A stretch of 45,569 bases of DNA from a virus: the IMG/VR virus record IMGVR_UViG_3300012362_000004, positions 1-45,569 of that record, one strand, 5' to 3'. This document shows positions 1 to 45,569 of the stretch, in pieces (positions within the stretch are counted from its first letter, which is position 1; every line of letters begins with the position of its first letter). Under the pieces are notes generated by a model that was not told the origin of the DNA, did not search any database, and was given only the letters and a program-made list of their open reading frames with translations. The translations under genes and the position numbers were made by a program.

Positions 1-1692
1 CTGGTCAATCACGTCCAGCAGCATGTTCTTCAGGTCGCGGAGCAGGCGCAGAAACATTGCCCGCAAGTTCATGACCCAGGACTCGCCCTTGCCGGTAGCC
101 CCTTCCCAGAATCCGGCCGCTGCCTCCTTAATGTAGTCCCAGGCGATGCCACCGGCCGCCTGCAAGAATGACCAGAACTTAGACCAGGATGACGTGAGCG
201 TGTCGATGACCGCCAACGTGGACGTGACGCCGCCCTTGAACGATTCCCAGAAGCCGGCTGCACCACCGGCATCCAGGCCACTGAAGATATTCTTGAAGCC
301 GCTCTTGATGCCGTCGAACACGTTCTGCATGATGCCCTTGAGATGCTCAGCCCACACCTTGAACGTCGGCGCGTTCTCCTCCAGGAATGCCTTGACGCTG
401 TTGGCCCAGCTGGTAGTCAGCTCCTTCAACTGCCGGAAGATCGGGACCACGCCGCCGCCGAACGCGCCCACGACGGCGCGGGCCACGTAGGTAGCCAGGT
501 CCACGAGCGGCAGGAACACGTCGCCGAGCGACCGGCCGATGCCCTTCCACTCGGCCGACAGCTTCTGGAGCTGGCCCTGCGTCGTCGCCAGCAGCTTCTC
601 GCCGACGCCGCGGCTGGCCACCTCCATCATGTCGAGCGCGGCCCGCTGCACGTCCTCGATGGCGGCGCCGCTCTTGGCCATCTCCTGGATCAGCTTCACC
701 TGTTGCTCGGTCAGCAGGCCGGTGTGGTGGGCGATGCGCTGGAGGCCGTGCTCGGGGTTCTGGAGCGCCATGCCGAGCGACTGCACGGCGTGCTCCAGGC
801 CGCCGAACTGCGGCGCCATGCCGATGGCGACCTCCATCATGCGCGTGAACTGCTCGCCGCGCACCGTGCTGAAGCGGAACGCCTTCTCCATGCCCTCCAG
901 CACTTCGCCTTTCGTGAACGGACTCACGGCAGCCATCGTGCCGGCTAGCCGCTGAAGTTGCTCGTTAGTGAAACCGACCTGGCGGCCGGCGCCGCCCAGC
1001 ACGGCGCCGAACTTAACCATCGAGTACTCGAAGGCTATCGACCGGCCGACCCAGAAGTCCAGGTTGCCCAGGCCGGTCCCCAGCGCCGCCCGGATCGGGT
1101 TGATGATCGCGCTGCCGATGCGGCCCGCCCAACTGGTGATGGTGCCGCCCAGAGCGTTCAGCGGTACCGTGATGACGCTCGACAGCACGCCGCCCAGCTG
1201 CTCGCCGAAGACGACCGTGAAGGCGCGGGTGACGGTGTTGGACAGGGTGGAGAAAACGAAGCTGGAGACGCGGGCCATCGCCCGGCCGAGATTCAGATGG
1301 ATCAGGTCGCCGGCCACGCCGGCCGCCAGCCCCAGGCCGCCGATCAGCATGTCCTTGGCCAGCCCGACGCCCTCCGTCACCGGGCTGACGATCCGGCTGG
1401 TGACGCCCGCGAACAGGCCGTAGACCTGCTCCAGCGCGCCGCCCACGACCGGCACGGCGCCGAGCCATTCGCGGACAAAGCCCTTGCTCTGCTCGCGGCC
1501 CGCCTGCTCGCCCGCGTTACCGCCGCCGTGGCGCTGGCCGCCGCGCGTCAGCGCCTGCGCCATATTGGCCGCGATCACGTCGCCGAGCTGGCCCAGCGGC
1601 CCCGTCAGGCCGGTCGGCGCCTGCGCCAGCAGGCTGGTGAGCGGACCCAGGTCCGCCCCTACCTCCACCACGGCTCCGGCCAGGCTGTCCAT
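1..1692 (-). CDS. tail tape measure protein, N-terminal part (3' end outside window)
   Basis: Open for 564 codons from the ATG at 1692 to the window edge with no stop, so the gene continues to the left. The product is rich in alanine and glycine with long amphipathic and hydrophobic stretches ('AGVTSRIVSPVTEG', 'GLGLAAGVAGDLIHL'). It has a segment like the tape measure core: residues near 230-330 read 'FTNEQLQRLAGTMAAVSPF', then 'QNPEHGLQRIAHHTGLLTEQQVKL'-type text typical of phage tail length proteins. In siphoviruses this protein sets tail length and is threaded through the tube. It follows the two tail assembly chaperone genes, which is the standard order. The ATG is 4 bases after the upstream stop, and the palindrome at 1696-1712 replaces a normal Shine-Dalgarno site. 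Confidence 0.85.
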   Translation of the reverse strand, partial: MDSLAGAVVEVGADLGPLTSLLAQAPTGLTGPLGQLGDVIAANMAQALTRGGQRHGGGNAGEQAGREQSKGFVREWLGAVPVVGGALEQVYGLFAGVTSRIVSPVTEGVGLAKDMLIGGLGLAAGVAGDLIHLNLGRAMARVSSFVFSTLSNTVTRAFTVVFGEQLGGVLSSVITVPLNALGGTITSWAGRIGSAIINPIRAALGTGLGNLDFWVGRSIAFEYSMVKFGAVLGGAGRQVGFTNEQLQRLAGTMAAVSPFTKGEVLEGMEKAFRFSTVRGEQFTRMMEVAIGMAPQFGGLEHAVQSLGMALQNPEHGLQRIAHHTGLLTEQQVKLIQEMAKSGAAIEDVQRAALDMMEVASRGVGEKLLATTQGQLQKLSAEWKGIGRSLGDVFLPLVDLATYVARAVVGAFGGGVVPIFRQLKELTTSWANSVKAFLEENAPTFKVWAEHLKGIMQNVFDGIKSGFKNIFSGLDAGGAAGFWESFKGGVTSTLAVIDTLTSSWSKFWSFLQAAGGIAWDYIKEAAAGFWEGATGKGESWVMNLRAMFLRLLRDLKNMLLDVIDQ

Positions 1693-1695
1693 AGG

Positions 1696-1712
1696 CTATT
1701 AACAGTTAATAG
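1696..1712. repeat. 17-bp palindrome, copy 1 (CTATTAACAGTTAATAG)
   Basis: Perfect 8+1+8 palindrome and the best match to the consensus. It covers the last codons and stop of the chaperone gene ending at 1699 and ends 4 bases before the tape measure ATG. The one-base centre is too short for an RNA loop, so a dimeric DNA-binding site is more likely than a hairpin. Confidence 0.85.
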
Positions 1713-2466
1713 ATCGGAGCAAGTCCTCAAACATCTCCTGGCGGCACTGGCGCTCGGCGCGGCCGCGCTCCACCAGCACGTAGGCTTCGTCGGCCGAGAC
1801 CGCGATGTCTTTGGTACTGTTGCGGCACTCCCACTCGCTGAGCAGGTAGGTGTGCAGCTGGTAGAGCGTCAGTCGGCCCACCTGCGCGGCCGTCCAGCCG
1901 GGCGCCGACCCCAGGCCGAGCAGCGTCTTCTCGCCCAGGCCCTGCTGCGCGAAGTTGCGCAGCAGCAGCCGCCACTCGCGCGGCTGGTCGGCGGCGTGGT
2001 TCAGCCGGCCCTTCCAGTCGAGCTTCGGCTGGCTGGACAGCCGCCAGTCCACCCTGGCCAGCAAGTCCAGGCCGCTCACCTGGTCGCGGCGGCGCAGGTA
2101 CTCGGCGGCCTCCTCGGGAGAGCAGCGGCCGAACAGCCGCTCCACCTGGCGGCGGTCCAGCCGGCTGCCGCGGTCAGTGCGTAGGCACAGGCGGGCACTG
2201 AACAGCAGGCCGGGCTCCGTCTTCAGCCAGGCGAACAGCTCGGCGTGGCGGACGCGGTTGACCCACGGGTCCAGCCAGGTCTCCTGCCAGGCGCGGTCGA
2301 GTAGCCGCCGCTTGGCACCGATGCTGCACCGCATGGCCGGCAGGGCGTCCAGGACGCCATCTAAGGGGTTGCGGCGCTCGGCCAGTAGGTGGGCCTCGCA
2401 TGACGCCAGGTCCAATAGGCGCAGGCCGTGGACCCACCAGGACCGTCCTGCTAGGTCAACGTCCAC
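1699..2466 (-). CDS. tail assembly chaperone, downstream frame (T-like)
   Basis: 255-residue reading frame directly before the tape measure gene, the usual place of the second tail assembly chaperone. The annotated start is a GTG at 2466 with no Shine-Dalgarno site. The same frame stays open upstream, overlapping the end of the preceding gene back to about position 2616, and it is the -1 frame relative to that gene. This is the layout of lambda G/GT-type pairs, where a -1 slip produces a fused GT protein. I found no classic X XXY YYZ heptamer in the last dozen codons, so the slip site is not located. The protein is tryptophan- and arginine-rich, with 'AAQVGRLTLYQLHTYLLSEWE' near residue 190. 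Function is inferred from position and frame. Confidence 0.6.
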   Translation of the reverse strand: MDVDLAGRSWWVHGLRLLDLASCEAHLLAERRNPLDGVLDALPAMRCSIGAKRRLLDRAWQETWLDPWVNRVRHAELFAWLKTEPGLLFSARLCLRTDRGSRLDRRQVERLFGRCSPEEAAEYLRRRDQVSGLDLLARVDWRLSSQPKLDWKGRLNHAADQPREWRLLLRNFAQQGLGEKTLLGLGSAPGWTAAQVGRLTLYQLHTYLLSEWECRNSTKDIAVSADEAYVLVERGRAERQCRQEMFEDLLRSINC

Positions 2467-2486
2467 CGGGGCGGCCAGGCAGCGGC

Positions 2487-3089
2487 TCAGACCGTCGATG
2501 GCGCCGCCTCCTTCTGGGCCAGCTCGCGGGCCTGGCGGCGCTTCTGAGCGGCCTCCAGCAGCTCGGCCGATACCTTCTTGGCGTGGTCCTCGAACCGCTT
2601 GAAGCCGACCTTACGGCGAATCTCGTCGGCCTGCTGCTCGGTCACGTCCGGCTGGCGGCCGACCAGGAAGAGGTAAAGGAAGCACGTCTGGCCGCGCCCC
2701 GTCTCCTCCAGCCAGCGGCGGACTTCCTCGCCGGTCGGCTGACGCTCGTGGCGCGGCCGCTTCAGCTCCGCGTAGGCGCGGTCGTAGAGCTGAGTCTGCA
2801 TGCGCTCCAGCGTCGCCGCACTCAGCGGCTCGCCGGCCTGGCGGGCCTCCGCCTGCGCCGCCTCCAGCTCGCGCTCGGCCGCCAGCAGCGGGTTGACCGG
2901 CCGCTCCGCCATCCAGCGGCGGGCGATGACCAGCGCCTCGGCCGGGTTCATGACCGCCAGCTCCCAGCGCCGGCCGCCGCACCACAGGTAGGCGCGGCCG
3001 TCGTCCGACAGCTCCTCCGCGCCGTCCTGGTGCTGACCATTCGTCTCGCCCATAAGAAACTCGTCTTTGTTGTGGCAGTCGTGAAACAT
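2487..3089 (-). CDS. tail assembly chaperone, upstream frame (G-like)
   Basis: 200 residues, charged and mostly helical, between the tail tube gene and the tape measure gene. Position and size fit a tail assembly chaperone, which binds the tape measure protein before tube polymerisation. The start at 3089 lies 3 bases from a palindrome copy and has no visible ribosome site. A second ATG at 3053 gives 188 residues and is an alternative. The C-terminal part (from about residue 150) carries 'EEVRRWLEETGRGQTCFLYL' and then a lysine/arginine-rich helix where the -1 frame opens. A strong terminator just upstream (3109-3144) probably lowers its expression relative to the tail tube gene. I infer the role from gene order, not from a motif. 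Confidence 0.6.
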   Translation of the reverse strand: MFHDCHNKDEFLMGETNGQHQDGAEELSDDGRAYLWCGGRRWELAVMNPAEALVIARRWMAERPVNPLLAAERELEAAQAEARQAGEPLSAATLERMQTQLYDRAYAELKRPRHERQPTGEEVRRWLEETGRGQTCFLYLFLVGRQPDVTEQQADEIRRKVGFKRFEDHAKKVSAELLEAAQKRRQARELAQKEAAPSTV

Positions 3090-3091
3090 GA

Positions 3092-3108
3092 CTATAAACG
3101 GTTAATAG
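3092..3108. repeat. 17-bp palindrome, copy 2 (CTATAAACGGTTAATAG)
   Basis: Sits between the T-tract of the terminator and the ATG at 3089, where a ribosome site would be expected. One of the few copies not next to a stop codon. Confidence 0.75.
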
Positions 3109-3144
3109 AAAACGGGCGGTTCCTGTTAGCGCAGGAACCGCCCG
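3109..3144 (-). terminator. intrinsic terminator after the tail tube gene
   Basis: On the minus strand a perfect 13-bp GC-rich stem (arms 3113-3125 and 3132-3144, 6-base loop) is followed by TTTT. It lies between the tail tube gene and the tail chaperones and would give the tube gene more transcript than the genes after it. No promoter is visible after it, so read-through must supply the chaperones and tape measure. Confidence 0.8.
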
Positions 3145-3173
3145 CCGTCGTCACCCCTGTCGGAGGTGTACGG

Positions 3174-3222
3174 TCGGGCCGGTCCCTGAACAGTTAGCGC
3201 CAACATGCTCAGGCCGGCCCGA
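3174..3222 (-). other. large hairpin after the tail tube stop
   Basis: Arms 3174-3182 and 3214-3222 pair over 9 bp (TCGGGCCGG with CCGGCCCGA) and extend inward by CCTGA/TCAGG. No T-tract follows. It stands directly after the tail tube stop and before the terminator, so it may protect the 3' end of that mRNA. Confidence 0.5.
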
Positions 3223-3232
3223 TAAGTGTAGA

Positions 3233-3859
3233 CTATGCCGCCTGGCGTGCCGGCTCGCTCTCCTGCGCCGCGGGCGGGCGCACGAATGCCAGAATCTGCG
3301 CCAGCGTGCCCTCCAGGCCGGCGATCTTGTCCTCCAGGGCCGCGACCCGCGCCAGGCCGCTCGGCCCCGCGGCGGCGATGCTGGGCAGATTGCCAGGCTG
3401 CTCGAATGGCGCCTCGCCCTCCGGCGCCTGACCCATGCCCCTGGGCGCCTCTTCGCCAGCCACGACGTTCGTCCAGGCGCCGTCGCTCTCGTAGTCGGCC
3501 GTGAAGCCGATGTAGGCGCCGGTGTCGATGTCCACCTTGAACTTGAGCGTCTTGATGACGGCCGGCACGGAGTAGAACAGCGTGCTGGTCAGGTACAGCT
3601 TGAGCGTGACGCCGCTGCCCACGTCCAGGCTGTTGCTGTCGGGCGGCGTCAGGCTGACGTAGGTACAGTCGAGCGTGCCCTGCCCCTGGCGGGTACCGGG
3701 CACTGTCTTCTTGTAGCAGACGCCGCTGGACACGGTGGCGTTGCTGCCGTAGCGGGTGGTCGCGGCCTCCTTGTCGAAGGTCCAGGTCTTAACCTCGGCG
3801 ATGGAAGTCGAGCCGATCTTCACGTCCCCGCCGTTGCCTGAGATACCTGCGCCGGCCAT
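3233..3859 (-). CDS. major tail tube protein
   Basis: 208 residues. The N-terminal 150 residues have the beta-rich pattern of siphovirus tail tube proteins: 'GGDVKIGSTSIAEVKTWTFD' near residue 10, a 'GQGTLDCTYV' strand and 'FKVDIDTGAYIGFTADYESDG' near residue 110. The last 50 residues form a proline/alanine linker and a helix, probably a surface extension. It is followed by a large hairpin and a strong terminator, in keeping with a highly expressed structural gene, and precedes the chaperone pair as usual. A Shine-Dalgarno (GGGAGATTGATAT) precedes the ATG. Identification rests on fold pattern and gene order. Confidence 0.75.
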   Translation of the reverse strand: MAGAGISGNGGDVKIGSTSIAEVKTWTFDKEAATTRYGSNATVSSGVCYKKTVPGTRQGQGTLDCTYVSLTPPDSNSLDVGSGVTLKLYLTSTLFYSVPAVIKTLKFKVDIDTGAYIGFTADYESDGAWTNVVAGEEAPRGMGQAPEGEAPFEQPGNLPSIAAAGPSGLARVAALEDKIAGLEGTLAQILAFVRPPAAQESEPARQAA

Positions 3860-3931
3860 ATATCAATCTCCCGGTAAGAGCGCGCGGTTACTATAACCAA
3901 ACGCCCTCGCCAGGGAAGCGGCCGGTGAAAT

Positions 3932-4017
3932 TGCTGCGAGCTACTGGAGATTACAGGTCAGCACGACCCGGTAGTACAGGTCATCCTCACTTCAATTCGG
4001 CCAATAGCTCGCAGCTA
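3932..4017 (-). pseudogene. orphan duplicate of the 3' end of the 4015-4419 gene, between inverted repeats
   Basis: Minus-strand bases about 3951-3998 encode SEDDLYYRVVLTCNLQ followed by a stop. This closely parallels the C-terminus of the next gene (EEDLYYRTVLTCDIRLSV) but has an in-frame TGA two codons upstream and no start. The two copies differ at most third codon positions, so this is not a recent tandem copy. An 11-bp inverted repeat (GCTGCGAGCTA and TAGCTCGCAGC) brackets the fragment. It looks like the leftover native end of the gene after the gene received a divergent C-terminal segment by recombination. Confidence 0.55.
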
Positions 4018-4419
4018 AACTGACAGTCGAATATCGCACGTTAAGACGGTCCTGTAGTACAAATCCTCCTCGAATGCCTGCTGCGCCCGCGGCAGCATCA
4101 CCACGAAGCGGCCGTTCGGCGGCGTCAGCTGCTGGTCACGGTCGAAGGCGGCCAGGACCAGTCTGAGAGCGGCGCCGGCTCGCTCAGGCGTCGCGTCGAT
4201 GACGTGCAGGTCCACCGGGAAGGTCCAGTACGTCCCGGCGTTGGTCCTCATCTGCACCGCGCCGGCGACCGGCGTCACCACGCATCTCGGCCGGCTCGCC
4301 CGCAGGCTCGGCGGCGTATCGAAGGCGTAGATCGAGCCGGGAAAGCTGGCGTCCAATCCTTTGGTCGCCCACTGGCCAGCTATGGCCTGGAAGCAATCAT
4401 CGAACGTCACGACCGCCAT
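4015..4419 (-). CDS. tail completion / tail terminator-like protein
   Basis: 134 residues from the ATG at 4419, 11 bases after the upstream stop. An in-frame TTG at 4455 would overlap the upstream gene and is less likely. The protein begins MAVVTFDDCFQAIAGQ and has a mid-protein 'TYWTFPVDLHVIDATPERAGAALR' strand-helix pattern. That pattern and the position just before the tail tube gene fit the tail terminator family (lambda gpU/HK97 gp10 neighbours), which caps the tail and binds the head connector. A second, diverged copy of its last 15 codons lies just downstream. Family assignment is by position and pattern only. Confidence 0.5.
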   Translation of the reverse strand: MAVVTFDDCFQAIAGQWATKGLDASFPGSIYAFDTPPSLRASRPRCVVTPVAGAVQMRTNAGTYWTFPVDLHVIDATPERAGAALRLVLAAFDRDQQLTPPNGRFVVMLPRAQQAFEEDLYYRTVLTCDIRLSV

Positions 4420-4429
4420 TGAGATGATA

Positions 4430-4732
4430 TTAGCCGGGCGGCGGCGCAGCGTCAAGCAGATTCGCCAGGTCGAGCAGCGCCGCCCACGGCGTCGTGCCCT
4501 CGCCCTTGCGGTGCCCGGCCGTCGCCTGCCAGCCGTCGGGACCAGGACGCACGTTGAGCGTGAAGTCCTCTTGGCAGCACAGCATCAGCACGCGGTCGGC
4601 GGCCCGGTAGCGCGGATTGCTATCGGCCGCCTCCTCCTGGAAGGCAAGTAGCATCAGCCGATCCAGGCCGCACAGCCGCGTGTCGGCGTTGGCGTCCAGG
4701 TAGGCCGTCAGGCGCTCGGCGGGAGTCGGCAT
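4430..4732 (-). CDS. conserved small phage protein of unknown function
   Basis: 100 residues, starting at the ATG at 4732 with GAGGAG seven bases upstream. An in-frame TTG at 4747 is possible but unneeded. The start reads MPTPAERLTAYLDANADTRL. A central 'FTLNVRPGPDGWQATAGHRKGEGTTPWAALLDLANLLD' pattern looks like a short beta hairpin followed by a helix. It sits between a zinc-ribbon protein gene and the tail completion gene. I do not recognise a named family. Confidence 0.75.
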   Translation of the reverse strand: MPTPAERLTAYLDANADTRLCGLDRLMLLAFQEEAADSNPRYRAADRVLMLCCQEDFTLNVRPGPDGWQATAGHRKGEGTTPWAALLDLANLLDAAPPPG

Positions 4733-4747
4733 GGCGCGGCTCCTCAA

Positions 4748-4764
4748 CTGTAAGCTGTTAATAG
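4748..4764. repeat. 17-bp palindrome, copy 3 (CTGTAAGCTGTTAATAG)
   Basis: Starts 1 base after the stop codon (4766-4768) of the zinc-ribbon gene and ends 16 bases before the next ATG. Left arm degenerate at two positions. Confidence 0.75.
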
Positions 4765-4765
4765 G

Positions 4766-5227
4766 TCAGAACGGCGTCAGCTCGCCGTGCCGGGCGGCGA
4801 TCATGGCCATCACGCGCTCTTCGTTGCCGTCCAGGTAGCGGCAGCAGCCAGGACAGAGGAACTCGTCACCGCGCAGCGTCAGGTCGTCAGCCGGCGTGTC
4901 GGCGCCGCAGTGCTCGCACGGCAGGCCGCGGCGGTCGGCAGCTTCAGCCGGGCTGACGTGCGCCTTGACGTGTTGCCGCTCCGGCACGTCCGGCCGGGTG
5001 CCGTCCAGAAGTGACCGATAGCGATTGCGCAGCCGCGCCACAGTCTTGGCTTTGACGCAAGGGTGCAGGCCGATGCAAGACCCGAGCGAAGCCAATAGAC
5101 TGTAACCCTCCGTGCCAGGACCCAGGCGCTTCCGTTTGACAAGATTCTTGACCGCCTCGTGCATAGTCAGCAGCTCTTCCAGCTTTATGGTTTCTCGCGG
5201 GAATCGCCGTGGTTTGCGTTTTGGCAT
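4766..5227 (-). CDS. zinc-ribbon protein, possible regulator
   Basis: 153 residues. The basic N-terminus (MPKRKPRRFPRE) is followed by a helical region (20-90) and a C-terminal zinc ribbon: CEHC at about 104 and CPGCC at about 126. It is the first gene read from the minus promoter at 5367-5395, with a leader of about 130 bases holding a hairpin. Its start codon overlaps the plus-strand promoter for the primase gene, so transcription of the two should interfere. A DNA-binding regulatory role is possible but not shown. No strong Shine-Dalgarno is visible. Confidence 0.7.
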   Translation of the reverse strand: MPKRKPRRFPRETIKLEELLTMHEAVKNLVKRKRLGPGTEGYSLLASLGSCIGLHPCVKAKTVARLRNRYRSLLDGTRPDVPERQHVKAHVSPAEAADRRGLPCEHCGADTPADDLTLRGDEFLCPGCCRYLDGNEERVMAMIAARHGELTPF

Positions 5228-5228
5228 A

Positions 5229-5258
5229 ACGACACCACCCCTTGACGTATGCTATACT
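5229..5258 (+). promoter_or_regulatory. candidate promoter for the primase-polymerase gene
   Basis: ACGACA at 5229-5234, 18 bp, then TATACT at 5253-5258 with an extended TGC just upstream. It is the only plausible plus-strand promoter in the window. It overlaps the start codon of the minus-strand gene ending at 5227. Confidence 0.45.
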
Positions 5259-5288
5259 TGCGGGTAACGTAGACCCAGGAAACGCAAC

Positions 5289-5313
5289 AAGCCCGGCTAG
5301 TAAGGCCAGGCTT
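5289..5313 (-). other. hairpin in the leader of the zinc-ribbon gene
   Basis: On the minus strand AAGCCTGGC and GCCGGGCTT form a 9-bp stem (one G-U pair) with a 7-base loop. On the plus strand the same site has a C-A mismatch, so the structure favours the minus transcript. No T-tract. Confidence 0.4.
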
Positions 5314-5366
5314 GCGGCGGTTCGGTTGTGTGCTTGGCGGCCCAACCGATGCGGACGTACAAGGGA

Positions 5367-5395
5367 AGTATAGCACACTCCTCCACGTCAGGCAA
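5367..5395 (-). promoter_or_regulatory. minus-strand promoter for the 5227-1 operon part
   Basis: TTGCCT at 5390-5395, 17 bp, TATACT at 5367-5372, with the GTGTGC extension seen in the other phage promoters. It faces the plus promoter at 5229-5258, so the two transcripts overlap head to head by about 90 bases. Confidence 0.65.
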
Positions 5396-5440
5396 GCCCG
5401 CCAGAGCACGAAAGCCGAACACCAGGAAGAGAGTATTCCG

Positions 5441-6685
5441 GTGCGCGGGCCGTGCAACTTCAGCCTCCAGGACCAGGCCAGGTGGTACGCCGAGATGTTC
5501 GGCTGGTCCACGTTCCCCGTCTGCCAGAAGTGTCCATTTCTGCGCTGGAAGCACCTCCAGTACCGTCAGCCGTCCAGAGGTGAGTACGAGTTCCAGTATC
5601 GGGAGCGCACCGACCGTGCCCCCGGCGGCGCGGACGGGATCGGGGTAGCCCACGGCCCGGCCAGCCGGCACGTCTGCAACAGGGATTTCGACCGCGCTTG
5701 TGACTACGAGGACTGGTGCTCCGCCTTTCCAAACCTGTCCGGTCTGTTGCCGGTCATCGTCACCAGTCGCGGCTACCACGTCGTCTTCAGTTGCCCGGCC
5801 GTGCAGCACGTCTACCGCTTCCCGGACGGCTCAGGAGAGTTCCGAGCTGGAGCCGGCTGCTTCTCAGTTATCCCTCCATCGGCGCACCCTTCCGGAATCG
5901 TCTACAGCTGGCTCTCAGGTACACCCAGCTGCATCCCTACCGTCGATGACCCTGTAGAGTACGGCCTACTGACCCGAGAGCTGTTCACCTGGCTCTGTCG
6001 CCCACCAGGTTCAGGCACCCAATTCAAGCCGGTCAAGCCAAAGACAAGAGACAGAGGAGACAAGAATGAAGATTGTGTAGCCCCCCTGCTGAACAAATGT
6101 TACTTTAGTGAACAGATAGAGCGCTGCATAGCTGATACTCAGCCGGAAGGCACTGGCCAGCGTAACCGGCTGATCTTTCGATTCGTGTGTCGCCTGCACG
6201 ACACAGGCGAGGTTGATTGGGGAGCGGATGGCCGCTACCAGCGCCAGCAGATTCTGACCGAGTGGCACCGCCGCGCCAGGCCGGTCATTGGCACCAAGGA
6301 TTGGCCAACCACCCAGAATGACTTCTGCTGGGCTGAGTCGTGCTGGCGTCCGCCGATAGCCCAAGCCAGTTATAGGCCCTTGGAGAGCCTGCCAGACGCC
6401 TTCCCGACCCCAGACTGCGCCTTCAGCTACGACACCGATCAGCGCCGCGAGCTGGTGCGGACCTGCGCCTACATGCAACTGCTGAGCGGCGACCGGGCAT
6501 TCTTCCTGGCTTCGCGCGATGCCGGTCAGGTATTGGGCATAGGTCCGAAGCACGCGCTGAAGTTCTTGCGCCGTCTACAACGTGACGGCATTCTGGATAT
6601 GGTTGAGCTTGGGCGGTACAGAGGCAGGCGTCGCGACGGCCGGCTAGACACGTTTGCGACCCGCTGGCGGTACCTGGGTGACTAG
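5441..6685 (+). CDS. bifunctional primase-polymerase (prim-pol) with C-terminal winged helix
   Basis: 414 residues from the GTG at 5441, preceded by AGGAAGAGAG seven bases upstream. The frame opens earlier, but the prim-pol pattern begins right after this start. 'ARWYAEMFGWSTFPV' (about 13-27) is the usual family start. An acidic NRDFD lies at 80-84, GYHVVF at 111-116, and PPSAHPSGIVYSW at 145-157. These match the bifunctional DNA primase/polymerase N-terminal domain, which makes primers and extends DNA. The last 80 residues ('DAGQVLGIGPKHALKFLRRLQRDG') look like a winged helix. It is the only plus-strand gene and interrupts the late operon. Its TAG overlaps the TAG of the converging gene in one CTAG. 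It may be a replication gene acquired later. Confidence 0.8.
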   Translation: MRGPCNFSLQDQARWYAEMFGWSTFPVCQKCPFLRWKHLQYRQPSRGEYEFQYRERTDRAPGGADGIGVAHGPASRHVCNRDFDRACDYEDWCSAFPNLSGLLPVIVTSRGYHVVFSCPAVQHVYRFPDGSGEFRAGAGCFSVIPPSAHPSGIVYSWLSGTPSCIPTVDDPVEYGLLTRELFTWLCRPPGSGTQFKPVKPKTRDRGDKNEDCVAPLLNKCYFSEQIERCIADTQPEGTGQRNRLIFRFVCRLHDTGEVDWGADGRYQRQQILTEWHRRARPVIGTKDWPTTQNDFCWAESCWRPPIAQASYRPLESLPDAFPTPDCAFSYDTDQRRELVRTCAYMQLLSGDRAFFLASRDAGQVLGIGPKHALKFLRRLQRDGILDMVELGRYRGRRRDGRLDTFATRWRYLGD

Positions 6686-6891
6686 CTGACCGTGCCGTCC
6701 GCCCCGACCTCCACCTTGCCGCTGCCGGCGTCCAGCATGTACTCCTGCGCCGGCAGTCCCAGCCGCCGGGCTGCCTCCGCCTCGTCCACGCCCCACACGG
6801 TCATGCAGGCGTACAGCTTGGCGAGCCGGCAGTTGGGGCAGCGGCAGTCGCCCTGGGTGAACCACGACTCGTCGATCTGCACGGTCGCCAT
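6682..6891 (-). CDS. small zinc-binding protein
   Basis: 69 residues with a CRCPNC cluster at 16-21 and a further Cys at 29, followed by 'VDEAEAARRLGLPAQEYMLD', a short helix-turn-helix-like stretch. The stop codon shares the CTAG at 6682-6685 with the converging primase gene. It is the last gene of the small-gene run after the tail-joining protein. Function unknown. The zinc knuckle plus a helix-turn-helix-like segment would suit a small DNA-binding protein, but this is a guess. Confidence 0.7.
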   Translation of the reverse strand: MATVQIDESWFTQGDCRCPNCRLAKLYACMTVWGVDEAEAARRLGLPAQEYMLDAGSGKVEVGADGTVS

Positions 6892-6892
6892 G

Positions 6893-7033
6893 TCAGCGCC
6901 TTCTCTTCGGGCGGAATAGGATGCCGGCCAGCTCGCGGGCAGCCCGGCTAACCGTCTTGCCCTGGCGGAAGATCGACTTGCCGCTCTTGATCCACTGCTG
7001 CCAGCTCCGCTCGCGCTTCTGCCTGGCGTTCAT
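6893..7033 (-). CDS. small basic protein
   Basis: 46 residues starting at the ATG at 7033, which overlaps the upstream stop as ATGA. Very rich in arginine and lysine (MNARQKRERSWQQWIKSGKS, ending RPKRRR). No domain is recognised. The tight coupling to both neighbours supports that it is translated. The charge suggests binding to nucleic acid or to an acidic partner. Confidence 0.65.
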   Translation of the reverse strand: MNARQKRERSWQQWIKSGKSIFRQGKTVSRAARELAGILFRPKRRR

Positions 7034-7215
7034 GCATCCCTCCGGAACTTGTACGGCCACGGCGCGAAAAGAAAGGCCCGCGACCGGCCGCCGTTCCTCG
7101 CCTTGGCGTAGCACGTCTCGCTGTACTGCCGCTGGCGCATCGGCAGGCTGGCCTGGGGCACGGGCAGCAAGCCGCACAGCCGGGCCAGCCGGCGGCGAAA
7201 CTTGGGGCGGATCAT
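7030..7215 (-). CDS. small basic protein
   Basis: 61 residues, highly basic (MIRPKFRRRLARLCGLLPV), with a C-terminal 'SETCYAKARNGGRSRAFLFA' stretch. Start and stop overlap the neighbouring genes by four bases each (ATGA), so it belongs to the same translationally coupled set. No family recognised. Confidence 0.65.
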   Translation of the reverse strand: MIRPKFRRRLARLCGLLPVPQASLPMRQRQYSETCYAKARNGGRSRAFLFAPWPYKFRRDA

Positions 7216-7523
7216 TGGCTTGGCTCCACAGGCAGCTCCAGCAATAGCCGCATCGGCTCACCCTTGTTCCAGCTGCACGTCAGCTTGAGACTTAGAGCTT
7301 CTATCTCGACACCGCTTACCTTGATCGTGCAGTTCGTCCAGTCGGGGCCGACTATCTCCACGTTGCCGACGCGCAGGTCGATAGCCTGGACTTCGATGTC
7401 CACCGTCTGCTGCGCCAGGGCGGTGGGCACGAACTCGATGCAGGGGCATCCCGGTTCCGCGCAGGCATTCCAGCCGTGGTGAACGTGGCCACACCGGCAG
7501 ATACCCGTCAAGTTATTACTCAT
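7212..7523 (-). CDS. zinc-knuckle protein of unknown function
   Basis: 103 residues from the ATG at 7523, overlapping the stop of the tail-joining gene as ATGA. The N-terminus MSNNLTGICRCGHVHHGWNA and AEPGCPC (Cys/His at about 9-32) form a zinc site of the 'C.CGH.H......C...GC.C' type common in phage and actinobacterial small proteins. The rest is beta-rich ('IEVQAIDLRVGNVEIVGPDW', 'IKVSGVEIEALSLKLTC'). Role unknown. Confidence 0.7.
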   Translation of the reverse strand: MSNNLTGICRCGHVHHGWNACAEPGCPCIEFVPTALAQQTVDIEVQAIDLRVGNVEIVGPDWTNCTIKVSGVEIEALSLKLTCSWNKGEPMRLLLELPVEPSQ

Positions 7524-8062
7524 GCCAACTTGCCTCCCACGTCGTACTGATTGACCGCGCCGGCGCGGAACTCGCCGCCGAAACCGCCGCGGCGGAATAA
7601 AGCTACAAACTGTGGGCGTAATTCCAGCAACGACCTTCGCAAGAAACTGCGCCCCCGGATGGCCCCCTGCTTGACCCACTTGGCGAAGCGGCGCTCGCCG
7701 GTCTGTGGGTCGATCCACGACAGCGCCTTGGCGTTGACCGGCTCTATTATTTTGCCACCTTGAACGCCCCACTCCAACCAGACGCCGTAGGCTAGGTTGG
7801 TGCCCACGATACCCGTCAGCCGGCTCTCGTCCACGTTGGCGAAGATGCTGTTGCGCAACCGGCCGGTGTCGGCGTGCGGGTAGTCGCCCTCTTTCGACGG
7901 CCCCAGGGTGCGCGTCGGCTGGCTGAGGTTCTCGACCACGCGCCGCTTCAATAATTCCGTGGCGTAGTAGATGATGCGCAGGACTTGCTTGCGCACCTTC
8001 TCGATCAACTCGGGGCCGCGGTAGGTCAGGCGCGCGTTCTTGAGACGGATGTTCTGGACCAT
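7520..8062 (-). CDS. HK97 gp10-like head-tail joining / tail protein
   Basis: 180 residues from the ATG at 8062, overlapping the previous stop as TGATG. The pattern 'HADTGRLRNSIFANVD' (about 78-93), 'GTNLAYGVWLEWGVQGG' and 'IRGRSFLRRSLLELRPQFV' is that of the HK97 gp10 family, whose members act at the head-tail junction and commonly have 'TG.L..SI' and 'YA...E.G' motifs. It follows the connector and head-closure genes, as expected. Confidence 0.8.
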   Translation of the reverse strand: MVQNIRLKNARLTYRGPELIEKVRKQVLRIIYYATELLKRRVVENLSQPTRTLGPSKEGDYPHADTGRLRNSIFANVDESRLTGIVGTNLAYGVWLEWGVQGGKIIEPVNAKALSWIDPQTGERRFAKWVKQGAIRGRSFLRRSLLELRPQFVALFRRGGFGGEFRAGAVNQYDVGGKLA

Positions 8063-8310
8063 CAGAAGGGCCTCTGGCCGCTCAGTGACACCGGCGGCAT
8101 GGTCTGGCCGTAGACCGTGAGCCAGATGCGTCCACCGTTGCGGACTATCTCGGCCAGCTCCTCTTGGGTCAATTTCCAACAGCTGACTACTACCGGCATG
8201 CCCTGCTCGGTGCTGGTCCGCAGCACACTGAGCGGGTCGCACTGGTCGGCCGTCATGTCGGGCGGCCGGTCCAGTACCACATTGGCCTCGGTGAAGCTGC
8301 ACGGCACCAT
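8062..8310 (-). CDS. small protein in the head-tail joining block
   Basis: 82 residues. The start ATG shares a base with the upstream TAA (TAATG), and the stop shares a base with the next start (TGATG). 'ANVVLDRPPDMTADQCDPLSVLRT' is followed by a strand-helix pattern. No family recognised. The position between head-closure and tail-joining genes suggests a structural or assembly role. Confidence 0.7.
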   Translation of the reverse strand: MVPCSFTEANVVLDRPPDMTADQCDPLSVLRTSTEQGMPVVVSCWKLTQEELAEIVRNGGRIWLTVYGQTMPPVSLSGQRPF

Positions 8311-8705
8311 TAGATTACGTCTCCAGTGCTGGGGTTATCTTCCTTCTTCGCGTCCACCAGCATGACCCACTCACGGTCCAGGCCCTGTTTCGAGCTTGGC
8401 AGACTGGCGACGCGCAGCACGGTGTTGTTGCCGGCCGTCTCCCAGCGCAGCCGGTCGCCCTCGCGCAGCAGCCGGCCGCCATCGCTGATGGTCGGCTTGA
8501 CCGTGAACACGATCCGGTGCGGGCGCTCGAAGCCCTGCTGCATGAGTTGCATGCCGCGCGCCGAGCCGGTCATGGGCACCACCCGGCACAGCAGCCGCCA
8601 GGGCGGGTTCGCGGCGGCGTAGTCGGTGCGGTCCACGCCCAGGCCGGCGCCCTTGGCGTAGCTGCTGAGCAGGACGGCGACGCGGTGGATGTCGGTTACG
8701 CTCAC
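8310..8705 (-). CDS. head-closure (stopper)-like protein
   Basis: 131 residues. The GTG start overlaps the upstream TGA as GTGA. A mid-to-late beta-rich part ('RIVFTVKPTISDGGRLLREGDRLRWETAGNNTVLRV', residues about 66-101) resembles the small beta-barrel of siphovirus head-closure proteins. These bind the connector and close the DNA exit. Order (connector, this, gp10-like) fits. The assignment is by pattern and order. Confidence 0.6.
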   Translation of the reverse strand: MSVTDIHRVAVLLSSYAKGAGLGVDRTDYAAANPPWRLLCRVVPMTGSARGMQLMQQGFERPHRIVFTVKPTISDGGRLLREGDRLRWETAGNNTVLRVASLPSSKQGLDREWVMLVDAKKEDNPSTGDVI

Positions 8706-8881
8706 GGGCTGACCTTATCGTCTTTATCATTCCAACAGATGTCGGCGATTATCAGAACTGCGGCACCAGCTGTAAAAATCCAGAATGCGCGCCAGTGCCC
8801 GTCTGCGCCGTCATGTCCGGCAAAACAGCAGAGCACGCCAACAAAGAAAGCTGTTATAGGTGATAGTTGCTTCTGAACCAC
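8702..8881 (-). CDS. small membrane protein, two helices
   Basis: 59 residues from a GTG at 8881. Two hydrophobic segments ('SPITAFFVGVLCCFAG' and 'AFWIFTAGAAVLIIADICW') are joined by the short polar turn HDGADGHWR, and a charged tail NDKDDKVSP follows. The stop overlaps the next start as GTGA, the coupling used throughout this operon, which supports that it is real. It lies 7 bases after a palindrome copy. A holin-like role is possible from topology alone. Confidence 0.65.
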   Translation of the reverse strand: MVQKQLSPITAFFVGVLCCFAGHDGADGHWRAFWIFTAGAAVLIIADICWNDKDDKVSP

Positions 8882-8888
8882 AGTTTAC

Positions 8889-8905
8889 CTATTAACGGCT
8901 AATAG
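8889..8905. repeat. 17-bp palindrome, copy 4 (CTATTAACGGCTAATAG)
   Basis: Begins directly after the stop codon (8906-8908) of the connector gene. Confidence 0.8.
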
Positions 8906-9700
8906 TTAGCCGCCCAAAAATCTGTTGTAGTTGACGTAGGGCTCCAGCATTCTTAACACCCCCTGCGGCAGCGCGTACTGGAGGCCGGTCGAGCTGCGCT
9001 GGCTCTGGGCGTCGTAGCTGACCGTGTGGCCCTCCAGCGACTCGCTGACCACCGTGCCGCCGTCGAAGCCGCCCGAGCGCTTGCGGAAGGCGACTAGCTC
9101 CTGAAACAGCTTGCCGCACGCCTCCATCGTCGCGATCTTCAGAGCCGGCACGCGCTGCTGGAGGTGCGCCGCCGAGTAGCCGCCGACGTAGGTGAGCTGC
9201 ACGCCTCTGCGGGCGCTGGTCCAGACGCCGGTGACGCGGTAGACCAGGCCGTCGTAGCACAGCCGCTGGCCGCCGACCGACTCCATCCAGTTGACCTGGT
9301 AGTCCGGCCCCTCGGCGAGTACGGTACCTGAAAAGTCGGGCGGACTCGGCACCAGCCAGGCGTTGGGGTTCTCGACCACCGACGTGACGGAGTAGATGGG
9401 CGGGTTGCGCACGCGCAGGCACTGCTGGTTGCCGAAGCCGAAGCTGCTGATAAGCTGGTTATTGTTGCTCAGCTCCCAGTAGCCCTCGTCCACCAACTGG
9501 TCGCGGTCGGTCGCCTGCGGGGTGTCGGGGTGATACTCGACGTAGGTCTGCTGCACCGGATTCCAGCCGATGAAATCCCTGACCAGTCCCTCGGCGGCGT
9601 TCCGCGCTACTTCCAGGGTCGCCAGGTCCACGTCGCTGACGTTGCCGGCGGCCAGGCCGGCGGCGATCAGGCACTCGGCCCTGTTCAGGATACTGGCCAT
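8906..9700 (-). CDS. head-tail connector (adaptor) protein
   Basis: 264 residues. The N-terminal helical region 'LATLEVARNAAEGLVRDFIGWNPV' (about 25-48) is the pattern of gp6/gp15-type adaptor proteins ('a...iE.ylG....'). 'GVQLTYVGGYSAAHLQQRVPALKIATMEACGKLFQEL' (about 160-196) matches the typical 'v.v.Y.aGy......vP..l..A...la...' segment. It forms the ring under the portal. The ATG overlaps the upstream stop as TGATG. Confidence 0.75.
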   Translation of the reverse strand: MASILNRAECLIAAGLAAGNVSDVDLATLEVARNAAEGLVRDFIGWNPVQQTYVEYHPDTPQATDRDQLVDEGYWELSNNNQLISSFGFGNQQCLRVRNPPIYSVTSVVENPNAWLVPSPPDFSGTVLAEGPDYQVNWMESVGGQRLCYDGLVYRVTGVWTSARRGVQLTYVGGYSAAHLQQRVPALKIATMEACGKLFQELVAFRKRSGGFDGGTVVSESLEGHTVSYDAQSQRSSTGLQYALPQGVLRMLEPYVNYNRFLGG

Positions 9701-10098
9701 CAGCCTGTCCCTCCAGCCAGTTGGTCCAGGACGCAGACGCAGCCCAGCTCGACCTCCTTGGTGGCGTTGGCCGGCTGACTGATGGTGCTGTCCACCACCA
9801 GCAGCTCGGCGTCGTACAGGCCGGCGCTGAGCAGGGCGGCGTCGGCCTCGGCGATCTCCAAAGTGTACTGCGCCGGGCTGGCGTCATTGCCGCGGTCGGT
9901 GATCGTCACGGTGGAGCCATTGGCCGTCACGCTGCCGCTCACCAGGTCTACGGCCGGCGTGCCGGCGTCGGTGCTGCCCACCTTGAAGCGCAGGCGGTCG
10001 GACGCGGCCAGCCCGATGGGACTCAGGCCGTCCGACTTATACAGCTGGCCGGCGAACACGTTGGTCCTACCCCGGTAGACGTTGAGGACGTAGCTCAC
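9700..10098 (-). CDS. beta-rich structural protein
   Basis: 132 residues starting at a GTG with GAGGAG upstream. Beta-rich, with 'FAGQLYKSDGLSPIGLAASDRLRFKVG', 'VTANGSTVTITDRGNDASPAQYTLEIAEADAALLSAGLYDAEL'. This is the immunoglobulin/BppU-N-like pattern found in phage baseplate and fibre proteins. It lies between a repeat protein and the connector. Probably a virion surface or attachment component; not certain. Confidence 0.55.
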   Translation of the reverse strand: MSYVLNVYRGRTNVFAGQLYKSDGLSPIGLAASDRLRFKVGSTDAGTPAVDLVSGSVTANGSTVTITDRGNDASPAQYTLEIAEADAALLSAGLYDAELLVVDSTISQPANATKEVELGCVCVLDQLAGGTG

Positions 10099-10107
10099 AC
10101 GGCTCCT

Positions 10108-11667
10108 CTACACGGGCGTAATCCTGGTCCTGGCCTGGCCGCGCTGGGCTATCACAGTGTCAGCCGGCTCGCGGCCGAAGCTCTGCGCGGTCGATGGCAC
10201 CAGTATACCGTTGGCGAGCTGCAACGTATAGGCCGCCGCGCCCGCGCGCGGGTAGCCGGGCGCCCTGGGCGGCAGCTCCAGCCGGCGCAGGGCCTCGGCG
10301 TTCTCGGGCGCCAGCTCAGCCGGCGGGAACGTGCAGTAGACGGCGTAGCTGCCGGCGCGGCGGGCGGGGTCAGCCCTGACCGGCAACTGTAAGCCGTTAA
10401 TAGGTTGCGGCTCAGACTGAACCACGAAACTACTGGCCGTCTGGTAGGCGTCCCGAGTAGCCCGCCGGCTACCGGGAGCGGCGCTGGGCAGCACCAGCCC
10501 GTTGACGGCCGCCGGCTCGCCCTGGATGACGAAGGAGCACGTCAGGTCATAGGAGCCGGCACGGCGGGGACCGGGAGCTGTAGCCGGCAGCAGCAGACCG
10601 TTGATCGCCTGGGGTTCACTCTGGACCACGAAGCTGGTCAGCGGCAGACCGTAGCCGTCGCCGGCCCGTCTGGCGCCCGGCGCGGCCTGGGGTAGCAACA
10701 ACCGCTGGCACTCGGCCGGCTCGTCGCGGACCACGAACGCCGGCAGCGCTGGCAAGTAAGCCGCCTGACCCGCGCGCGGGTAGCCGGGAGCGCGCTCGGG
10801 CAGACAGCGGCGGAACAGCTCGGGGAAGTCGGTGATCGGCTCCTCGACCGCCGGCCGCAGCGCGACCAGGTAGGCCGAGCTGCCGGCGCGGGCCTGCGCA
10901 CGCGCCACGGCTGGCCAGGACACGACCGAGACGGCAGGGGGTTCCGACTGCACCACGAAGGCGCTGGCGGCCTGGTAGGCATCCTGGCTGGCCCTTCGAG
11001 CGCCTGGAGCCGCGTCTGGCCACAGCAGCCCGATGCCTGACTGTGGTTCGCCTTGGACCACAAATGAGCTAGCCGTCTGGTAGGCGTCAGCCGTGGCCCG
11101 CCGGCTGCCGGGTGCCGCGGCCGGGATGAACAGTCCGATTCCCGGCTGAGGTTCCGACTGGACGACGAAGGCACTCGCGGTCTGGTAGGCGGACGCGGCG
11201 GCGCGGCGGTAGCCGGGCGCGCTGTCGGGCAGCAGTAGCGTCGTGCCGGCCTGGGGCTCCCCTTGCACGACGAACTGACTTGCCGTCTGGTAGGCGTCGG
11301 CGGTCGCCCGCCTGGCACCGGGTGCCGTGACCGGCAGAACTAACCCGATCCCCGGCTGCGGTTCCCCCTGGACCACGAAGCTCGGCAGGCCAGTCTGGTA
11401 GGCCATCTGGCCGGCGCGGGCGGCGGCCGGGGCCTTCTCGGGCAGCTCGCGGCGGTGGGCGGCCTCCTGATCTTCGTAGAGCAGTTGAGGCGCCAAGAGG
11501 ATCATGTAGGCCGAGAAAGCGGCGCGGGCCGGGCCGCGGGCGAACTGCGGCTGGCCGTGCTGCACCATCGCCGCCTGCGGCTCGTCCGGCGGCGGGATGG
11601 TGCGGCCAAGCGGCTGCGCCCACGGGCTATTGGCGGTGCTGCTCGGATTTCTGTGGAGGTAGGCCAT
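10108..11667 (-). CDS. tandem-repeat protein (about 13 units), tail fibre-like
   Basis: 519 residues built almost wholly from degenerate repeats of 32-36 residues. The unit consensus is APGxRRAxxxAYQTASxFVVQ followed by SEPQxxxxLxLP. About 13 units are seen, the best conserved at residues 95-240 and 330-440. A non-repeat N-terminus (MAYLHRNPSSTANSPWAQPL) and a short C-terminal tail flank them. The unit 'RAAFSAYMILLAPQLLYEDQ' near residue 50 is shared almost unchanged with the upstream neighbour, so the two genes share repeats by duplication. No known domain is recognised. Its position after the glycine-rich adhesins suggests a fibre or surface role. The ATG follows the previous stop directly. 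Confidence 0.75.
   Translation of the reverse strand: MAYLHRNPSSTANSPWAQPLGRTIPPPDEPQAAMVQHGQPQFARGPARAAFSAYMILLAPQLLYEDQEAAHRRELPEKAPAAARAGQMAYQTGLPSFVVQGEPQPGIGLVLPVTAPGARRATADAYQTASQFVVQGEPQAGTTLLLPDSAPGYRRAAASAYQTASAFVVQSEPQPGIGLFIPAAAPGSRRATADAYQTASSFVVQGEPQSGIGLLWPDAAPGARRASQDAYQAASAFVVQSEPPAVSVVSWPAVARAQARAGSSAYLVALRPAVEEPITDFPELFRRCLPERAPGYPRAGQAAYLPALPAFVVRDEPAECQRLLLPQAAPGARRAGDGYGLPLTSFVVQSEPQAINGLLLPATAPGPRRAGSYDLTCSFVIQGEPAAVNGLVLPSAAPGSRRATRDAYQTASSFVVQSEPQPINGLQLPVRADPARRAGSYAVYCTFPPAELAPENAEALRRLELPPRAPGYPRAGAAAYTLQLANGILVPSTAQSFGREPADTVIAQRGQARTRITPV
10387..10403. repeat. 17-bp palindrome, copy 5 (CTGTAAGCCGTTAATAG), inside a coding repeat
   Basis: Lies inside the repeat protein gene and encodes the PINGLQ part of a unit. 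Because other units use related INGL/VNGL residues with other codons, this copy may be partly chance. Confidence 0.45.
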
Positions 11668-14544
11668 TTATGTCGCCCTCCCCAGCCGGCCTGCCGCCGG
11701 ACCCTTGACGCTCACGGTCGTATCCCGCACGCCGCGGGTGCCGAAGTAATCCGATTGTAGCAGGGTGGCGCTCGGGTCGCCCAGCCGGTACGCCTCCTGT
11801 GCTGCCCGCCGGTAGCCGGGTGCCAGTGCCGGGCACAACTGGACGGCGGTGGACGGCTCACCCTGCACTACGGCGCTACAGAGTAGGTCGTAGCTACCCG
11901 CTCGCCTGGCACCAGGTGCTGCCCACGGCAGGTAGTCGTCAGCGCCCGGCATCGGCTCAGACTGAACCACGAAGCGGCTGTTGACCGCGTAGTCGCCGGC
12001 CCGGCGGTAGCCGGGAGCGGTCGCCGGCAGCTGGAGGAACGTCGCCGCCAACACCTCCTGCTCCAGCGCGGGCCGCAGGCCGCACCAGTAGGCCGCGGCG
12101 GCTGTCCGCACGGTGCCGGCGGCCCTGACTGTCACCTGTTGGACGGAAGCCGCCTGGGGCTCGCTAGGTACCACGGCGCGGCACAGCAGGTCGTAGCTGC
12201 CCGCCCGCCGGTAGCCTGGTGCCGTGGACGGCAGCACCAGGCCGTTGATGGGCTCCGGCTCATCCAGCGGCGGCACGGTGGCGCGCAGGTCGTAGGAGCC
12301 GGCGCGCTGGGCTGGCCTGGCAAAGTGCGGTACGCTCTGGACCGACGTAGCCTGCGGCTCGTCTAGCGGCGGCATGGTGGCGCGCAGGTCGTAGACGCTC
12401 CGAGCCGGGCCTCGGGCCAGGTGCGGAATGGTCAGCCGTTGGGCTTCAGCCGGCTCGCTCTGGACCACGAACCGGCTAGTGATACCGTAGTCGCCGGCGC
12501 GCCTTGCGCCGGGAGCTGCGGCTGTCACCTGGAGGCAATAGGGGTACTGCGTCTCCTCCGGCGGCACCAGCGGCACGATGATGCTGTAGGCCGTACCGGC
12601 GGCCCTGCGAGCGTAGGGTGCCACCTCGGGCACCCTGGCGCGGATGCAGGCCAGGTCCGATCCCTCCAGCGCCACCTGATCGACGTTCAGCGTCGTGATA
12701 CCGTAGGCCGACTGGCTGGCGCGGCGATGACCGGGTGCCGCCGCCGGCAAGATCAGCCGGGCGTCGGCCAGCGGCTCACTCTGGAGCGGCACCGACTGGC
12801 TGACGCCGTAGGCTGAGTACGCCGACCTCTGACCTCTGACCTCTAATCTCTGGTCCGGCAGCGCTAGCCGGTGGGCCATCGTCTGCGCTTCCGGCGGCGG
12901 GAACGTCGCCAGCACGGAGTAGTCGCCGGCCCGTCTGGCACTAGGAGCGCTCGCCGGCAGCAGCGGGTGCTGGCACTCCGGCGGCTCGCCGACGTAGGCC
13001 GCCAGCCGCGGCGTCAGGTCGTAGTCGCCGGCCTGGCGGGCGCCCGGTGCCCGGTGCGGCAGGCTCTGGACCATAGCCGCCTGCGGCTCGTCCGCCACTA
13101 TAAACCGATTATAGAGAGCGTAGCCGGCCTCCTGCCGGGCAGCCCCCCTGGCGACGTGCGGCAGTAGCGGCCACTGGTCAGCCGGCGGCGCGCTGGCCGG
13201 CAGCGGTGCCAGGCCGATGAAGTAGGCGTGCCCGGCGGCCCGCGGCGCCGGCGCGGCCCGGTCGGGCGGGCGCGGCTCCATCGACGCGAGGGGCTGGTCC
13301 ACGTCCAGTAGCCGGCGCGCAATCGTGTAGCCGTCGCCGGCCCGGCGCGCGGCCGGTGCCTGGTCTGGCCACAGCCACGGGAAGTAGGTCTGCTCGATGT
13401 CGAGCGGCGGTACCGTGCTGCGCAAGTCGTAGGAGCCGGCGCGCAGCGGCCCTCTAGCGAGGTGCGGTAGCACCTGGAGGAACGGCCCCGGTGCGTTCGC
13501 GATGGCCGGGGTATTGACGACGTGGTAGGCGTGGCGGGCCGCCCTGACATAGCCCGGCGCCGTCGCCGGCAGCAGTGGGCGCTGGCCCTCGGCTGGCTCC
13601 GCCTGCACGGTGAAGCGCGCCGCAATGTCGTAGGCGCCGCTGGCCGCGCGGCGGTAGCCCGGCGCTGCGCTGGGCAGCTCCAGCCGGCGCTGCGCGGTCG
13701 GGTCCTCGTACTGGACCTGCGGCGGCTGGGTGATCGAGTAGGCCGACGCGCCGGCGCGCTGGGCCGCCGGCGCCCTGGCGGTGATCTCCCTCCGGTGCTG
13801 CGCCTCCTGGTCCTCGTAGAGCAGCTGCGGCGCGAGCAGAATCATGTAGGCCGAGAAGGCTGCCCTGGGTGCTCCCCTGGCCATGTCGGTCACGGCGACC
13901 CGGCGGAACTGCTCCTCCGGCGGCGCGGCGTAGGTGATGCTGGTGCGCCCGGCGGCCCCGTTACCGCCGGCGCTGCCGCCGCTGTCGCCGCCGCCGCCCG
14001 CACCGCCCGGTGCCGTGCCGGCTTGGGCACCGGCGCCCGCCAGCGTGGCCCCGGCCCCACCCACGCCGCCCCCCGCGCCGGCCGTGCCGCCGGCCCCGCC
14101 GGTGCTGCCTACATCGTTGCCGCCGTTGCCGCCCGCGGCCGACGCGCTGCCCGACCCGCCGCCGCCCCCCCCGCCGCCGGCTGACACAGTGCCGCCGTTG
14201 CCGCCCGCGTTGACGGTCGTGCCGGTCCCGGAGCCGCCACCCCCGCCCGCTCCGCCGCCTTGGCCGCCGTTGCCAGTCACGTTCGTGCTGGAGTCGCCGA
14301 TGAGCTGGGAGCTGGTGCCGCCGCCGTCCGAGGTGCCGGCGCTGCCGACCGTGACCGTGTAGATGTTGCCGGGCGTGACCGGCACCGTGGGGTTGGCCGC
14401 GTAGCCGCCGCCGCCGCCGCCCGTGCCGGCCCCGATCAGTCCCGTCTGGCCCGCGCCGCCGCCGCCGATACACTCCACCAGCACGGACGTGACGCCGGCC
14501 GGGCAGGTCCAGGAAGACGAGCTGTCGAAGGTGTCAGTAGGCAC
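11668..14544 (-). CDS. glycine-rich adhesin fused to about 21 tandem repeats
   Basis: 958 residues from a GTG with GGAGGG upstream. Residues 1-35 (DTFDSSSSWTCPAGVTSVLV) are the usual entry to glycine-rich phage adhesin domains ('f...gsftwt.PaGvt.v.v...G.GGgG'). Residues about 28-210 are glycine-rich, like the polyglycine sandwich tips of T-even-type fibre adhesins. From about 225 to 940 come some 21 degenerate units of 32-36 residues, most with RRAGxYDL...F then VVQSEP and LPxxAPG. The fusion of a glycine-rich domain to this repeat is unusual. A receptor-binding fibre is the likely role. High GC and repeats make this region prone to slippage. Confidence 0.75.
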   Translation of the reverse strand: MPTDTFDSSSSWTCPAGVTSVLVECIGGGGAGQTGLIGAGTGGGGGGYAANPTVPVTPGNIYTVTVGSAGTSDGGGTSSQLIGDSSTNVTGNGGQGGGAGGGGGSGTGTTVNAGGNGGTVSAGGGGGGGGSGSASAAGGNGGNDVGSTGGAGGTAGAGGGVGGAGATLAGAGAQAGTAPGGAGGGGDSGGSAGGNGAAGRTSITYAAPPEEQFRRVAVTDMARGAPRAAFSAYMILLAPQLLYEDQEAQHRREITARAPAAQRAGASAYSITQPPQVQYEDPTAQRRLELPSAAPGYRRAASGAYDIAARFTVQAEPAEGQRPLLPATAPGYVRAARHAYHVVNTPAIANAPGPFLQVLPHLARGPLRAGSYDLRSTVPPLDIEQTYFPWLWPDQAPAARRAGDGYTIARRLLDVDQPLASMEPRPPDRAAPAPRAAGHAYFIGLAPLPASAPPADQWPLLPHVARGAARQEAGYALYNRFIVADEPQAAMVQSLPHRAPGARQAGDYDLTPRLAAYVGEPPECQHPLLPASAPSARRAGDYSVLATFPPPEAQTMAHRLALPDQRLEVRGQRSAYSAYGVSQSVPLQSEPLADARLILPAAAPGHRRASQSAYGITTLNVDQVALEGSDLACIRARVPEVAPYARRAAGTAYSIIVPLVPPEETQYPYCLQVTAAAPGARRAGDYGITSRFVVQSEPAEAQRLTIPHLARGPARSVYDLRATMPPLDEPQATSVQSVPHFARPAQRAGSYDLRATVPPLDEPEPINGLVLPSTAPGYRRAGSYDLLCRAVVPSEPQAASVQQVTVRAAGTVRTAAAAYWCGLRPALEQEVLAATFLQLPATAPGYRRAGDYAVNSRFVVQSEPMPGADDYLPWAAPGARRAGSYDLLCSAVVQGEPSTAVQLCPALAPGYRRAAQEAYRLGDPSATLLQSDYFGTRGVRDTTVSVKGPAAGRLGRAT
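13098..13114. repeat. 17-bp palindrome, copy 6 (CTATAAACCGATTATAG), inside a coding repeat
   Basis: Encodes part of YNRFIV in repeat unit 8 of the fused adhesin. Centre and one arm base deviate from the consensus. Confidence 0.45.
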
Positions 14545-14557
14545 GGCGCGCGCCCTC

Positions 14558-15235
14558 CTACGGCTGGGCCATCATGACGCGGCAGTACAGCTCGGGGTTA
14601 TCGGTGGACGGTGCCGGCCACGTCAGCACCACCTGCCCTGCCTGCCCAGCTCCGCCGACGTGCAGCGTCCCGCCACCGCCCCCTGGCGCAACCCCAGGGT
14701 TTGCCGCCGCTCCCCCAGTTCCACCCGCTGTACCGCCTCCGGTTCCAGCGGTACCGCCTGCTCCACCAGTACCGACGCCTCCGGCAGCCCCGTTGCCGCC
14801 TGCGCCGGTTGAGCCGCCGCCTCCGCCTCCGCCGCCTCCGCCTGTTGAGCCGGCAGAGCCGCCGAGGCCGCCGAGATTGATTACGTCGCCGACGTTGCCG
14901 GTCGTCTGGGTGCCGTCTGTTTTGCCACCCTTGCACTTTGCCAGCGAACCGTCGTCCCAATAGCAATCGCCACCGTCTACACCGTTCGCTCCGGCGGAAC
15001 CGACAACGACGTTGTAGGTGGTGCCGATGACGAGCCCGGTGAGCGTCTTCTTGATGTAGGGCGGCCCGCTCGCCCCGTTGCCTCCCAGACTGACCGCGCC
15101 GTCTTGACCGCCTCCAAAAGCTCCGTAAGCTTCAAATACCAGCGTCGTCGCCTGAGCCGCGAACTTGTACGTCCCCGAGGTTCTGATCGTGTAGGGACTG
15201 GCCCAGAGTTCGCCGATTCCGATTTGAGACTGCAT
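14558..15235 (-). CDS. glycine-rich adhesin-like protein
   Basis: 225 residues. The N-terminus 'SPYTIRTSGTYKFAAQATTL' then VFEAYGAFGGGQDGA is the glycine-rich domain entry, and 'GLVIGTTYNVVVGSAGANG' is typical of this family. Residues 125-195 are a nearly pure glycine/alanine/threonine tract. The end (VVLTWPAPSTDNPELYCRV) is non-repetitive. Such domains form flat, surface-exposed receptor-binding sandwiches at fibre tips. It is the second of three such proteins in a row. Confidence 0.75.
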   Translation of the reverse strand: MQSQIGIGELWASPYTIRTSGTYKFAAQATTLVFEAYGAFGGGQDGAVSLGGNGASGPPYIKKTLTGLVIGTTYNVVVGSAGANGVDGGDCYWDDGSLAKCKGGKTDGTQTTGNVGDVINLGGLGGSAGSTGGGGGGGGGGSTGAGGNGAAGGVGTGGAGGTAGTGGGTAGGTGGAAANPGVAPGGGGGTLHVGGAGQAGQVVLTWPAPSTDNPELYCRVMMAQP

Positions 15236-15251
15236 CCGTTACCTCGCAGTC

Positions 15252-15575
15252 TCAGGCGGACGTGTTGATACTGATGGCGAAGTCCGCCCATTCCTTCGGT
15301 GAAGTCTGGTCAATCACCTGGATCATGACCTGGTTGTAATTCATCTCAGCCGCGGTCAAAGCCACGTTCACCCAGATAGAAGAGGACGGATCGACGCTGG
15401 GCAGCGTTGTGGTGTTCGTCATCGCTCCGCCGTCACCAGCATTCTTAAAATCACCGCTGGCGATGGTCGGGTTCGCCTTGAACGAACCGGGATTTGCCAT
15501 GTCCTGGAGCGCAATCTGCACGGTGAACGCTTGGTTCTTTTTCGGCGGGTTGCTTTGTTGGTATGTGGCAGCCAC
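15252..15575 (-). CDS. phage structural protein, fibre-associated
   Basis: 107 residues from the GTG at 15575, chosen because AGGGAGA lies six bases upstream. The in-frame GTG at 15605 would overlap the previous gene. 'FKANPTIASGDFKNAGDGGA' then MTNTTTLPSVDPSSS and 'VNVALTAAEMNYNQVMIQVID' match a domain I know from phage virion genes ('aGDf.is.Dgga..nl.tlp.v.p..g..v.v.LsaaEm'). That domain is usually near tail fibres. Its exact role is not known. Confidence 0.7.
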   Translation of the reverse strand: MAATYQQSNPPKKNQAFTVQIALQDMANPGSFKANPTIASGDFKNAGDGGAMTNTTTLPSVDPSSSIWVNVALTAAEMNYNQVMIQVIDQTSPKEWADFAISINTSA

Positions 15576-15586
15576 CGTTTGTCTCC

Positions 15587-16747
15587 CTAGAAAGTCACAA
15601 TACACCCAGCGCCCAAGCCGCCGTTGCCACTTAATTGCCCGCTGCCGGTATTGGTGGCAGCGTTGCGAGCCCGCCCACCGCCGCCGCCCCCACCGCCGCC
15701 AAAGGAGTTAGTGGAGTTGCCACCAGAACCTCCCGCTGTACTGCTGGCGTCAGAACCACCACCGCCGCCACCACCGCAGTTGCCGTTCGTGGTAGCCCCG
15801 CCAGCACTGCCGCCAGCAGCGCCGGCAGTGCCGGCTGAGCCGCTCCCACCTACCCCGCCAGCCCCGCCGGCTGCCTGTGCCGTATCTGCCGTGGCCCCAC
15901 CCCCTCCTCCACCCCCGCCCGTAAGACTGCCAGCCGAGCCATCGTCTCCCACGGTTGCTCCGCTCCGGCCAGTCCCGCCCGCTGCGCCTGCCACGTCGCC
16001 GCTTCCACCTGCTCCGCCTGCTCCTGTCTGAGCCCCGGTACCGACGCCGCCGCCCGTACCTTTGCTCCCGCCATTGGCAGACAAGCTGGCGAACGTGGTG
16101 GCGGTCCCATCGTTGCCATTATTTCCGGCAGTATCGGCGGTGCCCTGTGCTGCTGCTGACGCGCCGCGAATGCCAAGCACCAGGTTGCCGGTACTCAGGG
16201 TACTGAGCAGCACCGTCCGCACGATCAGTCCTCCGCCACCGCCACCGCCACCGCCAGCCGCCTGATTGCCGCTGACCGTTACCTTACCGCCGCCGCCGCC
16301 GCTCGCGCCAGCCCCAATGAGCATGATTAATGTGGAGCGGTAGGGCGTCGTGTTGCTGGGAGACGGCTTGGTCCAGGAGAAAGTACCTCCGACGGTCGCT
16401 GCACTTGGATTGAAGACATTGGCTGTCGAGAATACTACAGGCCCAGAGTCGAAATTGAACAGCATGCAGAACATCGCGAGCTGATCGAACCCGACCGGGA
16501 TGGCCAAGGTCCGCTCGTCCACCCGCAGCCAGCGGAACACGTCGGCGTAGCGTTTGGGGACATGCTTCAGCAGCCGGTCGATGTCCTTCGTCGGACCCTC
16601 GGCACAGCGCAGCCAGGCATTATCCAGCCGGCGGAAGCCGTGCTGGAACTCTCGGGGGTCGATGGACCGGACTCGCTCCGCCATGAGGTCGATCAGGTCA
16701 CAGCGGAGGACGGGTCCGGTCGGCAGTTGAGTGAGGAGGTCGATCAT
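15587..16747 (-). CDS. tail fibre/spike protein with glycine-rich tip
   Basis: 386 residues. The N-terminal 110 residues are ordinary sequence ('FQHGFRRLDNAWLRCAEGPT', 'VPKRYADVFRWLRVDERTL') and may attach it to the tail. 'GGTFSWTKPSPSNTTPYRSTL' then IMLIGAGASGGGGG opens a glycine-rich domain running from about 135 to the end, interrupted by 'GGLIVRTVLLSTLSTGNLVLG'. The overall type matches glycine-rich phage adhesins. It heads the row of three glycine-rich genes. The tract is slippage-prone. Confidence 0.75.
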   Translation of the reverse strand: MIDLLTQLPTGPVLRCDLIDLMAERVRSIDPREFQHGFRRLDNAWLRCAEGPTKDIDRLLKHVPKRYADVFRWLRVDERTLAIPVGFDQLAMFCMLFNFDSGPVVFSTANVFNPSAATVGGTFSWTKPSPSNTTPYRSTLIMLIGAGASGGGGGKVTVSGNQAAGGGGGGGGGLIVRTVLLSTLSTGNLVLGIRGASAAAQGTADTAGNNGNDGTATTFASLSANGGSKGTGGGVGTGAQTGAGGAGGSGDVAGAAGGTGRSGATVGDDGSAGSLTGGGGGGGGATADTAQAAGGAGGVGGSGSAGTAGAAGGSAGGATTNGNCGGGGGGGSDASSTAGGSGGNSTNSFGGGGGGGGGRARNAATNTGSGQLSGNGGLGAGCIVTF

Positions 16748-16750
16748 CGT

Positions 16751-17125
16751 TTAGCTCGCGGCGTCAAAGGCGCTCTGGTAGGTGAAGGGCGCGTCACTCT
16801 CGTTGTGAAAAACGACGTTGAACTTGCGGACAACGCCTGTGCCCCAACTTTGCCCGGCCAGCAGTAGCGTCACGGTGACGTGATCGGTAGCGATAGGCAT
16901 GTTGTAGGGCGGCGTTCTGGCCGCGATGCGGTCGCGGTCGGCAACCTCCAACACCGCGCCGTTCGGGTCGGGGATGCCACTGATGACGACGTGAACCGGG
17001 CCGTTGACAGGAACGCCGTTGTTCGTGATCTCCACGTCGTCTTGCCGCCACTTGTCGTAGTACTGTGTACCCGGCGGGTTGTACATCGTCGGGTTGGTAA
17101 TCGAAAACTGTGAGGTTACGTCCAT
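16751..17125 (-). CDS. small virion-type protein
   Basis: 124 residues from the ATG at 17125 with CAGGAGA upstream. The longer frame to 17308 has no support. Beta-rich sequence: 'YDKWRQDDVEITNNGVPVNG', 'VHVVISGIPDPNGAVLEVAD', 'HVTVTLLLAGQSWGTGVVRK'. No catalytic motif. It stands directly before the glycine-rich fibre gene and may be a fibre-attachment or minor structural protein. Family not recognised. Confidence 0.65.
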   Translation of the reverse strand: MDVTSQFSITNPTMYNPPGTQYYDKWRQDDVEITNNGVPVNGPVHVVISGIPDPNGAVLEVADRDRIAARTPPYNMPIATDHVTVTLLLAGQSWGTGVVRKFNVVFHNESDAPFTYQSAFDAAS

Positions 17126-17208
17126 CGAAATTGTCTCCTGAGAATAGTTAGAATCCCTCTCCCCCTGCACCCTCTCCACGCCCTGCTTGAGCCACCACAA
17201 GGGCAGCA

Positions 17209-17940
17209 CTACCCGCCCGACAGGAACAGCTTCTTCTTCGGCATAGTCGCGCGCGGCTTGCCCAGCTGCACGCGCTTGTCGTGCCCGGCCCAGCAGTCCC
17301 AGGCGCACAGCACCGGCAGGCCCATCTGCTCAGTCATGCGCGCCGTGAAGGTTATGTCCTCGCCCGCGTGCAGGTGTGTGCAGTTGGCGTCCTTGTAGGT
17401 ATTGCTGAACCACGGCTGCTCCATGCTCGCCAGCACGCGCAGGTCGAGCACCACCAGGCCGGCCCCAGAGCCCTCGACCGGCCGGATGCCGCTCAGGCCG
17501 TAGGTCTCGCTGGCCTCCATGAGCAGCAGGTGCTGGGCGCCGTCCGGGTCGATGCGGCGCTTGTGGCAGCACACCTGACCGTTGACGGCCTGGATCGGTG
17601 CCGCGATCCAGGCCGGCGGCCGGTCGTGTACCAGCGCGTCGTACAGGTAGTCGAAGGCGACCTCGAAGAACGGCGGCGCGCCGGGCTCGCAGTCCGGCAG
17701 CGTGTCGTGGTCCACCATGCACAAGAAGTCGCACTCGGCCTGCTGCGCCGTCATCAGCGCCAGGTTGCGGGCCGCGTACACCGGCGCCACGTCCAGCACA
17801 AACTCCTCCAGGCCCCAGACGCGCTCGCGCTGGCTCGTCAGCCAGTGGCACGTCTTGGCCAGCCACGAACCGACGCGGCCGTGCTCGTAGCTGCCGTAGA
17901 GCATGCGGGCGATGCCAACTTTAACCTTGCTGTCTCGCAC
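17209..17940 (-). CDS. glycosyltransferase, GT-A fold (GT2-like)
   Basis: 243 residues. 'ARNLALMTAQQAECDFLCMV' then DHDTLP (about 57-82) is the nucleotide-sugar-binding region, with DHD at 77-79 as the DxD metal site. It is followed by 'APIQAVNGQVCCHKRRID', 'GSGAGLVVLDLRVL' and a C-terminal 'GEDITFTARMTEQMGLPVLCAWD', which includes the ED usually found near the active site. It would transfer a sugar, perhaps to a virion protein such as the glycine-rich fibres beside it, or to the host surface. Such genes occur in several phages in structural operons. Substrate unknown. Starts at an ATG after a palindrome. Confidence 0.7.
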   Translation of the reverse strand: MRDSKVKVGIARMLYGSYEHGRVGSWLAKTCHWLTSQRERVWGLEEFVLDVAPVYAARNLALMTAQQAECDFLCMVDHDTLPDCEPGAPPFFEVAFDYLYDALVHDRPPAWIAAPIQAVNGQVCCHKRRIDPDGAQHLLLMEASETYGLSGIRPVEGSGAGLVVLDLRVLASMEQPWFSNTYKDANCTHLHAGEDITFTARMTEQMGLPVLCAWDCWAGHDKRVQLGKPRATMPKKKLFLSGG

Positions 17941-17969
17941 TTCACAACCCTCCGCCTTGCCAGGGATAC

Positions 17970-17986
17970 TTATTAACGGTTTATAG
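17970..17986. repeat. 17-bp palindrome, copy 7 (TTATTAACGGTTTATAG)
   Basis: Overlaps the stop codon (17981-17983) of the 17981-18592 gene. Confidence 0.75.
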
Positions 17987-18592
17987 TCCGAGCTGCCAGG
18001 CCAACCAGTTCCACGCCTCTCGCCACCAGGACAGGCGCATGGGCTTAGACCGGGCCAGCGTGAAGACTGCCGGCGACTCTGCTACGGCTGCCGGTTGCGG
18101 CGTAGTGCCCAGCCGCTCGATTTTCGTCAGCGTGCCGTTCCGGGCCACGTCGTATTCATCGCCGGGGCAGAGCACCACGCCGCCGACCCTGGCGAACTGG
18201 ACCGGGTACTGGCGCAGGTGCTCCACGTAGTCGATGGTCGGCAGGCAGCGCACCAGCGTGCTGTCGATGAAGTAGCGCACCTGCGGGTCGTCGCCGACTA
18301 ACTTGGCCTGCACGGCCGCGTAGTAGTTGCCGACCTCATGGCCGAGCTTACGGCCGTCCGGCCCGAACTCCACGGAGCCGATGACGACCGAGCGGCCGTC
18401 TGCGGCCAGCAGCTGTATCTCGACGCGCCAGCCGTTGCCGTAGCGGGTGCGGTGCTGGCCCTTGTCGAGTTGCATGCCGGGCGTGCCGTTGACCCAGACG
18501 CCGGTCCCTAAATCCATGCGCTGCACGTCGGTGCGCAGGCTCTGCGGGTCGGCGCCGTACTCGGCCATCATTTCAGGAGGGTGCTCGCTCAT
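17981..18592 (-). CDS. protein of unknown function, probably leaderless
   Basis: 203 residues from the ATG at 18592. The upstream in-frame stretch to 18688 has no support. The -10 (18599-18604) ends 6 bases before this ATG, so transcription should start at about the first base of the codon. Sequence has 'EYGADPQSLRTDVQRMDLGT', 'GWRVEIQLLAADGRSVVIGSVEFG' and a C-terminal 'WWREAWNWLAWQLGL'. The last segment is tryptophan-rich and amphipathic, possibly membrane-touching. No family recognised. Confidence 0.7.
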   Translation of the reverse strand: MSEHPPEMMAEYGADPQSLRTDVQRMDLGTGVWVNGTPGMQLDKGQHRTRYGNGWRVEIQLLAADGRSVVIGSVEFGPDGRKLGHEVGNYYAAVQAKLVGDDPQVRYFIDSTLVRCLPTIDYVEHLRQYPVQFARVGGVVLCPGDEYDVARNGTLTKIERLGTTPQPAAVAESPAVFTLARSKPMRLSWWREAWNWLAWQLGL

Positions 18593-18598
18593 GGCGAT

Positions 18599-18627
18599 AT
18601 GATAGCACGAACGCAGTCGAGAGGCTA
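18599..18627 (-). promoter_or_regulatory. promoter for the glycosyltransferase/fibre block
   Basis: TAGCCT at 18622-18627, 17 bp ending in TTCGTGC, then TATCAT at 18599-18604. It shares the TTCGTG-GC element with the early promoters. It stands after a strong hairpin, so it starts a separate transcript inside the late region. Confidence 0.65.
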
Positions 18628-18662
18628 CCACATTACGCCCGTAGCAGCTGAGATGTGCTGAG

Positions 18663-18698
18663 CCGCGCCGGCTGGTCTGAAACACCAAGCCGGCGCGG
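18663..18698. terminator. strong hairpin between transcription units
   Basis: Arms CCGCGCCGGCTGGT (18663-18676) and 18684-18698 form a stem of about 14 bp with one bulge and a 7-base loop. There is no T-tract on either strand, so intrinsic termination is uncertain. It fills the space between the 18750 stop and the promoter at 18627. Confidence 0.5.
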
Positions 18699-18749
18699 GC
18701 CGTTCGTCGCCGCGCCTAACCAGATCACGGCAAACGCATCAACAAATGC

Positions 18750-19208
18750 TTATGGCTCGTTCCACACGACGGCATAAGAACTCGTGGCCGTGCCCACGTC
18801 GTCACGGCACTCCACGTTACAGTTGGCGGCCGTGGCGTCGTAGAGGTTGAACTCCTCACCGGGCGCGGCCAGCCAGCGCACCACGCCGCCGTGAGCGTTC
18901 CACGACGTGCCGAACAGCGCCCCGGCGACGATGGTCGGCTGCGACGTGGCATAGGTGGTGCTGAAGAAGGCACCATTGGTAGCGCTGTGCTGGTTGCCCT
19001 TTTGCACGTTGCCGGCCGTGCGGGCACCGGTGCCGGTCGCCGAGTCGCGGGCGATGCGCGTGCGCATGGCCGTGCTGGTCGTAACCTCGCCGCCCCAGCT
19101 GACCTCGATGATGTCAGCCTGGACGGCCGCTACCGTTTCCAGGACCCACAGGGCCACGCCGGCTACGGGCGTCGCCCCCGCTACGAACCCACTGTATTTT
19201 CCTGCCAT
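18750..19208 (-). CDS. beta-rich virion-type protein
   Basis: 152 residues. Threonine/alanine/glycine-rich with aromatic strands: 'GVALWVLETVAAVQADIIEV' near 18-37, 'FSTTYATSQPTIVAGALFGT' and 'VVRWLAAPGEEFNLYDATAA' later. This composition is usual in phage decoration or minor structural proteins. It is the last gene of the capsid-side operon, followed by a hairpin. Not assigned to a family. Confidence 0.6.
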   Translation of the reverse strand: MAGKYSGFVAGATPVAGVALWVLETVAAVQADIIEVSWGGEVTTSTAMRTRIARDSATGTGARTAGNVQKGNQHSATNGAFFSTTYATSQPTIVAGALFGTSWNAHGGVVRWLAAPGEEFNLYDATAANCNVECRDDVGTATSSYAVVWNEP

Positions 19209-19223
19209 GATTGACCCCTTTCG

Positions 19224-19568
19224 TTATCTTGAACAGACCGCATCGCACCGCGCGAGAAAGCGGTCAACCTTACGCTTCACCTCGTCGCACTCACCCGTCT
19301 CCGCCGTGTACTTGGCGCAGGCCCGGCAGATGTTGCCCCGGCATTTGCGGCAGCGGAACTTGGCCACGTACTCGTGCTGCACGTGTGCCGCCACGCCGGC
19401 CGCCCGCAGGATGTCCACGTTCTGGAGGGCCAGCTGGTCGTGGCCGTGCTGCAAGATCGCGATGACGGTACCGCAGTGGGCGCAGCTCTTGGTGTCCAGC
19501 TCCAGCAGCGTGCCCGACCGACCGTCGATGCCCTGCCCGCCCACGTGGGAAATACTAAGGAAGCCCAT
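19224..19568 (-). CDS. zinc-binding protein, conserved phage type
   Basis: 114 residues with two Cys pairs: CAHC at about 29-32 and CRKCRGNICRACAKY at about 73-87, plus a late ECDEV...RC. The second cluster 'C..C.g.iC..Ca......geC.....k.d' is a pattern I recall from small phage proteins next to capsid and tail genes, of unknown function. A single ATG start at 19568. Confidence 0.7.
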   Translation of the reverse strand: MGFLSISHVGGQGIDGRSGTLLELDTKSCAHCGTVIAILQHGHDQLALQNVDILRAAGVAAHVQHEYVAKFRCRKCRGNICRACAKYTAETGECDEVKRKVDRFLARCDAVCSR

Positions 19569-19597
19569 TGTTCACATCTCGCCAGAGAGTGCCGTGC

Positions 19598-19614
19598 CTA
19601 TTAACGGCTTATAG
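19598..19614. repeat. 17-bp palindrome, copy 8 (CTATTAACGGCTTATAG)
   Basis: Starts immediately after the stop codon (19615-19617) of the small glycine-rich membrane protein. Confidence 0.8.
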
Positions 19615-19767
19615 TTACACCAGATGCAGGATCAGCAACACCAGCAGGATGACCAGCAATAGCCCGATCAGGCTGATGCCGCCACCACCTACATTGCCAC
19701 AGCTGTAGCCGTAGCCGCCTCCGCCGAGCAGTAACACAATCAGGATGATGAGCAGGAGCAGAATCAC
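19615..19767 (-). CDS. small glycine-rich membrane protein
   Basis: 50 residues from a GTG at 19767 that overlaps the upstream stop as GTGA. Two very hydrophobic leucine/isoleucine helices (VILLLLIILIVLLL and 'ISLIGLLLVILLVLLILHLV') flank a GGGGYGYSCGNVGGGG loop. This two-helix, glycine-loop layout resembles the short DUF3309-type membrane proteins of bacteria. Role unknown. In a phage, a holin or envelope-modifying peptide is possible. Confidence 0.7.
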   Translation of the reverse strand: MILLLLIILIVLLLGGGGYGYSCGNVGGGGISLIGLLLVILLVLLILHLV

Positions 19768-19955
19768 CTGAGCACCGCCCTCTCCACCACGATGACGCCG
19801 CTACCTAACAGGAAGACGACGATACCCAGCACCAGGCAAGCGAACCACGCCAGCCACGGCGAGTAAGCCGGCGCTCCTGGTACGGCACCGAGTAGCGTCA
19901 AGAGCCACAGGAACATCACCATCACGAACATCACGATCAAGACGATCAGCAGCAT
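19764..19955 (-). CDS. small membrane protein, two helices
   Basis: 63 residues. 'LLIVLIVMFVMVMFLWLLTL' (2-21) and 'WLAWFACLVLGIVVFLLGSG' (34-53) are two clear membrane helices with a short proline-containing turn. It sits between the PAS-domain gene and another membrane peptide, overlapping the latter by four bases. With its neighbours it could form the lysis (holin) module, but no endolysin is seen nearby. Confidence 0.7.
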   Translation of the reverse strand: MLLIVLIVMFVMVMFLWLLTLLGAVPGAPAYSPWLAWFACLVLGIVVFLLGSGVIVVERAVLR

Positions 19956-19958
19956 GAC

Positions 19959-20405
19959 TCACTCCTCCACTTGGCCGTGGACCAGCGGGTACGGCCGGAC
20001 GTGCTGGAAAGCAGCCGTCACGTCGGCCACACAGGCGATCACGCAGTCCCGCTTCCCCACCGGCTCGACTGTCAGCGACACCTGCACCTTGAACAGCCGC
20101 CCCGTCTTGGTCACGGCGTCCACCCACACGCCCTTGTTCATGCTGCGCGTGACCGGGTGGTCGTGGAACAGCGCGAAGTCGGTGTGATGGACGGCCCGGT
20201 CTTCCTCGCGGAGCAGCGCGTCCAGCGACTGGCCGTGCAGCTCGCCGGGGTCATAGCCGAACATCTCCTCCAGCAATTTGCTGGCGTACAGTATCTCCAT
20301 ATTCGGGTCGTGCAGGTCGATGGCCAGCACCGCCACCGACTTCAGCACCGCTGGGCCGAACTGCACCAGGAACAGGTAATCAGAGAAGGCCGAGTCGCTG
20401 GTCAC
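19959..20405 (-). CDS. PAS-domain protein
   Basis: 148 residues consisting of one PAS domain. 'VLAIDLHDPNMEILYASKLL' then EEMFGYDPGELHGQSLDALL (about 25-65) is the classic start ('i...n.a..e.fGY...El.G.s...l'). Then come HHTDFALFHDHPVTR, 'WVDAVTKTGRLFKVQVSLTV' and 'CVIACVADVTAAF' (the 'G......v...DiT' end). PAS domains bind small ligands or partners in sensing. There is no output domain, so it may bind a host sensor protein or a virion partner. The ATG overlaps the upstream stop as ATGA. A PAS domain in a capsid operon is unusual. Confidence 0.8.
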   Translation of the reverse strand: MTSDSAFSDYLFLVQFGPAVLKSVAVLAIDLHDPNMEILYASKLLEEMFGYDPGELHGQSLDALLREEDRAVHHTDFALFHDHPVTRSMNKGVWVDAVTKTGRLFKVQVSLTVEPVGKRDCVIACVADVTAAFQHVRPYPLVHGQVEE

Positions 20406-20758
20406 TTAATTTTCTCTCTGAGAGCCACGGTCATCGCCTGCATCGAGTCGCGCAGGGCATCCAGGTCCTCTCTCAGCGCGTCGCCCAGCGAGCCGATCTG
20501 CATCCGGCTAAATTCCAGCAGCTGTGTCAGCGTGGCGTGGAAATCAGCGCGCTGCTCCTTCTCCATGACGGCGTGCTCGGCGCGCTGCTCCTTCTCGGCC
20601 TTCAGGTGGCTGTCGATCAGCTCCCTGATCTGCTTGTCCTTGGCCGGCAGGTGGACCAGCAGCAGCCAGCAGAGCACGGCGCCCAGCAGGCCGGCGCCGA
20701 TCCAGCCGGCGCCGCCGGAGATGGGGTCGATGTCGGCCAGTAGTGGCAACCAATCCAT
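20402..20758 (-). CDS. membrane-anchored coiled-coil protein (holin- or spanin-like)
   Basis: 118 residues. One membrane segment, 'WIGAGLLGAVLCWLLLVHL' (about 19-37), is followed by a long charged helix 'KQIRELIDSHLKAEKEQRAE' and onward to the end, with heptad spacing typical of a coiled coil. The design (N-terminal anchor, long periplasmic or cytoplasmic rod) recalls i-spanins and some holins. It overlaps the PAS gene by four bases. Lysis function is inferred only from topology. Confidence 0.65.
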   Translation of the reverse strand: MDWLPLLADIDPISGGAGWIGAGLLGAVLCWLLLVHLPAKDKQIRELIDSHLKAEKEQRAEHAVMEKEQRADFHATLTQLLEFSRMQIGSLGDALREDLDALRDSMQAMTVALREKIK

Positions 20759-20767
20759 CGCATCGCC

Positions 20768-20899
20768 TCAACCCTTGGTCCGGTAGGACTCGACCCCCGA
20801 TCCGCCGCACGCGGGGCACGGCCTCTCGCCGGCCGCCGTCTTGACCGTCTTCTGCCCGCGGCAGGTGCGGCACACCTTCTGGTCGGCCGGTCGCTGCAT
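20768..20899 (-). CDS. DnaJ-type zinc-finger peptide
   Basis: 43 residues from the ATG at 20899, preceded by AGGTGG. An earlier in-frame start at 20956 would give 62. CRTCRGQ and CPACGGSG form one CxxCxGxG-like zinc unit as in DnaJ cysteine-rich domains. No J domain. Role unknown. Confidence 0.65.
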   Translation of the reverse strand: MQRPADQKVCRTCRGQKTVKTAAGERPCPACGGSGVESYRTKG

Positions 20900-20986
20900 G
20901 GCGCCCACCTGTTTCAAGGCGACCGGGCCGGCTGGGTACTGGCACCCGCCGGACACCGGCCGCTATCCCTGGCGAGGGATTCCTGG

Positions 20987-21655
20987 TTACTCACGCACGA
21001 AGCCGCCCGACACCCACTCGATGGTGCCGGCAGTCGTACCGTTTGAATCTGAGAGTATCATCGGCTCGTATGACCGATTGGTGGCGAGGATACCGCACTC
21101 GCTGTCCTGCCACTTGCTAATGATGGAGGCCGTGACCGTCAGGGCCGGGTGCGCCTCGGTCGTGTAAGCGTCCTTGTCGGTCGTGATGCCGAACCACCAG
21201 ACGCTGGCCCCACTGGCGGCGCCGTTGGTCGGCAGCGTGCCGGTCATGGTCCAGTTGAGCGTCGCCACGCTGGCAATGGTGTCCATGTAGTAGGTGCCGT
21301 CCGGCAGCAGCACGACGATGTAGTCGCTGGCCGCGGCCACGTTGGTCGCGAGCTGGCTGACCGTGCCGGACCCGCCCGGAATGCCGGCGTTCAGGCCGGC
21401 AGCCGAACCGGGGTCCAGGCTAACCGGCAGCACGTAGCTCGCCCCCGCCGTGACGGCCGCCGTCAGCGTGACCGGCGCCGTGATTGGCCGCATGGCAGTC
21501 AGCACGTGCGCCGTGGAGCCGGCGATGACCCACAGGTCAGTCAGGACCATGCGGTAATTTTTCTTCGGCTGGAGCAGCATGTCGATAGCCGTACCGGCCG
21601 TAATACTCTTCTTGCCCTTGGTGAAGCGGCCCCGCAGGGCCATGCCCAGTCCCAT
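20987..21655 (-). CDS. putative capsid decoration or minor structural protein
   Basis: 222 residues from the ATG at 21655, chosen because AAAGGTGGG lies upstream. The frame extends to 21724 without a ribosome site. Beta-rich, threonine/alanine-rich sequence ('TAGTAIDMLLQPKKNYRMVL', 'GASYVLPVSLDPGSAAGLN', 'YIVVLLPDGTYYMDTIASV'). It is the second gene after the major capsid gene, a common place for decoration proteins. No specific family seen. Confidence 0.6.
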   Translation of the reverse strand: MGLGMALRGRFTKGKKSITAGTAIDMLLQPKKNYRMVLTDLWVIAGSTAHVLTAMRPITAPVTLTAAVTAGASYVLPVSLDPGSAAGLNAGIPGGSGTVSQLATNVAAASDYIVVLLPDGTYYMDTIASVATLNWTMTGTLPTNGAASGASVWWFGITTDKDAYTTEAHPALTVTASIISKWQDSECGILATNRSYEPMILSDSNGTTAGTIEWVSGGFVRE

Positions 21656-21760
21656 CGTGTTCCCACCTTTCGTTATGCTCCAACAATAGAGCGGGTTGAC
21701 CGTCATCCGCCGAAGCACGCTCAAAGCACGCTTCAGCGCCGCGGCCTGTCTGGAGAACGT

Positions 21761-22348
21761 CTACGGCTTCGGCTTCGCCGGGGCCGCTTTCTGCTCACTA
21801 ACCAGGGCGATGAGGCGGTCGATCTGCTCCTGCTGCGCCTGTATCTGTTGGTCGCGCCGGGCAAGCGCGTCCTTCACGTCCTGGCCGACTTCTCCGTTGA
21901 CTGACTGACTCGCCGGGCGCACGTAGAAGACCTTGCGCGGCTTGCCATCGACCTGGTGCGACTTGGGCAGGCTGCCCTTGAGCAGCTTGGCGATGCCGCC
22001 CTCGACCGCTCGGGCCAGCCAGTAGACCCAGGTCGGCACATGGACATCCTTGAACTCCGCCTCGGGCGGCTCCAGCTTGAAGCGGTGGTGGTCGAGCCGC
22101 GCCCGCAGCTCGCGCCACTCCTCGGTCCACAGCGGCTCGCGGACGTAGCCGCGGCCGGTGTCCAGGTCCAGGCCGAGCACCTGGCCGGGGATGGTGCCGC
22201 CGTACTTCTGCGTCACCATGCCGGCGGCCGGGTCCGTGGCCGTCGCCAGCCCGACCTCGTAGCGGCCGCGCACCACGCGCTCGCACGGTTTGAACAGGAG
22301 GTTGCCGCACGTCGGGCCGGCGATCTCCACCTCGATCAGTCTCGTCAC
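21761..22348 (-). CDS. unknown protein following the major capsid gene
   Basis: 195 residues from a GTG with GGAG upstream. The N-terminal half has 'EVEIAGPTCGNLLFKPCERV' and 'RGRYEVGLATATDPAAGMVT'. The middle is tryptophan-rich ('VPTWVYWLARAVEGGIAKLL'). The end is a coiled-coil ('DALARRDQQIQAQQEQIDRL') and a lysine/proline tail. Possibly a head-assembly factor given its place between capsid and decoration-like genes. No family recognised. Confidence 0.65.
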   Translation of the reverse strand: MTRLIEVEIAGPTCGNLLFKPCERVVRGRYEVGLATATDPAAGMVTQKYGGTIPGQVLGLDLDTGRGYVREPLWTEEWRELRARLDHHRFKLEPPEAEFKDVHVPTWVYWLARAVEGGIAKLLKGSLPKSHQVDGKPRKVFYVRPASQSVNGEVGQDVKDALARRDQQIQAQQEQIDRLIALVSEQKAAPAKPKP

Positions 22349-22392
22349 GTCTCACGCTCCTATCGCCAGGGAAGATGCGGGCGAGCTAGTCG

Positions 22393-23898
22393 TTACGCCG
22401 CGCCGGCGTCCTTCATGAGCACGAAGGCCGAGCCGTCCATGACCTTACCGCCGAACCGGCCGCGGCCGAGCACCACCACGGTGTTCTTCAGCGCCAGCGT
22501 GATGCCCTCCGTGACCATACGCATGTCGAAGCCCCTGCGGCGGTACAGCCGATACTTCTTCAGGGCGCCGAAGATGATGGTGTTGTTGGCCAGGCTGTTC
22601 TGGATGCTGGCCGGGTACTCCAGCAGCTGGTAACTCTGGTGGTCCATGCCGAACACGCGCCGCTGGTCGGCGCCGCTCACCGGAATCTGCCGGAAGCGCT
22701 TGTAGGCGGTGTCGGTCATGATGTGCCGGCTGTTCCAGGCGGTGCGGGCGCGGTACTGCTTGGCCAGGCCGAACACCTGCGTCTCGGCATCGTCCACCTC
22801 CAGGGCACCGCCGACGCCGTTGACCGAGTTGGTCGTGGTCGTGCCGCTGGCGGCGGTGATGCCCTGCGGTTGCGTGGTGCCGTTGCCGTTGACGATGACG
22901 TTGTCCCACTCCTTGAGGGCCGACTGGCCGATATTAGTCTGGAGCATCTGGCCGACGTTGACCGGGCTGTCGGAGAGGAAGTCGATGCCGACTTCCACCG
23001 CCACCATCACCGGGTAGATGGTGGTGTCGATCTCGGCCGCGAGCGAGGCGGTGTTGAACAGGGTAAGCGACGTGCCCTCAGCCGTACCCCAGCTGACGGT
23101 CGGGTTGCCGAGCGAGGCGCCGACCATGCGCGAGCCCCTGGGGGGCTCGACGATCTCGACGTAGGGGAAGACCTCGCTGTGCAGCAGCGGGAAAGTGACG
23201 ATCAGCTCGTCGAACCAGATCGGCACCAGTCCCTGGCCGCCGGAGCCGCCCGACTCGTCCAAGAGCGCCTTGACCTGGAGGCCGCTGATGGGCGCGATGA
23301 AGTCCTCCTGGCCGTCGGCGGTGAACCAGTCCTTGGCGTAGATTTCCTCCAGCAGCGCCTTCTCCTCCTCGCGCAGCGGCGCGACGTGGCGCTGCTGCAT
23401 GATAGCTGGCGTGTGCAGGCAGGCATTGTGGAACCACACGCCCGCCTTGGCGAACTCTAGCTCGCTGGGCAGCTCCACCTGGCTGCCCAGGTGCTCGACC
23501 GGCTCGCCCGTGGTGGCGTGCTTGCCCACCCACTTCTTGCGCGACCACTTCTCACTGGGGTCCTTGACGCGGACGTTCGGGTCGGCCACGTCGGCGACCG
23601 CCGCCAGGCCGCGCGTCTGGTCGGTGGCGCGGTGCGGGTCCTTGGCCGGCGGCAGCGCGGCCGGCTTGACGCCCGCCTTCTCCAGCGCGGCCGCGACGGC
23701 CTTGCCGACCACCAGCTCCATGCTGGTCTGCTGCGCGGCCGCGGCCTTCTCGGTCGTCAGCTCTGCCAGCTTGGCCGGCGTCAATTTGCCGGAGCCCAGC
23801 GCGTCGGCCAGCGCCGTCTTGTACTGGTCGTCGGTGGCCGTCTCCGGGAGCCCGGCCAGGGCACGAAGCTCTTTCTTGAGAGCGTCGGTGAACTTCAT
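22393..23898 (-). CDS. major capsid protein, HK97 fold
   Basis: 501 residues. The N-terminal 130 residues are helical and alanine-rich, as in the delta/scaffold domain of HK97-type capsid proteins. The fold-typical text follows: 'GQGLVPIWFDELIVTFPLLH' (about 220-239), 'SEVFPYVEIVEPPRGSRMVG', 'EIDTTIYPVMVAVEVGIDFL', 'SALKEWDNVIVNGNGTTQPQ' (the 'n.vi.GdGt..P.Gi' loop), 'SRHIMTDTAYKRFRQI' and 'GMDHQSYQLLEYPASIQNSL'. It forms the icosahedral shell. The protease encoded just upstream would remove its N-terminal domain. Confidence 0.9.
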   Translation of the reverse strand: MKFTDALKKELRALAGLPETATDDQYKTALADALGSGKLTPAKLAELTTEKAAAAQQTSMELVVGKAVAAALEKAGVKPAALPPAKDPHRATDQTRGLAAVADVADPNVRVKDPSEKWSRKKWVGKHATTGEPVEHLGSQVELPSELEFAKAGVWFHNACLHTPAIMQQRHVAPLREEEKALLEEIYAKDWFTADGQEDFIAPISGLQVKALLDESGGSGGQGLVPIWFDELIVTFPLLHSEVFPYVEIVEPPRGSRMVGASLGNPTVSWGTAEGTSLTLFNTASLAAEIDTTIYPVMVAVEVGIDFLSDSPVNVGQMLQTNIGQSALKEWDNVIVNGNGTTQPQGITAASGTTTTNSVNGVGGALEVDDAETQVFGLAKQYRARTAWNSRHIMTDTAYKRFRQIPVSGADQRRVFGMDHQSYQLLEYPASIQNSLANNTIIFGALKKYRLYRRRGFDMRMVTEGITLALKNTVVVLGRGRFGGKVMDGSAFVLMKDAGAA

Positions 23899-23943
23899 AT
23901 CTGGTTCCCCTCGTCCTGGTTCCCGGCTGCGCGGCCGGCGTGA

Positions 23944-23960
23944 CTATAAACTGTTAATAG
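23944..23960. repeat. 17-bp palindrome, copy 9 (CTATAAACTGTTAATAG)
   Basis: 6 bases after the protease stop (23967-23969), between the protease and the major capsid gene. Confidence 0.8.
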
Positions 23961-23966
23961 GTAGTG

Positions 23967-25958
23967 CTACAGCACCGACGCCATCGTCTCGCGGACGTTC
24001 GCCTCCCAGGCGTCGTCCACCACGTCCTTCAGGTTGATGAGGTTGGCGGGCGCCACCTTGTCGCCCTTCAGCAGAGCCGCGATCAGCCCGCAGGTCAGCT
24101 GCTCGGCGCCCAGCGCCTTGCCGGGCACGCCCGGATTGGCCGGGCCGCCACCGTCCTGAATCTCGGGGTTGGGCTTGGTGCCGACGCCGGGGTTAGCGCC
24201 GCCGGGCGTGGCCGACTCCATGACGGACTTCATGCAGGCCATGCCGTCGCGCATGGCGGCCTTGCCGAGCGCGTGCATCTTCTCGTGGCTGGCCATGTCG
24301 CTCGCCAGCCCGTAGGCGGCCTTGACCTTGGCCATGTTCTCGGCGCTGAGCACCCGCGCGGCCTTGTCGTCCGCGTCGGCGTCCTGCGTCTGGGTACCAG
24401 CCGGCTTGGGCTTAGGCTTGTCGGCCTGGCCCTCACTAGAGTCCTGCTCACCCACCACGTCCTTGATATAGGCTTGACCGGCCTTGCACATGGTCTTGTG
24501 GTCGGCGATGGTCTTGTCGTGGTCGTGGACGGCGCCGAAGTTGTCGCTCGCCTGGGTCAGCAGGGCGGCGTTCTTCTTGCTCACGGCCCGGCCCATCTTG
24601 GTCTCCATGAACGTCCTCCCCTTGGCGGTGCTCAGGAACTGCTTGGCGGACGCCTCCAGCTCGACTTCCTCGGGCGTGCCGGTCCAGGCGGCGGCGGCCA
24701 AGTCGCCGTTCCAGGCGAGGCGGTAGTAGGTGTAGCCGTCGTCGGCGTCGTAGTCGTTGTCGCCGCCTGGCCAGTAGCCGTCGTCGTAGCCCCCGTTGCG
24801 GGCCAGGACGCAGACGATGGCTTCCTTGGGGTAGGTCCCCAGGACGCTGTGCAGGTCGTAGCGGCCGGGGCGCTCGCCGGCGTGGTCGCCCAGCCACGCC
24901 TCCAGGCCGTCCTCCAGGTCGTCGATGGCGTCCTCGAATGTGCCGGGGAAGTCGGGCAGGCCGATCCGCACGGGGCCGTTGCCCTTGACAGCCGGCGGCG
25001 ACTGGAGACTCTTGAGTGCGGCGGCCAGCGGCGCGAATGCCTTGTCATTCTCGGCGCACATATTGATCGCGATTGCCACCGCCTGGGCCTGTTCTTTCCC
25101 CTCGTCCATCAGCTTGCGAATCTTGGCTGACACGCACTCATCGTCCTTGCCCTTGCCGTCACCAGGCTTGCACGTCTCGCATGCGCAGCCGGCGGCGCAC
25201 TTCTGACCGGGCACGTCCAGGCCGGTGGTGCTGACCGTCTTCGGCAGCAGGTCCCAGGTAGCCTTGACCCAGCTCTTGACGAGCGGGTGGTGCAGCTTCT
25301 CCCAGCTGAAGTCAAGTAGTTGGGCGCGGGTGTTGCTGGGCACGCTGACGCCGCTGACCTCCATGACCTCGTAGTCGAGCACGTGCCAGCCGGGCTCCTG
25401 AGTGTCACCCTTCTCACGCTTGATGGGCGTGAACTTGATCGGCCGGAAGCCGTGGCTAATCCGCAGCGCCCCGAAGTCGAACAGCTTGGCTGCGTCCTCG
25501 CCAAGCTGGGTATCGACGATGGCGCAGCGGACGACCACGAAGTCGTCGTCCTGGCTGACCACGCGGACCAGCTTGCCGATGGGTTGCAGCGGGACGTGCT
25601 GCCACAGGAGTGGCATCAGCGGATCGACCTGCGCGCCCTTGCTCTCCAGCAGATCGCCGTCGCGGTCCTTGGTGGTCGCGGTGAGCACGCAGTCGAACTC
25701 GGCGATGGCGTTCTTGACCGTGGTGTAGCCCCTGAATTCCTTGATCTTCAGCGGCTCGTCAAAGTAGGTCAGCTCCTGCGCGGCCGCCTTGAGGACCGTG
25801 GCCCAGAGCGAGGCGGTGCCTAGCTGGGCCAGCGCGCAGCCGCCGTCCCCGTCCCGGCAGGCCAGCACAGTCTTGAGCCAGCGGTCGGCTGAGAGGATGC
25901 CGCGCGCGCCGTCCCGCTGGGCGTGCTGGATCAAACTGCCTAGCTCGGTGAGACTCAC
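23967..25958 (-). CDS. prohead protease with long C-terminal scaffold-like extension
   Basis: 663 residues from a GTG at 25958, one base after a palindrome. Residues about 60-215 are the HK97-family prohead protease: 'RDGDLLESKGAQVDPLMPLL' then WQH with the catalytic His at about 121, 'ISHGFRPIKFTPI' at 167-179, and 'EVSGVSVPSNTRA' at 200-212 with the likely Ser at 202. It cleaves scaffold and capsid N-termini during head maturation. The remaining 440 residues are far longer than usual. They hold a Cys cluster (CAAGCACETC, about 250), 'ECVSAKIRKLMDEGKEQAQA' and a charged helical region, and may act as the scaffold. Confidence 0.85.
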   Translation of the reverse strand: MSLTELGSLIQHAQRDGARGILSADRWLKTVLACRDGDGGCALAQLGTASLWATVLKAAAQELTYFDEPLKIKEFRGYTTVKNAIAEFDCVLTATTKDRDGDLLESKGAQVDPLMPLLWQHVPLQPIGKLVRVVSQDDDFVVVRCAIVDTQLGEDAAKLFDFGALRISHGFRPIKFTPIKREKGDTQEPGWHVLDYEVMEVSGVSVPSNTRAQLLDFSWEKLHHPLVKSWVKATWDLLPKTVSTTGLDVPGQKCAAGCACETCKPGDGKGKDDECVSAKIRKLMDEGKEQAQAVAIAINMCAENDKAFAPLAAALKSLQSPPAVKGNGPVRIGLPDFPGTFEDAIDDLEDGLEAWLGDHAGERPGRYDLHSVLGTYPKEAIVCVLARNGGYDDGYWPGGDNDYDADDGYTYYRLAWNGDLAAAAWTGTPEEVELEASAKQFLSTAKGRTFMETKMGRAVSKKNAALLTQASDNFGAVHDHDKTIADHKTMCKAGQAYIKDVVGEQDSSEGQADKPKPKPAGTQTQDADADDKAARVLSAENMAKVKAAYGLASDMASHEKMHALGKAAMRDGMACMKSVMESATPGGANPGVGTKPNPEIQDGGGPANPGVPGKALGAEQLTCGLIAALLKGDKVAPANLINLKDVVDDAWEANVRETMASVL

Positions 25959-25975
25959 CTATTAACCCTTAATAG
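25959..25975. repeat. 17-bp palindrome, copy 10 (CTATTAACCCTTAATAG)
   Basis: Contains the stop codon (25969-25971) of the upstream gene and touches the GTG start of the protease. Confidence 0.85.
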
Positions 25976-26439
25976 AGTCGCAGGGCGGTGAACTGGGCGA
26001 TGTCGAAGTTCAAGTCGGCGCCGGCTCCACCCACGTCGCCGGTGCCGTCGTCGTAGACCGTGCTGGCCCACAGCTCCAGGTCGCACTTGCCGGCGACCAG
26101 CTGGGTGCCGTTGGCCGGCGAGCCGGTGAGTGACAGCACGCCCTGAAACGAGACCGCCTGACGCTTCTGGGCACCGTTGCCGCTCAGACGGGCGCCGATG
26201 CCGGTCTGCTTCACACCGTCCACGTACAGGTACAGGTCCAGCTCGCGCACGGCCCCCATCCACATCGAGCCACTAAACATCACCAGGTAGATGCCGCGCT
26301 CCACCACCTGGAGCTTGTTGCTAGCCAAAACCGGCGCGACTGACTGGTCGCCGTCGCTGCTGGACGTGTGCTGGCCGGCGGCGGTGAACACCGCCAGCTT
26401 GGCCGGCGTACTGGTCACCTGCACTTCAGCAGACTGCAC
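25969..26439 (-). CDS. structural protein at the head of the late operon
   Basis: 156 residues from a GTG at 26439. The frame is open further upstream ('AAIYVPHGQLNL') but has no start codon before the terminator. Beta-sandwich-like sequence: 'LQVVERGIYLVMFSGSMWMG', 'ELDLYLYVDGVKQTGIGARL', 'AVSFQGVLSLTGSPANGTQL', resembling C1q/TNF-like or other trimeric tip folds in phage proteins. It is the first gene after the promoter-terminator leader. Start uncertain. Confidence 0.65.
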   Translation of the reverse strand: MQSAEVQVTSTPAKLAVFTAAGQHTSSSDGDQSVAPVLASNKLQVVERGIYLVMFSGSMWMGAVRELDLYLYVDGVKQTGIGARLSGNGAQKRQAVSFQGVLSLTGSPANGTQLVAGKCDLELWASTVYDDGTGDVGGAGADLNFDIAQFTALRLY

Positions 26440-26487
26440 CAGATTAAGCTGCCCGTGGGGAACGTAGATGGCGGCTCCCGGTAAACG

Positions 26488-26530
26488 AAAAAGGCCGGGC
26501 TGGGAACCTGGGTAGGTCCCTAGCCCGGCC
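26488..26530 (-). terminator. intrinsic terminator in the late-operon leader
   Basis: On the minus strand a 9-bp GC stem (26493-26501 with 26522-26530) plus an inner GGGACC/GGTTCCC extension is followed by TTTTT. It lies only about 55 bases after the strong promoter start and about 50 bases before the first late gene. It would stop most transcripts unless antiterminated. Confidence 0.85.
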
Positions 26531-26588
26531 TCGTAAGTCGTGACGTTACAATCGGCTCGGGGGTGCCGTCAAATGGAGACGGCCCACT
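26531..26588 (-). ncRNA. candidate short leader RNA between late promoter and terminator
   Basis: Predicted start near 26588 and end near 26488 give an RNA of about 100 bases with no reading frame of note. By analogy to lambda pR'/tR' this could be a 6S-like leader. It is inferred only from the promoter and terminator placement. Confidence 0.4.
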
Positions 26589-26594
26589 TACAAG

Positions 26595-26623
26595 AGAGTA
26601 AGCAGGCCGGCGGGAAGTGTCAA
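26595..26623 (-). promoter_or_regulatory. strong sigma70-like promoter before the late operon
   Basis: Perfect TTGACA at 26618-26623, 17 bp, TACTCT at 26595-26600. Unlike the early promoters it lacks the TTCGTGTGC element and has no palindrome at its -35. Confidence 0.7.
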
Positions 26624-26633
26624 GGGGAATTAT

Positions 26634-27170
26634 TTACGCCGTCTGCAACCGGGCCGCCTGGCGCGGCGCGCCGGCCTTGGTCAGCGTGTCCTGGTAGTCC
26701 AGCGCTTGGGCCAGCAGGGCATGCTGTTCGTCCTTCGGCAGCACGACTTCGATCAACGTGCCGGGCTGCGAGGCGGTCGCGTACTCCGTGCCCTTGCCAA
26801 GCCCGGACAGCACCACTTGCTCGACGCTGTACGGCACCATGACGCCGTCTTGCAGCGAGGAGCCTTCCTGCGTCCGGCGGCTGACCTGCGTCACCTTGAC
26901 CCACACGTCGTAGACCTGACAGCTCATGGTGACGCCGCCCATCTTGACCACGTCGCCGACCTGGATCGTCTCAATCGGCCGGCTGCGGAGCTGCTTCAGG
27001 TACAGCAGGGCCGCGTGGCCCCGCTTGGTGTAGGTCCGCTTGCGCCCGCAGCAGCGGAAGCAGGTGGTGCCGTAGCTCTGGCAGTAGCTGTAGTTGCCGG
27101 AGCCGCCGCAGCGGCTGCACGTCTCGGTTTCCAGGTGGCGGGCGGTGGTCGGCTCGTTAGTGGTCTGCAT
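26634..27170 (-). CDS. zinc-ribbon protein of unknown function
   Basis: 178 residues from the ATG at 27170 with CAGGAGTC upstream. CSRCGGSGNYSYCQSYGTTC and FRCCGRKRTYTKRG (about 18-50) make a DnaJ-like zinc unit. Then 'RPIETIQVGDVVKMGGVTMS' looks like a small beta domain, and the end is helical. Same general layout ('IE.IQVG...') as the 43921-44481 product, so the two may be distant relatives. Expressed from its own promoter at 27206-27234. Role unknown. Confidence 0.7.
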   Translation of the reverse strand: MQTTNEPTTARHLETETCSRCGGSGNYSYCQSYGTTCFRCCGRKRTYTKRGHAALLYLKQLRSRPIETIQVGDVVKMGGVTMSCQVYDVWVKVTQVSRRTQEGSSLQDGVMVPYSVEQVVLSGLGKGTEYATASQPGTLIEVVLPKDEQHALLAQALDYQDTLTKAGAPRQAARLQTA

Positions 27171-27205
27171 GGCTGACTCCTGTAGGTTGCGTTCGTTACT
27201 ATCTA

Positions 27206-27234
27206 AAGATAGCACACGAACGCACCCACATCAA
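27206..27234 (-). promoter_or_regulatory. early-type promoter
   Basis: TTGATG at 27229-27234, 17 bp ending TTCGTGTGC, TATCTT at 27206-27211. Start near 27199, 29 bases before the ATG at 27170. Confidence 0.8.
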
Positions 27235-27255
27235 CTATTAAATTGAAAGCGATAG
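27235..27255. repeat. palindrome variant, copy 11 (21 bp)
   Basis: CTATTAAA and CGATAG arms with a longer centre. Three bases after the stop of the 27259 gene and directly against the -35 at 27234. The most divergent copy. Confidence 0.5.
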
Positions 27256-27258
27256 TTC

Positions 27259-27522
27259 CTAGCTGCGGTAGATCGGGTCGTCGGCCGACAGCGACAGGTC
27301 GCGGACGTAGTCACTGCCCTCGCGCTCGATGATGGCGGCAAAGTGGGCGACGTTCTGGGCCGGCGCCAGGAAGCGGCCGCAGCCGCAGCGGACGAGGATT
27401 AGCCGCTGGCGGTCGTACTGGGCGATGACGGCCACGTCGCCGTCGCGGAGGAAGCCGCCGTGCTCGTCTATGGCGGTCTTCAGGACGCGGGCCAGGTCGG
27501 GGTGCTGCTGTGCAGTCTGCAT
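27259..27522 (-). CDS. small protein of unknown function
   Basis: 87 residues, ATG at 27522 with AGGAGTTACCT upstream. 'AIDEHGGFLRDGDVAVIAQY' then DRQRLILVRCGCGRFLAPAQ suggests a small beta fold with a CGCG turn. Last gene of the operon from the 28013 promoter. No family recognised. Confidence 0.7.
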   Translation of the reverse strand: MQTAQQHPDLARVLKTAIDEHGGFLRDGDVAVIAQYDRQRLILVRCGCGRFLAPAQNVAHFAAIIEREGSDYVRDLSLSADDPIYRS

Positions 27523-27555
27523 AGGTAACTCCTGAAGTAGCGGGCGACCTCGGGG

Positions 27556-27708
27556 TTAGTCGGCGTAGCCGTTGACGTACAGCCGGCGCGGGGCGGTGCC
27601 CGGGTTCAGGCGGGCCGCCCGGCGGCTCTTGCGGGCGGCGGTCTTCTTGGCCTGGCGGCGCTCGCCGCGGCTGGAGTGACGGGTGATCTTGCAGGGCAGG
27701 GACCGCAT
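27556..27708 (-). CDS. small basic protein
   Basis: 50 residues from the ATG at 27708, with CCGGAGTC upstream. The frame extends to 27753 without support. Strongly basic (KKTAARKSRRAARLN). Between two small genes of one operon. Probably nucleic-acid binding by charge only. Confidence 0.6.
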   Translation of the reverse strand: MRSLPCKITRHSSRGERRQAKKTAARKSRRAARLNPGTAPRRLYVNGYAD

Positions 27709-27721
27709 GAGAGGACTCCGG

Positions 27722-27955
27722 TTAGCAGTAGATTTCGACGCCGAACCTATCACCGACCGGCCGCACGCGGGCGGGATAGCCCAGGTGACGGCCCGCGACC
27801 TGCTCGGCCAGTTCGCGCGTGGCCCAGGTGCTGACCTTGCTAATGTGGCAGTTGGTGGTGCGGAGCCACTGCCACGCCGCCGGCAGGCTATTCAGCCGGT
27901 CCAGTTCAGCCAGTGCCCGCCCGACACCCCTAACCGCCCTGCTTAGCTCGTTCAT
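27722..27955 (-). CDS. small protein of unknown function
   Basis: 77 residues, ATG at 27955 with GGGAGACGAAA upstream. N-terminal helix MNELSRAVRGVGRALAELDR, then 'WATRELAEQVAGRHLGYPAR' and a final strand. First gene of the operon from the promoter at 27990-28018. No family recognised. Confidence 0.7.
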   Translation of the reverse strand: MNELSRAVRGVGRALAELDRLNSLPAAWQWLRTTNCHISKVSTWATRELAEQVAGRHLGYPARVRPVGDRFGVEIYC

Positions 27956-27989
27956 TTTCGTCTCCCGGTTTGTCGTTCGTCTCTATCTA

Positions 27990-28018
27990 AATATAGCACA
28001 CGAATAGGTGACGTGCAA
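27990..28018 (-). promoter_or_regulatory. early-type promoter
   Basis: TTGCAC at 28013-28018, 17 bp ending TTCGTGTGC, TATATT at 27990-27995. The palindrome at 28019 abuts the -35. Confidence 0.85.
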
Positions 28019-28035
28019 CTATTTTCTTTAAATAG
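28019..28035. repeat. 17-bp palindrome, copy 12 (CTATTTTCTTTAAATAG)
   Basis: 2 bases after the stop of the 28038 gene and 0 bases from the -35. Inner part divergent (TTTTC/TTAAA), outer CTATT/AATAG kept. Confidence 0.65.
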
Positions 28036-28037
28036 TT

Positions 28038-28388
28038 TCAGGTCGTGGCGACGGCCAGCAGCGGGGACTTGACGGGCAGCAGCACGACCTCTTCGGTCAC
28101 GCGGGCGCGGACGGCCCGGCCGGACTCCCAGACAACCTCACCCTGGCAGCGGCCCTTGAGCAAGTCGGCCGCGCGGCAGGTCGCGGTGCCGAGCAAGAAC
28201 TGGGTGGCCATCTCCAGGTTGTCGCGGATCGCGACCTCGGATACGTCGGTCAGCTTAGCCTGGCGGCAGCGGCCCTGCTCGAACAGCAGTACGACCGTCA
28301 CTGAACCGTCCAGGCCGCCGGGCTGGAGCCGGCGCAGGGCGGCCACCGCTAACCAGTCCAGGGCCTGCTTGACGATTTCTGCCGACAT
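28038..28388 (-). CDS. small protein of unknown function
   Basis: 116 residues from the ATG at 28388. An in-frame GTG at 28394 lies inside a palindrome copy. Sequence 'SVTVVLLFEQGRCRQAKLTD' and 'LGTATCRAADLLKGRCQGEV' suggests an alpha/beta fold. Last gene of the operon from the 29613 promoter. No family recognised. Confidence 0.65.
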   Translation of the reverse strand: MSAEIVKQALDWLAVAALRRLQPGGLDGSVTVVLLFEQGRCRQAKLTDVSEVAIRDNLEMATQFLLGTATCRAADLLKGRCQGEVVWESGRAVRARVTEEVVLLPVKSPLLAVATT

Positions 28389-28393
28389 GCTCA

Positions 28394-28410
28394 CTATAAT
28401 CCGTTAATAG
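28394..28410. repeat. 17-bp palindrome, copy 13 (CTATAATCCGTTAATAG)
   Basis: 5 bases upstream of the ATG at 28388, in the 65-base gap after the 28454 stop. No promoter visible beside it. Confidence 0.7.
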
Positions 28411-28453
28411 GTAGGGGCGCCCGCAACGGCTTAGTGTACAGCAGGTGATGGTA

Positions 28454-28639
28454 TTACGGCAAGACCGTAAACTCATCCAGCCGCAATGCTAGCCGCAGGT
28501 CGGGCCGCACGCGGACGTTGTACCAGCCGGTGCCGGGTACCGTGTCCTCCAGTACGCCGAGCGTGTCGCGCCACGGGCAATCGGCAGTGATCTTGACCAC
28601 TTTGCGGCTGCGCGCAGCCTGGTCCACTAGCTCTTGCAT
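28454..28639 (-). CDS. small protein of unknown function
   Basis: 61 residues, ATG at 28639 with AGGAGACACCC upstream. 'KVVKITADCPWRDTLGVLED' then GTGWYNVRVRPDLRLALRLD looks like a short beta barrel. Alone between neighbours of the same operon. No family recognised. Confidence 0.65.
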   Translation of the reverse strand: MQELVDQAARSRKVVKITADCPWRDTLGVLEDTVPGTGWYNVRVRPDLRLALRLDEFTVLP

Positions 28640-28648
28640 GGGTGTCTC

Positions 28649-29068
28649 CTATGCGGTCTGTTGATAGCCGTGATTCTTCAGCCAGGCGGCGCCGTCGGCC
28701 CGGTAGCGGCTGAACTCAGTGCCGTCCGCCACGGCCGGGTCACTGGAGCGGCAGCAAAGCACAAAGCGGCCGTTGCCTATCCAGGCACCGCTGAACACCG
28801 GCACGCCGTCCCGGTAGCGCGTGACCACAATGACGCCGATGCCTCCAGCACACTCAGCAGCGCCGGCGACCGCGACCTGGTAGATCGTCCAGCGCGGCGC
28901 AGCCTTGCGCGGCAGCCGGTGGATGAACTCCGGCCCGTGCTCGTCCTGCTGGTCGCGGATGCGGACGTGGTAGTAGTTATCACCCGGCACCGGCTCGAAG
29001 ACCTGGAACAGGACCGGCGGGTACTCGGGGACGTGCTGGGTCAGCTTGGGCAGGCGCTGGCGGCTCAT
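28649..29068 (-). CDS. protein of unknown function
   Basis: 139 residues from the ATG at 29068 with AGGGAG eight bases upstream. The longer frame is an artefact. Beta-rich middle ('GDNYYHVRIRDQQDEHGPEF', 'WTIYQVAVAGAAECAGGIGV', 'GVPVFSGAWIGNGRFVLCC') and a C-terminal 'YRADGAAWLKNHGYQQTA'. Its 5' end overlaps the preceding gene by 89 bases. No family recognised. Confidence 0.65.
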   Translation of the reverse strand: MSRQRLPKLTQHVPEYPPVLFQVFEPVPGDNYYHVRIRDQQDEHGPEFIHRLPRKAAPRWTIYQVAVAGAAECAGGIGVIVVTRYRDGVPVFSGAWIGNGRFVLCCRSSDPAVADGTEFSRYRADGAAWLKNHGYQQTA

Positions 29069-29219
29069 GCTGTAGCTCCCTGTGGGTAAGACCGCCAGCT
29101 GCCCAGCAGCGGCGGCAGGCCCAGCCGAACCAGTTGCCATTAACTGGCCGAAGTGCCCGTTTCTTGTGGCAGCTGCCACACTTGCCGAAGCCAAAGTAGG
29201 TTTGCTTGAAACCCTTCAT
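28980..29219 (-). CDS. small zinc-ribbon protein
   Basis: 79 residues, ATG at 29219 overlapping the upstream stop as ATGA, with GGGAGGA upstream. CGSC at 14-17 and CRRC at 35-38 form a zinc ribbon. The alanine/proline-rich tail after residue 53 overlaps the next gene and may reflect a missed earlier stop. The first 50 residues are secure. Confidence 0.6.
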   Translation of the reverse strand: MKGFKQTYFGFGKCGSCHKKRALRPVNGNWFGWACRRCWAAGGLTHRELQHEPPAPAQADPARPRVPAGPVPGLRAGAG

Positions 29220-29431
29220 ACACGGTATCCTCCCGACCACTGCGCCACCACCTTGGCCTGCGGGAAGCGTGTCGCCAGCTCGTGATAGGGGCCGCCGACG
29301 TAGCCGTTGGGGCCGAGTTGGCGCAGCTCGTACTGACTGTAGCGGCCGGCCCGGTAGGCGTTCAGTGACCGCAGGGCGCACGCCTTCTCGGCGCGGCGGC
29401 GGTCGGGGTAGGTCTGGATGGCATTCGACAT
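29216..29431 (-). CDS. small protein of unknown function
   Basis: 71 residues from the ATG at 29431 with CAGGAGTCACCC upstream. 'DRRRAEKACALRSLNAYRAG' is a basic helix, then 'YELRQLGPNGYVGGPYHELA' a turn-rich part. Stop overlaps the next start by four bases. No family recognised. Confidence 0.7.
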   Translation of the reverse strand: MSNAIQTYPDRRRAEKACALRSLNAYRAGRYSQYELRQLGPNGYVGGPYHELATRFPQAKVVAQWSGGYRV

Positions 29432-29468
29432 GGGTGACTCCTGTAGAGGTTGGCAGGTGAACGCTGAC

Positions 29469-29582
29469 CTACTCGTCATCGTCATCGAACGCCATGTCCA
29501 CCAGCACCGAGCTGGGGCAGCCGGTCGCCAGCGTCATGAGCAGGATGAAGAAGGCGTAAGTCAGCTTGAGAAAAGTCTTCAC
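29469..29582 (-). CDS. tiny lipoprotein
   Basis: 37 residues from a GTG at 29582, with AAGGAG seven bases upstream. KTFLKLTYAFFILLMTLATGC is a basic start, a hydrophobic segment and a lipobox (LATGC, Cys at 22). The mature part PSSVLVDMAFDDDDE is only 16 residues and ends in acidic residues. It is the first gene after the promoter at 29613-29641. Phage lipoproteins of this type often block re-infection by masking a receptor (T5 Llp, T1 Cor). Here that is inferred only. Confidence 0.7.
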   Translation of the reverse strand: MKTFLKLTYAFFILLMTLATGCPSSVLVDMAFDDDDE

Positions 29583-29612
29583 GGTCGTCTCCTTTATGTT
29601 CGTCTCTACACA

Positions 29613-29641
29613 AAGATAGCACACAAACGGCAGCGCGTCAA
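29613..29641 (-). promoter_or_regulatory. early-type promoter
   Basis: TTGACG at 29636-29641, 17 bp ending TTTGTGTGC, TATCTT at 29613-29618. Drives the lipoprotein and five more genes. Confidence 0.8.
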
Positions 29642-29642
29642 C

Positions 29643-29659
29643 CTATTAACGGAAAATAG
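29643..29659. repeat. 17-bp palindrome, copy 14 (CTATTAACGGAAAATAG)
   Basis: 3 bases after the stop of the remnant frame and 1 base from the -35. Confidence 0.75.
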
Positions 29660-29662
29660 TTC

Positions 29663-29735
29663 TAGTCGCCGCCGGTGAAGCGCCAGCTACTGGCCACGGT
29701 GTCCCAGGTGCCGTCGCGGCGCGTGCAATGATTAT
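29663..29735 (-). pseudogene. headless gene remnant
   Basis: An open frame ends in RRDGTWDTVASSWRFTGGD then TAG at 29663-29665, directly before a palindrome as real genes do. Upstream it runs into a TAA within the AT-rich patch and has no start codon. The 5' part seems to have been lost or replaced by the AT-rich insert. Confidence 0.5.
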
Positions 29736-29895
29736 TTTACAAATGCGTTGAAACTAGAAGTGCAACTGATACGATAATGGAACGCGATGGTCAATCCAAA
29801 AAAAACAAGGATTGAAACCGGTAAAGCGGCATGGTTGACCAACCGTAGGCGTCTTGCTACGGCAGTTTATCCACAAAAACAAGGATTAAAGAACC
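29736..29895 (+). CRISPR. CRISPR-like degenerate mini-array (2-3 repeats)
   Basis: Two elements share TCCA-A-rich-ACAAGGATTGAAAC-like sequence: about 29789-29818 (ending ATTGAAAC) and about 29865-29894 (ending ATTAAAGAAC). Their cores are 74 bases apart, the usual repeat plus spacer length. A weaker third (ending GTTGAAAC at 29755) lies 66 bases upstream. ATTGAAAC is the typical 3' end of many type I/III repeats, and the first repeat has TCAATCC/GGATTGA inverted arms. No cas genes are present. The patch is clearly more AT-rich than its surroundings. It could instead be a structured RNA or a remnant. Confidence 0.3.
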
Positions 29896-29949
29896 GCCAC
29901 CAGCAAGCATCGCGACCGAACCGCAGAAGAGCCAGGTTCACCGCCTGGC

Positions 29950-30132
29950 TTACAGGTCCCAATCCTCACACGTCGCTATCAGCCGGCGCTGCTCGGATAG
30001 GGCGCGCAGACCCTTGACCCACTCGGCGGCGACCAGGTAGGCCGTCTCCGGCATGCCGCCGGCCGACAGCACCAGCTGCCTAGCCCACTCGCCGGCTGCA
30101 AGTAGCTCAAGCTCAGTTGACGGGGCGTTCAA
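29950..30132 (-). CDS. small protein of unknown function
   Basis: 60 residues from a TTG at 30132 that overlaps the upstream stop (TTGA) and has GAGGAG upstream. An ATG at 30171 would overlap more. Helical: 'ELELLAAGEWARQLVLSAGG', 'VAAEWVKGLRALSEQRRLIA'. Last gene of the metallopeptidase operon. No family recognised. Confidence 0.55.
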   Translation of the reverse strand: MNAPSTELELLAAGEWARQLVLSAGGMPETAYLVAAEWVKGLRALSEQRRLIATCEDWDL

Positions 30133-30362
30133 TAGACCGGCTCCTCGGCGACCGCCGGCTGGTCGGGCCACTCGACCTCGGCGCCGACGGCCGCAGCGGC
30201 CCGCTGCACGGCCCGCGTCCCCCAGGTGCCGTCCGCTGGGCTGACCTCGGCGGGCCGGTATAGGGCGTTCAGGTGCGCGGCCACGTCGGGCTCGGCGCTA
30301 GTCCACGCGCCGTCGTCGCCCATCTCGGCGGTCCAGTGCAGAGTCTTGAGGCGGCCTATCAT
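30129..30362 (-). CDS. small acidic protein coupled to the metallopeptidase gene
   Basis: 77 residues, ATG overlapping the metallopeptidase stop (ATGA). Acidic, with 'MGDDGAWTSAEPDVAAHLNA' and 'GTWGTRAVQRAAAAVGAEVE'. Tight coupling right behind a possible toxin-like peptidase raises the thought of an immunity or regulatory partner, but there is no motif to prove it. Confidence 0.6.
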   Translation of the reverse strand: MIGRLKTLHWTAEMGDDGAWTSAEPDVAAHLNALYRPAEVSPADGTWGTRAVQRAAAAVGAEVEWPDQPAVAEEPVY

Positions 30363-31657
30363 CGCAACCTCCCGTTGAGCATGCCAGTGACAAAGTGGAA
30401 ATACTCGGGGTCAGCCTTTGCGAAGGCAACCGGGTCACGGTACAGCTGCTCCAAACCCATGCTGGTTATTTCCGTAGCCCCATGCTGGTAGAACTTGCCG
30501 GCGTAGTAGGCGCGGCTCTCGTCGCCGCCCATCGCCGCCTCGAAGCCGTCCTTGGCGCCGACCTCCCCATCCTTGTAGCCACCGCCGAACTTGTCCCTGA
30601 AGCTGACCAGTGGCTCGTCTTTGACGCGGCCCTTGTAGAAGGCGCGGGCGGCCTCAGCGGCGGCCGGGTAGCGGTACTCCAGGGCGTGGCCGATCTCGTG
30701 CAGGATAGTGGCGTGGTCGGTGTCCTTGGTCAGGTTGATAGCGCCGCCGGAATGGTTGGCGCGCTGGTCCTGGTCCGCCGGTATCTGCCGGGCGACGATG
30801 TCCCAGGGCTTCTCCTCAGAGCCACGGTACTCCTTGGCTACCTGGCCGTCTAACCAGGCCGTCACTTGACCGACCCGCTCCTTCAGGCCGGCGTCCATCG
30901 GCGTCGCGCTCTCGTCCACGTGCGACCGGATGTTGACCGCGTCCTCCAGCTTCGGGTTGCTGTCCACGTTGCGGTTGCGGAAGCCGTCCAGCACCTTGTC
31001 GCGCAGCGCGTCCTTGGCGGCGTACACGGCGTCATTCTTGGTGTTAAAGCGGTCGTGGGCGTCCTCCAGAACCTTCAGGGCGGCGGCGCGGGCCTGATCG
31101 CCCTCCGGGGTCGGATTGTCGGAAGAGTCCCGGCTGGCTTTGTGGTACGCCTGGAACAGCGCCTCCGTCTCCGCCGCGATGGCGTCACGCTCAGCTCTCA
31201 GTTTGACCACCCGGCCCTGCAAGGTGCCGCCAGAACGGGTCACGCCCTGGCGCAGCTTCTCGCCCAGGCCGTCCTTGTAGATCGCCATGCGGCTACTGAG
31301 AACTTCCTGGTCATACTTGACGTTATCTGGTCGCCACGGCTCGCCGCGGTGGTAGCCCACGGGAGACGTATCGGTGACCGGTGCCACCGGCTTGTCACCA
31401 CTGCCACCATCACCGCACGGCACGAACTGCCCACCCTCCGGCTGACCCGCCGGTACCCGGCACGCCTCCTTCACAGCCTTGACCCGCGGCCCGTCCTCCG
31501 CGTGCTCGCCGTCACCCAGCTGCCGCAGCGCCGCGTAGTCCAGGCCGGCGTAGGACTCTCCGGCCGCCACGGTCGTGAAGGCGTCCGTGCAGCCGGCGTC
31601 ATCGGCCGCGCCGGTCAGCACCAGCACGGCGTCGGGGAGGAGGGTAAGATAGAGCAT
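30359..31657 (-). CDS. HExxH metallopeptidase with RVPAG-type linker
   Basis: 432 residues. An N-terminal short domain (1-60) is followed by the linker EACRVPAGQPEGGQFVPCG at 64-82, a helical region (110-280) and a zincin core ILHEIGHALEYR with H320, E321 and H324. A downstream Glu is likely the third ligand. The same linker occurs in the MuF protein (twice) and in the gene at the right edge. It may be packaged in the capsid and act on host proteins after injection, as proposed for MuF-linked effectors. The start shares a base with the upstream stop (TAATG). Confidence 0.75.
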   Translation of the reverse strand: MLYLTLLPDAVLVLTGAADDAGCTDAFTTVAAGESYAGLDYAALRQLGDGEHAEDGPRVKAVKEACRVPAGQPEGGQFVPCGDGGSGDKPVAPVTDTSPVGYHRGEPWRPDNVKYDQEVLSSRMAIYKDGLGEKLRQGVTRSGGTLQGRVVKLRAERDAIAAETEALFQAYHKASRDSSDNPTPEGDQARAAALKVLEDAHDRFNTKNDAVYAAKDALRDKVLDGFRNRNVDSNPKLEDAVNIRSHVDESATPMDAGLKERVGQVTAWLDGQVAKEYRGSEEKPWDIVARQIPADQDQRANHSGGAINLTKDTDHATILHEIGHALEYRYPAAAEAARAFYKGRVKDEPLVSFRDKFGGGYKDGEVGAKDGFEAAMGGDESRAYYAGKFYQHGATEITSMGLEQLYRDPVAFAKADPEYFHFVTGMLNGRLR

Positions 31658-31863
31658 TATTGAGCCAGAATGTTGTTGAAGCCGTACTCGCAGGCGCCGT
31701 CGCCGTCGCTCACCCAGGCCACCTGATTCGCATAGTCTATCGCGCGAACATAGCCCTTGTGCCCGTCACGGCAGTAGACCCACGAACCAATACTAACGCC
31801 ATGAAGCGCACCGCGCTCGTCGCGCCAGGTGCCATTTTCATTGATAGCGATTGCTGTATTCAT
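31657..31863 (-). CDS. small beta protein of unknown function
   Basis: 68 residues, ATG at 31863 with CAGGAGTCCGCC upstream. 'VSIGSWVYCRDGHKGYVRAI' and 'DYANQVAWVSDGDGACEYGF' look like a small SH3-like barrel. First gene from the promoter at 31901-31929. No family recognised. Confidence 0.7.
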   Translation of the reverse strand: MNTAIAINENGTWRDERGALHGVSIGSWVYCRDGHKGYVRAIDYANQVAWVSDGDGACEYGFNNILAQ

Positions 31864-31900
31864 GGCGGACTCCTGTTAGGTTTGCGTTCGTCTCTATCCA

Positions 31901-31929
31901 ACCATAGCACACGAACGCCCGCCGGTCAA
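31901..31929 (-). promoter_or_regulatory. early-type promoter before the metallopeptidase operon
   Basis: TTGACC at 31924-31929, 17 bp ending TTCGTGTGC, TATGGT at 31901-31906. Confidence 0.8.
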
Positions 31930-31930
31930 A

Positions 31931-31947
31931 CTATTAACTTGAAATAG
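31931..31947. repeat. 17-bp palindrome, copy 15 (CTATTAACTTGAAATAG)
   Basis: 4 bases after the MuF protein stop and 1 base from the -35 of the next promoter. Confidence 0.75.
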
Positions 31948-31951
31948 TCAG

Positions 31952-34114
31952 CTACAGCAGCTTCTCCTTCCCCAGCAGCCCGGCCACGTACTCCCGCGTC
32001 TTCGGGAACGTCGCCGCGAAGTCGGGCTTGACCGCTGCCGCCTGGCCGACCAGCTCGCCGGCCGCCTGGGCGAATGCCTCCATGCGGCCCTCGCCAGTCT
32101 GCCGCGCGAAGTACAGTACGCCCCACTTGCGCTCGCCCAGCGCCCGCACGTCGGCGTCGTGGGCGACCCGGAACTCGGCCGACTGGCTGGGGCGGCCTAG
32201 CGCGTCGTCCAGCGCGTGCCCGGCCTCGTGCGCCAGCGTGGCCGCCGGGTGCTCGTTGGGCCGCTCCACGCCCTGCCGGACGGTGCTGGACATGACCGCC
32301 AGCACCTTGGTGCTAAAGCTGTACAGGCCGTTCGCCTGCGCAGCCCGGTCGGCCGATATATCACCACGGTTATCAACTTGGTCGCCACGGCCGGCGGCCG
32401 TTACCTGGACGCCGTGACTGGTCAGCCGGTCGCGCAGCGTGCCCGGCAGGGCGTCCCACGCTTGCGCCACGGCGGCGTGGTGCTCCGGGCTGGCCGACGT
32501 GTTGCCGACCGTGCCGGACGCGCCACAGGCGACATAGCGGCCTCCCTCGGGCTCCCCGGCGGGGACGCGGCACGCCTCGCGCACCAGGTCGAGCAGCAGC
32601 GCCGACTGGCGGTCGGCGGGTCGGCGGAATGCGTAGGACTTGCCATCTTCCAGGCCGGCGAATAGCTCGTCCTCGGAGACGAGGACAGAGGAACTATTAC
32701 AGCGGCAGTTGCAACGCATGGCAGCGCTCAGGCTGGTGTCACCAGGGTACTGGCACTCCTCCTCTTCGCCGTCGTCGTTGACTAGGATAAACGGCTCGTC
32801 ATTGTCCACCTGTTGCTCGTTGGCGTCCTCGTGAGCCGGCCGTACATCCTGATCCAAAATCGACAACCACTCCTTCGCTTTAAGCAAGCCCATCTCATCT
32901 AACTTATTGCGCGATTCTTGATGCCCTGCGTTTAGCGCCCCGGTGCACTCGCTCCTAGCTATCAATTGTGCCCGCGCCGCCCCGCCACCATCCGGCCCCA
33001 GCTTCTCCTCGATCTCGTCGGCGATCTCGTCCGTGCTCTTCCCTTCGTCCACGCCCGTCTTCAGCTCCTCGACGATGTCCTCCCTGGTGCTGTCGCTCAC
33101 GTCCTTCCAGTACGGCTCGTCCAGCAGGTCGTCGGTCCAGTCCTGCATCGCCTGCACCACGTCGTCGGGCGGCCGCACCGCCAGCTTGTCCAGGTAGGCT
33201 TGCAGCGCCTCGTCGCGCTCCTTCTTGGGCTTGTCGGCCTTGGTTGACTTAGCCGGCTTATGCTCAATCTTGGTCCAGCCCTTGTCACGATCCTTGTAGA
33301 CAACCGGGAATGGCCACTCGGCCGGCTCCGACAGCTCCGACCGACCCAGGTGGCGGTTGATGATGAGCCCCTTGATCTCAGACGGCTTGATCTCGCCGCC
33401 CTGAAAGCGGCGCTCATACTCATTCTCCGCGGTCGGGTCCTGGTGAGAGATGATATCGCCGTGCGCCGCCAGGCTTTTCTCGTCCATTAAAAATATATAG
33501 TTGCCGCGGGCACCGGTAGTCGCCCAGTCCAGGTTGGAAGTCATCGAGATAGAGCCCTGATTGCCGACGCCAAAACTGGACGCCTCACCGGCACGCAGAC
33601 CGTCATCAATAATCTTGATGGCCGCCCCACCGTTGGTAGCGTGGAACACAGGTGTTTCCACTCCTGGAAAGTGCTTACCAACCTCATTGACCCATGTCTT
33701 GCCGTAGACTTCCTGGTCAGTGCCACCGGTTGCACCGCCGCCCTCATCGTCACAAGATGAGAACTGTCCACCTTCCGGTTGCCCAGCCGGCACCCGGCAC
33801 GCCTCGCTATTTTTGGTTAATAGTAGCTGGTAGAAGTGCTTGTGGGCGTTGAGCCACTCGGCGGCCGCGCCCGCCAGGCCCGCGCGTAGCAGGCCCGGTG
33901 CCGCCGCGGCCTTCAGGGCGTCATCCACGCGCGCGACCGTCAGCCACGCCTCCAGCTGCTTGACCGTGGCGCCCGCCCGCACCTGTGAGGCTGCGTCCCG
34001 GCCCAGCTTGGCCAGGTAGGCGCGCAGGTCGGCGGCGAGGTAGTCCTCCTGTTCCCCGTGCATCTTGAGCCACAGGTCGAGGCGGCTGTCCTTGTCTTGC
34101 AATAGGGCTGTCAC
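31952..34114 (-). CDS. minor head protein (MuF) with ADP-ribosyltransferase-like and HExxH modules
   Basis: 720 residues from the GTG at 34114 (GTGA overlap). An earlier in-frame GTG at 34138 is less likely. Modules in order: N-terminal helical part (1-100); linker RVPAGQPEGGQF at 107-118; an ART-like region 136-285 ('TPVFHATNGGAAIKIIDDGL', 'SISMTSNLDWA', 'YIFLMDEKSL'); MuF head domain about 340-475 ('RAQLIARSECTGALNAGHQE', 'EWLSILDQDVRPAHEDANEQ', 'MRCNCRCNSS'); a second linker at 516-527; and an HExxH peptidase (LAHEAGHALDDALG, 628-641). MuF joins portal and capsid. The attached enzyme-like modules could be injected effectors. Catalytic residues of the ART-like part are not certain. Confidence 0.8.
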   Translation of the reverse strand: MTALLQDKDSRLDLWLKMHGEQEDYLAADLRAYLAKLGRDAASQVRAGATVKQLEAWLTVARVDDALKAAAAPGLLRAGLAGAAAEWLNAHKHFYQLLLTKNSEACRVPAGQPEGGQFSSCDDEGGGATGGTDQEVYGKTWVNEVGKHFPGVETPVFHATNGGAAIKIIDDGLRAGEASSFGVGNQGSISMTSNLDWATTGARGNYIFLMDEKSLAAHGDIISHQDPTAENEYERRFQGGEIKPSEIKGLIINRHLGRSELSEPAEWPFPVVYKDRDKGWTKIEHKPAKSTKADKPKKERDEALQAYLDKLAVRPPDDVVQAMQDWTDDLLDEPYWKDVSDSTREDIVEELKTGVDEGKSTDEIADEIEEKLGPDGGGAARAQLIARSECTGALNAGHQESRNKLDEMGLLKAKEWLSILDQDVRPAHEDANEQQVDNDEPFILVNDDGEEEECQYPGDTSLSAAMRCNCRCNSSSVLVSEDELFAGLEDGKSYAFRRPADRQSALLLDLVREACRVPAGEPEGGRYVACGASGTVGNTSASPEHHAAVAQAWDALPGTLRDRLTSHGVQVTAAGRGDQVDNRGDISADRAAQANGLYSFSTKVLAVMSSTVRQGVERPNEHPAATLAHEAGHALDDALGRPSQSAEFRVAHDADVRALGERKWGVLYFARQTGEGRMEAFAQAAGELVGQAAAVKPDFAATFPKTREYVAGLLGKEKLL
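33817..33833. repeat. 17-bp palindrome, copy 16 (CTATTTTTGGTTAATAG), inside the MuF gene
   Basis: Encodes LLLTKN, ending just before the first RVPAG linker, i.e. at a module border. Confidence 0.5.
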
Positions 34115-34377
34115 GCTTCCTCCGGTAATCGAAAACACCGCACTCGTCGGTTGCTGTGCGCCTCTACTGACCAGCTGTTGACCAATTCACCAGGCTGCCG
34201 ACTCAGCGCATTCAAGACGCGCTGCCAGCCGATAGTAGGTGGCCAGCTAGGGCACTTCACACCGGCGCGGACTGCGATCAAGTCGAGCAGGCCGGCGTCA
34301 CCGTACATGACCGCCGGGTTATCTGTCTCCCGAAGAACCTGAGCGGTAACGTCACAGATGCGGTTGTTACGCGGCAT
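34111..34377 (-). CDS. small basic protein before MuF
   Basis: 88 residues, ATG at 34377. 'RNNRICDVTAQVLRETDNPA' and 'GWQRVLNALSRQPGELVNSW' then SVEAHSNRRVRCFRLPEEA could be a winged-helix-like fold. It overlaps the upstream gene by 11 bases and the MuF start by four. No family recognised. Confidence 0.65.
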   Translation of the reverse strand: MPRNNRICDVTAQVLRETDNPAVMYGDAGLLDLIAVRAGVKCPSWPPTIGWQRVLNALSRQPGELVNSWSVEAHSNRRVRCFRLPEEA

Positions 34378-34723
34378 GCTTCACCCTCCAGTAGAAGTCG
34401 TGGACCCCGGCGTCCTCCTGCCAGCCCCAGCGGCGCAGGGCCGCGGCCAGCAGCGGGTTGCCGACGCCCTCCACCACGATCAGGTCGTACTGCGCCAGCC
34501 CGGTCAGGTACTTAAGGAACGCCCGGCACTCGCCCTGGTGACGGTACTCAGGCGGCACGCTGACCGCCTCCACCGCCAGGGCGTGCCAGGTCGGCAGCGG
34601 CGTCCAGTCCGGCCGCGTGGCCGACGCGCGCAGGCAGTCGCGGCGCACCCAGCACTCGCGCAAGCTCGCCTCGACGTGCAGCCAGGCCGGGCGGCCCAGC
34701 TCCACAGCTACGTGCGTCACCAT
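34367..34723 (-). CDS. GNAT-like acetyltransferase
   Basis: 118 residues. 'WHALAVEAVSVPPEYRHQGE' then CRAFLKYLTGLAQYDLIVVE and GVGNPLLAAALRRWGWQEDA follows the GNAT order: 'v.V.PeyRgqG.....L...l', then 'i..v.N..l...l.r.GF'. The pattern is good for the acetyl-CoA-binding and C-terminal parts, but the protein is short. Role in the phage unknown. The ATG shares a base with the upstream stop (TGATG). Confidence 0.6.
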   Translation of the reverse strand: MVTHVAVELGRPAWLHVEASLRECWVRRDCLRASATRPDWTPLPTWHALAVEAVSVPPEYRHQGECRAFLKYLTGLAQYDLIVVEGVGNPLLAAALRRWGWQEDAGVHDFYWRVKHAA

Positions 34724-35115
34724 CAGATACCTCCGCCGGCTTCCTTGACCGCCTGCTTGGCAGCCAGGTCATTCAGGTACTCCAGCGCCTCTTCTGCGTC
34801 GCTGCCGACCGGCTCGCCGTCTTCCCAAAGAAAAGCCGGCTCGCCATGTTCGTCGCGCAGTCGGAAGTGCGTACCACAGTGGACGCACATGGTGCCGCCG
34901 TAGAAGTGCGGGTCCCTGGCATAAGTCTCGGCCAGCTTAGTGCCCATGTAGGTCGCGCCGCCGCACTTCAGGTGGATGTAGCTGCTCCGCACGGGCCGCA
35001 CAAAGCCCTTGGCGCGCTCCTCGTCACTAAGTACCAGATAGTCGAATTGCTGGCCCTTAAGCGGGCCGGACTCGTGAATCTTACGCAGGTTCGGGTCGTG
35101 GCGGTCGGTGGTCAT
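34723..35115 (-). CDS. protein of unknown function with zinc-like residues
   Basis: 130 residues from the ATG at 35115 (ATGA overlap). The frame extends to 35214 without support. 'IHESGPLKGQQFDYLVLSDE', 'SYIHLKCGGATYMGTKLAET' and GTMCVHCGTHFRLRDEHGE give Cys/His spaced like a zinc site. Acidic C-terminus. No family recognised. Confidence 0.65.
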   Translation of the reverse strand: MTTDRHDPNLRKIHESGPLKGQQFDYLVLSDEERAKGFVRPVRSSYIHLKCGGATYMGTKLAETYARDPHFYGGTMCVHCGTHFRLRDEHGEPAFLWEDGEPVGSDAEEALEYLNDLAAKQAVKEAGGGI

Positions 35116-35396
35116 GATGGCGGGTCTCCCAGGACGTGACACTTGGAGCACTTCTTGACGATAACGTAGCCAGGACCGTACTCGGCCGCGAATGGTAATT
35201 GGTGACGCTGCCAATCATGGATGCAGCCGAACTCTGCCGGCAACTTTAGACCGCCTGTACGTGGTTTATCGTCTTGGCAGTCGAACACCATTTGCTGGAG
35301 GATGTCCTTCAGCTCCTGGCTCGGTGGTTGCAAACCGCCGATCTTGCCGACGTTCTCCGCCTCATTCTGCTCAACGCCACCAGCTTCCAGTTTCAT
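35112..35396 (-). CDS. small protein with C-terminal CxxC
   Basis: 94 residues, ATG at 35396 overlapping the upstream stop (ATGA). A helical N-terminus ('GGLQPPSQELKDILQQMVFD') is followed by 'EFGCIHDWQRHQLPFAAEYG' and VKKCSKCHVLG, a C-H-CxxC zinc pattern. No family recognised. Confidence 0.65.
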   Translation of the reverse strand: MKLEAGGVEQNEAENVGKIGGLQPPSQELKDILQQMVFDCQDDKPRTGGLKLPAEFGCIHDWQRHQLPFAAEYGPGYVIVKKCSKCHVLGDPPS

Positions 35397-35626
35397 GCCG
35401 GTTTACTCCTGTGCTCCTGGGTGCGCTGCTCGCAGAAGTCCGCTATCTCGCGCAGGCAGCCCTGGTCGAATACCGTGCCCGACCGTGGCGTGAAGCAATA
35501 TTTCCGCCACGGCGCATACCACTCCACGTCGCCTACCGGCTGGCCGCCCGCCTTCGGCACTAGCGCCCACCGCAGCGTCTTGCCGGACGCCGACGCGCCG
35601 GACAGACTTGCCTCCAGGTACTTCAT
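35393..35626 (-). CDS. small protein of unknown function
   Basis: 77 residues from the ATG at 35626 with GGAGGAATCA upstream. The earlier in-frame start at 35641 would overlap more. 'GKTLRWALVPKAGGQPVGDV' then EWYAPWRKYCFTPRSGTVFD suggests a small beta sheet with a C-terminal helix. Both ends overlap neighbours by four bases. No family recognised. Confidence 0.65.
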   Translation of the reverse strand: MKYLEASLSGASASGKTLRWALVPKAGGQPVGDVEWYAPWRKYCFTPRSGTVFDQGCLREIADFCEQRTQEHRSKPA

Positions 35627-35967
35627 TGATTCCTCCAGCACTTCTCCTCAACGCTCCGCAGGTACAGCGCCAGCCGCGCCATACGGAGCGCCGTCACCTG
35701 GTCCAGGCCGTCGTCGGCTGGCTTCAGCAACGGCTCGACTACCCACTCCAGCTTGCCGGCCGCGTAGTAGCGGCTGACGACCCGCAGGCCGGCCCCGCCC
35801 AGCCGCCGCTCCTCCGCGTCCAGCGCGGCTGTCAGCTGCTCCACGGTATCGTTGCGGTCCTGCCAGGTCGAGCCCGGCAGCATGAGCGCGAATACCAGCA
35901 GGCCGTAGGGCGGGCAGCGCGGGTCCTGCGCGAACAGGGGTTGCTCGGGCGGCAGTTTAACCGTCAT
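35623..35967 (-). CDS. protein of unknown function
   Basis: 114 residues, ATG at 35967. 'PYGLLVFALMLPGSTWQDRN' and 'ALDAEERRLGGAGLRVVSRY' with a C-terminal helix. Overlaps the upstream gene by 11 bases and the downstream gene by four. No family recognised. Confidence 0.65.
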   Translation of the reverse strand: MTVKLPPEQPLFAQDPRCPPYGLLVFALMLPGSTWQDRNDTVEQLTAALDAEERRLGGAGLRVVSRYYAAGKLEWVVEPLLKPADDGLDQVTALRMARLALYLRSVEEKCWRNQ

Positions 35968-36172
35968 CGTACTCCAACTCCTTTTGGTCGCAAATCCACC
36001 TGGTTAGGCTGATGTCGCCCGGCCCGTCTCCCTTACTATAGTCGTCGGGGTCGGCCAGTTGCCCGAGAGGAATCCACTCCTCGGTATCCTCATCGAAGCG
36101 GACGAGCAGCGCCTTCTCCGTCTCGGCGACGATAAGCTCGAATGACAGCGTGACGTAGCGGCTCGCGCTCAT
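35957..36172 (-). CDS. small acidic phage protein ('W.P..q' type)
   Basis: 71 residues, ATG at 36172 overlapping the upstream stop (ATGA). 'FELIVAETEKALLVRFDEDT' then EEWIPLGQLADPDDYSKGDG is a pattern I recall from small phage proteins ('il.et.kAllvr...ge..WiP.sqi'). Their function is unknown. The acidic tail ELEYDDG could mimic DNA, but that is speculation. Confidence 0.65.
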   Translation of the reverse strand: MSASRYVTLSFELIVAETEKALLVRFDEDTEEWIPLGQLADPDDYSKGDGPGDISLTRWICDQKELEYDDG

Positions 36173-36765
36173 GATACCGTCTCCCGGTCAGTAACACCAA
36201 GGAAAGGAGCGATCTCCGGCGCGAATGCAGACACAGCCTTTCTTGCCAAAGCGACCGCTCCGTCCTGTCGCCATAAAAAATTGCGACCGCTCGGGTGAGG
36301 CAGCACGCAGAACACGCCGCGGCGCGTGACCTCCAAGCTGAACGGCGAGAAGCCCACCCTGAAGGCGTCCGCCACCCTGCGCCCGCACAGCACGAAGCGA
36401 GCTGGCGTCGCCAATATTTCCTCTACCCGCTTACGCGCCACCCTCATCGACCACGGCCCTTCACAGAGGTTGACGCGCTCGAAGGCGTCCAGGTAGGTAT
36501 CCTCTGTCATCCCGAGTATCAGGTGACAGAGCCGGTGCCCGGAGCAGCCGGCCGGAGCCGGGTACAGGGCGAAGTCGGGGTCGGCCCCGTAGGGGTTGGA
36601 CTCGCCCACGAGGATCGGCTTGCTTATGCGGGCCTCTTTCCGGTGCTGCTTGCCGTCGCAGCTCCCGGTCTCCGCGCAGCAGCGCCACGAGCACAAGCCG
36701 CTGCCATCGGGCCACTGCGGCTTGCTGCACTGGTCGCAGTATAGGTCGGGGTCGATGTCGGTCAT
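36169..36765 (-). CDS. uracil-DNA-glycosylase-superfamily-like protein with N-terminal zinc cluster
   Basis: 198 residues. An N-terminal Cys-rich part (CDQC...CSWRCCAETGSC, 9-38) is followed by 'ILVGESNPYGADPDFALYPA' (about 51-70), which resembles the 'vGe.P....D' motif; 'CSGHRLCHLILGMTEDTYLD'; 'RFVLCGRRVADAFRVG'; and LPHPSGRN (about 164-171), which resembles the 'HPS..N' end motif. The order fits the uracil-DNA-glycosylase fold. Whether it removes uracil or binds another modified base is unknown. The ATG overlaps the upstream stop. Confidence 0.6.
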   Translation of the reverse strand: MTDIDPDLYCDQCSKPQWPDGSGLCSWRCCAETGSCDGKQHRKEARISKPILVGESNPYGADPDFALYPAPAGCSGHRLCHLILGMTEDTYLDAFERVNLCEGPWSMRVARKRVEEILATPARFVLCGRRVADAFRVGFSPFSLEVTRRGVFCVLPHPSGRNFLWRQDGAVALARKAVSAFAPEIAPFLGVTDRETVS

Positions 36766-36974
36766 GTTCGCGTCCTCCGCTTCTTGGACCGCAGCCGCGC
36801 CAACTTCTCGTCAGCATGCTGCCGGCAGTACATGCCCAGCGTCCGAGCGCCACGCCGGCTGCCGCGCCCGTCCGGCTCGACGCGCAGCGCCGTCACGGCC
36901 TGCACCACGGCCGGCTTGCAGGCGTCACAGTGGCACCAGGGGGCGGATACAGGTTGCTCCGTGTACCGGCTCAC
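36762..36974 (-). CDS. small zinc protein
   Basis: 70 residues from a GTG at 36974 that overlaps the helicase stop (GTGA). CHCDAC at 14-19 and MYCRQH at 48-53 form a zinc site, and the basic tail KKRRTRT follows. Directly behind the helicase. Probably a small nucleic-acid-binding accessory protein. Confidence 0.65.
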   Translation of the reverse strand: MSRYTEQPVSAPWCHCDACKPAVVQAVTALRVEPDGRGSRRGARTLGMYCRQHADEKLARLRSKKRRTRT

Positions 36975-39900
36975 GCGAACAGCTCCAGTTGCGCCGGCCG
37001 CTCGTCTATTAACCGCTTATAGTGCGGCGCGGCCGGCTGGTCCTCGGTCCCCTGGAACACCCCCAGCGTGCGGGCGCCCACGCGCTCCCACGACCGCCGG
37101 CCGTCGCCCAGATCGAGCTTGCCACACAGCGACCGGGCCAGCTGCATCTCGACCGAGCCGGCGTCCTCGCCGCCCAGGGCGATCAGGCCCTCGGTGGAGA
37201 ACTTGCCCTCCAGCGCCTCGCTGGCCGCCAGCTTGCGGCCCATGAGCGCCATGGCGCGGTCCTGCATGGTGGCGGCGTAGTACAGGTAGACAACCCGGCA
37301 CGGCAGCGGCTGGAGCAGCCGCCAGCTGCGGCCGGACGCCTGGCGCAAGGTGAAGGTGTCGTAGCCGGTCTCGTAGAAGCACAGGGTAGCGAAGTTGTGG
37401 CGGCCGCCCTTGTCGAACAGGTCCAGGCCGGTCTCCACCAGCTTCGGGTGGCTGATGATCACGTCCTGGCGCGGGCCGTGCTTGGCGATCCACTCCTCGC
37501 GGGCGTCCACCGGCACCGCCGACCTCATGACCATGACCCGCAGACCGGCCGCTTTTAGCAGCCCCTCCAGCCGGCCCTGCACGTCGTGGCGCTGGGTAAA
37601 CTGGACGTACACCCACACCTGGCGGCCGGCCCGCTTCTCGCCCAGGCACAGCTCCACCAGCTGCCGCTCCTTGGGCCTGACGACCGCCTTGTCCAGATTG
37701 TAGGGCCGCACCACCGGGACGAAGATGCCGGGGTCGGCGTCCGTCTTGCCCTCCCAGTAGCCCACGTCCTCCCAGCCGTAGGGGTAGTCCGGGTAGGCCA
37801 GCAGCGTCTGGAGCATGGTGCTGAGCAGACGGCGGTCGCCGCGCGGTAGCATGACTTTGAGCTGCTCCTTAAGAGCCGCTTCAATGCGGACGTACTCGGC
37901 CAACTGGTCCTCGTCCAGCGGCACCGGGCAGCATTCCTCGCTCAGTGTCGGCAGGCCCTCGGCGACCTCATCCAGGCTGAGAAAAACTGATTTGTCCAAT
38001 AGATGGCGGCCGAACAGCGCCGGCATGATGCCGGGTCGCACATTCTTCTGCACCGAGCGGCTTACCTTGCCGCGGCTCTGGCGGTTGTCGGGCGACAGGC
38101 CGCCACTGGCCTTCTCGCGGACCACCGTCTCGATGCGGCCGTAGCGCTCGTTGAAGGCGGTGTCGCCGTCCCAGGTGATGCCGTCCTCCACCAGGCTGCG
38201 CGGCGCCATGCGGAACAGCAGGTGCTTGAGGTGCCAGGCAAATCCACCACAAATAGAGCCGCTAAGGGCGATAGTCTTTTTCGTAGCTGATATGAGAGCC
38301 CCAGCAGCGTTTGCCTGGGCACTTTCTGAACTTTTTTCTTGGTGAACCTCATCTAAGACAAGATATGTCCAGTATGTCTTTAGATGCTGCTTGATGTAGT
38401 CGGCCGGCGCGAACCTGTTGATCTCGCGGGTCGCCTGCCACAGCTGCTCGCCGCAACCAACAGCCGGCACCCACACCGGCACGGCCAGCACCTTGTCGCC
38501 GACCTCCTGCCGGCTGTAGCCGTCTACCACCAGCACACTCTTGCAGGTCTGGCGGGTGCGCTTCAACTCGGCCAGCGTCAGCCGGCCCTTCGGCCCCGTG
38601 AGCACGCCGCCGCAGCGCGGGCACTTCAGGCCGGCGCGCGTCTGCTGGCAGGCGGGCCGCCAGCAGTAGCCCAGTTTGGCGCGGTCGCGGCCGATGATCC
38701 ACCACTCAGCGCCGAGCAGCGGGTCCGTGCGCCGCAGCGGCAGCAGGTCGGTCCAGCGGTCGATGGTGCGGACGATCGCGCCGGGCACCGTCTCCTCGAT
38801 CTCGCGCCGCCACTTGCCCACCTGGTCTTCACTGCCGACCAGGTGGCCGGGCGCGAACACCAGCGCCCGGTAGGGCCGGCCGGCGGCGTGACTGTGGACC
38901 GCAACGGCGCTTAGGAGCGAATTGTGCGTCACGATGTAATCGTTCGTGATGTAGAGCTGGCTTGGCGAATCAAGGGAGATGCACGCACACTCCTTTTCGC
39001 CAGCCGGCGAAATGTCCGCGATGCCGCGCGCCGGCCCATACTTCTTGCCTGGCAAATACCTAGACCTCTTTCGCTCAAGAGCGAAAGGCGCAACGTGAGG
39101 CGGCAGCGTCCCAAATACCCTCCAGGACGGAAGGCCAGCCCTTAGAGTTCCTAGATAAGTACAGTGCGTCTGCCGCTGGCGAATAGTCGCCGTGCCACCG
39201 AAAGAACGTATCAGCTCTTGCACATTCTCCGCCAAAGTCTGCGATGTTGACGAGAATTCAACAGTGGACGTACTGCTCACATTTCCATCGGTGTCCAGCA
39301 GGCCCTGCAAGAGACTTAGACGGTCTTGAGAAGTTGCCCGCATGTACTGCGCCGGCACAAACTTCTTCTCGCATCGGCACCCCCATAGGCCAAGTATTCT
39401 CAGCCAGGTCGTCAACTGATTTGACCCGCCTTTTTGGCCAGTGCTTATCCTGTAGCTGTACGTGTCTTCAAGCTCAGTAAGTGATAAGCCGCGAGGCAGC
39501 CTGTCACGCACGGACTCAATAATCTCCTGGTCCGCGCTGGTTATCGTTGGAGAGCCGACGATCATACTACCGTCGCCAAGCAAGCATCCGAGCAGATATG
39601 GGTCCAGAGGCAACTGCGGAATCTCGCCCTGGTCAAACTCCACCGGCACGGTGAGCGGCACGAAATACTTACGCATCCGCTTGCCATGCGTGGCGACGTT
39701 CTTACTCAGGTAGTCTTCCTGGATGCACATCAGGTCCATGACTCGCCCCGGCTGACCTAGCCACTTCTGCATCGGCGTGGTCACGTACCATAAATGCTCA
39801 TTACAGCACTCGGTACTCGCCCCGTCGCTAAATGTGACCTTAAAGACCGGCTTGACGCCCTGCGGGTAGACGGCGCGAATCTTGGCAGTGCCGCCGGTTG

Positions 39901-40831
39901 GGTCAGTCACCAGGTCGCCGACCTTCAACTCACCCATCAGCTTCCAGCCGTGAGGAGTGAGCACCTTGGCATCTAGCGGCTGCGCCTTCCCCGTGCCGAT
40001 CTGAGCGGCGATCAGCACCGCGTCCTGGCGCTTCAGCGCCTTCACCACCGACGTGATGACGTGGGCCTGCGCCGGAAACGGGTCGCGGAGCAAGGGCGGC
40101 AGCACGGCCGGGTGCTCGCTGGGGACGTGCAGCGGCGCCAGCGTCTTCTCCGTCTGGCGGCCCAGCAGCTCGCCGTAGCGCTGCACGTAGGCGTCCAGGT
40201 CTGGCAGCTCCGCCAGCGCCGAGTGCCGGCCACGGCCCGCCTGGCGGCCCAGGTGCAGGGTACCGTCCCGAAGTCCCTGCTCGACCAGCTGATCCAAGTC
40301 CTCCGACGTGGCGTGGCAGAAGCCGGCCTGGCAGCCGTAGCCGTCCGCCTTCACCAGCAGGTTCTCCTTCGTGAGCCGGTCCTGGAGCCACGGCGTCCAC
40401 TCGCGCAGGAGCGGCGTCGTGTAGCGCGCGCCGCGCAGGTGCTGCCACAGCGCCTCCTCGCTCAGCACGGAGAGGAAGTCGCCGGTCTTGGCAACCGCCA
40501 CCAGCTGCCACAGGCCGTACTGCGGCAAGAGCCGCGTGCGGTAGCAGCGGTAGCCGTCCTGGTGCTGGCTGAGGTTGTACTGGCGCGCCGGGCCGTAGGC
40601 GCCGCCGTTCTCCCACTGGAAGGCGCACTCCATGCGGCGGTCGCCGTGCAGCGCCGCCGCCAGCGCCTTGCAGCTCGACTCGGGACCGGCGGCGCTGACC
40701 AGCAGCACGTGACCGCCCAGCCAGGCGGCAGCGTCTGAACGCAGCTCGACCTGGGTGCGCTCCCAGCGCTTGGCGCTGTAGATCGTCAGGGTCAGGGTGC
40801 CGGCCGCAACGGTAGGTTTGGTGTGTCGCAT
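36971..40831 (-). CDS. SNF2-like superfamily 2 helicase/ATPase interrupted by an intein
   Basis: 1286 residues; 931 after loss of the intein at 283-637. Walker A is split: QIGTGK (277-282) is followed by the intein and then Ser638. A zinc ribbon (C723, C728, C737, C740) sits inside the helicase region. Motif II is LVLDEVHQ (DEVH at 827-830) and motif VI is QASGRSWR (1164-1171). The N-terminal 260 residues are of unknown type. It pairs with the methyltransferase gene upstream, as in phage and mobile-element modules and in DISARM-like systems. The ATG lies 5 bases after the -10, so the mRNA is probably leaderless. It heads an operon of some 11 overlapping genes down to MuF. Confidence 0.85.
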   Translation of the reverse strand: MRHTKPTVAAGTLTLTIYSAKRWERTQVELRSDAAAWLGGHVLLVSAAGPESSCKALAAALHGDRRMECAFQWENGGAYGPARQYNLSQHQDGYRCYRTRLLPQYGLWQLVAVAKTGDFLSVLSEEALWQHLRGARYTTPLLREWTPWLQDRLTKENLLVKADGYGCQAGFCHATSEDLDQLVEQGLRDGTLHLGRQAGRGRHSALAELPDLDAYVQRYGELLGRQTEKTLAPLHVPSEHPAVLPPLLRDPFPAQAHVITSVVKALKRQDAVLIAAQIGTGKAQPLDAKVLTPHGWKLMGELKVGDLVTDPTGGTAKIRAVYPQGVKPVFKVTFSDGASTECCNEHLWYVTTPMQKWLGQPGRVMDLMCIQEDYLSKNVATHGKRMRKYFVPLTVPVEFDQGEIPQLPLDPYLLGCLLGDGSMIVGSPTITSADQEIIESVRDRLPRGLSLTELEDTYSYRISTGQKGGSNQLTTWLRILGLWGCRCEKKFVPAQYMRATSQDRLSLLQGLLDTDGNVSSTSTVEFSSTSQTLAENVQELIRSFGGTATIRQRQTHCTYLGTLRAGLPSWRVFGTLPPHVAPFALERKRSRYLPGKKYGPARGIADISPAGEKECACISLDSPSQLYITNDYIVTHNSLLSAVAVHSHAAGRPYRALVFAPGHLVGSEDQVGKWRREIEETVPGAIVRTIDRWTDLLPLRRTDPLLGAEWWIIGRDRAKLGYCWRPACQQTRAGLKCPRCGGVLTGPKGRLTLAELKRTRQTCKSVLVVDGYSRQEVGDKVLAVPVWVPAVGCGEQLWQATREINRFAPADYIKQHLKTYWTYLVLDEVHQEKSSESAQANAAGALISATKKTIALSGSICGGFAWHLKHLLFRMAPRSLVEDGITWDGDTAFNERYGRIETVVREKASGGLSPDNRQSRGKVSRSVQKNVRPGIMPALFGRHLLDKSVFLSLDEVAEGLPTLSEECCPVPLDEDQLAEYVRIEAALKEQLKVMLPRGDRRLLSTMLQTLLAYPDYPYGWEDVGYWEGKTDADPGIFVPVVRPYNLDKAVVRPKERQLVELCLGEKRAGRQVWVYVQFTQRHDVQGRLEGLLKAAGLRVMVMRSAVPVDAREEWIAKHGPRQDVIISHPKLVETGLDLFDKGGRHNFATLCFYETGYDTFTLRQASGRSWRLLQPLPCRVVYLYYAATMQDRAMALMGRKLAASEALEGKFSTEGLIALGGEDAGSVEMQLARSLCGKLDLGDGRRSWERVGARTLGVFQGTEDQPAAPHYKRLIDERPAQLELFA
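37006..37022. repeat. 17-bp palindrome, copy 17 (CTATTAACCGCTTATAG), inside the helicase 3' end
   Basis: Encodes YKRLID, about 11 codons before the helicase stop. Close to a gene end although inside the frame. Confidence 0.6.
38921..39985 (-). other. intein (Ala1, LAGLIDADG) in the helicase Walker A motif
   Basis: 355 codons, from Ala283 to Asn637, inserted between GTGK and Ser638. Block A reads AQPLDAKVLTPHGWKLMGEL with Ala in place of the usual Cys/Ser. Block B is STECCNEHLW, and the C-terminus is ITNDYIVTHN followed by Ser. Two LAGLIDADG motifs (LLGCLLGDGSM at 413-423 and LLQGLLDTDGN at 507-517) mark a homing endonuclease. Ala1 inteins splice by direct attack of the +1 residue. P-loop insertion is a favourite intein site. 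Confidence 0.9.
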
Positions 40832-40836
40832 GATAA

Positions 40837-40865
40837 AGTATAGCCCACGAATCGGGGTGACGCAA
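40837..40865 (-). promoter_or_regulatory. early-type promoter for the helicase operon
   Basis: TTGCGT at 40860-40865, 17 bp ending TTCGTGGGC, TATACT at 40837-40842. The ATG at 40831 is where transcription should start. Confidence 0.8.
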
Positions 40866-40882
40866 CTATTATACGTTAATAG
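40866..40882. repeat. 17-bp palindrome, copy 18 (CTATTATACGTTAATAG)
   Basis: Directly after the stop at 40883-40885 and directly against the -35 at 40865. Confidence 0.75.
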
Positions 40883-41155
40883 TCACTGGACCGACAGCCG
40901 GGCGTCCTGCGGATGGTGCAGCGGCTGGCAGTTGGCGGCGCGCTGCTCCAGCACGGCGAATTTCGCGGGCGTGCCGGGCAGGGCGCTGGTTGGCTCGTAG
41001 GGCGCGTAGTTGACGGCGCCCAGGCCGGCGCCGCGGCGGTTGGCGTGGTGCGGCGACAGCGGGTACAGGTCGCGAACGCCGGGCGTGTGATAACAAGACC
41101 AGCACAAACGACGGGGGCGGCACGACTCAGTTTTCTGACAGTGGCGTCACAGCAT
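40883..41155 (-). CDS. zinc protein 'RHC..LCW.CY.TPGVRD' with UGA at codon 3
   Basis: 90 codons if the TGA at 41147-41149 is read. The ATG at 41155 has a perfect AGGAGG seven bases upstream, then codes M-L-TGA-R-H-C-QKTESCRPRRLCWSCYHTP. In this family, as I recall it, the residue before 'RHC' is Cys, so TGA stands at a zinc ligand. From the TTG at 41107 the frame gives 74 residues but loses half the zinc site and has no ribosome site. The end 'APYEPTSALPGTPAKFAVLE' and LHHPQDARLSVQ matches the family. The 5' end overlaps the methyltransferase gene. It could be a nonsense mutant. Confidence 0.6.
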
Positions 41156-42212
41156 CGGTATCCTCCTGTTCCTCTGGTTCACTGCCGAACGTCTTGATGG
41201 AGCCCGACAGGTCCACCGCGCGGACGATCAGTTCCATGCGCTCGCCGTAGGTCGTCTTGACCACGCTCTCACCCTTCTCGGTTTCTGACTCCTCGCGGCC
41301 GACCAGGTACTGCTTCTTACGCGACGTGCCGCGGACCAGGTGCGGCGACTCACCGGGTGGCTGCACCAGGCCGTCCAGGTGACCGCTGGCCAGCAGCAGC
41401 GCCAGGTGGCCGGTGCCCAGCGCCAGCGGCGGGCTCGGCAGCTGAAAGGCGGCGCGCTCCCTCCAGCGGTCGCGGAGCGGCGAGCCGGCCAGCGCGGCGG
41501 CCAGCTCCTCCTCGGTCGGCTCGACCTTCTGGAAGCGCTTCGGCGGGCCGGCTGACGGTATTTGGTACTGGTAGCCGGGTGGCGCCTGGATGTCATCCCA
41601 GCTCGGCGCGTAGCTGCCGTACAGCTTTTGGCACTCGTCCTCCTCCAGCGGGCGCGGGCGCTTGATGGCCAGCACGGCGACCTCCTGGTAGTGGCGGGCG
41701 GCGGCCGGGAATGGTAGTACGGCGACACTGTGAAACCACTCGGTCAGGAAGTGCGGCACACCGAAATACTTGGACTGGATGACCGACTCCGGGCAGACCA
41801 GGACCAGGATGCCGTGCGGGGCCAGCCAGGGCGTGACATGCTTCAACCAGGCATCCTCGGTGCGACCCTGACCGCCGTACTGGTCGCCGTATGGTGGATT
41901 GGCATAGGCGAGCGCGAAGCCGCCGTAGGACGCGACGCAGCCGAAGGCGCTCGCCGGGGCCAGCACCTGGGCGGCCGGCAGGGCGGCGCGCAGCTCGGCG
42001 GCACGGTCGGCCTCCAGCTCCACGGCGTGAACCAGCTCCGGCCGGCAGCCCAAGGCCGCGGCCAACTGGGCGATAGCGGCACCCTTGCCGGCACACGGGT
42101 CCAGCATGGCAAACGGCTTGGACGGCGGTTTAAGCCGGCAGGCAATCATGGTGACCGCCTCGGGTGCAGCTGGAAAAAAACCGAGTCGGGTATCTGCCTG
42201 CGGGCGTGCCAT
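41127..42212 (-). CDS. adenine-specific DNA methyltransferase (DUF6094-like)
   Basis: 361 residues. 'ADTRLGFFPAAPEAVTMI' precedes motif I DPCAGKGAA (38-46, AdoMet binding) and the catalytic motif NPPYG (105-109) typical of N6-adenine methyltransferases. The C-terminal third is charged. It matches the DUF6094-type methyltransferases found next to SNF2-like helicases in phages and mobile elements. It may protect phage DNA from host restriction. ATG with CAGGAGTC upstream. Confidence 0.8.
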   Translation of the reverse strand: MARPQADTRLGFFPAAPEAVTMIACRLKPPSKPFAMLDPCAGKGAAIAQLAAALGCRPELVHAVELEADRAAELRAALPAAQVLAPASAFGCVASYGGFALAYANPPYGDQYGGQGRTEDAWLKHVTPWLAPHGILVLVCPESVIQSKYFGVPHFLTEWFHSVAVLPFPAAARHYQEVAVLAIKRPRPLEEDECQKLYGSYAPSWDDIQAPPGYQYQIPSAGPPKRFQKVEPTEEELAAALAGSPLRDRWRERAAFQLPSPPLALGTGHLALLLASGHLDGLVQPPGESPHLVRGTSRKKQYLVGREESETEKGESVVKTTYGERMELIVRAVDLSGSIKTFGSEPEEQEDTDAVTPLSEN

Positions 42213-42246
42213 CGTGGTGACTCCTGGAGGAAGCGGGCGACGGGTA

Positions 42247-42275
42247 AGTATAGCACACTGCCAGCGACTACGGCG
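42247..42275 (-). promoter_or_regulatory. candidate promoter for the methyltransferase gene
   Basis: Good extended -10 (GTGTGC then TATACT at 42247-42252), but the -35 position (CGCCGT) is poor. No palindrome beside it. Confidence 0.45.
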
Positions 42276-42471
42276 GCCAGTCCTTCGTCGCCTCCAGCCA
42301 CTCTTCTAGCGTATCAATCAGTTGCCGCTGCGCGCGTTCCTGACTATCCCACGGGCCAGTCTTGATCTCGGTTGAGTTGATGACCGCCACCCTGGCATAC
42401 CAGCCACCGCCGCCTGCGCGCCATCCTACACCGTCCCTTCAAATCTCTGTGGCAGCTGCTGCCGTCCACAC
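42268..42471 (-). CDS. small protein with in-frame UGA ('RDGVGWRAGGGGWYARV')
   Basis: 68 codons from a GTG at 42471, with a TGA at 42439-42441 in frame. After it the sequence RDGVGWRAGGGGWYARVAVI and 'EIKTGPWDSQERAQRQLIDT' is clearly protein-like. No start codon follows the TGA until GTG at about 42396, which would discard the best part. Start and reading of TGA are uncertain. Confidence 0.4.
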
Positions 42472-42554
42472 GTCGGGCAGCAGGTAGTCTCGTCCAGTCG
42501 CCCGCAGTAGATGAACAGCTCCCCGCAATCCTCGTGGCGTCAGCGGCACTGCAT
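42426..42554 (-). CDS. zinc-finger peptide behind an in-frame UGA
   Basis: 43 codons from ATG 42554: M-Q-C-R-TGA-R-H-E-D-C-G, then ELFIYCGRLDETTCCPTCG. The zinc-finger part is in the same frame as the 42540-42785 gene, whose stop is this TGA (42540-42542). Either that gene reads through into the finger, or the finger starts here, or the finger is a broken gene. The finger alone has no start codon after the TGA. Confidence 0.4.
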
Positions 42555-42785
42555 CTCGCTGGGCGACCGCCGCCAGCCGATCAGTTCACTGAAGCACTCG
42601 ACCGTGTGCAGCTCCACGCCGGGCACGACCCGGCCGCGGTGGTCAAGAGCCGGCCGGGTGGTGACGACGCAGGGCCGCTCCGTGCCGTCGCGCAGTACGC
42701 CGGTGAAGCGGAAGCCGGGCTGGTTCGGCAGGTCGGCCAGCGGCAACAGCGGCGCGCCCAGCAGCCGGCGGATGTTGTGCAGCAT
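42540..42785 (-). CDS. small protein of unknown function
   Basis: 81 residues, ATG at 42785 with GGGAGACGAG upstream. 'NQPGFRFTGVLRDGTERPCV' then 'GRVVPGVELHTVECFSELIG' suggests a small beta fold. The stop is the TGA discussed for the zinc finger behind it. The gene overlaps the membrane protein frame upstream. Confidence 0.65.
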   Translation of the reverse strand: MLHNIRRLLGAPLLPLADLPNQPGFRFTGVLRDGTERPCVVTTRPALDHRGRVVPGVELHTVECFSELIGWRRSPSEMQCR

Positions 42786-42885
42786 CTCGTCTCCCGTTGA
42801 GCCGCCGCACCAGCCACCAGTCCACCGACCCCACGAGGGCCAGCAGGCCGGCGGTGGCCGCCACGGCGTAGCACAGGTCGATCAT
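42643..42885 (-). CDS. possible small membrane protein, overlapping
   Basis: 80 codons from the ATG at 42885, which shares a base with the upstream stop (TGATG). Residues 1-31 hold one membrane helix (CYAVAATAGLLALVGSVDWW) and a basic end. The remaining 49 residues overlap the next gene in another frame and look like a shadow. The helix part seems real; the tail may not be. Confidence 0.45.
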   Translation of the reverse strand: MIDLCYAVAATAGLLALVGSVDWWLVRRLNGRRDAAQHPPAAGRAAVAAGRPAEPARLPLHRRTARRHGAALRRHHPAGS

Positions 42886-43370
42886 CACAGGCCCTCCGGG
42901 TGCAGGCTGTCGCGGGCCGGATCGGCCGTGTAGGCCGCCGACTGCCGGCGGAACTCGGCCTGCCCGGCCGGCGACAGGTCCAGGCAATCGAAAGGCCGGC
43001 ACGCTTCGCAGTAGTGGCCGTGACTCGGCGTCACGGAAAACAGCCGGTCCTGCGGGATATGCCGCTTGCAGCCGTCGCAGAACACGTTGCCGTGCGGCGG
43101 GTCCACTATGCGACACCCCGTACCGAACGGGTCCGCCTCCCACTCCTCGATCCGCTTCAAGAACAGTTCGGCCTTGGCCACGATGGCCCGCAGCTCGGGC
43201 TTGACGAGCGCCAGCAGCGCCGCGGCGGCGTCCTCGCGCTGGCCACCGACCTGAAGGAGGCCGTTGTATTGCTGCCCCACGTCGCGGCAGCCGGCCCGCA
43301 GGCTATCGACCAGCAGTCGCAGCTCGTTGGGCACGTCGTCGATCCGCCGGATAGCTTCGGTAGTGGTCAT
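42885..43370 (-). CDS. protein with C-terminal zinc ribbon
   Basis: 161 residues, ATG at 43370 with GGAGGCGACCG upstream. The N-terminal 95 residues are helical ('NELRLLVDSLRAGCRDVGQQ', 'KPELRAIVAKAELFLKRIEE'). Then come CDGCKRHIP (about 107-115) and HYCEACRPFDCLD (about 128-140), a zinc ribbon. No family recognised. Part of the operon from the 43874 promoter. Confidence 0.7.
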   Translation of the reverse strand: MTTTEAIRRIDDVPNELRLLVDSLRAGCRDVGQQYNGLLQVGGQREDAAAALLALVKPELRAIVAKAELFLKRIEEWEADPFGTGCRIVDPPHGNVFCDGCKRHIPQDRLFSVTPSHGHYCEACRPFDCLDLSPAGQAEFRRQSAAYTADPARDSLHPEGL

Positions 43371-43380
43371 CGGTCGCCTC

Positions 43381-43500
43381 CTAGTAGAACAGGGCCAGCA
43401 GCCGGTGCAGCAATTCGCTGCGGGCCACGCGCTCGCCCTCCGAGCGGTTGCCGGTCTGGAGCAGCAGGGCGAACAGGCGCAGCAGCAGCGTCCGTACCAT
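43381..43500 (-). CDS. small amphipathic peptide
   Basis: 39 residues from the ATG at 43500 with AAGGAGG eight bases upstream, a strong site. MVRTLLLRLFALLLQTG is an amphipathic helix, and 'ARSELLHRLLALFY' a second. Too short for domain calls. The good ribosome site is the main support. Confidence 0.6.
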   Translation of the reverse strand: MVRTLLLRLFALLLQTGNRSEGERVARSELLHRLLALFY

Positions 43501-43530
43501 GAGTCGGGCCTCCTTGCCGGGTGCCGGCGC

Positions 43531-43830
43531 CTAGATGCCGACGTAGAAATAGTACCCCTTGCTGCCTACCCGGTACAGCGTTCCGTAGCGGGTAACTTCC
43601 GCCACATTCAGCTCGTGACCGCCCAGGTAGAAGTCGTAGCAGCGGGCTAGGTCGTCGGCCAGCGCCTCGTCGTAGGTGTAGTAGTCGCGCTGCGGGTACT
43701 TCCAGCCGGCCGGGTTGTGCTGCGCGTTCATAATCCGCCGGACGTACTCCGGTGGCAGCACAAGCGGCCCGGTCGGGACGCGAATGTCGATACCCTGGAT
43801 AGTCACGGTGGTGGTCGGTGCGGCCGGCAT
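43531..43830 (-). CDS. small protein of unknown function
   Basis: 99 residues, ATG at 43830 with CAGGAGTCAACC upstream. 'VTIQGIDIRVPTGPLVLPPE', 'YYTYDEALADDLARCYDFYL', and 'RYGTLYRVGSKGYYFYVGI' at the end. Tyrosine-rich. First gene from the promoter at 43874-43902. No family recognised. Confidence 0.7.
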   Translation of the reverse strand: MPAAPTTTVTIQGIDIRVPTGPLVLPPEYVRRIMNAQHNPAGWKYPQRDYYTYDEALADDLARCYDFYLGGHELNVAEVTRYGTLYRVGSKGYYFYVGI

Positions 43831-43873
43831 GGTTGACTCCTGTTGAGCGGTTCGGCGTGTCTGTCACTATCCA

Positions 43874-43902
43874 ACTATAGCACACGATTGGCGGGCGTGC
43901 GG
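43874..43902 (-). promoter_or_regulatory. early-type promoter (weak -35)
   Basis: CCGCAC at 43897-43902, 17 bp ending ATCGTGTGC, TATAGT at 43874-43879. The -35 is degenerate, but spacer and -10 follow the shared pattern. Confidence 0.65.
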
Positions 43903-43903
43903 A

Positions 43904-43920
43904 CTATTAACACTAAATAG
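43904..43920. repeat. 17-bp palindrome, copy 19 (CTATTAACACTAAATAG)
   Basis: Directly after the stop at 43921-43923 and 1 base from the -35. Confidence 0.75.
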
Positions 43921-44481
43921 TTAGGCGTACCACGAGCAGTAGTGCTGCTGGTCGGCGGTGGTGATGGTCGCGGTGCCGTGCTTCATCGGCACGCCGTGGC
44001 TGCAGATGACTTTGCGGGCGGGCACGCCGTAGAACTTGTCGGGCACAGGTCGCAGCATGCAGGCCATGCCGCCGGTGTTGCTGCCCTCGACCTCCTCACC
44101 GCCGATGGGCATGAGCACCACCACGCTGCCGCGCTTCTCGATCACCTGGAAGAACTCGCACTGGGTCTGCTCCCAACCCCAGGCGTAGTGCAGCAGCGTG
44201 CCGACCTGGATCGACTCGACCAGCTTCGCCCTGGCGGCCTGGTCTGCCGTCTTGCGGTCGGACTTGGCCTGCTGGCCGGCGTCCTCAGCCTGGCACTGCC
44301 CGGCGATCCACTCGGCGCGGCGGGCGTCGTCGCGGAAGCGGTAGTGGGCGTAGGGCCGCGTCTGCCGGCCGCGCCACGCCTTGACGTAGCAGGCCGTACC
44401 CGACTCGTAGCTGTGAAACTTCAGGGTGCCGACTACCAGGGCTGTCTCGGGGATCGGTTCCGCAAACATCGACTGACGCAT
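43921..44481 (-). CDS. conserved phage/mobile-element protein ('W.QT...F.QV' type)
   Basis: 186 residues from the ATG at 44481 with CAGGAGTCAGCC upstream. 'ESIQVGTLLHYAWGWEQTQC' then EFFQVIEKRGSVVVLMPIGG is a pattern I recall as 'G..l..sWGyeQTn..fyqVv......v..rpi' from small proteins in phages and mobile elements. The function is unknown. The last part 'KVICSHGVPMKHGTATITTA' is also typical. It is preceded by a structured leader of about 150 bases. Confidence 0.7.
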   Translation of the reverse strand: MRQSMFAEPIPETALVVGTLKFHSYESGTACYVKAWRGRQTRPYAHYRFRDDARRAEWIAGQCQAEDAGQQAKSDRKTADQAARAKLVESIQVGTLLHYAWGWEQTQCEFFQVIEKRGSVVVLMPIGGEEVEGSNTGGMACMLRPVPDKFYGVPARKVICSHGVPMKHGTATITTADQQHYCSWYA

Positions 44482-44487
44482 GGCTGA

Positions 44488-44640
44488 CTCCTGAAAATTG
44501 TCATAGAGACAGACGACGGCCAGTCGTTTTGTCCCAGTTAAGGGTCTTGCCCGGCTGACGGCCCCTTGTGAGGGGAACGCTCTTATCACTATCCGTTTGG
44601 ACCGGGGCCGTTTCAATTCGGCCCGACCCCGCCGTCTGTC
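44488..44640 (-). ncRNA. structured 5' leader, candidate cis-regulatory RNA
   Basis: The early-type promoter at 44647-44675 leaves an unusually long untranslated leader. An 8-bp stem closes it (44633-44640 with 44508-44515, GACAGACG with CGTCTGTC). Inside are a 6-bp hairpin (44605-44610 with 44619-44624) and a 5-bp hairpin (44562-44566 with 44571-44575), so a three-way-junction-like fold is possible. No known riboswitch class recognised. Confidence 0.45.
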
Positions 44641-44646
44641 TACCTA

Positions 44647-44675
44647 AATATAGCACACGAATGGGAGACGTGCAA
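44647..44675 (-). promoter_or_regulatory. early-type promoter
   Basis: TTGCAC at 44670-44675, 17 bp ending TTCGTGTGC, TATATT at 44647-44652. Same elements as the promoter at 27990-28018. Confidence 0.85.
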
Positions 44676-44692
44676 CTATTTTCAGAAAATAG
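44676..44692. repeat. 17-bp palindrome, copy 20 (CTATTTTCAGAAAATAG)
   Basis: Directly after the stop at 44693-44695 and against the -35. Perfectly palindromic, though its inner arms differ from the consensus. Confidence 0.75.
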
Positions 44693-45569
44693 TCAAGAGG
44701 AGCCCAGGACATGCTTGACGATAGCGGCGGCATCCGGGTGCAGCTTGCCGAAGTCGGGATGCTTGCTGATCGCGTAGGATTCCGCAACCAGCTCCTGCTT
44801 GTTGTAGGCGGCATACCAGCTGACGCCGGCCTTGACGGTCGCCTTCTGGCCCGCGTTCGCGAGCACGTCTTCTGCCCGACTGGCTTGCTCGGGCGTCTCC
44901 AGGGAGTGGCCGACCTCGTGAGCGTATACGCCCACCGTGTGATCTGCATAGAACTCAGGCACGCTGCCAGCCTTGTCCTGGCCGACCACCTTAGCAACCT
45001 GCGTCTCCGGCCGAAACTTTGGCTCTGGGTTAATGACGATATGCCCGAACCTCTTATTCCACTGGCCGCCCATGTCTTCAGAGTCCTCGTCTTTTATCGG
45101 CTTCCTAATGATGACTGGCACCGCTGGCAGGCCGTGCTCGCTTCTAGCCCGCTCTACCGCGTCCACTACCTTAGCGACCTGTTCCTTGGTACCCTGAGTA
45201 CCGCGCAGCTTCTTGGTCCAGTTCTTGACAAAACCCTCGCGGGTCATGCCTTCCTTCCAGCCGTGACTCTTCTCGAAGGTATCGGCCATAGCGTTCACTA
45301 TGTCGGCCGTCTTGTGCAGGATCGTGGCCTTGCTGACAGCACCGCCGCCAGTGCTGCTGTCGCCGCACGGTACAAACTGGCCTCCTTCGGGCTCGCCCGC
45401 CGGCACGCGGCACGCCTCTTTGGTCGTCTTCAGCCGGTCTAATTCTACCGGATGCTCAGCCAGCCAGCCGGCCAGCGCCTCCTGCACCTGGCGGACTAGT
45501 TGCTCACCCTCGTGCTGGACCTGTTCGGCCGTCAGCTCGATCTCGACCGACTTGCCGACGCCGAGCAGC
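44693..45569 (-). CDS. head-type protein with RVPAG linker and HExxH metallopeptidase (5' end outside window)
   Basis: The frame is open to the window edge (27 codons beyond the GTG at 45487), so the true start lies to the right. The visible part has 'LAGWLAEHPVELDRLKTTKE', then linker ACRVPAGEPEGGQFVPCG, a helical region, 'IIRKPIKDEDSEDMGGQWNK', and a zincin core VYAHEVGHSLETPEQASRAE with a later 'KQELVAESYAISKHPDF' that may give the third zinc ligand. The N-terminal context recalls a portal or MuF-type protein. It is the third HExxH domain behind this linker in the window. Confidence 0.75.
   Translation of the reverse strand, partial: LLGVGKSVEIELTAEQVQHEGEQLVRQVQEALAGWLAEHPVELDRLKTTKEACRVPAGEPEGGQFVPCGDSSTGGGAVSKATILHKTADIVNAMADTFEKSHGWKEGMTREGFVKNWTKKLRGTQGTKEQVAKVVDAVERARSEHGLPAVPVIIRKPIKDEDSEDMGGQWNKRFGHIVINPEPKFRPETQVAKVVGQDKAGSVPEFYADHTVGVYAHEVGHSLETPEQASRAEDVLANAGQKATVKAGVSWYAAYNKQELVAESYAISKHPDFGKLHPDAAAIVKHVLGSS

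Follow-up and report, generated by a model that had tools for sequence, protein, structure and literature searches.

What is encoded by two neighbouring phage genes that carry between them some 35 copies of a short repeat, and what would the particle do with such a protein? The genes in question, A and B, reside in a 45.6-kb IMG/VR virus record, the whole stretch of which (45,569 nucleotides) is referred to here as the window, and in which almost all genes are found on the minus strand. They lie back to back, B and then A, between the capsid gene and a head-tail adaptor gene, and the position of that adaptor (8906..9700) places them and their accompanying cassette inside the virion structural block. 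The relevant features of the window are as follows.

1-1671, tape measure protein
7520-8062, Neck1
8906..9700, minus strand, head-tail adaptor (phrog_442, E 2.3e-11)
9700..10098, minus strand, 132-aa protein directly 3' of gene A (Ig-like/BppU_N resemblance by eye only)
10108..11667, minus strand, repeat gene A, 519 aa, ATG start
10213..11601, minus strand, repeat array of gene A, residues 23-485 (unit profile)
11434..11541, minus strand, first full unit of gene A (ARGPARAAFSAYMILLAPQLLYEDQEAAHRRELPEK), corresponding to the first one in gene B
11668..14544, minus strand, repeat gene B, 958 aa, GTG start
11719..13881, minus strand, repeat array of gene B, residues 222-942, about 720 residues (unit profile)
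13774..13881, minus strand, first full unit of gene B (ARGAPRAAFSAYMILLAPQLLYEDQEAQHRREITAR)
13930..14523, minus strand, Gly_rich_2 domain of gene B, residues 8-205 (Pfam PF21722, PHROGs)
14558..15235, minus strand, Gly-rich protein just upstream of gene B, 225 aa, 31% Gly
15587-16747, second Gly-rich protein upstream of gene B, 26% Gly
17209..17940, minus strand, 243-aa protein, glycosyltransferase-like by eye (TADADSHPD in homologue)
18750..19208, minus strand, partner gene, 152-aa 'GGEVTTSTAMRTRIARDSA...TSWNAHGG' ('GGEVTTST...TSWNAHGG') protein
19224..19568, minus strand, small Cys-rich 'MGFLSI' protein, 114 aa
19959-20405, PAS-domain protein (Pfam PAS, E 2.7e-8)
22393..23898, minus strand, major capsid protein, upstream of the cassette (Pfam Phage_capsid, E 2.2e-28)
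23967-25958, prohead protease
31952-34138, MuF-like protein
36971-40831, 1286-aa SF2-helicase-like protein with a LAGLIDADG homing-endonuclease match at residues 505-553

The PAS-domain protein thus sits within a phage structural region, and the LAGLIDADG segment of the SF2-helicase-like protein is possibly an intein. Neither of the two Gly-rich proteins upstream of gene B matched a family in Pfam or PHROGs.

Repeat arrays of genes A and B

The open reading frames, their coordinates and a count of about 35 repeat copies had been given in a preliminary description of this DNA, and all were borne out. A unit profile, built from hand-cut units and later iterated with units of five phages, located 34-35 units in total: 14 domains in gene A (13 full units plus a partial one) and 21 real ones in gene B, scoring approximately 19-53 bits each with the hand-cut-unit profile, and again 14 and 21 with the iterated one. 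At the DNA level, a pattern for APGxRRAGxY matched three times in the window versus 0.00 times in shuffles. Gene A consists of a short N-terminus, its units and a C-terminal tail of approximately 35 residues; in gene B the array follows an N-terminal domain that matches Gly_rich_2 (PF21722; E 1.8e-8, 35.1 bits, exceeding the gathering cut-off of 24.3) and phrog_4474 (E 8.8e-10). The composition includes 16% Ala and 12% Pro. Genes A and B together encode 116 Arg and only 2 Lys, and lysine is common in most other genes of the window.

Shine-Dalgarno-like sites precede both genes, and their base composition is of the coding type (GC3 0.84 and 0.87 versus GC2 0.59 and 0.62, for A and B respectively). 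Comparison of similar units gave pS values of 0.65-0.80, at which synonymous sites are saturated, and pN values of 0.16-0.27; this large excess of synonymous over non-synonymous change indicates that the frame is translated and under selection, and the same pattern, in combination with the ribosome-binding sites, led to rejection of an untranslated frame.

The history of the units was further clarified by the AYMILLAPQLLYEDQ unit, the near-identity of which in A and B had been put forward as proof of transfer between the two genes. This unit is the first full one in both A and B, and a similar second unit comes after it in each. Its two copies agree at 29 of 36 residues in protein and at only 77 of 108 positions in DNA (31 bases differ); of the codons that differ, 15 do so synonymously and 7 non-synonymously, and pS is 0.65. 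Such saturation of synonymous sites removes the near-identity as proof of transfer, caused recent gene conversion between A and B to be rejected, and implies that the two genes have long shared this unit and that selection has preserved it. An ancient duplication, either of the whole gene or of its start, with subsequent selection on the protein, fits the sequences better than recent conversion does, and selection against DNA repeats may also have contributed to the scrambling of codons. The strong purifying selection acting on the units, among which neither recent duplication nor conversion was seen, also told against an earlier proposal that the repeat is a receptor-variation module.

The repeat family and its partner gene

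Relatives were sought in several ways. Of 30 viral matches to a degenerate DNA pattern for Tyr-x5-FVVQxEP, one was a true relative; the 52 genome matches included none, and all 17 matches to an APGxRRAGxY pattern in viral contigs were due to chance. The true relative, IMGVR_UViG_3300037845_000068 (G001; L116), contains two repeat ORFs of 917 aa and 270 aa (the latter cut at the contig end), and its other genes include one that is 64% identical to the 152-aa gene of the window and a homologue of the 114-aa MGFLSI gene. A search with the 152-aa gene yielded four more records, three of which harbour repeat ORFs (G002, an 837-aa frame; G004, 538 aa; and G005, a 262-aa frame); in the other, G003, the 152-aa gene is located at the contig end. 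As the searches led from repeat to partner and then from partner to repeat, the association was found in both directions. Searches with the head-tail adaptor, the capsid protein or the protein at 18750-19208 alone produced no matches, no relative of protein A was found among viral and genome contigs, and cultured phages and plasmids contained no match to the repeat proteins.

A profile built exclusively from window units scored the relatives' repeat ORFs at 25-99 bits, versus 12.4 bits or less for residue shuffles (423-472 scored shuffles of each relative protein), and a 3-unit profile, built in part from the same relatives' records that it scored, gave best E values of 1e-16 to 1e-29 per record. 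Judged by the shared Arg-Ala...Tyr core and a length of about 35 residues, the repeat family comprises the window, G001, G002, G004 and G005. The 98 units of these five records share the consensus APxxRRAxxxAYxIxxxFVVxDEPxxxxxLLLP and recur with a period of 35.1 +/- 1.9 residues (81 neighbouring spacings), and gaps over units too diverged to call measure two or three times approximately 35 residues. Across the 98 units the arginine is nearly invariant (97-100%), mostly with Ala next to it, and the Tyr/Phe that follows is conserved at approximately 96-100%; downstream of the tyrosine, the unit proceeds through Ile/Leu, Phe, Val, an acidic-Pro step and Leu-Pro, with hydrophobic residues at regular positions (I/L 14, F 18, V 19-20, L 32). 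Unit sequence is therefore free to diverge, unit length is held constant, and the number of units per protein ranges from about 5 to 25 across phages. Because the Arg-to-Tyr distance itself varies, from 3 to 6 residues in window units, that segment is probably extended rather than helical.

The 152-aa gene accompanies the repeat gene in every record with enough flanking sequence (5/5 repeat-bearing records); in G004 and G005 the two genes are immediate neighbours. The motif TSWNAHGG is invariant in this family (window, L116, L117, L118, L119 and L120). No significant Pfam or PHROG match was found in the members scanned, nor any match in the PDB or among cultured phages, and a partner profile searched against approximately 1,280 bacterial genomes from four phyla was equally without match. 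The setting of the pair differs from genome to genome. The window has it between capsid and head-tail adaptor genes, G005 between portal and protease, and G004 between capsid and connector-type genes; in G002 it follows the tail genes, and in G001 it is found upstream of the terminases. Protease, terminase and the G004 connector-type genes were identified by eye in the ORF list. The occurrence of the same two genes at five different genome positions identifies them as a mobile cassette, and the capsid proteins of the phages that carry it belong to at least two PHROG families, phrog_10 and phrog_9953.

Several other genes occur near the pair. The MGFLSI gene adjoins the partner gene in four relatives; its protein was recovered by tblastn in G001 (41%), G002 (41%) and G003 (32%), and an MGYLLIDH... 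ORF occupies its place, by eye, in G004. The 243-aa glycosyltransferase-like protein is common to the window and G002 (40% identity), and neither 17209-17940 nor its homologue matched a Pfam family; the only PHROG match was sub-threshold. The neighbours of the G002 cassette include a DnaJ-like gene, and PAS and transferase-like genes are also located near cassettes. Between the two repeat genes of G001, an ORF (L116 1595-2206) displays a weak Sulfotransfer_3 match (E 4e-4, below cut-off). A phrog_1627/BppU_N-like gene directly follows a repeat gene in G001 (L116 813-1484) and in G005 (L120 11564-11899), the match being to phrog_1627 in both and that to BppU_N weak and below cut-off; the 132-aa neighbour in the window has no family match, with PF10651 absent at E <= 1. 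Taken together, these companion genes point to the particle surface, and no single one of them proves function.

Structural comparisons and candidate roles

The preliminary description had called the repeat unrecognised, and profile and sequence searches upheld this: whether whole genes, the 3-unit alignment or the relatives were used, no above-threshold match was obtained in Pfam, PHROGs or the PDB, and word searches of the open-access literature found no description of such a repeat. An AlphaFold prediction of three units, made with 11 alignment rows from the window, yielded a pLDDT of 49, a pTM of 0.11 and almost no secondary structure, values that could reflect disorder, an intertwined oligomer or trimer, or too shallow an alignment. 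The 152-aa partner (G002 copy, five homologues aligned) was predicted to be beta-rich, with a pLDDT of 52 and a pTM of 0.54; the best PDB match of the model in Foldseek was a Pam1 capsid chain (E 0.03), followed lower in the ranking by the KHP40 cement protein (E 0.23), both below significance. The weak resemblance of this model to capsid-associated jelly rolls may be taken as a lead only.

Several known systems invite comparison. Triple beta-spiral shafts are intertwined homotrimers whose repeats span 15-20 residues with a conserved Gly/Pro turn, and collagen has a period of 3. Fibre shafts of these kinds, and of the triple beta-helix kind, would resemble the present proteins in that short modules recur in tandem at a constant period, in variable copy number, and are encoded within a structural gene block, but no solved chain matches the repeat in sequence. 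The triple beta-spiral was rejected on unit length (35.1 +/- 1.9 versus 15-20 residues), and a collagen-like fibre was rejected since the G-X-Y triplet pattern is absent from the unit consensus. The suggestion of a fibre shaft made in the preliminary description consequently survives in part: the surrounding genes are consistent with a fibre or spacer, whereas no confident shaft fold was predicted. The N-terminal part of gene B resembles Gly_rich_2 proteins, at a score that passes the curated cut-off, but the repeat array falls outside that family, and no Gly_rich_2 domain is present in the repeat proteins of the relatives. Reviews (PMC7291167, PMC6669499) treat the adhesion proteins that siphophages carry at the neck passage and the baseplate, BppU among them. 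The cassette recalls these proteins in its location between head and neck genes in the window and in the gene that follows the repeat in G001 and G005, although the 132-aa neighbour in the window is unmatched and the repeat is unrelated to them in sequence. Capsid cement and head-decoration proteins display a weak likeness in fold to the 152-aa partner, not to the repeat, and that likeness comes from non-significant matches to a poor model.

The reading we favour, to which we would assign an even chance of being correct, is that A and B are paralogous modular virion-surface proteins that form a spacer or appendage of tandem modules. The repeat protein would reside in the virion, on its surface, and would function in adsorption or in particle-surface display. 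An array of modules of about 35 residues would serve the particle's exterior as a long spacer or appendage; part of the adhesion would fall to the Gly-rich domain of gene B and to cassette partners, the 152-aa beta-rich protein among them; and the number of units would set protein length, with unit length and the Arg/Tyr core remaining constant. This reading is supported by the location of the cassette among or beside structural genes in the window and its relatives, by the Gly_rich_2 domain, the Gly-rich neighbours and the beta-rich partner, by constant unit spacing, purifying selection and variable unit number, and by the possible modifier genes nearby (glycosyltransferase-like in the window and G002, and the weak Sulfotransfer_3 match in G001). 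Against it stand the lack of a match to any known fibre family or of a confident AlphaFold fold, and the missing Gly-rich domain in the relatives' repeat proteins. Furthermore, the position of the cassette varies between genomes, so that position alone cannot fix a virion role.

The main rival to a surface spacer or appendage is a docking strap, in which each unit, a linear peptide with the core R-A-x3-A-Y, would bind a single 152-aa partner or capsomer, so that many copies are lined up along the particle surface. The invariable pairing of the two genes and their adjacency in G004 and G005 are in keeping with this idea, as are an Arg-Tyr spacing that suits an extended peptide better than a helix, a period that stays constant despite sequence divergence, the coil that AlphaFold assigns to the units, and the partner's weak fold matches to capsid and cement proteins; but those matches are not significant and co-occurrence of genes does not show binding, and we consider the strap unlikely, if well worth keeping in mind. 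The low pLDDT and near absence of secondary structure, along with the Ala and Pro content and the almost complete replacement of Lys by Arg, would also be expected of an intrinsically disordered Ala/Pro/Arg/Tyr-rich protein that has no defined fold and acts, within the virion or outside it, through weak multivalent contacts. The strict unit length and regular hydrophobic positions, as well as saturated synonymous change in the face of a conserved protein, argue instead for position-specific structure or binding, and leave disorder a rather improbable account. A role apart from the virion, with a cargo cassette bringing along an accessory protein that acts early or in lysis, would agree with the differing genome positions and with the PAS, transferase-like and DnaJ-like (G002) neighbours; it appears improbable to us, given that in the window, G004 and G005 the cassette is embedded in the block of head and neck genes, and that gene B possesses a Gly-rich adhesin-type domain.

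Significance of the cassette

Tandem-repeat structural proteins of phages are, as a kind, already known; the present repeat family is new to the libraries and cultured-phage records that were searched. The most interesting new element is that it stays paired with the 152-aa gene in genomes that differ from one another. Repeat and partner constitute a mobile phage module, uncatalogued but recognizable by a clear signature in sequence and associated with more than one capsid type, and the module provides a handle on uncultivated phages that have no close cultured relatives. A more far-reaching proposal, to which we attach only a small probability, is that of a phage 'scaffoldin', in which each 35-residue docking unit recruits one 152-aa partner (or spans one capsomer), a single gene fixes the number and order of the copies displayed, and the two-gene cassette, a complete kit for surface display, passes from one phage to another unrelated one. 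The finding raises a testable question as to how long phage surface structures are built or coated from short modules, and if the units do dock the partner protein, they would represent a new principle of phage surface display.
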